53,947 bases of DNA from Pararhodobacter sp. (GTDB taxonomy: Bacteria; Pseudomonadota; Alphaproteobacteria; Rhodobacterales; Rhodobacteraceae), in the NCBI GenBank assembly GCA_020832665.1, contig JAFIEG010000025.1, positions 1 through 53,947 on the forward strand, read 5' to 3'. Below are positions 1 through 53,947 of the stretch, one piece after another. Both the position numbers and the translations under genes were made by a program. Numbering within the stretch: position 1 is the stretch's first letter; every line of letters starts with the position of its first letter. Under the pieces are notes generated by a model. That model searched no databases. It had not been told where the DNA came from and saw nothing but the letters and a program-made list of their open reading frames with translations.

Positions 1-267
1 ACAGTTCGTTTTTCTTTTGTGCGGGGGCTGGGGGGGGGGGCGGGGGTGTGGGCGCCGCCGCGCCGCTTTCGCTGGCGCCGGCGCTGGCTGACGTTGGCGC
101 GCGCCACCGGCCCCGAGCGGCTGGCCCCGGAATGGTGGCTCGACGATCCCGCCTGGCGCTCGGGGCTGCGCGATTACTGGCGGGTGGAAACCGCCGAGGG
201 GCCGCGGCTGTGGCTGTTCTTTACCCCGCAGGCGCCGGGCTGGGCGGTGCAGGGGCAATTCGCATGA
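1..267 (+). CDS. imuB: ImuB, DNA polymerase Y-family protein, C-terminal fragment
   Basis: This is the 3' end of imuB, whose product is a catalytically inactive Y-family polymerase homologue that links DnaE2 to the beta clamp during SOS translesion synthesis. The recognisable part runs from about base 52 and reads PPRRFRWRRR, then GPERLAPEWW, DYWRVET and RLWLFF, the usual ImuB C-terminal signature. The stop overlaps the dnaE2 start codon (ATGA, 264-267), so the two are translationally coupled. Upstream of about base 52 the sequence is a low-quality G-rich run at the contig edge, so the frame cannot be followed further. Identity rests on these tail motifs and on the dnaE2 neighbour. Confidence 0.85.
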   Translation, partial: TVRFSFVRGLGGGAGVWAPPRRFRWRRRWLTLARATGPERLAPEWWLDDPAWRSGLRDYWRVETAEGPRLWLFFTPQAPGWAVQGQFA

Positions 268-3200
268 GCCGGCTTCCGGGCAGCGCCGCCGGTGGGCAGG
301 GGGGCGCTGCCCCCCTCGCCGCTGGCGCGGCTCACCCCCCGGCGTATTTGGGGCAAGATGAAGGGGGCTATGCCGAGCTTTGCACGATGTCGAATTTCAG
401 CTTCCTGCGCGGCGCCTCGCACCCCGAGGAGCTGGTGGCGCGGGCGGCAGAGCTGGGACTGGCGGCGCTGGCGGTGGTGGACCGCAACTCGCTGGCGGGT
501 GTGGTGCGCGCGCATGTGGCGTTGCGCGAGTTGAAGCGTGCGCAGGCCGAGGGCGGTGTGGTGCGGGTGCGCGGGCAGTTGCGGGTTGATCCGTCGAGCC
601 GGCAGGATTTCGGGGGCGGGGAGGCGCTGGCGGTTGCCGGTGCGCTGCCGCGGCTGATCATCGGCGCCCGGCTGGTGCTGGAGGACAGCCCGGTTGAATG
701 GGTTGCGCTGGCGATGGATCGTGCGGCCTATGCGCGGCTGTCGCGGCTTTTGTCGGTGGGCAAGCTCAGGGCCGGGAAGGGGGAATGCCATCTGACGCGC
801 GCCGATCTTGAGGAGTGGGGCGCGGGGATGGTGCTGATCGCGCTGGTGCCGGATGTGTTGGCGCCCGATGAGGGCAGACCTGAAGCGCGTCGCCAGCGCG
901 GCCGGGCGCTGCCCGTGCTGCGCACGGGCGAGGAACTTCCTGAAAAGCTGAAGCGTGACTCGGAGGATATTGCCGACCTGTGCGCCCTCGCCCGCCGCTT
1001 TCCCGGCAATGTCTTCCTTGGCGCCGCGCCGCGTTATGACGGGCATGACCGGGCGCGGCTGGCCGTGCTTGCCGCGCTGGCGCAGCGCGCGGGGCTGCCG
1101 ATGGTGGCGGTGGGCGATGTGATCATGCATCACGCAAGCCGCCGGCGCATGGCCGATGTGCTGAGCTGCATCCGCGAGAGGCTGACGATCGATGCGATCG
1201 GCACAGCCGCCCTGCCCAATGCCGAGCGCCGGCTCAAGCCCCCCGCCGAGATGGCGCGGCTTTTTCGCGACCACCCCGCCGCAATCCGCCGGACGCTGGA
1301 GATTGCCGCGCGCTGCAGCTTCTCGCTTGACGAGCTGAGCTATGAATACCCTGACGAGATCGCCGGCGGCGAGCCGTCGCAGGCGCGGCTGGAGCGGCTG
1401 ACGCTGCAGGGCTTGCGCCGGCGCTTTCCTGACGGCACGCCGCCGGAAACGCTGGAAAAGGTGGAGAAGGAGTTGCGCATCATCGCCCGGCTGGGTTTTG
1501 CCGCCTATTTCCTGACCGTGCATGACATCGTGGAATTTGCGCGCGGGCGCGACATCCTGTGCCAGGGAAGGGGCTCGGCGGCCAATTCGGTGATCTGCTA
1601 CGCGCTGGGCATCACCGAGGTGGCGCCCGACACGATCTCCATGGTCTTCGAGCGCTTCATGTCCGAGGCGCGCGGCGAGCCGCCCGATATTGATGTCGAT
1701 TTCGAGCATGAGCGCCGCGAGGAGGTGATCCAGCATATCTATGAACGATATGGCCGCCACCGCGCCGGGCTGACCGCGACGGTGATCCATTTCCGCACCC
1801 GCGCCGCGATTCGCGAGGTGGGCAAGGTGATGGGCCTGTCGGAAGACATGATCGCCGCCATAGCCGGGCTGCAATGGGGCTGGTCGGCGCGCGCGCCGGG
1901 CCCCGACCAGCTGCGCGAGCTGGGCCTGAACCCCGATGACCGGCGCCTGGCGCAGACCATGGCGCTGATCGCCCAGATCATCGGCTTTCCGCGCCATCTG
2001 AGCCAGCATGTGGGTGGCTTCGTCATCACCCGGGGCCGGCTTGACGAGCTTTGCCCGATCGAGAACGCGGCGATGGAGGGGCGCACGGTTATTGAGTGGG
2101 ACAAGGACGATATCGACGCGTTGGGCATCCTGAAGGTGGATGTGCTGTCGCTGGGCATGCTCACCTGCATCCGCAAATGCTTCGACCTGATTGCGCTGCA
2201 TGGCGGGGAACGGCTGGACCTGGAGAGCCTGCCGCGCGAATGCCCGCAGGTCTATGACATGCTGTGCCGGGCCGATGCGATTGGCGTCTTTCAGGTGGAG
2301 AGCCGTGCGCAGTTGAACTTCTTGCCGCGCATGCGCCCGCGCGAATTCTACGATCTGGTGATCGAGGTGGCCATCGTGCGCCCCGGCCCCATCCAGGGCG
2401 GTATGGTGCACCCCTATATCAACCGCCGGCAGGGCAAGGAAAAGGTCAACCTGCCCTCGACCGACCTGAAACCGGTGCTGGAGCGCACACTGGGCGTGCC
2501 ACTGTTTCAGGAACAGGCGATGCAGATCGCCGTGGTGGCGGCGGGCTTCACCCCCGAAGAGGCCGACCGCCTGCGCCGCTCGCTGGCCACCTTCAAGCGC
2601 ATGGGCACCATCGGCACCTTTCGCGAGCGCTTCATCACCGGCATGCTGGAGCGCGGCTATGAGCCCGGTTTTGCCGAAGCCTGCTTTGCCCAGATCGAGG
2701 GCTTTGGCGAATACGGCTTTCCCGAAAGCCACGCCGCCAGCTTCGCGCTGCTGGTTTATGTCTCGGCATGGATAAAGCGCCACCACCCGGCGGCCTTTGC
2801 CTGCGCGCTTCTCAACAGCCAGCCGATGGGGTTTTACGCGCCCGCGCAGATCGTGCGTGATGCGCGCGAGCACGGGGTGGAGGTGCGCCCCGTCTCGGTC
2901 AACCATTCGGCATGGGACAACACGCTGGAAGGGCGGCCCGACGGGCATCTGGCGCTGCGGCTGGGTTTTCGCCAGATCAGGGGGCTGCGCGCGGAAGATG
3001 CCGAATGGATCGTCGCGGCGCGCGGCAATGGCTACCCCGATGTGGAAAGCCTGTGGCGGCGCGCCGGGGTGCCGCCCGCGGCGCTGGAGCGGCTGGCCGA
3101 GGGCGACGGTTTCGCCTGTATCGGGCTGAACCGGCGCGATGCGCTTTGGGCGGTGCGCGCCATCCGCGCGCCCAGGCCCCTGCCGCTTTTCGGCACTGCG

Positions 3201-3806
3201 GGCGAGGGCATTGCCGAACCCGCGCCGGATCTGCCGCAGATGACGCTGGGCGAAGAGGTGGTCGAAGATTATCTGGCGCTGCGCCTGAGCCTGCGCGCGC
3301 ATCCGATGGAACTGTTGCGCCCGCATCTGCCGGGACTGGTGGCGCATGCCGCTCTGGGTGCCGCGCCGGTGCGGGTGTCAGTCTGCGGGCTGGTGATCAC
3401 GCGCCAGCGCCCCGGCACCGCCTCGGGCGTGATCTTCATCACGCTCGAGGATGAAACCGGCGTGTGCAATGTCATCGTCTGGCCCAAGATTTACGCCCAG
3501 TTTCGCCGCGCGGTGATCGGCGGGCGGCTGTTGCGGGTGACGGGGCGGTTGCAGCGCGAAGGCGCGGTGACGCATCTGATCGCCGAGACGGTCGAGGATC
3601 TGTCCGAGCGGCTGGCGATGCTGACGGACGCCGCCACGCAGGCCATAGACCCCACGCAAGGGCGCGGCGACGAGGCGCGCCGGCCGGTGGCCACGCGCGA
3701 ACTGCCCCCGCACCACCCTGCCCATGGCTCCGCCCGCCGGCCCCGCGGCGCCCGCCACCCGCGCGATCAGGCAAAAGTGCTCTTTCCCAGCCGGGATTTT
3801 CACTGA
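264..3806 (+). CDS. dnaE2: Error-prone DNA polymerase III alpha subunit DnaE2 (ImuC)
   Basis: The product is a C-family polymerase that extends past lesions in SOS mutagenesis with ImuA and ImuB. The N-terminal PHP domain begins with YAELCTMSNFSFLRGASHP. The polymerase core carries PDIDVDFEHERREEV (the PDIDxDF active-site motif), and the C-terminus has an OB-fold and ends KVLFPSRDFH, as DnaE2 proteins do. With the ATG at 264 it is 1180 residues, slightly long for the family. That start overlaps the imuB stop (ATGA). The first roughly 30 codons cross a dispersed repeat (299-366), so a TTG at 348, just before the conserved YAEL, is a serious alternative. No proofreading exonuclease motifs are evident in the PHP domain. 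Confidence 0.93.
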   Translation: MSRLPGSAAGGQGGAAPLAAGAAHPPAYLGQDEGGYAELCTMSNFSFLRGASHPEELVARAAELGLAALAVVDRNSLAGVVRAHVALRELKRAQAEGGVVRVRGQLRVDPSSRQDFGGGEALAVAGALPRLIIGARLVLEDSPVEWVALAMDRAAYARLSRLLSVGKLRAGKGECHLTRADLEEWGAGMVLIALVPDVLAPDEGRPEARRQRGRALPVLRTGEELPEKLKRDSEDIADLCALARRFPGNVFLGAAPRYDGHDRARLAVLAALAQRAGLPMVAVGDVIMHHASRRRMADVLSCIRERLTIDAIGTAALPNAERRLKPPAEMARLFRDHPAAIRRTLEIAARCSFSLDELSYEYPDEIAGGEPSQARLERLTLQGLRRRFPDGTPPETLEKVEKELRIIARLGFAAYFLTVHDIVEFARGRDILCQGRGSAANSVICYALGITEVAPDTISMVFERFMSEARGEPPDIDVDFEHERREEVIQHIYERYGRHRAGLTATVIHFRTRAAIREVGKVMGLSEDMIAAIAGLQWGWSARAPGPDQLRELGLNPDDRRLAQTMALIAQIIGFPRHLSQHVGGFVITRGRLDELCPIENAAMEGRTVIEWDKDDIDALGILKVDVLSLGMLTCIRKCFDLIALHGGERLDLESLPRECPQVYDMLCRADAIGVFQVESRAQLNFLPRMRPREFYDLVIEVAIVRPGPIQGGMVHPYINRRQGKEKVNLPSTDLKPVLERTLGVPLFQEQAMQIAVVAAGFTPEEADRLRRSLATFKRMGTIGTFRERFITGMLERGYEPGFAEACFAQIEGFGEYGFPESHAASFALLVYVSAWIKRHHPAAFACALLNSQPMGFYAPAQIVRDAREHGVEVRPVSVNHSAWDNTLEGRPDGHLALRLGFRQIRGLRAEDAEWIVAARGNGYPDVESLWRRAGVPPAALERLAEGDGFACIGLNRRDALWAVRAIRAPRPLPLFGTAGEGIAEPAPDLPQMTLGEEVVEDYLALRLSLRAHPMELLRPHLPGLVAHAALGAAPVRVSVCGLVITRQRPGTASGVIFITLEDETGVCNVIVWPKIYAQFRRAVIGGRLLRVTGRLQREGAVTHLIAETVEDLSERLAMLTDAATQAIDPTQGRGDEARRPVATRELPPHHPAHGSARRPRGARHPRDQAKVLFPSRDFH
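299..366 (+). repeat. Dispersed GC-rich hairpin repeat, copy 1
   Basis: This copy begins with the hairpin GGGGGGCGCTGCCCCCC (299-315), has a variable centre, and ends with CCCCCCGGCGTATTT and GGCAAGATGAAGGGG. The same layout recurs at about 12523, 36290, 39420, 46625 and 53871. Here the repeat sits across the imuB-dnaE2 junction and is read through as dnaE2 codons if the ATG start is used. Its function is unknown. Confidence 0.8.
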
Positions 3807-3864
3807 CAGCACGGGCCGCGGCCGGTAACCTGTAGTGCGAAGATGCCGGTGGCGGAGTGCCGAC

Positions 3865-4488
3865 ATGGCAGCGGACGAGATATTGCTCAAGGCGCTTGGC
3901 GTGCTGGCCGCGCTGGCCTTGGCGATCATGGTCCCGGCGGCACTTTCGGGTGATCAAGGCACCGCCGAGCGCGCCGAGCCCGCCACAAACAGGCCCGAGC
4001 CGCCGCCCTACACGCTGACGCTTTCACCCGGCCAGAGCCGTATCGACCTGCAAGGCCGCATCGATTTCGGCATCACCGCCGAGCTGAGCGCGCTTCTCGA
4101 GGACGCGCCCGGCGTGCGCACCCTGCGCCTGCAAAGCCCCGGCGGGCGGGTGGCCGAGGCGCGCGGGCTGGTCACGCTGGTCAAGCGTTTCGCGCTCGCC
4201 ACCACGGCGCGCGGCGATTGCGCCTCGGCCTGCACGCTGGTCTTCATCGCCGGGCACAGCCGCGAACTGGCCCCCGGCGCGCGGCTGGGCTTTCACGCCT
4301 ATGCGCAGCACTCGCAAATGTTCGGACTGATCGACCCGGCGGCCGAACAGGCGCGCGACAGCGCGCTCTTCGCCGAGGCCGGGGTTGATGCCGAATTCAT
4401 CGACCGCGCGATGGCCACGCCGCACCGGGCGATGTGGTTTCCCGGCCGGCGCGCCCTGATCGATGCCGGCGTGATCGACCAGCCCTGA
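3865..4488 (+). CDS. ClpP-fold exported or membrane-anchored protein (COG3904-like)
   Basis: The protein has 207 residues from the ATG at 3865; an upstream ATG at 3835 would add ten residues. An N-terminal hydrophobic segment (ALGVLAALALAIMVPAAL) is followed by a Pro-rich linker and a ClpP/crotonase-like fold. I see RLQSPGGRVAEARGL, then DCASACTLVFIAG where ClpP-type enzymes carry the catalytic Ser, and LGFHAY, which supplies a candidate His. This matches a family of predicted periplasmic ClpP-like proteins common in alphaproteobacteria; the physiological role is not established. It lies 58 bases after dnaE2 on the same strand, and co-transcription is possible but not shown. Confidence 0.75.
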   Translation: MAADEILLKALGVLAALALAIMVPAALSGDQGTAERAEPATNRPEPPPYTLTLSPGQSRIDLQGRIDFGITAELSALLEDAPGVRTLRLQSPGGRVAEARGLVTLVKRFALATTARGDCASACTLVFIAGHSRELAPGARLGFHAYAQHSQMFGLIDPAAEQARDSALFAEAGVDAEFIDRAMATPHRAMWFPGRRALIDAGVIDQP

Positions 4489-4521
4489 ACGCAAGCCCGC
4501 CCGATCGGCCCGCGCGGGGGC

Positions 4522-4543
4522 GGCGGGGTGAACCCCGCCCTAC
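4522..4543. repeat. Short palindromic repeat (GGCGGGGT-GA-ACCCCGCC) ending in CTAC
   Basis: An 8-bp perfect inverted repeat with a 2-nt centre is followed by CTAC. The CTA of the repeat supplies the stop codon (TAG on the minus strand) of the methyltransferase gene. A related element lies on the other side of the gene at 6222-6279, and a third relative (TAGGGTGGG...CCCACCCTA) is at 23313-23338. Confidence 0.7.
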
Positions 4544-6159
4544 AGGTCCAGCCGGCTTTGCCGCCCCTTGTCTTCCTCGCGCGCGGCGCGCTTGAAGGCG
4601 TCGTCGCGCCGCGCGGGCAGGATCACGGCGCGGTCGCGCAGGGAAAGCGCCTGTTCGATGGGCACGATCTGGATGCGCGGCACGGGCTCGAAGCCATCGA
4701 GCGCGAACTGCCCGGCGGCGGCGGCCTCGGCCACCATGGGCTTCGTGGGCTCGGCCAGGGTCAGGAAGATGCCGATATCGGCGCGCTCGCGCTCGATCAC
4801 CCCGCGCAGATCGCGGATCATCGACACGCCGACATTGTCGCCGGCCTTGACGCTGACAATGGCGCGGCTGGTCTTGCCGAAATAGATGTTGCCGTCGATG
4901 CCCCTGTCGGCGCCCTTTTTCGACAGGTTGCCGGGGTGCGCGTTGAGCAGCGACAGCGCCCATTTCTCGAACTCGAAATAGTAGTTCTTGTCGTCGCGGC
5001 CCCGGCGGGCAAGGTCGCGCGCGCCGGCAAGGTCTTGCGGCACGCCATGGGTGGTGAACTGCACCCCTTCGAAGGCATCGCGCAGGCGCTTCTCGATCAG
5101 CCCGATGGCCAGATGGGTGACGTCGATGCCAATCCATTGCCGCCCCAGCTTCTCGGCGGCGTGAACGGTGGTGCCGCAGCCGCAGAACGGATCGAGCACC
5201 ACATCGCCCTCGTTCGAGGACGCGACGATGATGCGCTCCAGAAGCGCGACGGGTTTCTGGGTGGGGTAGCCGAGGCGTTCTTGGGCTTGGGAATTGATCG
5301 GATGAATATCATCCCACAAGGTGTGAATTGCGCGCCCTTTCGATTCATCCAAGTAGAGCTTTAGCCGGATGCGCCCCTCTTTGTTTTTGGGGAAATAAAG
5401 CCGACCCTCTGCATCATATTTTTCCATCAGTTCCCGTGATATCGACCAACCATTAGGGTGAGGTTTGTATCCCTTGTATTCATAATGCAGGTTGGGCCTT
5501 ATTCCAGGGTTTCTTAAATCACGCGTCGTGAAGCGCCGCCCGTCGGGCTCCACATATGTATATTTCTTAGCAATATTATCACCAGAGAGTGGCGCGTAGG
5601 GCTTGTTCCATGTTGGTTTGCCGGTCTTGCTGAAATACAGAATGGTGTCTGTAACGTCGCCATAGTTGGCCGACACATTTCCATGTGCGCTTGTCCTTTT
5701 CCACACAATTTCGTTGTGGAAATTCCGCGCCCCGAACACCGCATCCAGCAATATCTTCAGGTAATGGCTCGCCGTCGGGTCGCAGTGCAGGTAAAGGCTG
5801 CCGGTGGGTTTGAGCACCCGGTGCAGCTCAAGCAGCCGCACCGCCATCATGGCCAGATAGGCCATCATGTCATTCTCGCCCAGAAAGCTGCGCATCGCGC
5901 GCAGCATCTCGGCGGCGTTGCCATTGCCCGAGCGCAGCACCTCGCCAAAGGCGGCCTCGGCGCTGTCGTTCCAGTGCCAGGTGTCGTCAAACGCCTCGAT
6001 CTGCGCCGCGCTCTCCTGTCCGGATGGCCCCTTGAACAGCACATTGTAGCTGGCGTTCGAGTTGAAGGGAGGGTCGAGATAGATCAGGTCCACGCTCTCG
6101 CTGGCGATGGACTCACGCATCACGCTCAGATTATCGCCGTAGAACAGGTGATTGCCCAT
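4540..6159 (-). CDS. N6-adenine/cytosine-N4 DNA methyltransferase fused to Mrr-like nuclease domain
   Basis: The 539-residue protein has a permuted (beta-class) amino-MTase order. Motif IV DPPF is at residues 29-32, a central target-recognition region spans about 150-285, and the AdoMet-binding motif DPFCGCGT is at 323-330. After the methylase, residues about 395-470 carry KKGADRGIDG and IVSVKAG, the D...xVK pattern of Mrr-type PD-(D/E)xK endonucleases. It may therefore modify and cut, or the tail may only bind DNA. No separate restriction gene is adjacent. The central region (about 5304-5710) is clearly more AT-rich than the rest, suggesting an exchanged recognition domain. GC palindromes flank the gene on both sides. 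Specificity cannot be read from the sequence. Confidence 0.85.
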   Translation of the reverse strand: MGNHLFYGDNLSVMRESIASESVDLIYLDPPFNSNASYNVLFKGPSGQESAAQIEAFDDTWHWNDSAEAAFGEVLRSGNGNAAEMLRAMRSFLGENDMMAYLAMMAVRLLELHRVLKPTGSLYLHCDPTASHYLKILLDAVFGARNFHNEIVWKRTSAHGNVSANYGDVTDTILYFSKTGKPTWNKPYAPLSGDNIAKKYTYVEPDGRRFTTRDLRNPGIRPNLHYEYKGYKPHPNGWSISRELMEKYDAEGRLYFPKNKEGRIRLKLYLDESKGRAIHTLWDDIHPINSQAQERLGYPTQKPVALLERIIVASSNEGDVVLDPFCGCGTTVHAAEKLGRQWIGIDVTHLAIGLIEKRLRDAFEGVQFTTHGVPQDLAGARDLARRGRDDKNYYFEFEKWALSLLNAHPGNLSKKGADRGIDGNIYFGKTSRAIVSVKAGDNVGVSMIRDLRGVIERERADIGIFLTLAEPTKPMVAEAAAAGQFALDGFEPVPRIQIVPIEQALSLRDRAVILPARRDDAFKRAAREEDKGRQSRLDL

Positions 6160-6221
6160 TGCCGCCCCTCTTGCCGCCAGCCTGACGCGGGCAGGTTAAC
6201 GCAAGGTTGCAGGGCGGGCCA

Positions 6222-6279
6222 GTAGGGCGGCGTTGATCGCCCGGCGGCGCGCGGGGTGGCAGCATGAACCCCGCCCTAC
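6222..6279. repeat. Imperfect palindromic repeat bounded by GTAGGGCGG / CCGCCCTAC
   Basis: Terminal 9-bp inverted repeats at 6222-6230 and 6271-6279 enclose an inner pair, GCGGGGT (6251-6257) and ACCCCGC (6268-6274). It lies upstream of the methyltransferase start and is related to the element at its 3' end (4522-4543). The rest of the 6160-6363 gap shows nothing else that I recognise. Confidence 0.6.
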
Positions 6280-6363
6280 GGGGCATCCACCGTGACGCAA
6301 CGCTGTGCCTTGCATGGCGGCGCGGTGGCCCTAGTCTGTGCCACAGGCAAACGGGAGGACGCC

Positions 6364-7230
6364 ATGGACAAGGTGCTTTACGAGAAGGACGGGCGCATCG
6401 CGCGCATCACGCTGAACCGGCCCGAGGTGCTCAACGCCATCGATGACGAGGTGCCGGTGCTGTTGCAGGGCGCCGTCGAACGCGCCGATGCCGATGACGG
6501 CGTACATGTCATCGTGCTGTCGGGCGCGGGGCGGGCCTTTTGCGCCGGTTATGACCTGACCTATTATGCCGAGGCCGCGGCGGGCGAGGGCAACGCGATC
6601 ACCCAGGAGATGCCCTGGGACCCGATACAGGATTACCGCTTCATGTGGCGCAACACCCAGGCCTTCATGGCGCTTTGGCGGGCGATGAAGCCGGTGCTGT
6701 GCAAGGTGCATGGCTATGCCGTGGCCGGGGGCTCGGACATCGCGCTTTGTTCGGATTTCGTAATCATGGAGGAAGAGGCCGAGATCGGCTACATGCCGAC
6801 TCGCGTCTGGGGCTGCCCGACAACGGCGATGTGGGTCTATCGGATGGGCGCCGAGCGCGCCAAGCGGATGCTGTTTACCGGCGACAAGATAAGCGGGCGC
6901 GAGGCGGCCGACATGGGGCTGGTGCTGAAAGCGGTGCCGGCCGAGCGGCTGGATGACGAGGTGGAAGGCTTTGCCGCGCGCATGGCCGGGGTGCCGATCA
7001 ACCAGCTGGCAATGCAGAAGCTGGTGATCAACCAGGCGATCGAGGCCCAGGGGCTGATGAACACCCAGCGCATGGCGACGATCTTCGACGGCATAACGCG
7101 CCACTCGCCCGAGGGGTTGAACTTCAAGGCCCGCGCCGAGGCGCATGGCTGGAAGCACGCAGTGGTGGAGCGCGATCAGGGCACCTATGACTGGACCGAG
7201 AACAAGGAGATGCCGCTGCGCAACCGGTGA
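6364..7230 (+). CDS. Enoyl-CoA hydratase/isomerase (crotonase) family protein
   Basis: The 288-residue crotonase starts at the ATG at 6364, which has a GGGAGG ribosome site nine bases upstream; the longer upstream reading lacks one. The N-terminal beta strands read IARITLNRPEVLNAI. Oxyanion-hole segments are GAGRAFCAGYDL and KVHGYAVAGGSDIALCSD. The family hydrates or isomerises 2-enoyl-CoAs in beta-oxidation or aromatic degradation. It stands alone, with hairpin-rich spacer behind it, so its substrate cannot be assigned from context. The insertion around DYRFMWRNTQAFMALWRAMK is longer than in housekeeping FadB-type hydratases. Confidence 0.88.
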   Translation: MDKVLYEKDGRIARITLNRPEVLNAIDDEVPVLLQGAVERADADDGVHVIVLSGAGRAFCAGYDLTYYAEAAAGEGNAITQEMPWDPIQDYRFMWRNTQAFMALWRAMKPVLCKVHGYAVAGGSDIALCSDFVIMEEEAEIGYMPTRVWGCPTTAMWVYRMGAERAKRMLFTGDKISGREAADMGLVLKAVPAERLDDEVEGFAARMAGVPINQLAMQKLVINQAIEAQGLMNTQRMATIFDGITRHSPEGLNFKARAEAHGWKHAVVERDQGTYDWTENKEMPLRNR

Positions 7231-7249
7231 GGCCGTTCTGCGAGCGCTG

Positions 7250-7312
7250 CCCGTGCCTGACGGCACGGGAGGGTAGACAATCCAGGGAATCCGAACCGAT
7301 CCAACGGATTCC
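7250..7312 (+). terminator. Two successive hairpins after the crotonase gene
   Basis: The first hairpin has an 8-bp stem (7250-7257 with 7262-7269) and a TGAC loop. The second pairs GGAATCCG (7286-7293) with CGGATTCC (7305-7312) across an 11-nt loop. Neither is followed by a convincing T run, so this is a possible factor-dependent or processing-type terminator rather than a clear intrinsic one. Confidence 0.4.
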
Positions 7313-7368
7313 GGATGACAAGCGCAGACGGGGCTTGCCGGGCAGGTGTGGGCGGGTAAGCAAGGCGT

Positions 7369-8403
7369 ATGGACCCTGCCGCGTTGAAGTCAGAATTGCT
7401 TGATCAGGCCCTTGCCGAGGGCTTTGCCGCCATGGGCGTGGCGCGGCCCGATGCGGTGCCGCTGGCGGCATCGCGGCTGGGCGATTTCGTCGCCGCCGGC
7501 CGGCATGGGCAGATGGCGTGGATGGAAGAGCGCATGCATTGGCGCGGCGACCCGGCGGCGCTGTGGCCCGAGGCGCGCTCGGTGATCATGCTGGCCGAGC
7601 TATACACCCCTGCGTATGACCCGCTGGCGCTGCTGCAAGAACGTGGGCGCGGCGTGGTTTCGGCCTATGCGCAGGGGCGCGATTATCACGATGTGGTCAA
7701 GAAGCGGCTCAAGCGGCTGGGGCGCTGGCTGATTGGCCGGGCGGGCGGCGAGATCAAGGTCTTCGTCGATACCGCGCCGGTGATGGAAAAGCCGCTGGCG
7801 CAGGCCGCCGGGCTGGGCTGGCAGGGCAAGCACACCAACCTGCTTTCACGCGAGCTGGGCAACTGGTTCTTTCTGGGCGCCATCTTCACCACGCTGCCCC
7901 TGCCGCCCGATGCGCCCGAGGGCGAACACTGCGGCTCGTGCACCGCCTGTCTGGATATCTGCCCCACAAGCGCCTTTCCCGCGCCCTTCCAGCTCGATGC
8001 GCGGCGCTGCATTTCCTACCTGACGATCGAGCACAAGGGCCCGGTTGATCCCGATCTGCGCCCGGCGCTGGGCAACCGCATCTATGGCTGCGATGATTGC
8101 CTGGCCGTCTGCCCGTGGAACAAGTTCGCCCGCGCCGCGCATGAGGTGAAATACGCCTCAGGCGATGGCATGCCCGCCCCCGATCTGGCCGAACTGGCGG
8201 CGCTGGATGATGCCGGTTTTCGCGCGCGGTTTTCCGGCTCGCCCATCAAGCGCATCGGGCGCGACCGTTTTGTGCGCAACGTGCTCTATGCCATCGGCAA
8301 TTCCGGCGTGGCCCGGCTGCGCCCGGCGGCGCAAGCGCTGGTCGATGACCCAGACCCGGCGGTGGCCGATGCCGCCCGCTGGGCGCTGGCGCGGCTGCCC
8401 TGA
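7369..8403 (+). CDS. queG: Epoxyqueuosine reductase QueG
   Basis: QueG reduces epoxyqueuosine to queuosine in tRNA wobble positions, using cobalamin and two [4Fe-4S] clusters in the cytosol. The 344-residue length fits the family. The ferredoxin-like part shows [12 protein letters not shown] and [10 protein letters not shown], which supply the eight cluster cysteines. The upstream cobalamin-binding portion contains [26 protein letters not shown], in which the conserved DTAPVxEK motif includes the catalytic Asp. The C-terminal HEAT-like tail ([21 protein letters not shown]) is typical. It converges on the GST gene with only ten bases between stop codons. Confidence 0.95.
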
Positions 8404-8413
8404 TCTTGCACGC

Positions 8414-9109
8414 TCAGCGCCCCGGTGCCGGTTCGGGCCAGGGGCGTTGCGGCCAGTCGCGGCGATAGAATTCCTTCTCCGGCCCTTCAACGAGCGCGCG
8501 CTGCCGCCAGCGCTGAAAGGGTTCATGCGCCAGATGGGCCGCGACATAGGCCATGGATGCGGGCGAAACTGGCAGGTTGTACCCCGCGATCCGCGCCGCG
8601 ACCGGGGCGAAGAAGGCATCGGCGGCGCAATAGGCACCGCACAGCCACGGCCCCTGGCTGCCGGTGGCACGGCGCGCCCAGTCCCACAGCAGCTCGATCC
8701 GCGCCAGATCGTTCAGCACCGCTTGCGGCGGCGCGCAATCGCTATAGCTCAGGCGCAGGTTCATCGGGCAGTGGCTGCGCAGCGCGGCGAAGCTTGAATG
8801 CATCTCGCCCGCCAGCGCCCGCGCCACGGCGCGCGCCGCCGGCTCTGACGGCCAGTGCCCGGCCTGCGGGTGGCGCGAGGCAAGTTCCTCGGCAAAGGCC
8901 AGGCTGTCGGCGATGACCACCCCCTCGGGCAGGCGCAGCGCCGGCACGGTGCGCGCGGGAAAGAAGGGCTTCAGGCTGTCGGCAAAGCTGTCGGTATGGA
9001 GCAGGGCAAGGCTGGTTTCGACCTTCAGGCCGAACGCTTCGCACAGAAGCCAGCCGCGCAGCGACCAGCTGGAATAGGCGTAATCGCCGACGAGAAGGTG
9101 ATAGGTCAT
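8414..9109 (-). CDS. Glutathione S-transferase family protein
   Basis: The 231-residue protein has a thioredoxin-like N-terminal domain (YHLLVGDYAYSSWSLRGW, with the SxWS active-site region) and TVPALRL, the cis-Pro strand. VIADSLAFAEELA is the usual glutathione gamma-Glu contact (SxxI-type) segment. An all-helical C-terminal domain follows. The family conjugates or reduces electrophiles in the cytosol. It is transcribed divergently from rpoH across 121 bases, which invites the guess that it shares stress control. The substrate is unknown. Confidence 0.88.
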   Translation of the reverse strand: MTYHLLVGDYAYSSWSLRGWLLCEAFGLKVETSLALLHTDSFADSLKPFFPARTVPALRLPEGVVIADSLAFAEELASRHPQAGHWPSEPAARAVARALAGEMHSSFAALRSHCPMNLRLSYSDCAPPQAVLNDLARIELLWDWARRATGSQGPWLCGAYCAADAFFAPVAARIAGYNLPVSPASMAYVAAHLAHEPFQRWRQRALVEGPEKEFYRRDWPQRPWPEPAPGR

Positions 9110-9179
9110 GGCGGGCCTCTCGTTCTGCCGTTCGGTGCCGTGTGACCGCCGGGATCGCTCACTTTTCCGACAGCGTCAA

Positions 9180-9208
9180 TGAACCGATTGCCGGCCTTGC
9201 GCGTATCA
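9180..9208 (+). promoter_or_regulatory. Possible ECF-type promoter of rpoH
   Basis: TGAACC (9180-9185) and GTATCA (9203-9208) are separated by 17 bases and lie 23 bases before the rpoH start. The pair resembles ECF sigma promoters, which would fit RpoE control of rpoHII genes in Rhodobacter relatives. This is a visual match only. Confidence 0.3.
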
Positions 9209-9230
9209 TTGGCACAACAGGAGAAGAAAC

Positions 9231-10109
9231 ATGGCACTTGACGGAATGGAAACGCGGCGGTTCTCGCGCAATGCCATGCGCGCCGAGCTGCTGGATGCGG
9301 ATACCGAACAGGAACTCGCGCGGGCCTGGCGCGACCGGCGCGACGAGGCGGCGCTGCACCGGCTGGTCACCGCCTATATGCGGCTGGCGATCTCGATGGC
9401 CTCGAAATTTCGCCATTACGGCGCGCCGATGAGCGACCTGATACAGGAGGCCGGTCTGGGGCTGATGAAGGCCGCCGACAGGTTCGACCCCGATCGCGGC
9501 GTGCGTTTTTCCACCTATGCGGTGTGGTGGATCAAGGCCAGCATTCAGGATTACGTCATGCGTAACTGGTCGATGGTGCGCACCGGCTCGACCTCCAGCC
9601 AGAAGGCGCTGTTCTTCAACATGCGCCGCGTGCAGGCGCAGCTCGAACGCCAGGCTCGCGCCGAGGGCGAGGCGCTTGACGGCCATCAGCTGCGCGAGCG
9701 CATCGCGCATGAGATCGGCGTGCCGGTGGCCGATGTGGCGATGATGCAGGGAAGGCTGGCGGGGGCGGACATGTCGCTCAACGCCCAGCAATCGGGCGAC
9801 GAGGAAGGGCGCGAATGGATCGAAACCCTCGCCGATGATTCCGAGCAGGCCGCCGAGCGTGTCGCCGATGCCCATGACCGCGCCGCGCTGCGCCGCTGGC
9901 TGCAGGGGGCGATGGCCGCGCTGAGCACCCGCGAGCGCTACATCGTGGCCGAGCGCAAGCTGCGCGAGGAACCGCGCACGCTGGAATCGCTGGGCGAGGA
10001 GCTGGGCTTGTCGAAAGAGCGCATCCGCCAGATCGAGGCGGCGGCCTTTGCCAAGATGCGCCGGTCGCTGGAATCGCAATCGCGCGAGGTGTATCAGCTT
10101 CTGGCATGA
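9231..10109 (+). CDS. rpoH: RNA polymerase sigma-32 factor (RpoHII-type)
   Basis: This is an alternative sigma factor for heat and oxidative stress genes. The 292-residue protein has region 2 (MRLAISMASKFRHYG, SDLIQEAGLGLMKAADRFDP, RFSTYAVWWIKASIQDYVMRN), the RpoH-box-like segment QKALFFNMRR, and a region 4 helix-turn-helix (TLESLGEELGLSKERIRQIE). An AGGAGA site precedes the ATG by six bases. Pairing with a ChaN-like gene (ATGA overlap) is, as I recall, the arrangement of rpoHII in Rhodobacter sphaeroides, where RpoE controls it during singlet-oxygen stress; assigning the paralogue here is inference. A plausible target promoter lies in the same window upstream of hsp20. Confidence 0.93.
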   Translation: MALDGMETRRFSRNAMRAELLDADTEQELARAWRDRRDEAALHRLVTAYMRLAISMASKFRHYGAPMSDLIQEAGLGLMKAADRFDPDRGVRFSTYAVWWIKASIQDYVMRNWSMVRTGSTSSQKALFFNMRRVQAQLERQARAEGEALDGHQLRERIAHEIGVPVADVAMMQGRLAGADMSLNAQQSGDEEGREWIETLADDSEQAAERVADAHDRAALRRWLQGAMAALSTRERYIVAERKLREEPRTLESLGEELGLSKERIRQIEAAAFAKMRRSLESQSREVYQLLA

Positions 10110-10921
10110 GATACTGCCTTGCCGCGCTGATCCTCGCCCTGCCCCTGCCGCTGTCGGCCGGGCCGCTGACGCCCGAGGCGCTGGATGTGCTGCCCGCTTC
10201 CGATGTGGTGATTCTGGGCGAGGTGCATGACAACCCGGCGCATCACACCCTTCAGGCGCGCGCGGTCGAGGCGCTGCAACCCGCAGCGCTGGTGTGGGAG
10301 ATGATGACCCCCGAACAGGCCGCGCGCCTGCCTGAAGATCTGCGCGATGCCGGCGCTGTGGACGAGGCGATCGGCTGGGCAGGAAGGGGCTGGCCCGATT
10401 TCGCGCATTATCACCCCATCCTGCTGGCCGCACCGGGCGCGCGCAACGTCGGCGCCGAGGTGCCGCGCGAGCAGGCGCGGCGAGTTTTCGGCGAGCCCCT
10501 GCCCGAGGTGTTTTCCGATCTGTTCGGCCTGTCGCCCGCGCGCTTCGGGCTTGACCGGGCGCTGCCGCCCCAGGACCAGGCCGCGCGCGAGGCGCTGCAG
10601 GCAGTGGCGCATTGCGATGCGCTGCCCGAGCATCTGCTGCCCGGCATGGTGGCCGCGCAGCGGCTGCGCGATGCGGCGCTGGCCCAGGCGGTGCTTGCGG
10701 CGCTGGATGAAACCGGCGGGCCGGTGGCGGTGATCACCGGCTGGGGCCATGCCAGGCGCGACACGGGCCTGCCGCGCAAGCTGGCGCTGGCCGAGCCCGA
10801 TATCGGCGTGCTGTCGGTTGCCATGCTGGAATCGGACCCGGGCCCCGAGGCGCCCTTTGACCACTGGATCGTCACCGCCCCGCACCCGCGCGAAGACCCC
10901 TGCGCGGCGTTTGGCGAGTGA
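10106..10921 (+). CDS. ChaN-like (DUF399) exported protein
   Basis: The 271-residue protein has an N-terminal signal peptide (RYCLAALILALPLPLSAG) without a lipobox Cys, so it is probably periplasmic rather than a lipoprotein. The ChaN core is seen in VVILGEVHDNPAHHTLQ, WEMM, GWPDFAHYHPI and the late motif VITGWGHARRDTGLP. The ChaN family has been associated with haem or iron binding in Campylobacter, but its role in alphaproteobacteria is unclear. The start codon overlaps the rpoH stop (ATGA), so it is translationally coupled to the sigma factor and probably belongs to the same stress response. Confidence 0.82.
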   Translation: MRYCLAALILALPLPLSAGPLTPEALDVLPASDVVILGEVHDNPAHHTLQARAVEALQPAALVWEMMTPEQAARLPEDLRDAGAVDEAIGWAGRGWPDFAHYHPILLAAPGARNVGAEVPREQARRVFGEPLPEVFSDLFGLSPARFGLDRALPPQDQAAREALQAVAHCDALPEHLLPGMVAAQRLRDAALAQAVLAALDETGGPVAVITGWGHARRDTGLPRKLALAEPDIGVLSVAMLESDPGPEAPFDHWIVTAPHPREDPCAAFGE

Positions 10922-10942
10922 CGGCAAAAGCGAGAGCGCCCC

Positions 10943-11602
10943 TCATTGCGGGGTCAGGGCAAGGCTGTCCCAATGCATGGCCTCGATGCGAAGCCCCGTC
11001 TGCAACCGGGTTTCCAGTGTGCCGATCAGCCCGATTTCGCCCAGATGAATCAGCCTTATGGTGCGCTGCGCGCCGGGTTCGGCATCGGCTTCGGTCTCGC
11101 CCACAAGACGCGGCAACTGCTCGAAGGGGCAGCCGGCAAGCACCGCCGCCTCGGCGGCCGGATCGTCGGCGGTGAATTCGATCTCGCCGGCCAACTCGAA
11201 ACTGCGGAAATCCTCTGCCGGCAGGGGCGCGGCCTGCATGATGAAATGCATGTCGCGCTCGCTGCCCTTCAGCGTGCCGATCAGCGCGCCATCGTCCAGC
11301 CAAAAGCGGAATTCGCGCTCACGCTCGGGAATATCGAGGCTTTGCCGGTTGCGGCGACGCTCGCTTGCCGTGAGGTAGAGATGTTCGGAGAAGCCCAGTT
11401 CGTATACCCCCGGCAGCACGTCTTGCGCCTGCCAGTCGGCCAGCGCGCCTTGTGGCGGGCAGTCGGCTGCATCCTGCGCCGGGGGGGGGGGGGGGGGGGG
11501 GGGGGGCCCCCCCAACCCCCCCCCCCCCCCCCCCCCCGCCAGAAAGCGCAGCCCGCTCAGCCGGTTGCGGTGGCGTCTCCAAGTGTGTTGACGGCAGGTC
11601 AT
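10943..11602 (-). CDS. Uncharacterised exported protein, 5' end corrupted by a homopolymer
   Basis: The trustworthy part is the C-terminal roughly 175 residues (from AQDAADCPPQGALADW to SLALTPQ). It is rich in acidic residues and contains VYELGFSEHLYLTASE and EREFRFWLDDGALIGTLKG. I recognise no family. Between the likely start region (RNRLSGLRFLA, the beginning of a signal peptide) and the mature part lies G26-C7-AA-C22 at 11481-11537, read as poly-Gly/poly-Pro. This has almost certainly replaced genuine GC-rich sequence, perhaps the hydrophobic core of the signal peptide, so start and frame are uncertain. It follows the MBL-fold gene on the same strand and may share its transcript. Confidence 0.6.
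   Translation of the reverse strand: MTCRQHTWRRHRNRLSGLRFLAGGGGGGGLGGPPPPPPPPPAQDAADCPPQGALADWQAQDVLPGVYELGFSEHLYLTASERRRNRQSLDIPEREREFRFWLDDGALIGTLKGSERDMHFIMQAAPLPAEDFRSFELAGEIEFTADDPAAEAAVLAGCPFEQLPRLVGETEADAEPGAQRTIRLIHLGEIGLIGTLETRLQTGLRIEAMHWDSLALTPQ
11481..11537. other. G/C homopolymer tract, probable sequencing or assembly artefact
   Basis: 26 G are followed by 7 C, AA and 22 C. It interrupts an otherwise normal coding region. Similar runs occur at 19291-19307, at 19348-19364 and at both contig ends, which points to a technical cause. I would treat these bases as unknown. Confidence 0.75.
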
Positions 11603-11616
11603 TGTCCCCGCACCCG

Positions 11617-12450
11617 TCAGGGCCGGGTCAGCCGATAACCGCCATTCGCGCGCTCGACGCCGTGAAAGGCAGGGTGCAGGAAATGTCCGCCGGTGAACAG
11701 CGCGCCGTCGCTTGCCAGCTCATCGAGCAGCCGCTTGCGGGTGGCGCGGGCGGTATCCATGTTCATGTCGAAGGCAATGGCGATATCGGGGTCGGCGGCC
11801 TGCAGCGCCGGGGCGTGGATGATGTCACCGACATGCAGAAGCTGCTCTGCCCCCGAGGCCAGCCGCCAGCCGCTGTGACCGGGCGTATGGCCGGGCAGTG
11901 CAAAGGCGCTCAGCCCCGGAGCAATCTCGCCCTCGGCCTCGATCGGGCGCAGCCGGTCGCCATAGGCGGCGAGCACCGCGCGCGCCAGTTGCCCCCATTG
12001 CTCAAGCGTTTCGCCCCCGCCCGAGGTGTTGGAGGCCTGGCTCCAGAAATCGTGCTCGGCGCGCGGCAGCGCCAACTCGGCGCGGGGAAACACCGCCGCG
12101 CCCTCGGCGGTGATCATGCCGGCAATGTGGTCGGGGTGCAGATGTGTGGCAAAGAGCGTGTCCACCTGATCAGGGGCGGTGCCGGCCTCCTTCAGCGCCT
12201 CGGGCAGAAAGCCGCAGGCCGGGCCGAACAGATCGCGCGGGCCGGCATCGGCAAGGATCGTGCGCCCGCCCGAGCGAATCAGCACGGCGTTGAAATTGGT
12301 CTCGATCTCGCCTTTGCCGGCGGCCGAAAGCAGCTCCTTGATATGCGCCTCGTCGGTGCCCGGAAACAGATCGGCGGAAAAGCTGATCCCGCCATCGGTG
12401 AGAATGGTCACCTCGGCATCGCCAATGGTGCGGGTTGCGGTGCGGCTCAT
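11617..12450 (-). CDS. MBL-fold metallo-hydrolase
   Basis: The protein is 277 residues from the ATG at 12450; longer upstream readings run through a non-coding repeat. The metal-binding motif THLHPDHIAG (HxHxDH) is present, followed by PGHTPGHSGW for the next His, and GDIIHAP and GGHFLHP for the bridging Asp and last His. The family hydrolyses lactones, thioesters or other esters at a dinuclear metal site. The layout resembles AHL-lactonase-like and quinolone-degrading cytosolic members, but I cannot name the substrate. It is divergent from the acyl-CoA ligase operon, separated by 274 bases. Confidence 0.88.
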   Translation of the reverse strand: MSRTATRTIGDAEVTILTDGGISFSADLFPGTDEAHIKELLSAAGKGEIETNFNAVLIRSGGRTILADAGPRDLFGPACGFLPEALKEAGTAPDQVDTLFATHLHPDHIAGMITAEGAAVFPRAELALPRAEHDFWSQASNTSGGGETLEQWGQLARAVLAAYGDRLRPIEAEGEIAPGLSAFALPGHTPGHSGWRLASGAEQLLHVGDIIHAPALQAADPDIAIAFDMNMDTARATRKRLLDELASDGALFTGGHFLHPAFHGVERANGGYRLTRP

Positions 12451-12522
12451 CTCGTCCCCTCCCTTGTGGGTTACTGCGGCGATGATAGCCGCGCCGCCCG
12501 GGCATGACAACGCGCCGCCCGA

Positions 12523-12570
12523 CCCTTCATCTTGCCCGGAAACACGCCGGACCGGGGGGCAGCGCCCCCC
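12523..12570 (-). repeat. Dispersed GC-rich hairpin repeat, copy 2 (diverged)
   Basis: In reverse orientation, CCCTTCATCTTGCC (12523-12536) leads through a shortened centre to the hairpin GGGGGGCAGCGCCCCCC (12554-12570). It lies in the divergent region between the MBL gene and the acyl-CoA ligase. The rest of that gap holds no further structure I can name apart from the GGGGAGGAGAT ribosome site of the next gene. Confidence 0.75.
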
Positions 12571-12724
12571 TCTGCCAGGGCCACAAGGAACTGCGGCAAA
12601 TGGCCCCTGTAACAATTCGAAAGGATTGCGACAAAATGGCGAAAAACTTGCCAGCCACGAACAGGCGGGAAACGCGGCCGGGCCGAGGAGGGCCCGCGGC
12701 CGCGGCACGGGGAGGAGATAACCG

Positions 12725-14692
12725 GTGACCATGACGGCTGCGCAGCCTGGGCTGCAATCGATTCCCGCGCTTCTGGCGCGCAATGCCGAACAGCTCGGCA
12801 AGTTTACCGCATACCGCGAAAAGGAATTCGGCATCTGGCAGGCCTGGACCTGGAAGCAAACCGCCGAGGAAGTGCGCTCGATGGCGATGGGTTTCCTGGC
12901 ACTGGGCATGGAGCGCGGCGACTATGTCGCCATCATCGGCCGCAACCGGCCGGCGCTTTACTGGGCGATGGTGGCGGCGCAATCGGTGGGCGCGATCCCG
13001 GTGCCGCTCTACCAGGACGCGGTGGCCGAGGAAATGACCTATGTGCTCGACCATTGCGGCGCCCGATTTGCCGTCTGCGGCGACCAGGAGCAGGTAGACA
13101 AGGTCATCGAGGTGCAGGAGACGGTCAAGTCCATCGAGCAGATCATGTATCTCGACAAGCGCGGGATGCGTAAATACGACCACAGCCGCATGAACTGGCT
13201 GATGGATGTGGTCGCCGAGGGCCGCGCCGGGCATCAGCGCTTCGAGGCCGAGCTGAACAAGCGCATGGCCGAGCTGACCTATGACCACCCCTGCGTGATC
13301 CTCTATACCTCGGGCACCACCGGCAAGCCCAAGGGCGTGGTGCTGTCCAACCGCAACATCATCGAGACCTCGCGCGCATCGTCGGAATTCGACAATCTCA
13401 AGCCCAAGGACGAGATCCTCGCCTATCTGCCCATGGCCTGGGTGGGCGATTTCATCTTTGCCATCGGCCAGGCCTACTGGACGGGCTTTTGCGTGAACTG
13501 CCCCGAAAGCGCGCAGACCATGATGACCGATCTGCGCGAGATCGGCCCGACCTATTTCTTTGCGCCGCCGAGGGTGTTCGAGAACATGCTCACCTCGGTG
13601 ATGATCCGCATGGAAGATGCCAGCCGGATGAAGAAGCGTTTGTTCGAGCGCTACATGGCGCATGCGCGCAAGGTCGGCCCGGCAATTCTGGACGGCAAGG
13701 AGGTCAGCGCCGCCGACCGTGCGAAATACATGCTGGGCGAGCTTTTCGTCTATGGCCCGCTGAAGAACACGCTGGGCCTGTCGAAAATCCGCGTTGCCTA
13801 TACCGCCGGCGAGGCGATCGGGCCCGAGATCTTCGAGTTCTACCGCTCGCTGGGGATCAATCTCAAGCAACTCTATGGCCAGACCGAGGCAAGCGTGTTC
13901 ATCACCCAGCAGCCCGATGGCGAGGTGCGCAACGACACCGTTGGCGTGCCCAGCCCGGGGGTGGAGGTGAAGATAGCCGATGATGGCGAGGTCTATTACC
14001 GCTCGCCCGGCACTTTCGTGGAATACTACAAGAATGCCGAATCCACCGCCTCGACCAAGGATCCCGAGGGCTGGGTGGCCACGGGTGATGCCGGCTTCTT
14101 CGAGCCCGACACCGGGCATCTGCGCATCATCGACCGCGCCAAGGATGTCGGCAAGATGGCCGATGGCAGTATGTTCGCGCCCAAATACGTGGAAAACAAG
14201 CTGAAATTCTACCCCAACATCCTTGAGACGGTGGTCTTCGGCAACAACCGCGACCGCTGTGTGGCCTTCATCAATATCGACCTTTCGGCAGTGGGGAACT
14301 GGGCCGAGCGCAACAACATCGCCTATTCCAGCTATCAGGAACTGGCCGGGCACCAGCGCGTGCTGGACATGATCCAGGAGCATGTGAGCGAGACCAATGA
14401 AAGCATTGCGCGGGACCAGATGCTTTCGGGCTGCCAGGTGCACCGCTTCCTGGTGCTGCACAAGGAGCTTGACCCCGATGACGGCGAGATCACCCGCACC
14501 CGCAAGGTGCGCCGGCGCATCGTGGAAGAGAAATATGCTGATCTGATCGATGCGCTTTATGGCGGCAAGGACGAGATCTACACCGAGACCGAAGTCACCT
14601 ATGAGGACGGCCGCAAGGGCAAGATCAAGGCGACGCTGGAAATTCGCGATGCCAAGGTGTTCGACGTGGCACAGAAGGTGGCCGCGCAATGA
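12725..14692 (+). CDS. AMP-forming long-chain-type acyl-CoA synthetase
   Basis: The 655-residue adenylate-forming enzyme activates a carboxylic acid as acyl-AMP and then acyl-CoA. The P-loop is LYTSGTTGKPKGVVLSN; further on are YGQTEAS and the hinge region GDAGFFEPDTGHLRIIDR. A GGAGGA box lies seven bases before GTG 12725 and thirteen before ATG 12731, so I took GTG. It opens an operon in which a branched-chain-type ABC importer follows, and a PaaK-like protein closes it. Uptake and CoA activation of one organic acid therefore seem linked. The chain or ring nature of the substrate cannot be told from the sequence; similar ligase-liv-paaK clusters are widespread in proteobacteria. Confidence 0.9.
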   Translation: MTMTAAQPGLQSIPALLARNAEQLGKFTAYREKEFGIWQAWTWKQTAEEVRSMAMGFLALGMERGDYVAIIGRNRPALYWAMVAAQSVGAIPVPLYQDAVAEEMTYVLDHCGARFAVCGDQEQVDKVIEVQETVKSIEQIMYLDKRGMRKYDHSRMNWLMDVVAEGRAGHQRFEAELNKRMAELTYDHPCVILYTSGTTGKPKGVVLSNRNIIETSRASSEFDNLKPKDEILAYLPMAWVGDFIFAIGQAYWTGFCVNCPESAQTMMTDLREIGPTYFFAPPRVFENMLTSVMIRMEDASRMKKRLFERYMAHARKVGPAILDGKEVSAADRAKYMLGELFVYGPLKNTLGLSKIRVAYTAGEAIGPEIFEFYRSLGINLKQLYGQTEASVFITQQPDGEVRNDTVGVPSPGVEVKIADDGEVYYRSPGTFVEYYKNAESTASTKDPEGWVATGDAGFFEPDTGHLRIIDRAKDVGKMADGSMFAPKYVENKLKFYPNILETVVFGNNRDRCVAFINIDLSAVGNWAERNNIAYSSYQELAGHQRVLDMIQEHVSETNESIARDQMLSGCQVHRFLVLHKELDPDDGEITRTRKVRRRIVEEKYADLIDALYGGKDEIYTETEVTYEDGRKGKIKATLEIRDAKVFDVAQKVAAQ

Positions 14693-14955
14693 GCCGCGAT
14701 GGCGAAACCGGCGCCATGCCCCCCTCCTATGTCGTTGCCGGCGCCTTTGCGCTGGGCGGGCTGGTGCTTTCCTTCGCGGTGGTGCGCTTCTTTCCCGAGT
14801 TTCTAAAGCCCGCCATCAGCGGTTCGATCACCGGCGCCTTCGGCATTCTGGCGCTGCAGCGCATCTGGCCGGGGCTGCCGCTCTCAAGGCTACACTACAT
14901 CATCGGGTCGATGGTGGCTTACGGGCTGCTGGTCGGCCTCATCGGGAGGCTCTGA
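14689..14955 (+). CDS. Small membrane protein of unknown function
   Basis: The 88-residue protein has two or three hydrophobic segments (YVVAGAFALGGLVLSFAVV, ITGAFGILALQRI, IIGSMVAYGLLVGLIG). The start codon overlaps the stop of the acyl-CoA synthetase (ATGA), and the stop lies three bases before the ABC ATPase gene, so it is embedded in the operon. I do not recognise a family. Position suggests an accessory role in the transporter, but that is inference only. Confidence 0.7.
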   Translation: MSRDGETGAMPPSYVVAGAFALGGLVLSFAVVRFFPEFLKPAISGSITGAFGILALQRIWPGLPLSRLHYIIGSMVAYGLLVGLIGRL

Positions 14956-14958
14956 GCA

Positions 14959-15783
14959 ATGCTCGATACGAAACCGGATGAAGGTTACACCACCGCCGAC
15001 GGCCGCCAGATCGGTGGGGTGGCGATGGAGATGAAGAACATCACCCTGCGCTTCGGCGGGGTGGTGGCAATCAAGGATATCAGCTTCGATATCCGCTGGG
15101 GCGAGATCCGCGCCATCATCGGGCCCAACGGCGCCGGCAAGTCATCAATGCTCAACGTCATCTCGGGCTTCTATCACCCGCAGGACGGCGAGGTCTGGTA
15201 CAAGGGCTATCGCCGCGCGCGCATGCGCCCCTACCAGGTGGCGCGCACCGGCATCGCGCGCACCTTCCAGAACATCGCGCTGTTCGAGGGCATGTCGGTG
15301 CTCGACAACATCATGACCGGCCGGCTGAACCTGATGAATGCCGGCTTCATCAGCCAGGCGATGTGGTGGGGCAAGGCCGCGCGCGAGGAAGAGGAGCACC
15401 GCGAGAAGGTCGAGAAGGTGATCGACTTTCTGGAAATCCAGCATATCCGCAAGACGCCGGTGGCGCGCCTGCCCTACGGGCTGAAGAAGCGCGTGGAACT
15501 GGCGCGCGCGCTCGCCGCCGAGCCCTCGATACTGCTGCTCGACGAGCCGATGGCGGGCATGAATGTCGAGGAGAAAGAGGACATGAGCCGCTTCATCCTT
15601 GATGTGAACGACGAATTCAACACCACCATCGTGCTGATCGAGCACGACATGGGCGTTGTCATGGATCTGTCCGACCGCGTGGTCGTGATGGATTACGGCA
15701 AGAAGATCGGCGACGGCACGCCTGACGAGGTGCGCAACAACGAAGAGGTCATCAAGGCCTATCTGGGGGTGGAGCATGACTGA
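14959..15783 (+). CDS. Branched-chain-type ABC transporter ATP-binding protein (LivG-like)
   Basis: The 274-residue ATPase carries Walker A GPNGAGKSSMLN, the Q-loop ARTFQNIALFEGMSVLDNI, an atypical signature LPYGLKKRVELARALA in place of LSxGQ, Walker B ILLLDEPMAGM and the switch His (VLIEHDMGVV). It energises import of an organic acid or amino acid with the two permeases and the binding protein that follow. The altered signature is, as far as I know, common in the LivG proteins of these ligase-associated clusters, so it is not a sign of inactivity. Confidence 0.92.
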   Translation: MLDTKPDEGYTTADGRQIGGVAMEMKNITLRFGGVVAIKDISFDIRWGEIRAIIGPNGAGKSSMLNVISGFYHPQDGEVWYKGYRRARMRPYQVARTGIARTFQNIALFEGMSVLDNIMTGRLNLMNAGFISQAMWWGKAAREEEEHREKVEKVIDFLEIQHIRKTPVARLPYGLKKRVELARALAAEPSILLLDEPMAGMNVEEKEDMSRFILDVNDEFNTTIVLIEHDMGVVMDLSDRVVVMDYGKKIGDGTPDEVRNNEEVIKAYLGVEHD

Positions 15784-15824
15784 GCACAACACCGGCAGGC
15801 TCTTGAATTCGGGGAGGGGCAGGC

Positions 15825-16811
15825 ATGCCTGAAACGCTTCTTTTCGCCATGGAGGCCGCCATCAACGGTCTTGCGGCGGGGGTGATGTATGCGCTGGTGG
15901 CGCTCGGCTTCGTGCTGATCTTCAAGGCCAGCGGCATCTTCAACTTCAGCCAGGGGGTGATGGCGCTGTTTGCCGCGCTGACGCTGGTGGGGCTGCAGAC
16001 CGGGCAGATTCCGTTCTCGCATCTGATCAACGCCATCTTCGGCACCAGGATGCATCATTTCGGCTTCACCCTGCCCACCTTTGTGGCCATCGCCGGCACC
16101 GTGCTGGTGATGATCGCCTTCGCCTGGCTGGTCGAGCGCCTGATCTTTCGCCATCTGGTCAACCAGGAGCCGATCATCCTGTTCATGGCCACCATCGGGC
16201 TGGCCTATTTCCTGGAAGGGCTGGGCGACATCATGTGGGGCGCCGAGGTCAAGCGACTGGATGTGGGCCTGCCACAAGGCATGTCCGGGCCCATAGACGA
16301 CCTGACCTTTGCCTGGTTCGGCTACGGCTTCTTTGTCGATTCGCTTGAAATCTGGGCAGCCGCCATCGCCGGGTTGCTGGTGATCACGCTGGTGATCTTC
16401 TCGCAATACACCAAGCAGGGCCGCGCCCTGCGCGCTGTGGCCGACGATCACCAGGCAGCACTGTCGGTGGGCATCAGCCTGCGCTTCATCTGGGTGCTGG
16501 TGTGGTCGCTGGCGGGTATCGTGGCGCTGGTGGCCGGCATCATGTGGGGGGCGAAATCAGGTGTGCAGTTCTCGCTGTCGCTGATCGCGCTCAAGGCACT
16601 GCCGGTGCTTATCCTGGGCGGGTTCACCTCGATCCCGGGGGCGATCATTGGCGGGCTCATCATCGGGGTCGGCGAGAAGCTGTTCGATTTCCTGCTCGGG
16701 CCGATCGTGGGCAGCGCCACCGAAAACTGGTTCGCCTACATGCTGGCACTCGTTTTCCTGCTGTTCCGGCCGCAGGGGCTGTTCGGCGAAAAGATCATCG
16801 AGAGGGTCTGA
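15825..16811 (+). CDS. Branched-chain-type ABC transporter permease (LivH-like)
   Basis: The 328-residue inner-membrane permease has about eight hydrophobic segments. The N-terminal stretch is INGLAAGVMYALVALGFVLIFKASGIFNFSQG, containing the LivH hallmark region. The cytoplasmic EAA-like loop includes GRALRAVADDHQAALSVGI. It starts after a GGGGAGG ribosome site and is followed four bases after its stop by the second permease. It forms the translocation channel together with the LivM-like protein. Confidence 0.92.
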   Translation: MPETLLFAMEAAINGLAAGVMYALVALGFVLIFKASGIFNFSQGVMALFAALTLVGLQTGQIPFSHLINAIFGTRMHHFGFTLPTFVAIAGTVLVMIAFAWLVERLIFRHLVNQEPIILFMATIGLAYFLEGLGDIMWGAEVKRLDVGLPQGMSGPIDDLTFAWFGYGFFVDSLEIWAAAIAGLLVITLVIFSQYTKQGRALRAVADDHQAALSVGISLRFIWVLVWSLAGIVALVAGIMWGAKSGVQFSLSLIALKALPVLILGGFTSIPGAIIGGLIIGVGEKLFDFLLGPIVGSATENWFAYMLALVFLLFRPQGLFGEKIIERV

Positions 16812-16815
16812 CACC

Positions 16816-17892
16816 ATGATTTACCGTGAAGCCGGCGATTTCAAGACATCCTACGCCGCGGACAACCAGACCTTCCCCATCCGCGGCGACCGGGTTGCCT
16901 ATTACCTGGTGATTGCCTTCGCCTTTCTGGTGGTGCCCTTCTTCATCAACGATTACTGGGCAAACTCGATCGTGCTGCCCTTCCTGATCTATGCGATCGC
17001 GGCTCTGGGGCTGAACATCCTGATCGGCTATTGCGGCCAACTCAGCCTGGGTTCGGGGGCGTTCATGGCGGTCGGGGCCTATGCCACCTTCAAGCTGACC
17101 GTGGCCTTTCCGGGCATGAGCATTGTGTTCGTGATCCTGCTTGCGGGGCTGGTCACCGCTGCGGTGGGGGTGCTCTTTGGCCTGCCCTCGCTGCGCATCA
17201 AGGGCTTCTACCTGGCGGTGGCGACACTGGCGGCGCAGTTCTTCCTGATCTGGCTGTTCACCCAGCAACCCTGGTTCTACAACAATTCGCCCACCGGCAT
17301 GATCTCGATGCCCACGCGCGAGTTTCTCGGCTACCCGGTGACCGGGGCGCGGGCCAGCGCGGTAAGCATGTATCTGTTCTGCCTGATGTTCGCGGTGGCG
17401 CTGGCCTGGCTGGCGCGCAACCTCACGCGCGGCACAATGGGGCGCAAGTGGATGGCGATCCGCGACATGGACATCGCCGCCGAGATCATCGGCGTGAATC
17501 CGATGCTGGCCAAGCTCTCGGCCTTCGCGGTGTCGTCCTTCTTCATCGGTGTTGCCGGCGCGCTTCTCTTCGGTGTCTATCTCGGCGCCGTCGAGGCGGG
17601 CGAGGCCTTCGGCATCGACAAGTCTTTCCTGATCCTGTTCATGGTCATCATCGGCGGGCTGGGTTCGATCCTGGGTTCGTTCCTGGGCGCAGCCTTCCTG
17701 ATTGTCGGGCCGGTGCTGCTCAAGCTTCTGCTGGTCAACCAGTTGGGCTGGCCGTCGGACCTGGCCGCGCATCTCGAGATCATGATCGTCGGCGCGCTCA
17801 TCCTCGTCGTGCTGATCCTTGAGCCGCATGGCATGACTGCCTTGTGGCGCACGATCAAGGAAAAGCTGCGCCTCTGGCCCTTCCCGCATTAA
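16816..17892 (+). CDS. Branched-chain-type ABC transporter permease (LivM-like)
   Basis: The 358-residue permease starts at the ATG at 16816; the longer reading only overlaps the previous gene in another frame. Signature segments are LNILIGYCGQLSLGSGAFMAVGAYA and a later GRKWMAIRDMDIAAEIIGVNP loop that contacts the ATPase. Multiple transmembrane helices follow, ending LILEPHGMTALWRTIKEKLRLWP. It pairs with the LivH-like permease to form the membrane channel. Confidence 0.92.
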   Translation: MIYREAGDFKTSYAADNQTFPIRGDRVAYYLVIAFAFLVVPFFINDYWANSIVLPFLIYAIAALGLNILIGYCGQLSLGSGAFMAVGAYATFKLTVAFPGMSIVFVILLAGLVTAAVGVLFGLPSLRIKGFYLAVATLAAQFFLIWLFTQQPWFYNNSPTGMISMPTREFLGYPVTGARASAVSMYLFCLMFAVALAWLARNLTRGTMGRKWMAIRDMDIAAEIIGVNPMLAKLSAFAVSSFFIGVAGALLFGVYLGAVEAGEAFGIDKSFLILFMVIIGGLGSILGSFLGAAFLIVGPVLLKLLLVNQLGWPSDLAAHLEIMIVGALILVVLILEPHGMTALWRTIKEKLRLWPFPH

Positions 17893-17948
17893 TGCGGGGC
17901 GGGCACCAAAAACCAAATCAGACTCATCACTCAATGGGAGGAGAACCG

Positions 17949-19253
17949 ATGAAGATGACTAGAATGGCCGCGGCGCTTGCGGTCACCATGGTGGCAGCGG
18001 CCCCCGCGATTGCGGAATCGCTGCACTTTCCGATGCTGAACTACCGCACCGGTCCGTTCGGGCCCAACGGCATGGCCTTCGCCGACGGCTATCAGGATTA
18101 CCTGACGCTGATCAACGAGCGCGATGGCGGCATCGGCGGTGTGCCGATCCGCTATACCGAATGCGAAACCGCCTACAACACCGAGCGCGGTGTGGAATGC
18201 TATCAGGGGATCCGCGGCGACAACCCGCTGATCGTTCAGCCGCTTTCGACCGGCATCACCTACCAGCTCATCCCGCGCACCATGGAAGACCGCGTGCCGA
18301 TGCATTCGATGGGATACGGGCGCACTTCGGCGGTGAATGGCGAGGTCTTCAACTGGACCTTCAACTATCCCGGCACCTACTGGGATGGCGCCTCGGTGAT
18401 CATCAACTACCTGCTGGAAGAGAATGACGGATCGCTCGACGGCAAGAAGATCGTGCTTGTCTATCACAACTCGGCTTACGGCCGCGAGCCGATCCCCACG
18501 CTGACCCGTCTTTCCGAGCGGCTGGGCTACGAGTTCATTCCGATCGCCGTTGACAGCCCGGGCCAGGAGCAGCGCAGCCAGTGGCTGCAGATCCGTCGCG
18601 AACGGCCTGATTATGTGCTGATGTGGGGCTGGGGCGTGATGAACCCGACCGCCATTCAGGAGGCCGCCAATATCCGCTTCCCGATGAACAACTTCATCGG
18701 CGTGTGGTGGTCGGGCTCCGAGCAGGATGTGCGCCCGGCTGGCGAAGGTGCGCATGGCTACCGCTCGCTGGCGATGCACGGCACCGGCCGCGACTACCCG
18801 ATCTATGACGACATGCAGCAGTATGTCATCGATGCGGGCCTCTATGCCGGCACCGGGGACGAGGTCGGCACCGTGCTCTATTCGCGCGGGCTCTATGCGG
18901 CAATGCTGGCGGTGGAAGCCGCGCGCACGGCGCAGGAAATCCACGGCGTGGGCGTGATCACCCCGGCGATGATGCGCGATGGCATGGCCAATCTGGTCAT
19001 CACCGAAGAGCGCATGGCCGAGCTGGGCCTGCCCGGCTTTGGCCCGGCCTTCGAGGTTTCTTGCCAGAACCACGGCGGCTCGGGTGAGGCGATGATCCAG
19101 GAATGGGACGCCCACAACCAGGAGTGGAACCTGATCACCGAATGGATTGCGCCTGACCGCGAGCTGATCATGGAAATGGTGATGGAAGACTCGCTGGCCT
19201 ATGCCGCCGAGAACGACATCACCCCGCAGTGCCTGGAGCGCTCGGGCGGCTGA
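17949..19253 (+). CDS. Periplasmic substrate-binding protein of the liv-type ABC importer
   Basis: The 434-residue protein has a cleavable signal peptide (MKMTRMAAALAVTMVAAAPAIAES) and a type I periplasmic-binding fold. It is longer than amino-acid-binding LivK, as are aromatic- or organic-acid-binding relatives. A strong GGGAGGAG site precedes the ATG by six bases, which suits a highly expressed binding protein. A short hairpin lies just after the gene at the edge of the first poly-C run. The substrate is unknown; the two flanking CoA ligases argue for a carboxylic acid. Confidence 0.9.
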   Translation: MKMTRMAAALAVTMVAAAPAIAESLHFPMLNYRTGPFGPNGMAFADGYQDYLTLINERDGGIGGVPIRYTECETAYNTERGVECYQGIRGDNPLIVQPLSTGITYQLIPRTMEDRVPMHSMGYGRTSAVNGEVFNWTFNYPGTYWDGASVIINYLLEENDGSLDGKKIVLVYHNSAYGREPIPTLTRLSERLGYEFIPIAVDSPGQEQRSQWLQIRRERPDYVLMWGWGVMNPTAIQEAANIRFPMNNFIGVWWSGSEQDVRPAGEGAHGYRSLAMHGTGRDYPIYDDMQQYVIDAGLYAGTGDEVGTVLYSRGLYAAMLAVEAARTAQEIHGVGVITPAMMRDGMANLVITEERMAELGLPGFGPAFEVSCQNHGGSGEAMIQEWDAHNQEWNLITEWIAPDRELIMEMVMEDSLAYAAENDITPQCLERSGG

Positions 19254-19277
19254 GGCTGCACAAGCAACCGGCGGGGC

Positions 19278-19364
19278 GGCGGAAAATCCGCCCCCCCCCC
19301 CCCCCCCACACAGGAACCTACAAGGGCACCCACCACAGATCACCGCACCCCCCCCCCCCCCCCC
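19278..19364 (+). other. Post-binding-protein hairpin merged with two poly-C tracts
   Basis: GGCGGA-AAA-TCCGCC (19278-19292) is a 6-bp hairpin that would extend if the following C run (19291-19307) hid sequence such as GCCCCGCC. A second 17-C run is at 19348-19364. I suspect an intercistronic stabilising or attenuating stem-loop whose sequence has been damaged. The exact spacing between the binding-protein gene and the next ATPase gene is therefore unreliable. Confidence 0.5.
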
Positions 19365-19401
19365 ACCCCGCCAACAGTTCAACCGTCAGGGAAACACCCC
19401 C

Positions 19402-20226
19402 ATGTTCGACGCCCAGACCGAGACCGAGACGCTTCTTGAGGTCAACAACATCGAGGTGATCTACAATCACGTCATCCTCGTGCTGAAAGGCGTCAGCCTG
19501 CGTGTGCCCAAGGGCGCCATCACGGCGCTGCTGGGCGGCAATGGGGCGGGCAAGTCAACGACACTGAAATCCATTTCGGGCCTTTTGGGCTCGGAGCGCG
19601 GCGAGATCACCAAGGGCACGATCATGTATCGCGGCCGCAACCTTGCCGGCAGCGACCCTGCCGAACTGGTGCGTGCCGGGGTCATCCAGGTGATGGAAGG
19701 GCGGCACTGTTTCGAACATCTGACCGTCGAGGAAAACCTGCTCACCGGCTCCTATACCCGCAAGGACGGGCGCGCCGCGATCATGCAGGATCTCGAGATG
19801 GTCTATGAATATTTCCCACGCTTGAAGGAGCGCCGGCGCAGCCAGTCGGGCTATACCTCGGGCGGCGAACAGCAGATGACGGCGATCGGCCGGGCGCTCA
19901 TGTCCAAGCCCGAGACGATCTTGCTCGACGAGCCCTCGATGGGGCTGGCGCCGCAGCTTGTCGAGCAGATATTCACCATTGTGAAACGGCTCAACGAAGA
20001 GCAGGGCGTGACCTTCCTGCTGGCCGAACAGAACACCAATGTCGCGCTGCGCTTTGCCCATACCGGCTACATTCTCGAAAACGGGCGTGTGGTGATGGAA
20101 GGCAATGCCGATGCGCTGCGCGAGAACCCGGATGTGAAGGAATTCTATCTCGGCATGTCCGACAAGGGCCGCCGGAGCTATCGCGACGTGCGCAGCTACC
20201 GCCGGCGCAAGCGCTGGCTGGCCTGA
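19402..20226 (+). CDS. Branched-chain-type ABC transporter ATP-binding protein (LivF-like)
   Basis: The 274-residue ATPase has Walker A GGNGAGKST, signature TSGGEQQMTAIGRAL, Walker B ILLDEPSMGLAPQLVEQIF and LLAEQNTNVALRFA, which in LivF proteins places Gln before Asn at the switch position. The C-terminus is basic (GRRSYRDVRSYRRRKRWLA). The ATG at 19402 was chosen because the upstream reading runs through the damaged poly-C region. It is the second nucleotide-binding subunit of the importer. Confidence 0.92.
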   Translation: MFDAQTETETLLEVNNIEVIYNHVILVLKGVSLRVPKGAITALLGGNGAGKSTTLKSISGLLGSERGEITKGTIMYRGRNLAGSDPAELVRAGVIQVMEGRHCFEHLTVEENLLTGSYTRKDGRAAIMQDLEMVYEYFPRLKERRRSQSGYTSGGEQQMTAIGRALMSKPETILLDEPSMGLAPQLVEQIFTIVKRLNEEQGVTFLLAEQNTNVALRFAHTGYILENGRVVMEGNADALRENPDVKEFYLGMSDKGRRSYRDVRSYRRRKRWLA

Positions 20227-20247
20227 TGGCACCGCCGCGTGCCGCCC

Positions 20248-20273
20248 ACCGCCCGGCCGCTGCTCTGGGCGGT
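20248..20273 (+). other. Intra-operon hairpin between LivF-like and PaaK-like genes
   Basis: ACCGCCC (20248-20254) and GGGCGGT (20267-20273) pair across a 12-nt loop in the 122-base gap. An alternative pairing of CCCACC (20245-20250) with GGTGGG nearby is also possible. There is no T run, so partial termination or mRNA processing is more likely than full termination. Confidence 0.4.
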
Positions 20274-20348
20274 GAGGTGGGAAAAGCGCCGCAGCCGGCA
20301 TCGCGCCCGGAAGCGGCTCCGACGTTCCTTACGCTCGAGGCATGAGCC

Positions 20349-21566
20349 ATGTCGCATTTTGACACACTGGAAACCCGAAGCGCCGATCAGCGCGCCGCCG
20401 ATCTGGCTCGCGCCCTGCCCGAGCAGATCGCCCGCGCCCAGGCCGCGCCGGGGCAGGCCGAAAGATTGGCGGCCATCGACCCCGCGAGCATCGATTCGCC
20501 CGCTTCGCTGTCGCTTCTGCCGGTGCTGCGCAAATCCGATCTCGTCGGTGCCCAGGCTGCGGCCGCGCCTTTTGGTGGCCTGTCGGTGCTGCCCGTGCAT
20601 GGCTTCGAGCATGTCTTCCAGTCGCCGGGCCCGATCTACGAGCCCGGGCGCACGGCGAATGACTGGTGGCGGATCGGCCGCTTTCTGCACGCGCTGAGCA
20701 TCGGCCAGGGCGATATCGTGCACAACTGCTTTTCCTATCATTTCGTGCCCGCCGGCATGATGTTCGAAAACGGTGCGCGGGCAGTGGGGGCGGCGGTCTT
20801 TCCCGCCGGCACCGGCCAGACCGAGCTGCAGGTACGCGCGGCGGCCGATATCGGCACCACTGCCTATGCCGGCACCCCCGATTACCTGAAGATCATCCTC
20901 GACAAGGCCGACGCGATGGGCGTGAAGCTGTCCATCACCCGCGCGGCGGTGGGCGGGGGCGCGCTGTTCCCCTCGCTCAGGCAGGAATACGCCGATCGCG
21001 GCGTCACCTGCCGGCAATGCTATGCCACCGCCGATCTGGGCAACATCGCTTATGAATCCGAGGCGCTGGAGGGGATGATCGTTGATGAGGGCGTGATCGT
21101 CGAAATCGTCCGCCCCGGCACCGGCGACCCGTTGCCCGAGGGCGAAGTGGGCGAGGTGGTGGTGACCTCGCTCAACCCCGATTACCCGCTCATCCGCTTT
21201 GCCACCGGCGATCTGTCGGCGGTGATGCCCGGCCAAAGCCCCTGCGGGCGCACCAATATTCGCATCAAGGGCTGGATGGGCCGCGCCGATCAGACCACCA
21301 AGATCAAGGGCATGTTCGTGCGCCCCGAACAGGTGGCGGCATTCGTCAGCCGGCATGAGGAAGTCAGCCGCGCCCGCGTCGTGGCCAGCCGCGAGGGTGA
21401 AATGGACGTGATGACGGTGCTTATCGAGACCCGCGCGGCCAATCCCAAATTGTATGAGGGAACACTCCTTGATACGCTCAAGCTGCGGGGCAAGGTTGAA
21501 CTGGTGCCACCGGGCACCCTGCCGAATGATGGCAAGGTGATCGAGGATCTGCGCCAGTACGACTGA
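20349..21566 (+). CDS. Phenylacetate-CoA ligase (PaaK)-like protein with altered P-loop
   Basis: The 405-residue protein aligns by motif with the PaaK family: GTPDYLKIILDKAD, ALFPSLRQEYADRG, YATADLGNIAYE (for YGxSE), YPLIRFATGDLS and GRADQTTKIKGMFV with the C-terminal subdomain. Where PaaK has the phosphate-binding SSGTTGxP loop, this protein reads FQSPGPIYEPG, so ATP use is questionable or different. I believe such proteins regularly close ligase-liv operons, which suggests a specialised subfamily rather than decay. It would activate, or help to activate, the imported acid. Confidence 0.8.
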   Translation: MSHFDTLETRSADQRAADLARALPEQIARAQAAPGQAERLAAIDPASIDSPASLSLLPVLRKSDLVGAQAAAAPFGGLSVLPVHGFEHVFQSPGPIYEPGRTANDWWRIGRFLHALSIGQGDIVHNCFSYHFVPAGMMFENGARAVGAAVFPAGTGQTELQVRAAADIGTTAYAGTPDYLKIILDKADAMGVKLSITRAAVGGGALFPSLRQEYADRGVTCRQCYATADLGNIAYESEALEGMIVDEGVIVEIVRPGTGDPLPEGEVGEVVVTSLNPDYPLIRFATGDLSAVMPGQSPCGRTNIRIKGWMGRADQTTKIKGMFVRPEQVAAFVSRHEEVSRARVVASREGEMDVMTVLIETRAANPKLYEGTLLDTLKLRGKVELVPPGTLPNDGKVIEDLRQYD

Positions 21567-21596
21567 GCCATGCCCCGCCAGCAACAGGGGGCGTGC

Positions 21597-23261
21597 ATGG
21601 GTTTTCGCATCGTGGTTGCCGCGGTTTTCTGGCTGGCGCTCGCGCTGCCGGCCGCGGCTTCGGGGCTGGTTCTGATCATCGCCAATGAGCGCCATCAGGC
21701 GATGAACGATGCACGCGGCGCCGCACAGGTGCTGGCGCTTGAGGGCCGCTTTTCCGATGCCGGCTTCACCGTCGATCAGGCCACCGATCTGGCCGCGCCG
21801 ACCATGCGTGCCGCGCTCGCCTCGCTTTCCACGCATATCGAGCGTCGGGGCCATGAACGGGTGATCATCGTCTTTGCCGGCTATGTTCTGCACGCCGATC
21901 AGGGCGTCTGGCTGCTGGGCAGCGATGCCAGCAGCCCCGATCTGGCCCGTATCGACGATGCCGGGGTGCGGCTGGAAACGGCGCTGGCAGTGGCCGGCAC
22001 GCTGCAGGGCGGGGCGATCGTGGCGATTGCAGATTTCGGCTATCCCGGCCGCCCGGCATCGGGGTTGACGGCGGGCATGCCCGCGCAGGTGGCGGTGCCG
22101 CAAGGTGTGACGCTGGTCAGTGGTCCGGTGGAGCGGATAACCACTTTCCTGCGCACCGCCGCGCGGCCTGGCGCCAATTTGCGCGACACCGGCGCGCGCA
22201 TCCGTGGCTTGCAGATGCAGGGTTTCCTGCCGCCCTATCTGGCTTTCCTGCCCGAGGGGCACGAGCCCGCGCTCGATGCCGAGCGCCGCGCCTGGGAGCG
22301 CGCCACCGAAAACGACACCGCCGAGGCGTATCAGGCCTTTCTCGACGATTACCCCGATGGCGCCTTCGCCGATGAGGCGCGCGCGGCCATCGAGCGGCTG
22401 GAACAGACGCCCGAACGGATCGAGGCAGCGCTCAATCTCAGCCGCGATGAGCGCCGCGCCATCCAGCGCGACCTCACGCTGCTGGGCTTCGAGCCGCGCG
22501 GTATCGACGGCATCTTCGGCCCCGCCACCCGCGCCGCCATCCGCGCCTGGCAGCGCCATTACCGGCTGGAACCGCACGGCTATCTTGACCGTGAGCAGGT
22601 GATCGAGTTGGCCGCGCAGGCTGCGCGCCGCGCCGCCGAGCTGGAAGCCGAGGCCCGCGAACGCCAGGCCGAAGCCGAGCGCCGAGACCGCGCCTTCTGG
22701 CGCGAGACCGGCGCCAGCGGCGATGAATTCGGCCTGCGGGCCTATCTCGAGCGCTACCCGGACGGGATATTCGCATCAATCGCCCGCCAGCGGCTGCGCG
22801 AGTTCGACGAGGAACGCGCGCGCGCCGAGGCGCTTCGCGACAGTGCCGCCTGGGATGCGGCGCGCGCGCGTGATACCGTTGCCGCCTATCGGCGCTATCT
22901 GGCCGACCACCCGCAGGGCGCCTTTGTCGACGAGGCCCATGAGCGCATCGACCGGCTGGAGGGGCGCGCGCGCCCCGGCCTTGATCGCCCCGGCCTTGAC
23001 CGCCCCGGCGCGGCCGAAATGGAAGCGGCACGCGCGCAGGAGGCGTCGCTGCGCCTGCCGCGCTTCACGCGGGTGCTGGTCGAGCAGCGCCTTGAGCGTC
23101 TGGGCTACGAGCCGGGCGCTGTCGATGGCGAGTTCGACCGCGACACGCGCCGCGCCATCCGCGCCTATCAGCGCGATCTGGGCCAGCCCGCCACCGGTTA
23201 TCTGACCCAGGGGCTGATGGCGCGGCTTCTGGCAGAGGGATTCATGGATCTGCTGGATTGA
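21597..23261 (+). CDS. Exported caspase-fold protein lacking catalytic residues, with two peptidoglycan-binding domains
   Basis: The 554-residue protein starts at the ATG at 21597 (AGGGGG six bases upstream); an ATG at 21570 lacks a ribosome site. A signal peptide (to about residue 22) precedes a C14-type fold (LVLIIANERHQAMNDARGAA...). The catalytic SGHG motif is replaced by AGYV (94-97) and DACR by DFGY (146-149), so both His and Cys are missing. Three 38-residue repeats (about 232-268, 367-404, 418-455; YxxxLxxYPDGxFAxEA pattern) and two PG_binding_1 domains (about 284-330, 492-540; GIDGIFGPATRAAIRAWQ and AVDGEFDRDTRRAIRAYQ) follow. It is probably a periplasmic envelope-binding scaffold. 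Confidence 0.8.
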   Translation: MGFRIVVAAVFWLALALPAAASGLVLIIANERHQAMNDARGAAQVLALEGRFSDAGFTVDQATDLAAPTMRAALASLSTHIERRGHERVIIVFAGYVLHADQGVWLLGSDASSPDLARIDDAGVRLETALAVAGTLQGGAIVAIADFGYPGRPASGLTAGMPAQVAVPQGVTLVSGPVERITTFLRTAARPGANLRDTGARIRGLQMQGFLPPYLAFLPEGHEPALDAERRAWERATENDTAEAYQAFLDDYPDGAFADEARAAIERLEQTPERIEAALNLSRDERRAIQRDLTLLGFEPRGIDGIFGPATRAAIRAWQRHYRLEPHGYLDREQVIELAAQAARRAAELEAEARERQAEAERRDRAFWRETGASGDEFGLRAYLERYPDGIFASIARQRLREFDEERARAEALRDSAAWDAARARDTVAAYRRYLADHPQGAFVDEAHERIDRLEGRARPGLDRPGLDRPGAAEMEAARAQEASLRLPRFTRVLVEQRLERLGYEPGAVDGEFDRDTRRAIRAYQRDLGQPATGYLTQGLMARLLAEGFMDLLD

Positions 23262-23312
23262 TATGGTTTCCGGCTGATCGGGCCACCGGAAAAGAATGGG
23301 CAATGCGCAGGG

Positions 23313-23338
23313 TAGGGTGGGCAATATTGCCCACCCTA
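23313..23338. terminator. Perfect 13+13 bp palindrome between convergent genes
   Basis: TAGGGTGGGCAAT is followed immediately by its exact reverse complement. It lies 51 bases after the caspase-fold gene and six bases beyond the iorB stop, so it could end transcription from both sides. The TAGGGTGGG ends relate it to the repeats that flank the methyltransferase gene. Confidence 0.65.
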
Positions 23339-23344
23339 AGAGCG

Positions 23345-24919
23345 TTAAGCCGTCGCCTCGCGCGCAAAGCTGCGGATGGTCTGGATGGCACCGTCGAGCG
23401 CCTTGCCTTCCTCGTCTTGCAGCGCCGCCTCGCGCAGCCGGCGTGCCCAGTCGGCGGCGTCGTCGCGCCCCTCGACCAGCGCGATGGCTTCCATTACCCG
23501 GTCGAATTTCGACAGCCCGCGCGCATGGGTGTCGGAATAACCCTTGACCAGCCGCCGGCAGCGCAGGGTTTCCACCGCCAGGGCGTAATCGCTTTCCACC
23601 CGGCCCTGCGCGGCATCGAGCCAGGCTTGCAGATGCGCCATTTCCACCCGGTGGCGCAGATTGCCGCGCCGGCGCTTCTTCAGCATGGCGATGAGATAGA
23701 GCTGCAGGAAACCGCGCAGCCCGTCGGTGCGCAGCCGCCGGCCCTTGTTGACCAGCCGATCAAACCGCGCCATGCGCTTTTCGCCGCGCTCGAACCAGGC
23801 CCCGAAGCGCGCCGGGAACAGCCCCACGATTTCGGGCGCGCGCGGGTGCAGATATTCGGTGAGTTGCATCACCTCGCCGGCCTTCATCTCGTTACGGATG
23901 CGCGCCATGCGCGCGCTACGGGTCTTGAGATCGGCAACGCGGATGACATCGTCATAGGCCATGGCGTTGGCGATGTATTTCGCCGCTTCGGCAGTGAGTT
24001 CATGCGATTTCGCCGGGTCGTCGCGCTGCGACACGCCCTCGAGCCGGTCCAGATATTCCGCGCCATAAGTCAGATCCTGAAAATCGACCACCTTGCGCAG
24101 CCCGGCCATCGCCATGCCCTGCACCGGCTCGGGCAGTGCCTGCACGCGCCGGCACAGCGCCTCCCATTCCGCAACCAGGGGCTTCGGGCCGCTTACCGCC
24201 GGGGCGGCGATGGCGGGTTGCGCCCCGTGTGCGGCGGCGGGCTCTACCCCACCCTGCGCGGCGTCGAAGCCGGCGCCAAAGGCGCGCAAGCTGGCCTCGA
24301 CCCCCTTGCCCGAGGCGCGGATTGCCTCTTCATAGGCCTCGCGTGGGAAGGGCAGCGCGCCCGAACCCGCCAGCGCGCCGAAAAGCGAGGCAGAGATCAC
24401 CGAGCCCTGCCGAATGGCGAGCGTGTCGAGATCGGCCATGACCAGCTTGCGCGCGGCAATCTCGGCCGCCGCGCGCACCTCCTCGGGGTTGGCGATACCG
24501 TCGCCGGGCACCATCTTCTCGCTCACCGCCAGCATGCGGTGGGTCGAAGCGATCAGCGTGGTGCGATCGGGGGTGACGAAACCGCGCATGATGGCGCGAC
24601 CGGCCTCCATCATCTCGGCGGCGATCAGCACATCGACATCGCCGCCGGCAGGGGCCAGCGAAAACACCGGCTTGTCACCGCTTTTCGGGGCCATCTCGAT
24701 GTAATAGATCGTCGCGCCCGTGCGCTGGGCCACGCCGGCAACCGAGGTTGCCTGGCAATCATAGCCATTGCCGCGCGCCAGCGCCTCGATCCAGTTGGTC
24801 AGCACGCCGCCGCCCTGGCCACCCACGGCCATCACAGCCAGCTTGATGATGCCGCCAAGGCGTTCATCGGGGGTGCGTGCGGCCAGCGCGCCGGCTGCGG
24901 TCGGGGTTTGCACGTTCAT
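23345..24919 (-). CDS. iorB: Indolepyruvate:ferredoxin oxidoreductase, beta-type subunit (IorB)
   Basis: This is a subunit of the enzyme that oxidatively decarboxylates aryl-pyruvates to aryl-acetyl-CoA and reduces ferredoxin. The protein has 524 residues from the ATG at 24919, which overlaps the iorA stop (ATGA). The N-terminal gamma-domain reads IIKLAVMAVGGQGGGVLTNW. The protein is much longer than archaeal IorB: the long C-terminal part after about residue 220 (helical, basic, with QLYLIAMLKKRRRGNLRHR) is the extension found in proteobacterial DUF6537-type versions. An upstream extension to 25105 would lie within iorA. Confidence 0.88.
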   Translation of the reverse strand: MNVQTPTAAGALAARTPDERLGGIIKLAVMAVGGQGGGVLTNWIEALARGNGYDCQATSVAGVAQRTGATIYYIEMAPKSGDKPVFSLAPAGGDVDVLIAAEMMEAGRAIMRGFVTPDRTTLIASTHRMLAVSEKMVPGDGIANPEEVRAAAEIAARKLVMADLDTLAIRQGSVISASLFGALAGSGALPFPREAYEEAIRASGKGVEASLRAFGAGFDAAQGGVEPAAAHGAQPAIAAPAVSGPKPLVAEWEALCRRVQALPEPVQGMAMAGLRKVVDFQDLTYGAEYLDRLEGVSQRDDPAKSHELTAEAAKYIANAMAYDDVIRVADLKTRSARMARIRNEMKAGEVMQLTEYLHPRAPEIVGLFPARFGAWFERGEKRMARFDRLVNKGRRLRTDGLRGFLQLYLIAMLKKRRRGNLRHRVEMAHLQAWLDAAQGRVESDYALAVETLRCRRLVKGYSDTHARGLSKFDRVMEAIALVEGRDDAADWARRLREAALQDEEGKALDGAIQTIRSFAREATA

Positions 24920-27081
24920 TCCGCTGCCTCCAGCTGTGTCTGCTCGGCAAAGCTCAGCCGCCGTGCCTCGCGCCGGCGTTGCAGCCAGCCGATAAGCCGC
25001 GCCGAAACGCCTTTGCGCCAGCGTTCGAACCCGCCGGGATTGTGCACCACCCGCGCCTCGTAGAAGGATGGGCACAGCACCGCCGCATCGGCCACCTCGC
25101 CGCAATTGCCGCAGCCCACGCAGGTCTGGTCGATATGGGCGATGGGGTCGTCGCGCAGCGGGTCGTCAAGTTTTTTCAGCCCCAGCGATGGGCAGCCCGA
25201 CAGCCTTATGCAGGCGTGATCGCCGGTGCAGATATCCTCGTCCACGCCAAAGCGCGGCGCCTCCACCCGGCGGCCTTCCTTTACCGCCTTCACCTTTTGC
25301 GGCTTTTCGCGCCGCTGCCGGTTGAGCATGCATTCCGACGAGGCGATGATCACCTTGGGGCCCTTGTAATCGGTGGTCAGTGCCTCGTGGAAAACAGCGC
25401 GCATCTTCGGCACGTCATATGTGCGATCGATCTCGCGCACCCATTCCACACCGATGCCGCGCACAGCCTTGGCGATGGGGTTGTTGGTGGCCTTGGTGGG
25501 GTTCGAGGCGCGGCTTGAAAGGACATCCTGCCCGCCGGTGGCTGCCGAGTAGAAGTTATCGACGATCACGGCGACCGAATCGGAGCGGTTGAACACCATG
25601 TTGCCGATCGAGGATGAAAGCCCGTTATGCCAGAAGCCGCCATCGCCGAGGATGGAAATGGCGCGTTTCTCGCCGCCGCCGTCGAAGGCCGCGTTCGAGG
25701 CCGGCCCGAGCCCATAGCCCATCGTCTGCCCGCCGATCTCGAAAGGCGGCAGCGCGGCAAACAAGTGGCAGCCGATATCGCCCGAAATCTGGTGTTGGCC
25801 CAGATCCTGCTGCACCAGCTTCAGCGCGGCGAAGATGGGCCGCTCGGGGCAGCCGGTGCAGAAACCCGGAGGGCGGATGGGCACGGTTTTCGACAGGTCG
25901 GGCACATCCGGCGCGGGCTCGTTGGGTGCGAGCACCTGCCCGGGCAGCAATTCGGGCGCGGCTTGGCGAAGGAAGCTTTCGATCGAATCGAGCATCACCT
26001 GGCCGGTATATTCGCCGGCCATGGGAAAGACGTCCTTGCCATGCAGCGCCACCGGCGCCTTGGCGCGGTAAAGATAGGTGGAAAGCTGTTGTTCGATGAA
26101 TTCGGGCTGGCCTTCCTCGACCACCAGCACCGCCTGCTTGCCCTCGCAGAATTCAAGGAACTCGGATGACACCAGCGGATAGGTGACATTGAGCACATAG
26201 AGCGGCACCTCGGTCTGGCCGTGGATATCGGCCAGCCCCAACCGCTGCAGCGCGCGGATGACGCCGTTATACATGCCGCCCTGCACGACGATGCCGACCT
26301 TGCCTTGCCCGGGTCCGAAACGCTCGTTCAGCCCCTTTTCGCGGATGAATTTCTCGGCCGCCGGCCAGCGATTCTTCACCTTGTCCTGTTCGTGCTGATA
26401 CGACATCGGCGGCAGCACCACGCGGCTGAAATCCTTGCGCGGCTCCGACAGCGCCTTGCGCACGCTTAACGGCGGGCGCTGGTTGTCGCGTGTCTCGAAC
26501 TGGCCGGTGACATGGCAGCAGCGGATGCGCACCATCATCATCACCGGCGTGTTCGAGGCTTCCGACAACTCGAATCCGTCGCCCACCGCCTTGACGATCG
26601 AGGGCAGGTTGGGGCGCGGATCGAGAAGCCAGAACTGCGATTTCATGGCGAATGCGTGGCTGCGCTCCTGCATGATCGAAGAGCCCTCGCCGTAATCCTC
26701 GCCGACGATGATCAGCGCGCCGCCGGTCACGCCCGACGAGGCCAGGTTCGCAAGCGCATCCGAGGCGACATTCACCCCCACCGAGCCCTTGAAGGTGACC
26801 GCGCCGCGAATCGGGTAATGCACCGAGGCCGCCAGCATGGCCGCCGCCGCCGCCTCTGATGCGTTGGCCTCGAAGCGCACGTCAAGCTCGCCCAGCAGTT
26901 CCTCGGCATCGGCCAGCACATCCATCAGATGGCTGATCGGCGCGCCCTGATAGCCGCCGACATAGCCCACGCCGTTTTCCAGCAGCGCCTTGGTCAGCGC
27001 CAGGATGCCCTCGCCGGTAAAGACATCGCCATCGCCCTTGCGCAGATGCTCGACCTCGGCCTTGAAGGATCGTTCGGCCAT
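24916..27081 (-). CDS. iorA: Indolepyruvate:ferredoxin oxidoreductase, alpha-type subunit (IorA)
   Basis: The 721-residue protein carries a pyrimidine-binding domain (ENGVGYVGGYQGAPISHLMD, RFEANASEAAAAAM), a TPP-binding domain (CTGCPERPIF, GDIGCHLFAALPP, ILGDGGFWHNG, VIVDNFYSAATGG) and two C-terminal 4Fe-4S motifs (CTGDHACIRLSGCP and CVGCGNC...CPSF). It catalyses the TPP-dependent decarboxylation of indolepyruvate or phenylpyruvate. It is translationally coupled to iorB. A MarR-type gene lies 153 bases upstream on the same strand, with an operator-like palindrome between them. Its position beside an aromatic oxygenase locus suggests a role in tryptophan or arylpyruvate catabolism. Confidence 0.92.
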   Translation of the reverse strand: MAERSFKAEVEHLRKGDGDVFTGEGILALTKALLENGVGYVGGYQGAPISHLMDVLADAEELLGELDVRFEANASEAAAAAMLAASVHYPIRGAVTFKGSVGVNVASDALANLASSGVTGGALIIVGEDYGEGSSIMQERSHAFAMKSQFWLLDPRPNLPSIVKAVGDGFELSEASNTPVMMMVRIRCCHVTGQFETRDNQRPPLSVRKALSEPRKDFSRVVLPPMSYQHEQDKVKNRWPAAEKFIREKGLNERFGPGQGKVGIVVQGGMYNGVIRALQRLGLADIHGQTEVPLYVLNVTYPLVSSEFLEFCEGKQAVLVVEEGQPEFIEQQLSTYLYRAKAPVALHGKDVFPMAGEYTGQVMLDSIESFLRQAAPELLPGQVLAPNEPAPDVPDLSKTVPIRPPGFCTGCPERPIFAALKLVQQDLGQHQISGDIGCHLFAALPPFEIGGQTMGYGLGPASNAAFDGGGEKRAISILGDGGFWHNGLSSSIGNMVFNRSDSVAVIVDNFYSAATGGQDVLSSRASNPTKATNNPIAKAVRGIGVEWVREIDRTYDVPKMRAVFHEALTTDYKGPKVIIASSECMLNRQRREKPQKVKAVKEGRRVEAPRFGVDEDICTGDHACIRLSGCPSLGLKKLDDPLRDDPIAHIDQTCVGCGNCGEVADAAVLCPSFYEARVVHNPGGFERWRKGVSARLIGWLQRRREARRLSFAEQTQLEAAE

Positions 27082-27167
27082 GTCGTCTCTCCCGTGCAGT
27101 GTGGTTTTCTCGTCGCGTTTCGCCCGGCGGCGCCAAGCTCGCTACTGCCTGGAGATTGCCTCAAACT

Positions 27168-27183
27168 ACATGCATTTGCAAGT
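27168..27183. promoter_or_regulatory. Operator-like palindrome upstream of iorAB
   Basis: ACATGCATTTGCAAGT is a 16-bp inverted repeat with one mismatch per arm, 86 bases before the iorA start. It is in an AT-richer patch and has the size of MarR-family operators. The adjacent MarR gene is the obvious candidate regulator. No secure -35/-10 pair was identified. Confidence 0.4.
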
Positions 27184-27234
27184 AAGTCTTATCTCAGAAG
27201 CCGGGTTTGCGTGCCAGCGGCGGTTTCGGGGCGC

Positions 27235-27765
27235 TCAATGGCCGTCTTCGTCATGGCGGGAAAGCGGGTTGCCGGGCAGCGCCGCAAGCAGGCTGGCCAG
27301 CATCGGCTTGAGCGCGCGGCGCTGTTCGGGGGGCAGGCAGGCCAGCACCTGCGCCTCCTGATCGCGCGCCAGATTCAGCAACGCTTCCAGCAGGGCGCGG
27401 CCGTCGGGCGCCAGAAAGACGCGCACGCGGCGGCGGTCGCGCGGGTCGCTGCGTCGGGTGACGAGGCTGCGCTCTTCCATGCGCTCGATGACGCGGGTCA
27501 TGGCGCTTTGTTCCATCAGCGCCAGTGCCGCCAGTCGCGTCACCATCTGCCCGTCGCGGTCATGCAGGCAGGCCAGCACCCGCCATTCGGGCACGCGCAA
27601 CCCGTTCTGGCGCACGATGGCGTGAAACCCGGCGCTGGCCGAGGCGCTGGCGGCGGCGAGCAGAAACAGCAGGTAATCGCCAAGAAAGGGCGCGCCCTCG
27701 GTAATGCTGTCGGCGGGCGCAGCGGCGGGGCCGGTTGTGGTGGCGGTGTCGATCGGTCCGGTCAT
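27235..27765 (-). CDS. MarR-family transcriptional regulator
   Basis: The 176-residue protein starts at the ATG at 27765, with GGGGGA five bases upstream. Its winged helix-turn-helix reads LRVPEWRVLACLHDRDGQMVTRLAALALMEQSAMTRVIERMEERSLVTRR, with the wing DPRDRRRVRVFLAPDG. MarR proteins are dimeric repressors released by small aromatic ligands. The gene lies between iorAB and the Rieske oxygenase operon, divergent from the latter, with palindromes on both sides. MarR regulators of auxin (iad) loci are known in Variovorax and Bradyrhizobium; that this one responds to an indolic or aryl acid is inference. Confidence 0.9.
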   Translation of the reverse strand: MTGPIDTATTTGPAAAPADSITEGAPFLGDYLLFLLAAASASASAGFHAIVRQNGLRVPEWRVLACLHDRDGQMVTRLAALALMEQSAMTRVIERMEERSLVTRRSDPRDRRRVRVFLAPDGRALLEALLNLARDQEAQVLACLPPEQRRALKPMLASLLAALPGNPLSRHDEDGH

Positions 27766-27813
27766 GATGATCCCCCAGGCGCGCCGGGCAGGCGTGTAAA
27801 TTCGATCATAAAT

Positions 27814-27847
27814 CGTGCAACCGCAGGGCGAAAGATGTGTTTGCACG
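27814..27847. promoter_or_regulatory. Inverted repeat CGTGCAA-N20-TTGCACG in the divergent regulatory region
   Basis: Perfect 7-bp arms lie at 27814-27820 and 27841-27847, 21 bases between arm centres' inner ends plus or minus one, about two helical turns. It is upstream of the oxygenase promoter candidate and of the marR start, so it could serve as a second regulator site. Confidence 0.35.
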
Positions 27848-27866
27848 CATGGCAAAGAAGAAAAGC

Positions 27867-27895
27867 TTGACGCATATTATATGATATTTCATATT
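27867..27895 (+). promoter_or_regulatory. Candidate oxygenase-operon promoter with embedded palindrome
   Basis: TTGACG (27867-27872) and CATATT (27890-27895) are spaced by 17 bases. Between and over them lies the perfect palindrome ATATGATATTTCATAT (27879-27894; 6-bp arms, 4-nt centre). A repressor bound there would block polymerase, the classic MarR arrangement. The first gene begins at TTG 27925, about 25 bases after the expected transcript start. Confidence 0.5.
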
Positions 27896-27924
27896 TGCGA
27901 CCTAATCCACGGGAGAATCGCCTC

Positions 27925-28902
27925 TTGAACCAGCTTTCCAGCCCAGTTTCCGGCCTTCTGGAACTGCGCGTCAGCGCCGCCGCGCCCGCCGCCGAACGGG
28001 TGCGCGAACTGGTACTCGAGCCGGTGGCGGGCAGCCTGCCGTCCTATGCGCCCGGCGCGCATGTCGAGATCACCCTGCCCGATGGCGATACGCGCCCCTA
28101 TTCGCTGATCGATCTTGAGGGCCGCACCAGCGCGCCGGCGCATTACCGCCTTGGCGTGCTGCTCGAGGCCGAAAGCAAGGGCGGCTCTCGCTACATGCAT
28201 GCGCTTTCGGTGGGTGACCGGGTCACCGCCAGCGCGCCGAAGAACGACTTCGCGCTGGCCGACAGCGAGGCGCCCGCGCTGTTGATTGCCGGCGGCATCG
28301 GGGTGACGCCGATCATCTCGATGGCCGGGGCGCTGAAGGCGGTGGGCCGGCCTTATCGGTTGGTCTATGCCGCGCAGGATGCGGGGCGCATGGCCTTTCG
28401 CGAGGCTCTCGAGGCCGAGCATGGTGAGGCGCTGGCGCTTCATTTCGACGACCGGGCTGGCGGCCCACTGCCGCTGAAGCCGCTGATTGAAAGCGCAGCG
28501 CCGGGTGCGCATCTCTATGTCTGCGGCCCGCGAGCGATGATCGAGGCCGCGCGCGCGGCGGCCGAGGCGGCGGGATTTGCGCCCGAGCGCATCCATTTCG
28601 AGCTGTTCGAGAAGGCCGCGCCGCAGGCGGATGACCAGCCCTTCGAGGTGGAACTCGCCTCGAGCGGGCAAGTTTTCACCATACCGCCGGGGCGCAGCAT
28701 AATCGAGGTGCTGGAAGAATCCGGCATCGATCTGATGTATGATTGCCAGCGCGGCGATTGCGGCATCTGCCAGACCGATGTGCTGGAAGGCGAGCCCGAT
28801 CACCGCGATGTGGTGCTCAGCCAGGCCGAGCGCGATTCCGGCAAGGTGATGCAGATATGCGTAAGCCGCGCGAAATCGGCCCGGCTGAAGCTTGATCTCT
28901 GA
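27925..28902 (+). CDS. Phthalate-dioxygenase-reductase-type ferredoxin reductase (electron donor of the Rieske oxygenase)
   Basis: The 325-residue FMN/NAD(P)H reductase has a C-terminal plant-type [2Fe-2S] domain. The flavin motif RPYSL is at 57-61, nucleotide-binding GGIGVTP at 123-129, CGP at 200-202, and cluster cysteines are at 274, 279, 282 and 312. TTG at 27925 was chosen because GGGAG lies nine bases upstream; a TTG at 27895 would fall inside the promoter. It passes electrons from NAD(P)H to the Rieske oxygenase encoded next. There is no separate ferredoxin gene, as expected for this reductase type. Confidence 0.9.
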   Translation: MNQLSSPVSGLLELRVSAAAPAAERVRELVLEPVAGSLPSYAPGAHVEITLPDGDTRPYSLIDLEGRTSAPAHYRLGVLLEAESKGGSRYMHALSVGDRVTASAPKNDFALADSEAPALLIAGGIGVTPIISMAGALKAVGRPYRLVYAAQDAGRMAFREALEAEHGEALALHFDDRAGGPLPLKPLIESAAPGAHLYVCGPRAMIEAARAAAEAAGFAPERIHFELFEKAAPQADDQPFEVELASSGQVFTIPPGRSIIEVLEESGIDLMYDCQRGDCGICQTDVLEGEPDHRDVVLSQAERDSGKVMQICVSRAKSARLKLDL

Positions 28903-28918
28903 CAGGGAGGGGAAGACC

Positions 28919-30283
28919 ATGCACTATCCCGAAACCCGCGAGGCGATGGCAGCGCTGGTGCAGCCGCAGCAGGTGCACCGCGATCTCTACATCTCGCCCG
29001 AGATCTACCGCCTGGAATGCCGGCATCTGTTCTCGAATTGCTGGCTTTATGTCGGCCATGACAGCCAGGTGCCGAAGAAGGGCGATTATTACACCACGCA
29101 GCTGGCCGATCAGCCGGTGATCATGGTGCGCCATACCGACGATCAGGTGCATGTTCTCTATAACCGCTGCCCGCACAAGGGCACCAAGATCGCCATTGAT
29201 CGCACCGGCAATACCGGCAAGTTCTTTCGCTGCCCCTATCACGCCTGGAGCTTCAAGACCGATGGCTGCCTGCTCGCGATTCCGCTGAAGAAGGGCTACG
29301 AGGGCACCGGGCTTGACCAGGCCGAGGCCGGGCGCGGCATGACCCCGGTGGGCGCGGTGCACAATTACCGCGGCTTCGTCTTTGCGCGCATGGCGCCCGA
29401 GGGAATTCCCTTCGACGAGTTCTTCGGTGACTCGCTTTCCTCGCTCGACAACATGCTCGATCGTTCGCCCGCCGGCCGGCTGGAGGTGGTGGGTGCGCCG
29501 CTGCGTTACATGCACAAGTGCAACTGGAAGATGCTGGTCGAGAACCAGACCGACACCTGCCACCCGATGGTGGCGCATGAATCGAGCGCCGGCACGGCGG
29601 TGAAAATATGGGAGAGCATGGATAAGCCCGAGGGCACGCCCACACCGCCGGCGATGGAGATCATCGCCCCCTTCATGAGCCCCTACGAGTTCTTCGAGAA
29701 GATGGGCATTCGCACCTGGCCAAACGGCCACGGCCATACCGGCGTGCACCATTCGATCCATTCGAAATATTCCGAAATCCCGGGCTACATGGACAGTCTG
29801 ATCGCCGCCTATGGCGAGGAAAAGGCCAAGGCTATTCTGGGCGAGAACCGGCACAACACCGTCTATTTCCCCAACATCATGATCAAGGGGCCCATCCAGC
29901 AACTGCGCAATTTCATCCCGCTGGGCGCTGACAAGACACTGGTGGAAAGCTGGATCTTCCGCCTGGTCGATGCGCCCGACGAGTTGCTGGCGCGCACGGC
30001 GATGTATAACCGGATGATCAACGCGCCCACCTCGATGGTCGGCCATGACGATCTGGAAATGTATGAGCGCGCGCAGGAGGGGTTGCACTCGCAGGGCTCT
30101 GAGTGGGTGAATGTGCAGCGCCTCTATGAAGAGGGCGAGGATTTCGATGAAGAAGCAGTGCTCAACGGCACCACCGAGCGGCAGATGCGCAACCAGTTCC
30201 ACGCCTGGCTGAAATTCATGACCGCCGGCATGCCCCCAAGCACGCCCCGGGGCAAGGGCGCCACGAAGGAGGCCGCCGAATGA
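28919..30283 (+). CDS. Rieske aromatic-ring-hydroxylating oxygenase, alpha subunit
   Basis: The 454-residue catalytic subunit carries the Rieske centre C84-x-H86 (CPHKG) and C105-x2-H108 (CPYHAW). The mononuclear iron site is seen in D212-T-C-H215 and H220 (QTDTCHPMVAHE). A GGGAGGGGAAG site precedes the ATG. It overlaps the beta subunit gene by four bases. Enzymes of this group dihydroxylate or monohydroxylate aromatic rings, including indolic and aryl-carboxylic substrates. Genes for CoA activation and side-chain cleavage directly downstream suggest an aryl-acetic-type acid; the exact substrate is inferred, not seen. Confidence 0.92.
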   Translation: MHYPETREAMAALVQPQQVHRDLYISPEIYRLECRHLFSNCWLYVGHDSQVPKKGDYYTTQLADQPVIMVRHTDDQVHVLYNRCPHKGTKIAIDRTGNTGKFFRCPYHAWSFKTDGCLLAIPLKKGYEGTGLDQAEAGRGMTPVGAVHNYRGFVFARMAPEGIPFDEFFGDSLSSLDNMLDRSPAGRLEVVGAPLRYMHKCNWKMLVENQTDTCHPMVAHESSAGTAVKIWESMDKPEGTPTPPAMEIIAPFMSPYEFFEKMGIRTWPNGHGHTGVHHSIHSKYSEIPGYMDSLIAAYGEEKAKAILGENRHNTVYFPNIMIKGPIQQLRNFIPLGADKTLVESWIFRLVDAPDELLARTAMYNRMINAPTSMVGHDDLEMYERAQEGLHSQGSEWVNVQRLYEEGEDFDEEAVLNGTTERQMRNQFHAWLKFMTAGMPPSTPRGKGATKEAAE

Positions 30284-30783
30284 CCGAGACATTGACCGCC
30301 ACCAAGGTAGCCGTCACCCGCGACGACCTGATCGATTTCGTCTATGCCGAGGCGCGCATGCTCGATGAGGGCCGCTTCGATGAATGGCTCACCCTGTGGG
30401 CCACTGACGGCATGTACTGGATGCCGCTTGAATGGAACCAGCAAGACCCGATCCTTGAAACTTCGCTGCTATACGAGGATCAGTTCATGCTGCGCCTGCG
30501 CGTCGAGCGGCTCAACGGCGCGCGCACCTTCAGCCAGAAGCCGAAAAGCCGCTGCCTGCATGTGCTCAACCGCCCCGATGTTGATCTGATCGACAACGAG
30601 GCCGGGCGCTACAAGGTGGTCACGCGCATGATCTATGTTGAAACCCGGCTGGACGAGCAGTTCGAGCTGGCGATCACCGCCACGCATGATCTGGCCTGGC
30701 AGGACGGCTTGAAGATCACGCAAAAGCGCGTCGATATCCTCAATTGCGACGCCGCCTTCGGCAACATCCAGCTACTGCCTTGA
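30280..30783 (+). CDS. Rieske aromatic-ring-hydroxylating oxygenase, beta subunit
   Basis: The 167-residue small subunit has the NTF2-like cone fold. Family landmarks are DFVYAEARMLDEGRFDEWLTLWATDGMYWMP and the later RLERLNGARTF-like segment LRVERLNGARTFSQ, and SRCLHVLNR. It is structural in the alpha3beta3 hexamer. The start codon overlaps the alpha stop (ATGA), and the stop lies two bases before the CoA ligase start, so the genes are tightly coupled. Confidence 0.92.
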   Translation: MTETLTATKVAVTRDDLIDFVYAEARMLDEGRFDEWLTLWATDGMYWMPLEWNQQDPILETSLLYEDQFMLRLRVERLNGARTFSQKPKSRCLHVLNRPDVDLIDNEAGRYKVVTRMIYVETRLDEQFELAITATHDLAWQDGLKITQKRVDILNCDAAFGNIQLLP

Positions 30784-30785
30784 GC

Positions 30786-32387
30786 ATGCCCGCCATCACC
30801 GCCACCAGTGTTCACGCCGCCTTTGCCGCCACCGCCGCGCGCTGCCCCGGTCGGCCGTTCCTGAACGTGCTGCCGGAAACGGCGGCCGTCTATGGCATCG
30901 AGGCGGGCGAAATCAGCTATGCGCAGGCGGCGGCCGAGGTGGAGCGCTTGCGCGCGGCGTTGGAAGGTGCCGGGCTGGGCGCGGGTCATCGGCTGATGCT
31001 GCTGATGGAAAACCGCCCCTCATTTTTCCTGTGGTGGCTGGCGGCGAACGGCCTTGGTGCTTCGGTGGTGCCGGTCAACCCCGATCTGCGCGCGGCCGAG
31101 CTTGAATACATGATCGGCCATGTCACCCCGGCGCTGGCGGTGGCGATCCCGGCGCGTGTGCCCGATCTGCAGGCTGCCGCCCGCGCCGCCGGCATCGCCA
31201 TGCCGGTGGCCGCGCCCGATGCGCCGCTACCGCGCGTGAGCGCCGCGCCGGTTTTCAAGGGCGACGAGGCGGCGGTGCTCTATACCTCGGGCAGCACCGG
31301 CCGGCCCAAGGGCTGTGTGCTGGGCAATGATTACTTCATCATCGCCGGCAACTGGTATTCGGGCGTGGGCGGGCTGTGCGAATTGCGCGATGGCGACCGA
31401 ATGATCACGCCGCTGCCCATTTTTCACATGAACGCCATGGCCTGTTCCTTCATGGCCATGATCGCCATCGGCGGCTGTCTGACGGCGCTTGACCGCTTCC
31501 ACCCGCGCACATGGTGGCAATCGGTGCGCGCTTCCCGCGCCGATTGCCTGCATTATCTGGGCGTCATGCCCTCGATGCTGATGGGCCTGCCGGAAAGCCC
31601 CGAAGACCGCGCGCATGGTGTTCGCTTCGGTTTCGGCGCCGGGATCGATCCCAAGCTGCACGCGGCGTTCGAGGCGCGTTTCGGCTTTCCGCTGGTCGAG
31701 GCCTGGGCGATGACCGAAACCGGCAATGGCGCGGTCATCGCCGCCAGCCATCCGCCGCGCAGGGTGGGCGAAAGCTGCCTGGGGCGGCCGGGGTCGGGGA
31801 TGGAGATGCGCATCATCGGCGATGACGGGCAGGAAGTGGCGCCGGGCGAACCGGGTGAATTGCTGGTGCGCGCCGCCGGGCCCGACCCGCGAGCAGGCTT
31901 CTTTCGCGAATATTACAAGGATCCCGCCGCCACCGCCGAGGCCTGGGAGGGCGGCTGGTTTCATACCGGTGACATCGTGCGCCAGGAACAATCGGGCGAG
32001 GTGTTCTTCGTCGATCGCAAGAAGAACGTGATCCGGCGCTCGGGCGAGAATATCGCCGCGGTCGAGGTGGAATCGGTGCTCATGCGCCACCCCGCCGTCA
32101 AGGCCGCCGCCGTTGCCGCCGTGCCCGATGACATTCGCGGCGATGAGGTGTTCGCCTGTCTGATCGTTGACAACTCCGCGCCCGATCTGGCTGAGGAGAT
32201 CGCGCGCTGGGCGCTGGGGCAGATGGCCTATTACAAGGTGCCCGGCTACATCGCCTTTGTCGCGGAACTGCCGCTGACCGCCACCAACAAGCTGCAGCGC
32301 GCCGAACTAAAGGCGCTGGCCGCGCGGCTTGTGAATGACCCGGCCACGGTGAACACCACGCATCTCAAACGCCGGCAGGTGGCCTGA
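30786..32387 (+). CDS. AMP-forming acyl/aryl-CoA ligase (class I adenylate-forming)
   Basis: The 533-residue protein shows the P-loop LYTSGSTGRPKGCVL, motif WAMTETGNG for YGxTE, GWFHTGDIVRQ, the hinge FVDRKKNVIRRSGENIAAVEVES and the catalytic Lys region LPLTATNKLQRAEL. It makes a CoA thioester of the oxygenase substrate or product. ATG 30786 follows the beta-subunit stop by two bases, and its stop overlaps the next start (TGATG). In an ipf-like scheme it would play the part of IpfF; in an indoleacetate scheme it would activate the oxidised oxindole-acetate. Confidence 0.9.
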   Translation: MPAITATSVHAAFAATAARCPGRPFLNVLPETAAVYGIEAGEISYAQAAAEVERLRAALEGAGLGAGHRLMLLMENRPSFFLWWLAANGLGASVVPVNPDLRAAELEYMIGHVTPALAVAIPARVPDLQAAARAAGIAMPVAAPDAPLPRVSAAPVFKGDEAAVLYTSGSTGRPKGCVLGNDYFIIAGNWYSGVGGLCELRDGDRMITPLPIFHMNAMACSFMAMIAIGGCLTALDRFHPRTWWQSVRASRADCLHYLGVMPSMLMGLPESPEDRAHGVRFGFGAGIDPKLHAAFEARFGFPLVEAWAMTETGNGAVIAASHPPRRVGESCLGRPGSGMEMRIIGDDGQEVAPGEPGELLVRAAGPDPRAGFFREYYKDPAATAEAWEGGWFHTGDIVRQEQSGEVFFVDRKKNVIRRSGENIAAVEVESVLMRHPAVKAAAVAAVPDDIRGDEVFACLIVDNSAPDLAEEIARWALGQMAYYKVPGYIAFVAELPLTATNKLQRAELKALAARLVNDPATVNTTHLKRRQVA

Positions 32388-33553
32388 TGGCGCGCGCAGG
32401 TTATGACGGCGCGGTTCTGGTGGCGCCCTTCACCGAGCCCTACAGCCGCTTTTCCAATGAAAGCGCGCATTGGTGGATCGCCCGCGCCCTGCGCGGCTCA
32501 TTGCGCGCCGCCGGGCTGGGCCCGCGCGAAATCGACGGCTTCTCGGTGGCCAGCTTCACCCTGTTCCCCGATACCCCGGTGGCGCTGACCCAGCATCTGG
32601 GCCTCAGCCCGCGCTGGCTGGACAGCGTGCCGATGGGCGGCGCCTCGGGTGTGGTGGCGCTGCGCCGGGCCGCGCGCGCGGTGCAGGCGGGAGATGCCGA
32701 TATTGTCGCCTGCGTGGCCGGCGATACCAACCCCATCGACGGCTTTCGCAAGCTCCTGTCGGCCTTTTCGCGCTTTGCTCTCGATGCAAGCTACCCCTAT
32801 GGCTATGGCGGCCCCAATGCCAGCTTCGCCCTCCTGATGGACCGCTACATGCAGGAATACGGCGCCAGCCGCGCCGATTTCGGCCATGTCGCCGTGGCAC
32901 AGCGCGCCAATGCGCTGAAGAATCCCCATGCGCTGATGAAAAAGCCGCTGACGCTCGATGATTACCTCAACGCCCGCCCCATCGCCGAGCCCATCGCGCT
33001 GTTCGATTGCGTCATGCCCTGCGCCGGGGGCGAGGCATTTCTGGTCATGCGCGAGGATCGCGCCCGCGCGCTGGGCCTGCCCTTTGCGCGCATCCGAGCC
33101 ACCATCGAGCGCCACAATGCCTTTGCCGATGACCCCATCCAGCTACGTGGCGGTTGGGTGGTCGATGTCGATGAGCTTTGGCAGATGGCCGGCATGGGCC
33201 CGCAAGACATGGACCTTGTGCAGACCTATGATGATTACCCGGTGATCTCGGTCATGCAGTTCGAGGATCTGGGCTTTTGCGCGAAGGGCGAAGGCGCGGA
33301 TTTCCTGCGCGCGCGCGATCTGACCATTGCCGGCGATCTGCCGCACAACACCTCGGGCGGGCAGCTTTCCTCCGGGCAGGCGGGTGCGGCGGGCGGCTTC
33401 ATCGGGCTGGTCGAGGCCATCCGACAGGTCACGCAGACCGCCGGGCCTACGCAGGTAGCGGATGCCGCGCGCGCGCTGGTTTCGGGTTTCGGCATGATCA
33501 ATTTCGACCGCGGTGTGTGTTCTGCCGCCTGCGTGCTGGAGGGTGGCGCATGA
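32387..33553 (+). CDS. Thiolase-fold protein of the SCP-X/Ltp2 type lacking thiolase Cys and His; candidate C-C lyase
   Basis: The 388-residue thiolase superfamily member resembles lipid-transfer-protein thiolases (VQTYDDYPVISVMQFEDLGFCAKGEG). The nucleophilic Cys position reads GGASG with Ala at 86, and the GHP histidine motif reads SSGQAGAAGG, so ordinary thiolysis is unlikely. Ltp2 and IpfD proteins of this kind act with a DUF35 partner as retro-aldol or deacylating lyases that release an acyl-CoA from a side chain. The next gene supplies a DUF35 domain, and the two overlap (ATGA). I infer cleavage of the CoA-activated, hydroxylated intermediate into acetyl- or propionyl-CoA plus a ring product. 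Confidence 0.85.
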   Translation: MARAGYDGAVLVAPFTEPYSRFSNESAHWWIARALRGSLRAAGLGPREIDGFSVASFTLFPDTPVALTQHLGLSPRWLDSVPMGGASGVVALRRAARAVQAGDADIVACVAGDTNPIDGFRKLLSAFSRFALDASYPYGYGGPNASFALLMDRYMQEYGASRADFGHVAVAQRANALKNPHALMKKPLTLDDYLNARPIAEPIALFDCVMPCAGGEAFLVMREDRARALGLPFARIRATIERHNAFADDPIQLRGGWVVDVDELWQMAGMGPQDMDLVQTYDDYPVISVMQFEDLGFCAKGEGADFLRARDLTIAGDLPHNTSGGQLSSGQAGAAGGFIGLVEAIRQVTQTAGPTQVADAARALVSGFGMINFDRGVCSAACVLEGGA

Positions 33554-34794
33554 CCGAGCCCCTCGCACCGCCGCCCAAGAAGAACCCGCAGCGCCGCACC
33601 CGCCTGCCCACGCTGCCGCCGGCGATGCGCTCGCGCGCCGGGCTGGGGCTGGCGCTGGCGGCGGGGCAGGGGCGGTTTGCGCTTCAATGCTGTGCTGAGT
33701 GCGGCGCGGTGCAATACCCGCCCCGCGATGCCTGCCACCAATGCCTTGCCACCGACCTGCAATGGCGCGACCAGCCCACCGGCGGTCAGCTTCTGGCCGA
33801 AACCCGCATCCATGCCAGCCCCGACCCCTATTTCCGCGAGCGTCTGCCCTGGCGCGCCGGCACCGTGCAGCTCGATGCCGGGCCGGTGGTGCTGGCGCAT
33901 GTCCATGGCGATGTGGCGCGCGAGGCACGGGTGCGCATGGCGCTCAGGCTGGACCGGGCAGGGCAGGGGGTGCTGATGGCGCTGCCGGAACGCGAGACCC
34001 CGCATATGGAGGATGACCCGATGCTGCGCGAGATGGGCACCCACCCGCGCCACCGGCGCGTGCTGATCACCGATGCCCGAGCCCCCGAGGCCGAGCCGCT
34101 TGCGCGCGCGCTTCTCGATGCCGGCGCCGCGCATGTCTTTCTGGGCCTGGCCGAGGGCTGGCGGCCCTTCCCGGCGTGCGAACGGATCGAGGCGATCGAG
34201 GGTGTCACCTTGCACCCGCTCGATGTCACCGATGCCGAATCGCTGGCTGATCTGGCCGGCTCCATCGGCGGCAAGGTCGATATCCTGATCAACAATGCCC
34301 GCCATATCCGCCCCGGCGGGGTGATCGGTGCGGCCTTGCATGACACCCGCGATGCACTGGAAGTGGGCGCGCTGGGGCTGATGCGGCTGGCGCATGCCTT
34401 CGGCCCGGCAATGCGCGCGCGCGGCGCCGACGGGGTGAACAGCGCGTGCGCCTGGGTGAATGTGCTGCCCGCGCAGGCGCTTGCGCATGATCCGGGCTTT
34501 GCCGGCGCAGTGGCGGCGGGCGCGGCAATGCGGGCGCTGTCGCTTTCGCTACGCGCCGAGCTGCGCGCCGGCGGCATAAGGGTTCTGCATGCCCATGCCG
34601 GCCCTATCGATGACGAATGGCACCAGCCCCTGCCGCCGCCAAAGCTGGCCCCGGCGGCGCTGGCGCGCGCCATCGTGCAGGGGCTCGAACAGGGGCTCGA
34701 GGAAATCCACGCCGGCGATGTGGCGCGCGACCTGGCGCAGCGTTTTGCCGAAAACCCCGCCCTGCTGGCGCGCGAGATGGAAGGGGGCGCATGA
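33550..34794 (+). CDS. DUF35 (Zn-ribbon/OB-fold) domain fused to a degenerate SDR domain
   Basis: The protein has 414 residues. Residues about 25-150 form a DUF35 unit with a rubredoxin-like Zn ribbon (C48-x2-C51 ... C62-x2-C65) and an OB-fold. From about 168 an SDR-like Rossmann domain follows (VDILINNARH at 243-252), but the cofactor loop TGxxxGxG is replaced by TDARAPEAEP (174-183), and the YxxxK region reads FAGAVAAG (317-324). It should therefore neither bind NAD(P) normally nor reduce. The DUF35 part is the expected partner of the preceding thiolase-fold lyase. The SDR-like part may be a structural or substrate-channelling module. The ATG overlaps the upstream stop. Confidence 0.82.
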   Translation: MTEPLAPPPKKNPQRRTRLPTLPPAMRSRAGLGLALAAGQGRFALQCCAECGAVQYPPRDACHQCLATDLQWRDQPTGGQLLAETRIHASPDPYFRERLPWRAGTVQLDAGPVVLAHVHGDVAREARVRMALRLDRAGQGVLMALPERETPHMEDDPMLREMGTHPRHRRVLITDARAPEAEPLARALLDAGAAHVFLGLAEGWRPFPACERIEAIEGVTLHPLDVTDAESLADLAGSIGGKVDILINNARHIRPGGVIGAALHDTRDALEVGALGLMRLAHAFGPAMRARGADGVNSACAWVNVLPAQALAHDPGFAGAVAAGAAMRALSLSLRAELRAGGIRVLHAHAGPIDDEWHQPLPPPKLAPAALARAIVQGLEQGLEEIHAGDVARDLAQRFAENPALLAREMEGGA

Positions 34795-35567
34795 TGGTGC
34801 TCGATACCCTGACAAAGGCGCTGGCTTCGGGCAGCGTGCGCGTGGTCGATCTGACTCACACGCTGGATCCGGATTTCCCGGTCATCGTGCTGCCCGCCGA
34901 ATTCGGCCAATGCGCGCGCTTTCGCATGGACGAGGTCTCGGCCTATGACCATCGCGGCCCGGCCTGGAAATGGCACAACATCTCGATGTCCGAACATACC
35001 GGCACGCATTTTGACGCCCCCATCCACTGGGTCACCGGCCGCGATGTGCCCAATGGCGCCACCGATGCCATCGATCCTGTCGCATTTGTGGGCCCGGTCT
35101 GCGTGATCGACTGCTCGGCAGGTGCGGCGGCAGATGAGGATTTCACGCTCGAGCCCACCCATATCGAGGAATGGGAAGCCCGCCACGGCCCCATCCCCGC
35201 CGGCGCCTGGGTGCTCATGCGCACCGACTGGTCGCACCGGCAGGGGGCGGAGTATCTGAACCTGCGCAAGGATGGCGCGCATTCGCCCGGCCCCTCGCCG
35301 GCGGCGGTGCGCGCGCTGCTTGATCGCGGCATCATCGGCTTCGGCAGTGAATGCGTGGGCACCGATGCCGGCCAGGCCGCGCATTTCGATCCGCCCTATC
35401 CGGCCCATGCCATGCTGCACGGGGCGGGAAAATACGGGCTGCAATGCCTGCGCAACCTCGATGCGCTGCCCCCCACCGGCGCGGTGCTGATCTGCCCGCC
35501 GCTCAAGATCAGGGGCGGCACCGGCTCGCCGCTTCGGGTGCTGGCGCTGGTGGAGGCAAGCGCATGA
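34791..35567 (+). CDS. Cyclase-family metal-dependent hydrolase, isatin-hydrolase-like
   Basis: The 258-residue protein carries the Mn-binding motif H69-x-G-T-H73-x-D75-x-P-x-H79 (HTGTHFDAPIH), shared by isatin hydrolases, bacterial kynurenine formamidase and other cyclases. The length fits isatin hydrolase. In an indole-acetate scheme it would open isatin to isatinate after the lyase step, en route to anthranilate. In other schemes it could open a lactam or lactone. The start overlaps the previous stop (ATGA) and the stop overlaps the next start, so it is a core member of the operon. The substrate is inferred. Confidence 0.85.
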   Translation: MMVLDTLTKALASGSVRVVDLTHTLDPDFPVIVLPAEFGQCARFRMDEVSAYDHRGPAWKWHNISMSEHTGTHFDAPIHWVTGRDVPNGATDAIDPVAFVGPVCVIDCSAGAAADEDFTLEPTHIEEWEARHGPIPAGAWVLMRTDWSHRQGAEYLNLRKDGAHSPGPSPAAVRALLDRGIIGFGSECVGTDAGQAAHFDPPYPAHAMLHGAGKYGLQCLRNLDALPPTGAVLICPPLKIRGGTGSPLRVLALVEASA

Positions 35568-36289
35568 CCGATTACACCGCCGTCATCACCGGGGGCAACA
35601 AGGGCATCGGCGCCGATCTGGGGCAGGCGATGCTGGGCAAGGGCTGGCGCGTCGTGTCCATCGCCCGTCACGCTGGCAAGGCGCGCCATGAGCGGCTCGA
35701 ACACATTCAGGCCGACCTGATGGACCCGGCCGCCACTGCACAGGCCGCCGCCGATATCGCCGCGCGCCACCGCGTCACGCATTTCATCCATAATGCCGGC
35801 ATCATCCTGCCCAACCTGATCGAGGATGCCAAACCGGACGATCTGCAGGCGCTTACGCAACTGCATCTCGGCGCCGCGCTGACCCTCACCCAGGCCTTTC
35901 TGCCGGCGATGAAGGAGGCGCGCTTCGGGCGCATCCTCTTCAACGCCTCGCGCGCCTCGCTGGGGGCAAAGACCCGCACCGCCTATTCGGCCTCGAAGGC
36001 CGGCATGATCGGCATGGCGCGGACATGGGCGCTGGAACTGGCCGAGCACGGCATCACCGTCAATGTCGTCGCCCCGGGCCCGGTGCTGACCGACAATTTC
36101 TGGGGCATCATCCCCAAGGGCAGCGCGCAAGAGGCCGACCTCGCCGCGCGCCTGCCGGTGGGCCGGCTCGGCACAACTGAAGACATCACTCACGCCTTCA
36201 TGTTCTTCGCCGATTCGAAAGCCGGCTTCGTCACCGGCCAGACGCTCTATGTCTGTGGCGGTGCCAGCATCGGCGGAGTACCGATATGA
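35564..36289 (+). CDS. Short-chain dehydrogenase/reductase
   Basis: The 241-residue classical SDR has an intact cofactor loop TGGNKGIG (9-16), HNAG, and the catalytic YSASK (Tyr141, Lys145) after NASRASLGAKTRTA. The C-terminus is NVVAPGPVLTDNF...GQTLYVCGG. Unlike the SDR-like domain two genes upstream, it should be active. Possible roles are oxidation of a cis-diol from the Rieske enzyme or of a hydroxy intermediate. The start overlaps the cyclase stop. The stop codon adjoins a dispersed repeat copy, which probably marks the end of the catabolic transcript or a junction before the transporter genes. Confidence 0.9.
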   Translation: MTDYTAVITGGNKGIGADLGQAMLGKGWRVVSIARHAGKARHERLEHIQADLMDPAATAQAAADIAARHRVTHFIHNAGIILPNLIEDAKPDDLQALTQLHLGAALTLTQAFLPAMKEARFGRILFNASRASLGAKTRTAYSASKAGMIGMARTWALELAEHGITVNVVAPGPVLTDNFWGIIPKGSAQEADLAARLPVGRLGTTEDITHAFMFFADSKAGFVTGQTLYVCGGASIGGVPI

Positions 36290-36357
36290 CCCTTTCATCT
36301 TGCCAGGAAATACGCCGGGGGGAGTCCGCCGCCAGGCGGGCGGGGGGCAGCGCCCCC
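36290..36357 (-). repeat. Dispersed GC-rich hairpin repeat, copy 3
   Basis: In reverse orientation: CCCTTTCATCTTGCC, then AAATACGCCGGGGGGAGTCC, an inner hairpin GCCGCCAGGCGGGC and the terminal GGGGGGCAGCGCCCCC. It starts directly after the SDR stop and lies between the catabolic genes and the TRAP transporter. The remainder of the gap up to 36456 contains the AGGGAGAAG ribosome site of the next gene. Confidence 0.8.
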
Positions 36358-36456
36358 TCACCCGAAAAGCATTTTGCAAGTCAATCTTTCAAGTTTAACC
36401 TTCCGCCCGAGGGCGGAGCCAGAACCACCCAGCAAAACCACAGGGAGAAGAAGACC

Positions 36457-37491
36457 ATGACCTACCAGACACCCTTGCGCAGCCTCACCGCGGGCGCGGC
36501 GCTCCTGGCCTTTTCGGCCGGTGCGCAAGCCGAGACGGTGCTCACCTTCAACTGGTGGATTCCTGCCACCCATCTGATGCGCACCGAGATCATGAACCCC
36601 TGGGCCGACGCCGTGGCCGAGGCCACGAATGGCGAGGTGCGCATCGAGTTCACCACCACCTCGCTGGCGCCGCCGCCGCGCCAGCCCGAGCTGGTCGCCG
36701 ATGGCGCTGTCGATCTGGTGCTCGGCGTGCATGGCTACACGCCTGATCGCTTCGTCAATGCCGGGGTGATGGAGCTGCCCTTCATGACCACCACCGGCGA
36801 GCATGCCTCGATCGCCTATTGGCGCGCCTTTGAGCGTTTCTTCGCCGATACCGGCGAGCATGAGGGCGTGCGCGTGCTGGCGCATTACGTGCACAGTGCC
36901 GGCACGGTAATGGCGCGCGAGCGCGTGCTCGACAGTATCGATGCCTTCAACGGGCTTCTGATCCGCGCCGGTGGCGGCACACAGGACCGCGTCGCTGATG
37001 CGCTGGGCGGCTCGGTCGTCTCTTCGCCGGCGCCCACCACCTACGAGCTTCTGGCCAATGGCGTTGTCGATGCCACGCTGATGACGCCCGATGGCTACAC
37101 CTCGTTCAACCTGGCCGATCACATTCACACCCAGCTGCTGGTGCCGGGCGGGCTGTTCAACTCGTCCTTCTTCGTGCTGATGAACGAAGACAGCTATGCC
37201 CGCATCCCCGAAGAGCACCGCGAAGCCTTCGACGCGCTCACCGGCGAATATTTCTCGGCGCTGGGCGGGCGCGGCTTCGATACGGTGTCGGAAGCCGGGC
37301 TGGCGCAGATGATCGAGGATGGCCGCACCGTGATCACCGCAGATGACGACATGGTCGCCGAGATGCAGGCGCGCACCGCCTTTCTGGAAGAGGAATGGAT
37401 CGAGCGCGTGGGCGAGCGCCACGGCATCGACGGGCGCGAGGTGATCGACTTCCTGCGCGCGACGATGGCTGAACTCGCCGAAGAAGAGTAA
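36457..37491 (+). CDS. dctP: TRAP transporter substrate-binding protein (DctP family)
   Basis: The 344-residue protein has a signal peptide (MTYQTPLRSLTAGAALLAFSAGAQAE). The mature part begins TVLTFNWWIPATHLMRTEIM, typical of DctP-like binding proteins, and includes GLLIRAGGGTQDRVADALGGSVV, corresponding to the conserved Arg-containing ligand-clamping segment that binds carboxylates. ATG 36457 follows AGGGAGAAG; the longer upstream reading crosses the repeat. Position after the oxygenase operon suggests uptake of the same carboxylated aromatic substrate. Confidence 0.88.
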   Translation: MTYQTPLRSLTAGAALLAFSAGAQAETVLTFNWWIPATHLMRTEIMNPWADAVAEATNGEVRIEFTTTSLAPPPRQPELVADGAVDLVLGVHGYTPDRFVNAGVMELPFMTTTGEHASIAYWRAFERFFADTGEHEGVRVLAHYVHSAGTVMARERVLDSIDAFNGLLIRAGGGTQDRVADALGGSVVSSPAPTTYELLANGVVDATLMTPDGYTSFNLADHIHTQLLVPGGLFNSSFFVLMNEDSYARIPEEHREAFDALTGEYFSALGGRGFDTVSEAGLAQMIEDGRTVITADDDMVAEMQARTAFLEEEWIERVGERHGIDGREVIDFLRATMAELAEEE

Positions 37492-37533
37492 GGGCTCAGG
37501 CCATGACCAGGCCCCCCGAGGCCCGCAACAATC

Positions 37534-37566
37534 CAGAGGCCCCCGGCAACAGGCCGGGGGCCTCTG
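37534..37566 (+). other. 14-bp perfect stem-loop between dctP and dctQ
   Basis: CAGAGGCCCCCGGC (37534-37547) pairs perfectly with 37553-37566 around the loop AACAG. There is no T run after it, so it is likely an mRNA-stabilising or partial-attenuation structure that keeps the binding protein more abundant than the permease. It also argues that the dctQ start is downstream of it. Confidence 0.7.
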
Positions 37567-37574
37567 CCGCCGAC

Positions 37575-38129
37575 ATGCTGGTGCGCAACGACCCCGAATC
37601 GGAAGATTTCGGCGGCCCCTCGGGGCTGATCGGCGAGGCGCGCTGGATGACCTGGCTCGAGCGCCTGCTGGGGCTGGCGCCGGCGGTGATCCTGTTCGCG
37701 ATGATGGTGCTGACATTCGTAAATGTCTTCATGCGCTATCTCTTTCGTCAGCCGATCTCGGGTGCCTTCGAGATCATGTCCTACATGATGGGGCTGATGG
37801 TGTTCCTGTCGCTGGTCCTCGTCGCGGCGCGTTCGGATCATGTGCGCATCTCGGTGCTTGACGGTTTCCTGCCCTTCTGGCTTCGCCGGGCGCGGGCGGT
37901 GCTGTTCAACCTGATCATGGCGGCCATCTGCGCCGGGCTGGGCTGGCGGCTTTGGCTTTACGGCGAGCGGCTGACAAGCTGGGGCGACAAGACACAGATG
38001 TACGGGCTGCCCAACGGGCTTCTGGCCAAGATCATGGCCGGTTCGACGCTGATCTGCGCGGTGCTGTTCGTGGCATTGGCGGTCATGTTGATCTGGCGCC
38101 GCGACGCGCTGCATCGGGTGGAAGGCTGA
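37575..38129 (+). CDS. dctQ: TRAP transporter small permease (DctQ family)
   Basis: The protein has 184 residues from the ATG at 37575. An in-frame ATG at 37503 would add 24 Pro/Ala-rich residues encoded by the strong stem-loop, so the downstream start is preferred, though no good ribosome site settles it. Four hydrophobic segments are visible (VILFAMMVLTFVNVFMRYLF, IMSYMMGLMVFLSLVLVAA, AVLFNLIMAAICAGLGWRL, LICAVLFVALAVMLIW). DctQ helps assemble the sodium-driven importer with DctM. Its stop lies one base before dctM. Confidence 0.85.
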   Translation: MLVRNDPESEDFGGPSGLIGEARWMTWLERLLGLAPAVILFAMMVLTFVNVFMRYLFRQPISGAFEIMSYMMGLMVFLSLVLVAARSDHVRISVLDGFLPFWLRRARAVLFNLIMAAICAGLGWRLWLYGERLTSWGDKTQMYGLPNGLLAKIMAGSTLICAVLFVALAVMLIWRRDALHRVEG

Positions 38130-38130
38130 C

Positions 38131-39420
38131 ATGATCGACGGGGTGCTGGTTCTTCTGGGCCTGATGGTGCTTTTGCTGGCCGGCATGCCCATCGCCTTTG
38201 CGCTGGGGGCGGTGGCCTGGCTGGGCATTGCCGCCATGCGCAATGTCAATGTCGCCAACACCATCGCGGTCAACCAGATCTTCGATCTGGCGCAGACCCA
38301 CACCTTCACCGTGCTGCCGCTGTTCATCCTGATGGGCAATCTGATCGCACGGGCGCGCATCAGTCATGACCTTTACGCCGCCTCGAACGCCTTCATGGGC
38401 CATTACCGGGGCGGGCTGGCGATGGCCACCATCGCCGCCTGCGGCGGGTTCTCGGCTGTGTCGGGCTCGTCGATGGCCACAGCCTCGACCATGTCGCGCG
38501 TGGCGATGCCGCCAATGCGCAAGCTGGGCTATGCCGATTCGCTCGCCGCCGGCTCGATCACGGCGGGCGGCACGCTGGGCATTCTCATCCCGCCCTCGGT
38601 GATCCTGCTGATCTACGGCATCCTGACCTCCACCAATATCGGAAAGCTGTTCATAGCCGGCATTGTGCCAGGGCTGATCGCGGTGATCGGCTACATCATC
38701 GCCATCATCGTGGTCACGCGGCTGAACCCGGCTGCCGGCCCGGCCGGGCCGCGCACCGCCTGGCCCGAGCGGCTGCGGCTTCTGCGCGGGGTCTGGCCGG
38801 TGGTGGCGCTTTTCGTGCTGGTGCTGGGCGGGATCTATATGGGGGTCTTCACCCCCACCGAGGCGGCGGGCATCGGCGCGGCCGGGGCGTTCTTGTTCGT
38901 GCTGGCGCGCCGGCGGTTGAGCCTGACCGGGCTGTGGGACATCCTGTCGGAATCGGCGCGCACCTCGGCGATGATGATCGCGCTTCTGTTCGGGGCGACG
39001 CTGTTCAACAACTATCTAGACATGCTGGGCTTTGCCCGCGCGCTGGCCGACTGGCTGAACGCGATGGATGTCTCGCCCTTCACCGTGCTGTTGGCGATGA
39101 TGGCGGTGTATCTGGTGCTGGGGCTGTTCCTGGAAAGCCTGTCGATGATGCTGCTGACCATCCCCATCTTCTTTCCCATCACCCAGGCGGTGGGGATCGA
39201 CCCGATATGGTTCGGGATTCTGGTGGTGGTGGCGATCGAGATCAGCCTGATCACGCCGCCGGTGGGGCTGAACGTGTTCATCCTCAAGATCATGGTGCGC
39301 AACATCTCGCTGGCGACGATCTTTCGCGGCATCCTGCCCTTCTTCATCGCCGATCTGGTGCGGCTGGCGATCCTGCTGGCCTTTCCGGCGCTGGTGCTGT
39401 TCCTGCCGCGGATGATGTAG
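38131..39420 (+). CDS. dctM: TRAP transporter large permease (DctM family)
   Basis: The 429-residue membrane protein has about twelve hydrophobic segments. DctM landmarks are LPLFILMGNLIARARIS, AACGGFSAVSGSSMATASTMSRVAMP, GSITAGGTLGILIPPSVILLIYGI and MLLTIPIFFPITQAVGIDPIWFGIL. It forms the sodium-dependent translocation pathway. The stop codon merges with a dispersed repeat copy, marking the end of the transport operon. Confidence 0.93.
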   Translation: MIDGVLVLLGLMVLLLAGMPIAFALGAVAWLGIAAMRNVNVANTIAVNQIFDLAQTHTFTVLPLFILMGNLIARARISHDLYAASNAFMGHYRGGLAMATIAACGGFSAVSGSSMATASTMSRVAMPPMRKLGYADSLAAGSITAGGTLGILIPPSVILLIYGILTSTNIGKLFIAGIVPGLIAVIGYIIAIIVVTRLNPAAGPAGPRTAWPERLRLLRGVWPVVALFVLVLGGIYMGVFTPTEAAGIGAAGAFLFVLARRRLSLTGLWDILSESARTSAMMIALLFGATLFNNYLDMLGFARALADWLNAMDVSPFTVLLAMMAVYLVLGLFLESLSMMLLTIPIFFPITQAVGIDPIWFGILVVVAIEISLITPPVGLNVFILKIMVRNISLATIFRGILPFFIADLVRLAILLAFPALVLFLPRMM

Positions 39421-39487
39421 GGGGGCGCTGCCCCCCGTCCGCCTGGCGGCGGACTCCCCCCGGCGTATTTCAGGCAAGATGAAGGGG
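39420..39487 (+). repeat. Dispersed GC-rich hairpin repeat, copy 4
   Basis: The hairpin GGGGGGCGCTGCCCCCC is followed by a second stem (GTCCGCC-TGGC-GGCGGAC), then CCCCCCGGCGTATTT and GGCAAGATGAAGGGG. It starts on the last base of the dctM stop codon and sits between convergent genes, where it could act as a terminator. Confidence 0.85.
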
Positions 39488-40086
39488 TCGGTTTTCAGAA
39501 ACGCGCCATCGAGAGCAGGCCGCCATCGCGGCACAGCCCGGTGAGATGTGGTGCCGCCTCGGGCGTGACGACATCGAAACCGGCGTGGAGGATTTCCTCT
39601 CCCTGGTGGCTGGCGGTGAAGCTCCAGCGCCCGGGGAGGAGTTCATCCTCGGTATCGAACTGGAAGAAGATGGCGTCTTCCACGCCCGGCATGGCGATAC
39701 CGTCCCAGCCCTGGGTGGTGCGCCCCCCCGGCGGCATCGGCGGGTGGGTGACGGTGTAGCGCAGCGCCAGCGGTTCGCTGCCTGAAAGCGTGAATTCAAC
39801 GCCAAAGCCCATGCCCAGCACCGCCGGTGCCGTGCTGGAGGGATGGATGATGCGCAGCGGCTCGTCAGGCACATGAATCCAGCCGGCAATGGTGTCGGGG
39901 GCCTCGCGGCGGCCGGATTCGGGCGGGCTGCAGATGAGCCCGCGCGCCAGATCGGCAAGCTGCGGCGACAGGCGCAGCGGCGGCTCGGCCGTGGCCGGCG
40001 CCGGCAGCGCCAATGTCGCCAGAGCCACCACCGCCGCCCTCAGCCAGAGCGCCGGTGCCAGCCTCGCCCCGGCCGGGGCGAGGAGC

Positions 40087-41685
<1,599 letters not shown>

Positions 41686-41841
41686 CCGATCGCTCCTTCC
41701 GCTTCCGCCCTGCCCGCGATGGGCCCTGATACGCGAACGCCCCGCTCCCCTGCCTCGGAACGGGGCGGCGACAGCCAAGCCGGGGCTGTAACGCCGCCTA
41801 TATCATGGCCTTCGCATGAAGGAACAGCACACAAGCCGGCA

Positions 41842-41869
41842 GTTATCGCTACCAGCGCCGTGTTATCGC
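41842..41869. promoter_or_regulatory. Direct repeats GTTATCGC in the pckA-chvI spacer
   Basis: Two identical octamers start at 41842 and 41862, exactly 20 bases apart, so they face the same side of the helix about two turns apart. They lie about 160 bases upstream of pckA and about 170 upstream of chvI, and are candidate binding sites for a regulator of pckA such as ChvI or a PckR-type repressor. Elsewhere, the 342-base spacer (41686-42027) shows only the candidate promoter listed next. Confidence 0.4.
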
Positions 41870-41921
41870 AAACTGCGCCCCGGCGCCGGAATTTGGACGG
41901 CAAAGCGGAATATTGACCATT

Positions 41922-41951
41922 TTGCCATATTCTGTGCTTGATTCGTACTAT
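41922..41951 (+). promoter_or_regulatory. Candidate chvI promoter
   Basis: TTGCCA (41922-41927) and TACTAT (41946-41951) are separated by 18 bases in an AT-richer patch, giving a leader of about 70 bases before the chvI ATG. This is a visual match only. Confidence 0.3.
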
Positions 41952-42027
41952 TCGGTTGATTCTTCGCGTCAATCACATCAGTATGGCGAAAAAAAGACCA
42001 ACCGAGCAGTCAATTGAGGGCAGGCCC

Positions 42028-42729
42028 ATGGCAAAAATCGCGCTTGTCGATGACGACAGGAATATTCTGACATCCGTTTCCATTTCGCTCGAGTCCGAGG
42101 GCTTCGAGGTGGAAACCTATAATGACGGCCAGTCGGCGCTGGATGCGTTCAACCGCAAGATGCCCGACATGGCGGTTCTCGATATCAAGATGCCCCGCAT
42201 GGACGGGATGGAGTTGTTGCAGCGGGTGCGGCAGAAAAGCCGTATGCCGGTGATCTTTCTCACCTCGAAGGATGACGAGATCGACGAGGTGCTGGGCCTG
42301 CGCATGGGCGCCGATGACTATGTGAAGAAACCCTTCTCTCAGAGGCTTCTGATCGAGCGTATCCGCTCGCTTTTGCGGCGCCAGGAGGCGGTGGAAAGCG
42401 GCGAGGTCGGCACCACCGAGGAAACCAAGGTCATGGTGCGCGGCTCGCTGACCATGGACCCGCTGCGCCACTCGGTCACCTGGAAGGGCCAGGACGTGAC
42501 GTTGACGGTGACCGAATTCCTGCTGCTGCAGGCGCTGGCGCAGCGGCCGGGGTTCGTGAAAAGCCGCGATCAGCTGATGGATGTGGCCTACGACGACCAA
42601 GTCTATGTTGATGACCGAACAATAGACAGCCATATCAAGCGGTTGCGCAAGAAGATGCGCGCAGTTGATAGCGAATTCTCGTCGATCGAAACGCTGTATG
42701 GAATCGGCTACAAGTATAACGAGGCCTGA
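42028..42729 (+). CDS. chvI: Response regulator ChvI
   Basis: The 233-residue OmpR-type regulator has acidic pocket D8-D10, phosphoacceptor Asp52 ([12 protein letters not shown]), LTSKDDE and a conserved Lys in DYVKKPFS. A winged-helix DNA-binding domain follows ([50 protein letters not shown]). ChvI and ExoR-ChvG control envelope and acid-stress responses in alphaproteobacteria. The ATG at 42028 follows GAGGGCAGG; the upstream ORF extension lies over the promoter. The partner kinase gene is next. Confidence 0.93.
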
Positions 42730-42786
42730 TCGGGCGCGGCGGCGCGGTGACGGGCCCGCAGGTTCCGCAATGAGCGCGAGGCGGCC

Positions 42787-44508
42787 ATGGCGGTGGGGGC
42801 AGGCGTGAAGGACACGGGCGCTACAGGCAACGAGGTTGTGCTGGGCGAAGACTGGGTTCGCCCGCAAAGTTCTGTCGATACCGAGGTGCGCCTGCGCCGG
42901 GCGCGGCGTGGCTGGCTGTCAGTGTTTCGCTCGCCGCTGGCGCGCAAGATCATCCTGTTCAACATGCTGGCGCTGGTGCTGCTGGTGGCCGGGGTGCTGC
43001 TGACCAACCCGTTTCGTGACACGCTGATGCGCCAGCATGAGCACGCGCTGATCGCCCAGGCCGAAGCGCTGGCCGATCTCATGGTGGCGCTGCCCGCGGC
43101 GACGGGCGCAGATAATGGCTATGGCGCCCCGGATGCTCGCGCCGCCCGGGCACAGGCGCTGCTGGCGCTGACCCTCAATGCCGAGACCGAGTTGTTGCTT
43201 CTCGATGCCGAAGGCGAGGTCGAGGCGGTGCGGCGCGGCCATACTGCGCGCAGCTCGACACCACTGCCGGCCGTGGCGCCCGATCGACCGCGCACACCGA
43301 TATCCGATGCGCTCGACGGAATCTGGTCGGCGCTTTCGGCGATAACCCCAAGGCGAGCCGGCTCCGACATGCCTCAGCCCGCCGTGATCTTGTCGGAATT
43401 GCACGAAACCGCCATGCGCGGCACAAGCGCGGTGCGCGTGTTGTCGCTTGAGCGGGGCTTTCGCATGATCGTGGCGGTTCCGGTGCTGGAAAACGGCCGC
43501 CCGGCGGGTGCGCTGGTCATGCAGCAGATCCCCAGCGGGGTGGAAGGCATGCTGCGCGCCGAGCGCGAGCAGGTGTTGCAGATGTTCGTGGTGGCGCTTC
43601 TGGTTTCGGTGGGGCTGAGCATCGTGCTGGCCTCGACCATCGCCAACCCGCTGGCCGATCTGGCCGCCGCCGCCGAGTTGGGGCGCGACCGCAACGCGCG
43701 GCGCATGTCGCCCGGTCGCGTGCGCCTGCCCGATCTTACCGGCCGCCCCGACGAGATTGGCCGGCTGTCCTCGGCGATGCGGGGCATGGTCTCGGCGCTT
43801 TACGACCGCATCGACGCCAACGAGCAGTTCGCCGCCGATGTCGCGCATGAAATCAAGAACCCGCTGGCCAGCCTGCGCTCGGCGGTGGGCACGCTGCGCG
43901 TGGCAAGGCGCGAGGACCAGATGCAGCGCCTGCTCGATGTGATCGAGCACGATGTGCGCCGGCTCGACCGGCTGATCTCGGATACCTCCAACGCCTCGCG
44001 GCTCGACAGCGAGCTGGTCAAGGAGGAAGAGGAATCCTTCAACCTGTGCAAGACGCTGGATAATCTGAGCCAGTATCTGAGCCAGGAAGCCGCCGCCAAG
44101 GGGGTCGATTTCATCACCGAGCTGCCGCGCGAGCCGGTCGTCATTCACGGGCTCGAAGCGCGGCTGGCGCAGGTTTTCGTCAACTTGATCTCCAACGCGA
44201 TATCCTTCTGCGAGGAAGGCGACGCCGTGCGAATCTGGGCACGAAAGCGCGACAACCGGGTTCTTGTGGTGGTCGAGGATACCGGCCCCGGCATCCCCGA
44301 AGCGGCGCTGGGCAAGGTCTTCAAGCGTTTCTATTCAGAGCGTCCGGAAAACCAGTTCGGCAACCATTCGGGGCTGGGGCTGGCAATCTCGAAGCAGATC
44401 GTCGAGGCGCATGGCGGCGTGATCTGGGCCGAGAACATCCGCCCACGTCATGCCGACCGCAACTCGCCGCCCCTGGGCGCGCGGTTTGTCGTTGGCCTGC
44501 CGCTGTGA
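42787..44508 (+). CDS. chvG: Sensor histidine kinase ChvG
   Basis: The 573-residue inner-membrane kinase has transmembrane helices at about 54-73 and 265-285 enclosing a periplasmic sensor of about 190 residues. HAMP and HisKA domains carry the phosphoacceptor His354 (FAADVAHEIKNPLASLRSA), and a HATPase domain follows (NLISNAISFCEEG, VEDTGPGIP, GLGLAISKQIVEAHGG). It phosphorylates ChvI. The start and chvI are separated by 57 bases. Its stop overlaps the hprK start (GTGA), linking envelope sensing and the phosphotransfer genes in one transcript. Confidence 0.93.
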   Translation: MAVGAGVKDTGATGNEVVLGEDWVRPQSSVDTEVRLRRARRGWLSVFRSPLARKIILFNMLALVLLVAGVLLTNPFRDTLMRQHEHALIAQAEALADLMVALPAATGADNGYGAPDARAARAQALLALTLNAETELLLLDAEGEVEAVRRGHTARSSTPLPAVAPDRPRTPISDALDGIWSALSAITPRRAGSDMPQPAVILSELHETAMRGTSAVRVLSLERGFRMIVAVPVLENGRPAGALVMQQIPSGVEGMLRAEREQVLQMFVVALLVSVGLSIVLASTIANPLADLAAAAELGRDRNARRMSPGRVRLPDLTGRPDEIGRLSSAMRGMVSALYDRIDANEQFAADVAHEIKNPLASLRSAVGTLRVARREDQMQRLLDVIEHDVRRLDRLISDTSNASRLDSELVKEEEESFNLCKTLDNLSQYLSQEAAAKGVDFITELPREPVVIHGLEARLAQVFVNLISNAISFCEEGDAVRIWARKRDNRVLVVVEDTGPGIPEAALGKVFKRFYSERPENQFGNHSGLGLAISKQIVEAHGGVIWAENIRPRHADRNSPPLGARFVVGLPL

Positions 44509-45005
44509 GCGCGAAGCGGGCATCGACGCCGCGGCCGGGCAAAGAAGCCGCCCCTGCCAGCGATACCGGGCCGATTCTACTGCACGCTACGGGCGTGGCC
44601 TTTGGCCCCGAGCACGGGCTGGCGCTCATCGGCCCCGCCGGGGCGGGCAAGTCATCGCTGGCGCTGGCGCTGATCAACGCCGGCGCGCAGCTTGTCGGCG
44701 ATGACCGGCTGCATGTCTTTGCCCGCGGCAGCACGCTTTTCGCGCGCCCGCCGCGCAGCATCGCCGGGCTCATCGAGCAGCGTGGGTTGGGGCCATTGCG
44801 GCTGGGTTTCCTGCGCCTGGCGCGGCTGCGGCTGATCATTGACCTGAGCGAGCCCGAAAGCCGGCGCCTGCCACACCCCGACGAACACCGCCTTTGCGGC
44901 ATCAAATTGCCGTGCCTTCGCGCGCCCGTGACCGGTAGCACCGCCCTTGCCACTTTTCCTTTTGCGGTTCGCCAGTACATGTGCGGGTCGGCAATGGCGG
45001 GGTAA
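44505..45005 (+). CDS. hprK: HPr kinase/phosphorylase, short alphaproteobacterial form
   Basis: The 166-residue protein contains only the catalytic domain, as in other alphaproteobacteria; the N-terminal domain of Gram-positive HprK is absent. Walker A reads GPAGAGKSSLAL (43-54), followed by LVGDDRLHV with the catalytic Asp pair, and RPPRSIAGLIEQRGLG, matching the signature that senses phosphate. It phosphorylates a serine on HPr, which here is encoded three genes on and retains that Ser. The start is GTG, overlapping the chvG stop. Confidence 0.92.
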   Translation: MSAKRASTPRPGKEAAPASDTGPILLHATGVAFGPEHGLALIGPAGAGKSSLALALINAGAQLVGDDRLHVFARGSTLFARPPRSIAGLIEQRGLGPLRLGFLRLARLRLIIDLSEPESRRLPHPDEHRLCGIKLPCLRAPVTGSTALATFPFAVRQYMCGSAMAG

Positions 45006-45008
45006 GGC

Positions 45009-45929
45009 ATGCAGGGCGCAGAGGATGACATTTTTCGCAACGGCCTGTCGCAGCGGGTGGTCATTGTAACCGGGCCCTCGGGCGCCGGGCGCAGTTCGGC
45101 GATCAACGCTCTCGAGGATGCCGGCTTCGAGGCCATCGATAATTTGCCGCTGTCGCTGGTGCCGCGGCTGCTTGACGGGCCGCCGCTGCTGCGGCCGATC
45201 GCGCTGGGCGTGGATGTGCGCAACCGCGAATTCTCGGTCGACCGGTTGCTTGAACTGGTGGACCAGTTGCACCGGGCGCCCGCCATGGCGTCGGAGCTTC
45301 TGTTTCTCGATTGCGATGCCGATACGCTGGTGCGGCGCTTTTCCGAAACCCGCCGACGCCACCCGCTGAGCCCGAACGAGCCACCGCTGACGGGCATTTT
45401 GAGCGAGATCGACCTTATGGTGCCGGTGCGCGAGCGCGCCGATCACCTGATCGACACCTCGAATCTGACCCCCCACGAGTTGCGCGCCGAACTCCTGCGC
45501 ACGCTGGTGCCCGAAAGCGGCCTGCCGATGGCGCTCTCGGTGCAGTCCTTTTCCTACAAGCGCGGTCTGCCGCGCGGGGTAGACATGGTGTTCGACTGCC
45601 GTTTCCTGTCGAACCCGCACTGGCAGCCCGAGCTGCGTGAAAAGGATGGGCGCGACCCGGCGGTGGCGGCGCATGTCGAGGCCGATCCGCGCTTTGCCCC
45701 CTTTTTCGGGCAGGTGCACGGGCTGGTGGCTTCGCTGCTCGATGCCTTTGTCGATGAAGGCAAGGCCAGCCTGACCATCGGCTTTGGCTGCACCGGCGGG
45801 CGGCACCGTTCGGTGGCGCTGGTCGAAAAGCTGGCCGAGGCCCTTGCAGCCGGTGGCTGGCAGGTGTCAAAGAGGCACCGGGAACTGGAACGGCTCCACG
45901 CCCAGGGGGCGGGGCCGGCACAAGGATAG
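45009..45929 (+). CDS. rapZ: RNase adapter protein / nucleotide-binding RapZ
   Basis: The 306-residue protein has Walker [17 protein letters not shown] (22-37), [24 protein letters not shown] and the conserved C-terminal domain with [26 protein letters not shown] and [20 protein letters not shown]. In E. coli RapZ guides decay of the GlmZ small RNA and so controls GlmS; in alphaproteobacteria the role is less clear but the linkage with hprK and PTS genes is conserved. It starts three bases after hprK. Confidence 0.95.
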
Positions 45930-45934
45930 CGCGG

Positions 45935-46336
45935 GTGATCGGCATTGTGATCGTGGCGCATGGCGGGCTGGCACGCGAGTATCTCGCGGCGGTCGAGCAT
46001 GTCGTGGGCAAGCAGGAGGGCATCCGCGCGATCTCGATCGAATACGACCACGACCGCGCCGCCAAGCAGGAAGAGATTCGCCACGCCGCCGACGAGGTCG
46101 ATACCGGCGACGGTGTGCTGGTGGTTACCGACATGTTCGGCGGTTCGCCCTCGAACCTTTCGATGCCCGCCTGCCTGCCGCCGAACCGGCGTATTCTTTA
46201 TGGCGCCAACCTGCCGATGCTGATCAAGCTTGCGAAGTCGCGCCATTACGGCGTGGCCGAGGCCACCGCGATGGCGCTCGAGGCTGGGCGAAAATACATC
46301 AATTCTATCGAGGTTTCGGGGAGACAGGGCATTTGA
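45935..46336 (+). CDS. PTS EIIA component of the mannose family
   Basis: The 133-residue protein has the active His9 (IVIVAHGGLAREYL) and TDMFGGSPSNLS, both typical of EIIA-Man. The start is GTG, five bases after rapZ. There is no EIIB or EIIC permease nearby, so it is likely a regulatory phosphotransfer protein that takes phosphate from HPr and signals to ChvG/ChvI, HprK or metabolic enzymes rather than transporting sugar. Enzyme I is outside the window. The stop overlaps the HPr start. Confidence 0.92.
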   Translation: MIGIVIVAHGGLAREYLAAVEHVVGKQEGIRAISIEYDHDRAAKQEEIRHAADEVDTGDGVLVVTDMFGGSPSNLSMPACLPPNRRILYGANLPMLIKLAKSRHYGVAEATAMALEAGRKYINSIEVSGRQGI

Positions 46337-46605
46337 GCGCCGAAAGGATTCTGACGATCGTCAATGAAAAGGGATTGCATGCGCGTGCTTCGGCGAAATT
46401 CGTCGAGGTGGTCGAACAGTTCGACGCCTCCGTCGAGGTAGAAAAGGACGGCATGAGCGTGTCGGGCGATTCGATCATGGGGCTGCTCATGCTGGCCGCC
46501 TCGCGCGGCAGCGAGATCATGGTGCGCGGCTCGGGCAATCAGGCCGAAGAACTGGTCGAGGCGCTGTCGCGGCTAGTCGAGGGGCGTTTCGGCGAAACGA
46601 TGTAG
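46333..46605 (+). CDS. ptsH: Phosphocarrier protein HPr
   Basis: The 90-residue HPr starts at TTG 46333, overlapping the EIIA stop (TTGA). His16 in NEKGLHARASAKF is the enzyme I phosphorylation site. Ser47 in SGDSIMGLLML is the HprK target, so both regulatory sites are intact, matching the presence of hprK in the operon. An ORF extension upstream lies over the EIIA gene and is not real. It is the last gene of the operon; a dispersed repeat and a hairpin follow. Confidence 0.94.
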   Translation: MSAERILTIVNEKGLHARASAKFVEVVEQFDASVEVEKDGMSVSGDSIMGLLMLAASRGSEIMVRGSGNQAEELVEALSRLVEGRFGETM

Positions 46606-46624
46606 GGGCGCAGGCGCATCGGGT

Positions 46625-46690
46625 GGGGGGCGCTGCCCCCCGTCTGCTACGCGGACTCCCCCCGGAGTATTTCCTGGCAAGATGAAGGGG
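46625..46690 (+). repeat. Dispersed GC-rich hairpin repeat, copy 5
   Basis: GGGGGGCGCTGCCCCCC, then a second stem (GTCTGC-TAC-GCGGAC), CCCCCCGGAGTATTT and GGCAAGATGAAGGGG. It begins 20 bases after the HPr stop, between convergent genes. Confidence 0.85.
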
Positions 46691-46750
46691 TATGGGGCGG
46701 GCGCGGCAAGGCTTGAACCCGCGGTCGATCGCGCCTTGCCCGTTGAAAGG

Positions 46751-46780
46751 GGGCGCACCCGGCGGATGCGCCCATTGGTT
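46751..46780 (+). terminator. Likely terminator of the chvI-ptsH operon
   Basis: GGGCGCA (46751-46757) and TGCGCCC (46767-46773) form a 7-bp GC-rich stem with a 9-nt loop, followed by ATTGGTTTT. On the opposite strand it would sit downstream of hsp20, but with a weaker T run there. Confidence 0.55.
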
Positions 46781-46812
46781 TTCAGGCATTGGCCCATTCG
46801 GGCCGCCCCGGT

Positions 46813-47292
46813 TCAGGCCGCGCTGGCCTCGACCAGCTTGCGCTTGTCGGCGCTTTCCGACGCGGCGCGGGAAATCTCGATGCGCCGGGGCTTCAGCGCC
46901 TCGGGGATCTCGCGCACCAGATTGACATGCAGCATGCCATCGGCATGGATGGCGCTGGTGACCTTCACATGGTCGGCCAGGTGAAAGCGGCGCTCGAATG
47001 CGCGGGTGGCGATGCCGCGATGCAGATAGGTGCGGCCCTGTTCGTCCTCGTTCTCGGCTTTGCGCGCGACGACGAGGAGGGCATTTTCCTTCACCTCGAC
47101 GCTCAGCTCGTCAGCCGAGAAGCCGGCCACGGCCACGGTGATGCGATAGGCATTCTCTTCGATCTTCTCGATATTGTAGGGCGGATAGCCGGGCTGCGCG
47201 GGCTCTGCCGCGAGCATGCGATCCATCATGTCGGCGATCCGGTCGAAACCGACCGAGGCACGAAACAGCGGAGTAGGGTCGAAATTGCGCAT
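46813..47292 (-). CDS. Small heat-shock protein Hsp20 (IbpA-like)
   Basis: The 159-residue alpha-crystallin-domain chaperone holds unfolded proteins in the cytosol. The crystallin domain runs from YNIEKIEENAYRITVAVAGFS to HADGMLHVNLVREIPE, with the I-x-I/V-type tail RRIEISR. MRNFDPTPLFRASVGFDRI is the usual IbpA-type start. The ATG at 47292 has GGAGGA seven bases upstream; a longer reading to 47466 crosses the leader. Transcription from a sigma-32-like promoter and control by a leader RNA thermometer are suggested by the upstream sequence. Confidence 0.93.
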   Translation of the reverse strand: MRNFDPTPLFRASVGFDRIADMMDRMLAAEPAQPGYPPYNIEKIEENAYRITVAVAGFSADELSVEVKENALLVVARKAENEDEQGRTYLHRGIATRAFERRFHLADHVKVTSAIHADGMLHVNLVREIPEALKPRRIEISRAASESADKRKLVEASAA

Positions 47293-47322
47293 GATTTCAT
47301 CCTCCATTGAGCGATGTCTGCT
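47293..47322 (-). promoter_or_regulatory. ROSE-like RNA thermometer hairpin at the hsp20 ribosome site
   Basis: On the minus strand the leader ends ACATCGCTCAATGGAGGATG then AAATC before ATG. TCGCT can pair with AGGA with one bulged G, extended outward by A-U and C-G pairs, over a 6-nt loop CAATGG. This is the U(U/C)GCU-AGGA pairing that masks the ribosome site in ROSE thermometers of alphaproteobacterial small heat-shock genes. A GC-rich region upstream could form the additional helices. No folding energy was computed. Confidence 0.5.
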
Positions 47323-47392
47323 TATCGCCCGCCGGCAGGGCCGGCCGGGCATCGGGTGGAACCGGGCCCGCAACCGGCGCCCGGCGAATCTG

Positions 47393-47421
47393 ATTTGGGA
47401 AAGCGTTGCGGCGTTTTCAAG
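47393..47421 (-). promoter_or_regulatory. Sigma-32-type promoter of hsp20
   Basis: On the minus strand, CTTGAAA (47421-47415) and CCCAAAT (47399-47393) are separated by 15 bases, close to the sigma-32 consensus CTTGAAA / CCCCATnT. It gives a leader of roughly 95 bases before the hsp20 ATG. The cognate factor is plausibly the rpoH product of this window or its paralogue. Confidence 0.6.
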
Positions 47422-47516
47422 AGGGGGCGGCAGCGGTGGAAAACCGGAAATGAGCGCCTCATGCACATTCTGGCCGAGCCGGTTTTCCGGGTGATCGGTG
47501 CGGGCAGGTCAGGGGC

Positions 47517-48305
47517 TCAGGGCCGCACGAAACGGGCGATGGCGCGCGCGCCCTCGCCCGCACCCTCGTCAAGCTCGGCCATCAACTCCCCGATCTGCCC
47601 GTCAATCTGCACGCCAAGCGCCAGGGTGCCGGAACTGCCCTCGGTCATCGCCGAGATCACCGAGACGATGCGCGGCACCGAACCATCGAGCACGAAGACC
47701 GGCGCCCCCGAGGCGCCGAAATCGATGTCGCAGGACATCACCAGCACGCCCTCGCGGCGCCGGTCCAGCACCGTGCAGCGATCCTGCAGCGAGGGCGTTT
47801 CGGCGCGCGCGCGGGCATAGGAAACCACTGCCACGGCCGAGCCCGCCGCCGGTGCTTGCGGTGCCATCGGAAAGGGTTGCATCCCGGTATGGCGGATCGG
47901 GCGGTCAAGTTCCAGCACCGCCAGATCGCGGCCCAGCCGCGCCAGCGAGTCGGCGCCGTTCATGCTGAAACCCGGCGTTATGGCGCTGCGGCGCACGCCG
48001 CGAATGGCCTCGGCCCGGCCGGTGCGCCAGCCGGCGAGAAACTCCAGCGCCGCCTCGTCGATGCGCGCGCCGGTGTCGCGGTCGAACAGGCAATGCGCGG
48101 CGGTCAGCACCCTGTCGGGGGCGATCAGCGTGGCGGTGCAAAAGGCATTCGGCCCCATGTTCAGCCGCCCCACCGCCAGCCAGCCGCGCCCAGCATCGGC
48201 GGTGCTGAGCGCCTGCAACCGGCTGTCGCCCTGCATCTGCGCCAGCGCGGCAAGGGGCGCGAGCAAGAGCGCGGTGAGCAGGGCGAGGGTGGCGGGTTTC
48301 ATCAT
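47517..48305 (-). CDS. Secreted trypsin-like serine protease
   Basis: The 262-residue protein has a signal peptide (MMKPATLALLTALLLAPLAALAQ) and an S1-type fold. The triad is seen as LTAAHC (His), GRDLAVLEL (Asp) and DIDFGASGAPVF (Ser in GxSG). It resembles short periplasmic V8/trypsin-like proteases of Rhodobacteraceae that lack PDZ domains. The start could be either of two adjacent ATG codons (48305, 48302). It lies between hsp20 and glcF on the same strand; a link to envelope protein quality control is only a guess. Confidence 0.88.
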   Translation of the reverse strand: MMKPATLALLTALLLAPLAALAQMQGDSRLQALSTADAGRGWLAVGRLNMGPNAFCTATLIAPDRVLTAAHCLFDRDTGARIDEAALEFLAGWRTGRAEAIRGVRRSAITPGFSMNGADSLARLGRDLAVLELDRPIRHTGMQPFPMAPQAPAAGSAVAVVSYARARAETPSLQDRCTVLDRRREGVLVMSCDIDFGASGAPVFVLDGSVPRIVSVISAMTEGSSGTLALGVQIDGQIGELMAELDEGAGEGARAIARFVRP

Positions 48306-48417
48306 GGCATCCTGTCGCGGCGAGCTTTCGCGGGCAACACTGGTGGCGAAACCGGGCAGGAATGAGGCTTGCCGGTGACGCCCCCGCGCCGTGTTGCGGT
48401 TGCCGCCAGCCCGGCCT

Positions 48418-49710
48418 TCAGGTGCGCTGCAGCGCGGGCGGTTTTGGCCCGCCAGTGGCCCAGTCGATGAGTTCCACCATATGCACCACCGGCACTTCGG
48501 TGCCGCCGCCGATCTGCATCATGCAGCCGATATTGCCGGTGGCGATGACATCGGGGGCGGTCGCGTCGATGGTGGCCAGCTTGCGGCGCTTCAGTTCGGC
48601 CGAGATTTCGGGCTGCAACAGATTGTAGGTGCCCGCCGAGCCGCAGCACAGATGCGCGTCGCGCGGCTCGATCACCTTGAAACCGGCGGATTTGAGCAGA
48701 TCCTTCGGCAGGGACTTGATCTGCTGGCCGTGCTGCAGCGAGCAGGCGGCGTGATAGGTCACGCGCAACGCTTCGGGCGCGCGTGCCTGGGGCGCCAGCT
48801 CTGCCAGCACCTCGCTGATGTCGCGAGCCATGCCGGCAACGCTGGCGGCATCGTCGGCCAGCGCGGGGTCGGTGCGGAACATGTGCCCGTAATCCTTGAC
48901 CGTGGTGCCGCAGCCCGAGGCGTTGATCACCACCGCATCCAGCCCCGCGCCGCGTTTCTCGTTCATCCAGGCCTTGATGTTGCGCGCGGCGCTGGCATGG
49001 CTTTCGCCCTCGCGCCCCATATGGTGGCTCAGCGCGCCGCAGCAGCCTGCGCCGCGCGCCACCACCACCTCGGCGCCCAGCCGGGTGAGCAGGCGGATGG
49101 TGGCGTCGTTGATATCGGTGTTGAGCGCGCGCTGCGCACAGCCGGTCATCAGCGCCACGCGCATGCGCCGTGCGCCTTGCGCCGGAAATACCTGCGGGTC
49201 GTCATTGCGGCTGACCGGCGGAATGCGTTTTGGCGCCATGGCCAGCATCGCCTTGAGCCGCGCATCGGGCATCAGAAAGGCAAAGGGCCGGCCGATCTTT
49301 GCGCCCAGAAGCGCCAGGCGAAAGCGGGTGGGGTGGGGCAGCACCTTGGCGAGCGTCCAGCGCAGCAGGCGGTCCATCAGCGGGCGGCGATAGGTGCGCT
49401 CGATATGGGCGCGGGCGTGATCAACCAGATGCATGTAATGCACGCCCGAGGGACAGGTGGTCATGCAGGCCAGGCAGGAAAGGCAGCGATCGATATGCTT
49501 GACCGTCTTTTCATCGGCGGCGCGGCCGGTTTCGAGCATTTCCTTGATCAGGTAGATGCGCCCGCGCGGGCTGTCGAGTTCGTCGCCCAGCACGGCATAG
49601 CTGGGGCAGGTGGCGGTGCAAAAACCGCAATGCACACAGGCGCGCAAAATCTGGTTCGATCGCGCGATGGCCGGGTCGAGCAACTGCTCGGCGGTGAAAT
49701 CTGTCTGCAT
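48418..49710 (-). CDS. glcF: Glycolate oxidase iron-sulfur subunit GlcF
   Basis: The 430-residue protein carries two 4Fe-4S motifs (CVHCGFCTATCP and CLSCLACMTTCPSG) followed by two CCG-type domains (TGCAQRALN...GAGCCGALSHHMG and CGSAGTYNLLQPE). It passes electrons from the flavin subunits of glycolate dehydrogenase to the respiratory chain. The start lies one base after the glcE stop, so the subunits are co-translated. The window has all three glc structural genes. Confidence 0.95.
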   Translation of the reverse strand: MQTDFTAEQLLDPAIARSNQILRACVHCGFCTATCPSYAVLGDELDSPRGRIYLIKEMLETGRAADEKTVKHIDRCLSCLACMTTCPSGVHYMHLVDHARAHIERTYRRPLMDRLLRWTLAKVLPHPTRFRLALLGAKIGRPFAFLMPDARLKAMLAMAPKRIPPVSRNDDPQVFPAQGARRMRVALMTGCAQRALNTDINDATIRLLTRLGAEVVVARGAGCCGALSHHMGREGESHASAARNIKAWMNEKRGAGLDAVVINASGCGTTVKDYGHMFRTDPALADDAASVAGMARDISEVLAELAPQARAPEALRVTYHAACSLQHGQQIKSLPKDLLKSAGFKVIEPRDAHLCCGSAGTYNLLQPEISAELKRRKLATIDATAPDVIATGNIGCMMQIGGGTEVPVVHMVELIDWATGGPKPPALQRT

Positions 49711-49711
49711 G

Positions 49712-50836
49712 TCAGTCCATCAGCCCCGGGTTGAGAATGCCGCGCGGATCGAAACGCGCCCTCAGCCCCGAGGCGAGCGCGGCCAGCGGTGCCGGCTGGG
49801 GCTGGAAGGGGGCGATGGCAAGGCGCGTTGCGTCGCTGGCGCGAATCAGCGTGGCATGGCCGGTGAAGGGGCCCAGGCGCGCGCGCAGATCGGTGCCTTC
49901 TGGCAGCAGCAGCCACACCAGCCCGCCGCCGCAGTCGAAAAGCGCCTCGCCGCCGGCGCGCGCTGCCAGTTCCGGCGCTTCCGAGGGTTTCACCGACAGC
50001 CGCCAGACATCGCCCGGCTTGCCCTGAAAACCCACCACATCGCGCACACCACGCCAGCTAGCCGCACTTTCTTCGCGCTCCAGCCGCCGCGCGGTGCCGA
50101 AGCGCCCCAGCAGCCGCGCCAACTCGGCCCCGCGATAGCTCACCGAGGCCGAAAAGCCCTCGAGCCGCAGCAAGGTGCGCCCATCGGGCAGATGCGCCGC
50201 CCCGCTCACCTCGAAGGGCGACCCCAGCGCCGCCGCCATCGCCGCCACCGCCTGATCCGGAGCCAGCTCCGGCAGCACCAGCGTTTCCTCGGTCTCGGGC
50301 ACCGGCAGCAGCTTGAAGGCGACCTCGCTGAGCACCCCCAGCGTGCCCCATGACCCGGCCATCAGCTTGACCAGGTCATAGCCGGTGACATTCTTCATTA
50401 CCCGCCCGCCATTGGCCACCACCGTGCCGGTACCATCGACAAAGCGCACCCCGATCAGGCTGTCTCGGCAGGCGCCGGCGCGCACCCGGCGCGGCCCCGA
50501 GGCATTGGCGGCCACCATCCCGCCAAGGCTGGGCGCACCCTCGGTGCCGCAAAGCGCGCGATGATCCATCGGCTCGAAGGGCAGAAGCTGGCCCTCGGCG
50601 GCCAGCGCTGCCTCCAACTCTTCAAGCTGCGTGCCCGCCGCCGCCACCACCACCAGCGCCGCGGGTTCGTAATGCCTTATGCCGGCCAGCGCGCCGGTTT
50701 CCAGCACTTGTCCGGCCAAGGGCCGCCCCACCGGGCGCGTGCCGCCCCCGCGCACGGTCAACGGCCCCTCGGCGGCGCGCACCGCCTCGGCCAGCGCGGC
50801 CTCGTCTTCGGGCCGTATTGCCACCCCTGCACCCAT
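49712..50836 (-). CDS. glcE: Glycolate oxidase FAD-binding subunit GlcE
   Basis: The 374-residue protein has an FAD_binding_4 domain reading LTVRGGGTRPVGRPL, then GAPSLGGMVAANASGPRRVRAGACRD and NVTGYDLVKLMAGSWGTLGVL. The C-terminus FDPRGILNPGLMD is typical of FAD-linked oxidases. It is shorter than GlcD, as usual, and acts in the GlcDEF complex at the inner membrane. A 71-base gap separates it from glcD. Confidence 0.94.
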   Translation of the reverse strand: MGAGVAIRPEDEAALAEAVRAAEGPLTVRGGGTRPVGRPLAGQVLETGALAGIRHYEPAALVVVAAAGTQLEELEAALAAEGQLLPFEPMDHRALCGTEGAPSLGGMVAANASGPRRVRAGACRDSLIGVRFVDGTGTVVANGGRVMKNVTGYDLVKLMAGSWGTLGVLSEVAFKLLPVPETEETLVLPELAPDQAVAAMAAALGSPFEVSGAAHLPDGRTLLRLEGFSASVSYRGAELARLLGRFGTARRLEREESAASWRGVRDVVGFQGKPGDVWRLSVKPSEAPELAARAGGEALFDCGGGLVWLLLPEGTDLRARLGPFTGHATLIRASDATRLAIAPFQPQPAPLAALASGLRARFDPRGILNPGLMD

Positions 50837-50907
50837 GCTTGCTTACCGATTATCCCTGAAGAGGTGCAGGCACCCGCCCTGCCGCTGCCTGCCACGAGCC
50901 ACCCGCG

Positions 50908-52362
50908 TCACGCCACTTGCCTCGCGCCACACGCCTCGCGCCTCGCGGCGCTCGCCGCCAGCGGGAAAACTTTTGCCGGGTTGAGCAGCCATTGCGGGTC
51001 GAACACATCCTTGACCCGCATCTGCGCTTCCATATCTGCCGGCGCGAACTGCACATACATCAATTCGCGCTTTTCCACGCCCACACCGTGCTCGCCGGTC
51101 AGGCAACCGCCCATCTCGACGCACAGCTTCAGGATATCGGCGCCCAGCGCCTCGCATTTCTCCAGATCGCCGGGGTGATTGGCATCATATAGAATCAGCG
51201 GATGCATGTTGCCATCGCCGGCATGAAAGACATTGGCCACTTCGAGCCCGTATTCGCGGCTCATCTCGCCGATGCGTTTCAGCACCTGCGGCAGCGCTGA
51301 AACCGGGATCGTGCCATCGAGGCACATGTAATCGTTGATCTGCCCCATCGCCCCAAAGGCCGATTTGCGCCCCAGCCAGATCTTGCGCGATTCTTCTTCC
51401 GAGCGGCTTTCGCGAAACTCGACGGGGTCGTGCTTCATGGCGATCTGCCGGATCAGGCCAAGCTGCTCGTCGATCTCGGCATCCGAACCCTCCACCTCGA
51501 CGATCAGAAGCGCTTCGCAATCGGGATAGCCGGCGCCGGCGAAATCCTCGGTGGCGCGGATGCAGGGCCGGTCCATGAATTCGATCGCCACCGGCAGCAC
51601 CCCGGCGCGGATGATATCGGCCACGCAAGCGCCCGCCACCTCGCTTTCGGAAAATCCGATCAGCACCGGCCGCGCCCCCTCGGGATGGGGCAGGATACGC
51701 AGCCAGGCCTCGGTGACCACGCCAAGCTGGCCTTCCGAGCCACAGACCACGCCCAGCAGGTCAAGACCGCCTGCATCCATGAACGGCCCACCCAGCGTGA
51801 CCACCGTGCCATCCATCAGCACCATGGTCACGCCCAGGAGGTTGTTGGTGGTCACCCCGTATTTCAGGCAATGCGCGCCGCCCGAATTCATTGCAATATT
51901 GCCGGCGATCGCGCAGGCAAGCTGGCTCGACGGGTCGGGCGCATAGAAGAAGCCCTCATCGTGAACGGCATCGGTGACAGCCAGATTGGTGATCCCGGCC
52001 TGAACATGAACAAAGCGGTTGGCGCTGTCGATCTCGAGCACCTCGCGTAGCCGCGCAATGCCCAGCACCACGCTGTCGGCACTGGGCATCGATCCTCCGG
52101 CCAGCGAAGTGCCGGCACCGCGCGGCACCACCGGCACGCCCTCGTCATGGCAGATGCGCAGCGCCGCGGCCACTTCCCCGGTGCTCGCGGGCAGCACCAC
52201 GGCGAGCGGTGCGCAGCGATAGGCGCTCAGCGCGTCGCATTCATAGGCGCGGGTCTCGTGCGGATCGTCGATGACCGCTTCATCGGGCAACACCGTGCGC
52301 AGCCGCGCAACGATTTGCGCGCGCCGCGCCATGATGGCCGGGTTCGGTGCCGGCATGTCCAT
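50908..52362 (-). CDS. glcD: Glycolate oxidase catalytic subunit GlcD
   Basis: The 484-residue FAD-linked 2-hydroxyacid dehydrogenase oxidises glycolate to glyoxylate. Motifs are VPRGAGTSLAGGSMP, GNIAMNSGGAHCLKYGVTTNNLLG, HAGDGNMHPLILYD and LTGEHGVGVEKRELM. The ATG at 52362 has GGAGGA upstream; the longer reading has no ribosome site. The C-terminal tail after NPAKVFP is rather Ala/Arg-rich. It is the first gene of glcDEF. An isochorismatase-family gene lies 97 bases upstream on the same strand. Confidence 0.96.
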   Translation of the reverse strand: MDMPAPNPAIMARRAQIVARLRTVLPDEAVIDDPHETRAYECDALSAYRCAPLAVVLPASTGEVAAALRICHDEGVPVVPRGAGTSLAGGSMPSADSVVLGIARLREVLEIDSANRFVHVQAGITNLAVTDAVHDEGFFYAPDPSSQLACAIAGNIAMNSGGAHCLKYGVTTNNLLGVTMVLMDGTVVTLGGPFMDAGGLDLLGVVCGSEGQLGVVTEAWLRILPHPEGARPVLIGFSESEVAGACVADIIRAGVLPVAIEFMDRPCIRATEDFAGAGYPDCEALLIVEVEGSDAEIDEQLGLIRQIAMKHDPVEFRESRSEEESRKIWLGRKSAFGAMGQINDYMCLDGTIPVSALPQVLKRIGEMSREYGLEVANVFHAGDGNMHPLILYDANHPGDLEKCEALGADILKLCVEMGGCLTGEHGVGVEKRELMYVQFAPADMEAQMRVKDVFDPQWLLNPAKVFPLAASAARREACGARQVA

Positions 52363-52459
52363 GAAATCCTCCCTCGATTGGTAAGAAATTAGAACCGGTC
52401 GAGTGGGAAGTCCAGCGGTACAAGCAGCATTCGCCCGGTTGCGCACCGACGCCGTGCGC

Positions 52460-53137
52460 TCAACGCGCCAGATGCGCGGTTGCCTCACCCACGGATTGCA
52501 CATCGCCAAAGGAACGCGCGATGGTGATCAGGCTGGCCATATGTTCGTCATCCGAGCGCGCGGCGCAGGCATCCGCCAAGAGCACGACACGAAAATTCTC
52601 CATCATAGCGTCGCGCGCCGAGCTTTCGCAGCAGACATTGGTCATGGTGCCGGCAATCAGCACCGTATCGATGCCACGCGCGTGCAGCTGATCGGGCAGG
52701 GGGCAGGCGCCGGGCAGAAAAGCCGAGAAGCGGTCCTTGTCGACCTCGAAATCGCCCGGCGCCGGTGTCAGCCCGTCGAAATACGCATAATCGGGCTGGC
52801 CATGCTGCAACCCGGCGCGAATCTGTGCGCCGAAACCGGGCGGCATCACCGCATCGAACATCACATGCCAATCGCGATCCGAGGGCGGAAAGGCCGAGCG
52901 CACCCAGGCCACCGTGCCGCCGTCGGCGCGCATTGCCTGCGCCATGCGGTTTATGGCGGGGACGATGGCGCGCGCCTCGGGCACCTCCAGAAGTGCGCCC
53001 TCGGCGCAGAAGATGCGCTGCATGTCGATCACCACCAGCGCGCAGCGCGCCGGATCAAGCCGGTCGAACCGGTGCCGCCGTCCATGACGGGCAATCAGAT
53101 GCGCCTGCAAATCGGGGGGGAGTTCGGTAGGGTGCAT
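52460..53137 (-). CDS. Isochorismatase-family cysteine hydrolase
   Basis: The protein has 225 residues from the ATG at 53137; the longer reading to 53251 would start with a non-homologous basic stretch. The catalytic triad is visible as VVIDMQ (Asp), VDKDRFSAF (Lys) and TNVCCESSARDA (Cys), with the cis-peptide AGTMTN before it. Members hydrolyse amides such as N-carbamoyl compounds, biuret, ureidoacrylate or nicotinamide. It begins a possible transcript with glcDEF, but there is no direct metabolic link that I can name. Confidence 0.9.
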   Translation of the reverse strand: MHPTELPPDLQAHLIARHGRRHRFDRLDPARCALVVIDMQRIFCAEGALLEVPEARAIVPAINRMAQAMRADGGTVAWVRSAFPPSDRDWHVMFDAVMPPGFGAQIRAGLQHGQPDYAYFDGLTPAPGDFEVDKDRFSAFLPGACPLPDQLHARGIDTVLIAGTMTNVCCESSARDAMMENFRVVLLADACAARSDDEHMASLITIARSFGDVQSVGEATAHLAR

Positions 53138-53227
53138 GGCGAACCTCGGCAAAAACGGGCATGATAAAGGGGCAAGGATCGGGCACAAGATGCGGTTGCG
53201 ACGGAAAACGACACACCGAAACGGCCA

Positions 53228-53884
53228 GTGGCGAAGAAACGCGGTTTTCACGCGGGGCGCAACCCCGTGAACGCGCTTCGCCTGGGATACCCTGATCCCT
53301 TCCCCCCGTTTTGCGAAAGCACTTCAGCGGGCGCGCGGGGCCGATTCGTCACGGCGCTCGCGGCCGCACTGCCAGCAGGGCAAGCCATCGAATGGCTGCC
53401 GGGAAAGCTCGATACGCTGCCGCGCTGGCTGGCCGAGGGGCGCATCGATGCCATTGCGCCCAAGGCCGTCACCCCCGCGCGCGCCGATGAATTTGCCTTC
53501 TCGCAGCCGCTGATGCAGACCGCCGCCGCACTTTTCGGCCCGGCGCGCTGCCCGCCGCCGGCGCTGCACGCGGCGGGCAGCGCGCGTATCGCCACGCCGC
53601 GCCAGGGCCCGCTGGTGGCCATCATTACCCGCCACGCCCCGGCTACCCAACTCGTCATCACCGCCGATTACGCCGAAACCCTCGCCGCGGTGCTCGCCGG
53701 CACCGCCGATTTCGGCGCGCTCAATGCCGACGCCGGCGCCGAGTTGGCGCAACGCCAACACCCCGGCTGTTTCTCCCCGCCGGGGCCGTGCTTCGCGCCG
53801 CTGGGCCTGGCTGTCGCCACGCTGCCCGGCGACCCGGGCAGCGTGCTGGCGCGCCTTGGCCTGCACCCACTTCATCTTGCCTGA
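53228..53884 (+). CDS. Type 2 periplasmic-binding-fold protein without signal peptide
   Basis: The 218-residue protein resembles amino-acid-type (SBP_bac_3) binding proteins: LRLGYPDPFPPFCES, RWLAEGRIDAIAPKAVTPARADEFAFSQPL, TADYAETLAAVLAGTADFGALNADAG. No hydrophobic N-terminal segment precedes the fold, so it is not an obvious exported receptor; it may be a cytosolic sensor or a solute-binding relic. Its last codons and TGA stop come from a dispersed repeat copy, so its C-terminus may have been rewritten by that repeat. Downstream sequence is unreadable. Confidence 0.65.
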   Translation: MAKKRGFHAGRNPVNALRLGYPDPFPPFCESTSAGARGRFVTALAAALPAGQAIEWLPGKLDTLPRWLAEGRIDAIAPKAVTPARADEFAFSQPLMQTAAALFGPARCPPPALHAAGSARIATPRQGPLVAIITRHAPATQLVITADYAETLAAVLAGTADFGALNADAGAELAQRQHPGCFSPPGPCFAPLGLAVATLPGDPGSVLARLGLHPLHLA

Positions 53885-53947
53885 AATACGCCGGGGGGGG
53901 GGGGCGGGCCCCCCCCCCCCCGCGCGGGGGGGGGGGGGGGGGGGGGG
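53871..53947 (-). repeat. Dispersed GC-rich hairpin repeat, copy 6, running into the damaged contig end
   Basis: TTCATCTTGCC and AAATACGCCGGGGGG match the repeat in reverse orientation. From about 53893 the sequence becomes runs of G and C that look artefactual. The assembly may have stopped because the repeat or its hairpin could not be resolved. Confidence 0.65.

Follow-up and report, generated by a model that had tools for sequence, protein, structure and literature searches.

The closest described systems are the iad clusters for the degradation of indole-3-acetate (IAA). A route from isatin to anthranilate has been described for Variovorax in a study in which tested strains, Ruegeria pomeroyi included, consumed IAA, and in which iadA (COG4231) and iadB (COG1014) were named as exclusive markers of iad loci (PMC9613470). 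Isotope work identified IadCDE as a monooxygenase and assigned the second oxidation to IadJ (PMC12633357). The steps of IadF, IadG, IadH and IadI were assigned by annotation, their intermediates having escaped detection, and IadH was published as an alcohol dehydrogenase (preprint PMC12633357).

Judged by sequence, the cluster analysed here, from a Rhodobacteraceae-like genome, is a complete version of this already known type; what looks new is the mechanistic roles of IadG, IadH and IadAB rather than the cluster itself. Within the window, the whole 53,947-nucleotide stretch that was analysed, open frames place iadR, iadA and iadB on the minus strand, divergent from iadCDEFGHIJ and the TRAP transporter genes on the plus strand. 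The order iadC-D-E-F-G-H-I-J is that of the published cluster, as comparison with a Variovorax-like genome showed. All genes named in the preliminary description were recovered as open frames in their places, and Pfam bore out their domains: MarR, Fer2/NAD-binding reductase, Rieske alpha and beta, AMP-binding ligase, thiolase C-terminal domain, ChsH2-type DUF35 zinc ribbon and OB fused to an SDR-like domain, PF04199 cyclase, SDR, and TRAP DctP/DctQ/DctM. The mostly ATGA overlaps reported there correspond to 4-base overlaps at four of the seven C-to-J junctions (D/E, G/H, H/I and I/J), with a 1-base overlap at F/G and gaps of 2 bases at E/F and 16 bases at C/D. Its pathway proves largely right. 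That description had, however, overlooked iadA and iadB beside the MarR gene (23345-27081, minus strand), which are part of the cluster and were identified here by homology. Of the best 80 loci that IadD retrieved from named genomes, 57 show the order C-D-E-F-G-H-I-J, indicating a gene association far beyond chance. Only C-D-E-J lie on that strand in 9 of the 80, two of these 9 having H and I on the opposite strand.

The oxidation genes comprise iadC (27895..28902, +; start uncertain), encoding a PDR/VanB-type reductase with Pfam Fer2 and NAD_binding_1 domains and 47% identity to the Variovorax-like copy, iadD (28919..30283, +), encoding the Rieske oxygenase alpha subunit, and iadE (30280..30783, +), encoding the beta subunit (PF00866). 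The top solved match of IadD is Variovorax IadD, 9O71 (E = 3.6e-175, the next family at 3.4e-43), with 57-58% identity; across the 80 kept loci the identity is 74-89%. Orthology of IadE is based on synteny and 49% identity to the Variovorax-like copy, and iadE is present in all of the best 80 IadD loci. The SDR dehydrogenase gene iadJ (35564..36289, +) has its YxxxK and glycine motif intact, both being kept by alignment column in 77/77 sequences, which served as the control for iadH. As shown for orthologs in other organisms, IadCDE and then IadJ would convert IAA to dioxindole-3-acetate. The route via dioxindole-3-acetate in the preliminary description is thus retained, but not as one dioxygenation, since IadCDE acts as a monooxygenase and IadJ performs the second oxidation (PMC12633357).

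The cyclase-like gene iadI (34791..35567, +) encodes a protein with 73% identity to LaIHA of Roseibium aggregatum, an enzyme assayed on isatin (5NNB, E = 5e-131; kynurenine formamidases at 7.4e-5 or worse). The HxGTHxDxPxH motif noted earlier was found as HTGTHFDAPIH together with GLQC, fitting the isatin hydrolase pattern HxG[T/A]HxDxPxH with GLQC/GLAS, and LaIHA is exact over the 253 residues compared with iadI in the syntenic C-J cluster of that strain (L096). From these matches, IadI is an isatin hydrolase, and would convert isatin to isatinate as its ortholog LaIHA does. The Rieske alpha subunit and the cyclase, for which matches to unrelated pathways would have spoken against an auxin locus, thus match Variovorax IadD and an assayed isatin hydrolase instead.

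The regulatory gene iadR (27235..27765, −) encodes a MarR-family protein, its ATG at 27765 being inferred in a frame that opens with TTG at 27855. Its top solved match is 3CDH (1.3e-40), followed by MarR_73, 7KFO (9.5e-20). In an alignment read by hand, the MarR_73 IAA contacts Y15, S28, H32, W45 and R46 are kept in IadR, including the carboxylate contacts Ser28, His32 and Arg46 (MarR_73 numbering), and two residues of the indole pocket are changed, A18 to F and V65 to L. IAA is bound by 3CDH with a KD of 0.237 uM, and its source species is an IAA degrader (PMC9613470). A search for 3CDH in the R. pomeroyi DSS-3 megaplasmid stretch gave weak matches only; a near-identical copy was found instead in locus L104, where the MarR beside C-J shares 99.3% identity with 3CDH over 140 amino acids. 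IadR may accordingly bind IAA with resulting derepression, as shown for orthologs in other organisms. The divergent promoter region contains a weak candidate operator, ATATGA-N4-TCATAT, with 6-base arms (27879..27894); this palindrome recurs in only 3 of the 73 relatives tested, and no claim is built on it.

Downstream of iadJ, the TRAP genes dctP (solute-binding protein, 36457..37491, +, PF03480), dctQ (small membrane subunit, 37503..38129, +, PF04290) and dctM (large membrane subunit, 38131..39420, +, PF06808) take the place of the ABC binding protein IadK2, which was published as not essential. IAA or a related compound is probably its cargo, although this is a guess. A repeat flanks the TRAP genes.

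Side-chain removal would involve iadF (30786..32387, +), an AMP-forming acyl-CoA ligase gene (PF00501/PF13193), iadG (32387..33553, +), encoding a thiolase-fold protein, and iadH (33550..34794, +), encoding a fusion of DUF35 (zinc ribbon and OB, residues 37-132) with a degenerate SDR domain (about 167-411). The catalytic positions of a thiolase are replaced in IadG (Cys by Gly85, the GHP His by Gln331 and the HDxF His by Tyr281), invariantly in 15 sequences. The thiolase earlier said to lack Cys and His therefore does so at Gly85 and Gln331, but has six Cys elsewhere, all outside the catalytic position. In the structure model of IadG, confidence is low at 326-332, the segment that holds Gln331. 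Its top fold matches are the Sal-Shy(DUF35) aldolase 9MYR and the Ltp2-ChsH2(DUF35) aldolase 6OK1, ranked first and third by profile, and the adjoining iadH supplies a DUF35 partner (zf-ChsH2 and OB_ChsH2_C in Pfam). Among 63 IadH sequences the zinc ribbon is kept in all, whereas the YxxxK and the glycine-rich motif of a classical SDR are each found in none. The loss of Cys and His in IadG with its aldolase fold kin, and the kept DUF35 of IadH without YxxxK, support retro-aldol cleavage, as the preliminary description had read this pair. We infer that IadG and IadH form a DUF35-coupled retro-aldolase pair: IadF would convert dioxindole-3-acetate to its CoA thioester, and IadG would dock onto the DUF35 part of IadH and cleave this tertiary beta-hydroxyacyl-CoA, dioxindole-3-acetyl-CoA, to isatin and acetyl-CoA, with neither a thiolase Cys nor a reduction involved. 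Against this proposal, in the steroid system neither aldolase nor hydratase activity seems to depend much on the DUF35 domain (PMC11321319), yet deletion of iadH lowers anthranilate (PMC12633357).

On the minus strand, iadB (23345..24919; start at 24919 inferred) encodes a POR-type subunit with DUF6537 (PF01558 and PF20169), 44-86% identical to copies beside iadA orthologs in relatives, and iadA (24916..27081) encodes an IOR-alpha-type TPP subunit (PF02775) whose C-terminal part has cysteines of Fe-S type (CVGCGNC at residue 654). No solved relative of IadA was found at E <= 1e-3. In one order, Rhodobacterales by its named members, iadA has a match in 50 of 292 genomes and orthologs in 46, and iadD is present in 23 of the 292. 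Isatin hydrolase occurs in 43 of the 46 genomes with iadA orthologs, being absent from 3, versus 0 of the 246 without. By contrast, iadD is absent from 23 of the 46, and in 20 of these 23 genomes isatin hydrolase lies no more than 10 kb from iadA. LaIHB of Roseibium aggregatum (262 residues exact) is encoded immediately upstream of iadAB in the same orientation. The iadA orthologs thus track isatin hydrolase, not iadD, a co-occurrence suggesting isatinate as the substrate of IadAB. This IOR-type TPP/Fe-S enzyme would then oxidatively decarboxylate isatinate (2-aminophenylglyoxylate) to 2-aminobenzoyl-CoA (anthraniloyl-CoA), which might be hydrolysed to anthranilate or enter the aerobic 2-aminobenzoyl-CoA pathway. 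Likely downstream aromatic-CoA genes lie elsewhere in the same genome. Model NF006101, named for salicylyl-CoA and presumably representing a 2-aminobenzoyl-CoA enzyme, is matched at E <= 1e-250 in 45 of the 46 iadA genomes versus 74 of the 246 others. Against this role, an iad deletion in Variovorax complemented with iadC-K2, lacking iadA and iadB, regained anthranilate, and IadAB is dispensable there (PMC12633357). The 'iad' genes of Pseudomonas LY1 were considered as a source on IadAB and set aside, the names in the available part of that paper seeming to denote other, iac-like genes (PMC8383072); the accessible portions of PMC11630574 and PMC10374108 hold nothing on IadAB.

That the cluster acts on another aryl-acetate or a 2-arylpropionate is very improbable. 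The ipf genes, likened here by description and not by sequence, have a ligase, a Cys-less thiolase, DUF35 and a Rieske enzyme among their parts, but the isatin hydrolase within the operon fits an indole-derived intermediate, the closest match of IadD is IadD, and the IAA-carboxylate contacts are kept in IadR, which together point to IAA as the substrate. The system nearest to this locus is iad itself, rather than ipf, to which the preliminary description had also likened it. The published reading of the side-chain steps, a ketothiolase IadG and an alcohol dehydrogenase IadH removing the acetyl side chain reductively to dioxindole, is based on annotation and on the build-up of C8H7NO2 (the formula of dioxindole), not isatin, upon loss of iadI, seen in the iadI mutant and the iadCDEFGH_JK2 strain (preprint PMC12633357). 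We consider it unlikely. The thiolase residues are absent from IadG, the Variovorax-like IadH itself has FSASK at the YxxxK site and a degenerate glycine motif, and the more distant relative L026 has DUF35 alone, without the SDR domain. Moreover, a tertiary alcohol cannot be converted to the beta-keto substrate of a thiolase, and dioxindole could come from isatin by side reduction. An iad cluster for IAA degradation, with retro-aldol side-chain loss and the proposed IadAB step, is thus very probably the best explanation of the locus.

For IadAB, a true indolepyruvate:ferredoxin oxidoreductase feeding indoleacetyl-CoA or IAA into the pathway is a rather doubtful alternative. TIGR03336 IOR_alpha (NCBIfam) is the best named family for IadA, and most plasmid records among those listed carry this annotation, but IadA scores 277.8 bits against a cut-off of 650.9, half of the iadA genomes lack iadD while mostly keeping isatin hydrolase near iadA, and the 4 genomes with only paralogs (49-54%) have no isatin hydrolase. 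We lean slightly towards IadAB being a new isatinate:ferredoxin oxidoreductase making 2-aminobenzoyl-CoA, which with isatin hydrolase B and MarR would form a stand-alone operon for isatin degradation, present across Rhodobacterales, that later gained the auxin module iadCDEFGHIJ. If so, both Labrenzia isatin hydrolases would gain their pathway, the build-up of C8H7NO3 (the isatinate formula) and C7H7NO in Variovorax strains without iadAB would be explained, and iadA and iadB, which have no assigned step in the iad literature found, would receive a substrate.

Compared with known systems, the locus shares IadR, iadA, iadB and the C-D-E-F-G-H-I-J order with the iad clusters of Variovorax paradoxus CL014, Bradyrhizobium and Achromobacter. 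It differs in that R-A-B run opposite to C-J, whereas A-J run in one direction there (in the Variovorax-like genome G636, R is set off from A-B-C-D-E-F-G-H-I-J), and in having a downstream TRAP transporter where those clusters have the ABC binding protein IadK2. The marine Rhodobacterales clusters of Ruegeria pomeroyi and Roseibium aggregatum, the sources of 3CDH and LaIHA, have the same divergent MarR and C-J order; IadD is 77-79% identical to that of the Ruegeria and Roseibium loci L096, L101, L104 and L108, but the TRAP genes there are less similar or are located elsewhere. For Sulfitobacter, the available part of PMC12114110 describes no iad catabolism. By the iadA and iadD counts given above, auxin and isatin chemistry is frequent in one order, Rhodobacterales by its named members, and not confined to plant-root bacteria.

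The pairing of IadG with IadH resembles that of thiolase fold and DUF35 in the steroid side-chain aldolases Sal-Shy and Ltp2-ChsH2, to which IadG is 29-32% identical; the proposed product here is a ketone, isatin, and the fusion partner of DUF35 is a degenerate SDR in IadH but a MaoC hydratase in Shy and ChsH2 (PMC11321319). If the proposal is true, the auxin side chain is lost by steroid-type aldolase chemistry, with IadH a docking protein, not a dehydrogenase. IadI, known here from sequence, has the HxGTHxDxPxH and GLQC motifs in common with LaIHA and LaIHB of Roseibium aggregatum. The proposal also assigns these two isatin hydrolases of known structure to their pathways. IadAB resembles indolepyruvate:ferredoxin oxidoreductase in its TPP alpha subunit and POR-type partner, but differs in a score under the IOR cut-off and in a genome context that points to isatinate. 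Comparison with relatives therefore suggests roles for several of the least understood iad enzymes.

The iad cluster of the window is longer than the preliminary description had it. All frames listed there were confirmed as present, with Pfam domains as expected, but the start at 27235 was wrong: an IOR-alpha-like gene (iadA, 24916-27081) directly behind the MarR gene and a POR/DUF6537 gene (iadB, 23345-24919), both on the strand of the MarR gene, belong to the cluster too. Both genes named as exclusive iad markers in the available part of PMC9613470, iadA (COG4231) and iadB (COG1014), were found in the window. The Rieske alpha subunit IadD matches the Variovorax IadD structure 9O71 at E 3.6e-175, versus 3.4e-43 for the next family, 3-phenylpropionate dioxygenase. 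A genome whose IadD is 94% identical to 9O71 (G636) has the gene order R / A-B-C-D-E-F-G-H-I-J. Behind the cluster come genes for a PEP carboxykinase of the ATP type and for a response regulator (40087-42729; Pfam), which appear unrelated to it. A 21-base GC-rich element flanks the TRAP genes in opposite orientation (36310-36330, +; 39448-39468, -), and only four exact copies of its 18-base core occur genome-wide, including these two.

The window MarR protein matches the solved regulators 3CDH (1.3e-40) and MarR_73 (9.5e-20). With residue numbers taken from the available part of PMC9613470, a hand-read alignment showed that Tyr15, Ser28, His32, Trp45 and Arg46 are kept, while Ala18 is replaced by Phe and Val65 by Leu. 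The same source gives a KD of 0.237 uM for IAA binding by MarR_3CDH from Ruegeria pomeroyi and states that IAA was degraded by all tested strains with such loci, R. pomeroyi among them. In another R. pomeroyi strain (L104), the MarR gene opposite C-D-E-F-G-H-I-J encodes a protein 99.3% identical to 3CDH over 140 residues.

For the cyclase, IadI, an isatin hydrolase had been proposed, and its best match is indeed the assayed enzyme LaIHA, isatin hydrolase A of Labrenzia (now Roseibium) aggregata (5NNB, 5e-131), with kynurenine formamidases far behind (7.4e-5 or worse). The Km of LaIHA for isatin is 16 uM in the available text of PMC6117287. All 253 LaIHA residues compared are exact in R. aggregatum IAM 12614 (L096), where the gene occupies position I of an R / C-D-E-F-G-H-I-J cluster, so this isatin hydrolase, active in assays, is a genuine IadI.

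Since dioxindole-3-acetyl-CoA is a tertiary beta-hydroxyacyl-CoA, oxidation to a beta-ketoacyl-CoA is closed to it, and by chemical reasoning the natural break would be a retro-aldol cut to isatin and acetyl-CoA. In 15 aligned IadG sequences, from the window through a Variovorax-like copy, with thiolase positions set by 7YVY and 6ESQ, the thiolase Cys position is Gly85, the GHP His position Gln331 and the HDxF His position Tyr281, all invariant (15/15). By profile, 9MYR ranks first among solved proteins, followed by 4U4E (a putative thiolase) and 6OK1, and the fold search also ranked 9MYR and then 6OK1 on top, named there as Sal-Shy(DUF35) and Ltp2-ChsH2(DUF35) aldolases; thiolase 7YVY and others are close behind, and fold alone cannot split aldolases from thiolases. 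The AlphaFold model of IadG has a mean pLDDT of 78.5 and a pTM of 0.86, with three low-confidence stretches (120-141, 199-210, 326-332).

In IadH (63 sequences: the window and 62 of 84 loci passing coverage and identity limits), the DUF35 zinc ribbon is kept in 63/63, while YxxxK, GxxxGxG and N[NH]AG are each kept in 0/63. The Tyr column holds Phe in 50/63 and Tyr in 7/63, the Lys column holds Lys in none of the 63, and the Variovorax-like copy reads FSASK. In IadJ, on the other hand, all 77 of 77 sequences retain the Tyr, the Lys and the three motif glycines. In a more distant cluster (L026; IadD 46%, IadG 57%), IadH consists of 156 residues of DUF35 alone. DUF35 is the retained part of IadH, and with the SDR motifs gone the published label 'alcohol dehydrogenase' is doubtful. 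As a counterpoint, DUF35 is described as irrelevant for activity in steroid systems in the available part of PMC11321319. Sequence and fold evidence supports the pathway chemistry suggested earlier, in which CoA-activated dioxindole-3-acetate is cleaved to isatin that is then hydrolysed.

The new, testable part of this analysis is the proposal that IadAB would act as an isatinate oxidoreductase. Among 292 genomes of the window's order, inferred from named members to be Rhodobacterales, 46 carry iadA orthologs (at least 63%), 43 an isatin hydrolase (E<=1e-50) and 23 IadD (E<=1e-140). Isatin hydrolase is present in 43 of the 46 iadA genomes (all except G717, G812 and G917) versus 0/246 others (Fisher 2e-48, uncorrected for relatedness), and lies within 10 kb of iadA in 36/46. 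All 23 iadD genomes fall within the 46; in the 23 iadA genomes without iadD, the hydrolase lies within 10 kb of iadA in 20. In ten genera mixed for iadA (g3, g4, g226, g227, g228, g236, g413, g439, g454 and g469; tables read by eye), the hydrolase tracks iadA, and the association is therefore not wholly due to relatedness; two more mixed genera, g229 and g231, have an iadA genome without the hydrolase. The hydrolase is also missing from four genomes whose only iadA matches are paralogs (49-54%). In both G726 and G815, of the window's genus, iadA and isatin hydrolase are each present twice, with no iadD match.

A protein of 764 residues that reaches 1298 bits (cut-off 1078) against NF006101, 'bifunctional salicylyl-CoA 5-hydroxylase/oxidoreductase', represents a cluster found in 10/47 ortholog neighbourhoods, often accompanied by thioesterase, RidA or SDR genes; we take it to belong to the 2-aminobenzoyl-CoA monooxygenase/reductase family. 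NF006101-type matches (E<=1e-250) occur in 45/46 iadA genomes versus 74/246 others. The window's own genome has one match above cut-off, on another contig (C4). Behind it come frames read by eye as an SDR, a MarR regulator, an enoyl-CoA hydratase, an acyl-CoA dehydrogenase, a thioesterase, a RidA protein and a CoA ligase, with the SDR, MarR, thioesterase and RidA assignments also backed by sequence comparison. The iadA-iadB pair of R. pomeroyi DSS-3 is followed by a thioesterase gene. These contexts all fit a putative aryl-CoA product of IadAB. In the available part of PMC12633357, C8H7NO3 and C7H7NO strongly accumulated only in Variovorax strains overexpressing iadC-K2, built in a deletion spanning iadA (available part of PMC9613470); this build-up would be explained if IadAB acts as isatinate oxidoreductase. 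However, the iadC-K2 strain still produced anthranilate (PMC12633357, same part), which counts against IadAB as the isatinate oxidoreductase. In the open-licence literature, as far as its available text goes, no paper was found assigning isatinate to IadAB or a retro-aldol reaction to IadG/IadH, though subscription papers may do so.

Comparison of 54 iadA neighbourhoods, the 47 with orthologs being clustered, revealed a common one-strand order, isatin hydrolase - (FAD oxidoreductase) - MarR - iadA - iadB. The annotation of Sulfitobacter mediterraneus plasmid P4 reads cyclase - FAD oxidoreductase - MarR - IOR alpha - IOR beta, its cyclase matching isatin hydrolase B, LaIHB (4J0N), at 7.5e-162. 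All 262 LaIHB residues compared are exact in R. aggregatum IAM 12614 at L237:6117-6902, with FAD oxidoreductase, MarR, iadA and iadB matches downstream on the same strand, which we infer to form one operon with it. The FAD oxidoreductase-like match between LaIHB and the MarR gene is at L237:6935-8413 (+); another, upstream at L237:4440-6764 (-), runs into the LaIHB gene and must in reality be shorter. The solved Labrenzia isatin hydrolases therefore occupy the two halves of the system, LaIHA the iadC-J half and LaIHB the iadAB half.

A named genome collection was scanned with the IadD alignment and the best 80 loci were kept (IadD 74-89% identical to the window). Nearly all are alphaproteobacterial, mostly from Rhodobacterales and Rhizobiales-type genera, with three gammaproteobacterial records. 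Under set identity limits, 57/80 have C-D-E-F-G-H-I-J in order on one strand, nine only C-D-E-J (two of them, L045 and L057, with H and I on the opposite strand), two C-D-E-J-G-H-I, and the remaining 12 other incomplete arrangements, some of which lie at the ends of contigs; a divergent IadR-like gene lies within 4.5 kb in 64 of the 67 with enough upstream sequence. Because of these orders, the cluster is modular, C-D-E-J against F-G-H-I. C-D-E-J without intervening F-G-H-I was seen in L045, L046, L050, L056-L062 and L070, Paracoccus included, and G-H-I adjoins iadA/iadB in L046 and L050. In Labrenzia sp. DG1229 the iadI frame (L086:15789-16582) is split into two pieces, and on the R. pomeroyi DSS-3 megaplasmid (L225) the C-D-E-F-G-H-I-J set lies ~21 kb from the iadA-iadB-thioesterase set.

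The window locus is an iad cluster, a further example of a known cluster type, and the existence of a marine iad locus has already been published for R. pomeroyi (PMC9613470, available part). In the Variovorax iad core, as given in the available part of PMC12633357, iadC encodes a reductase, iadD and iadE the Rieske enzyme, iadF a ligase, iadG a 'ketothiolase', iadH an 'alcohol dehydrogenase', iadI a 'kynurenine formamidase' and iadJ a dehydrogenase, followed by K2; between C and J, the window agrees with it in both gene class and order.
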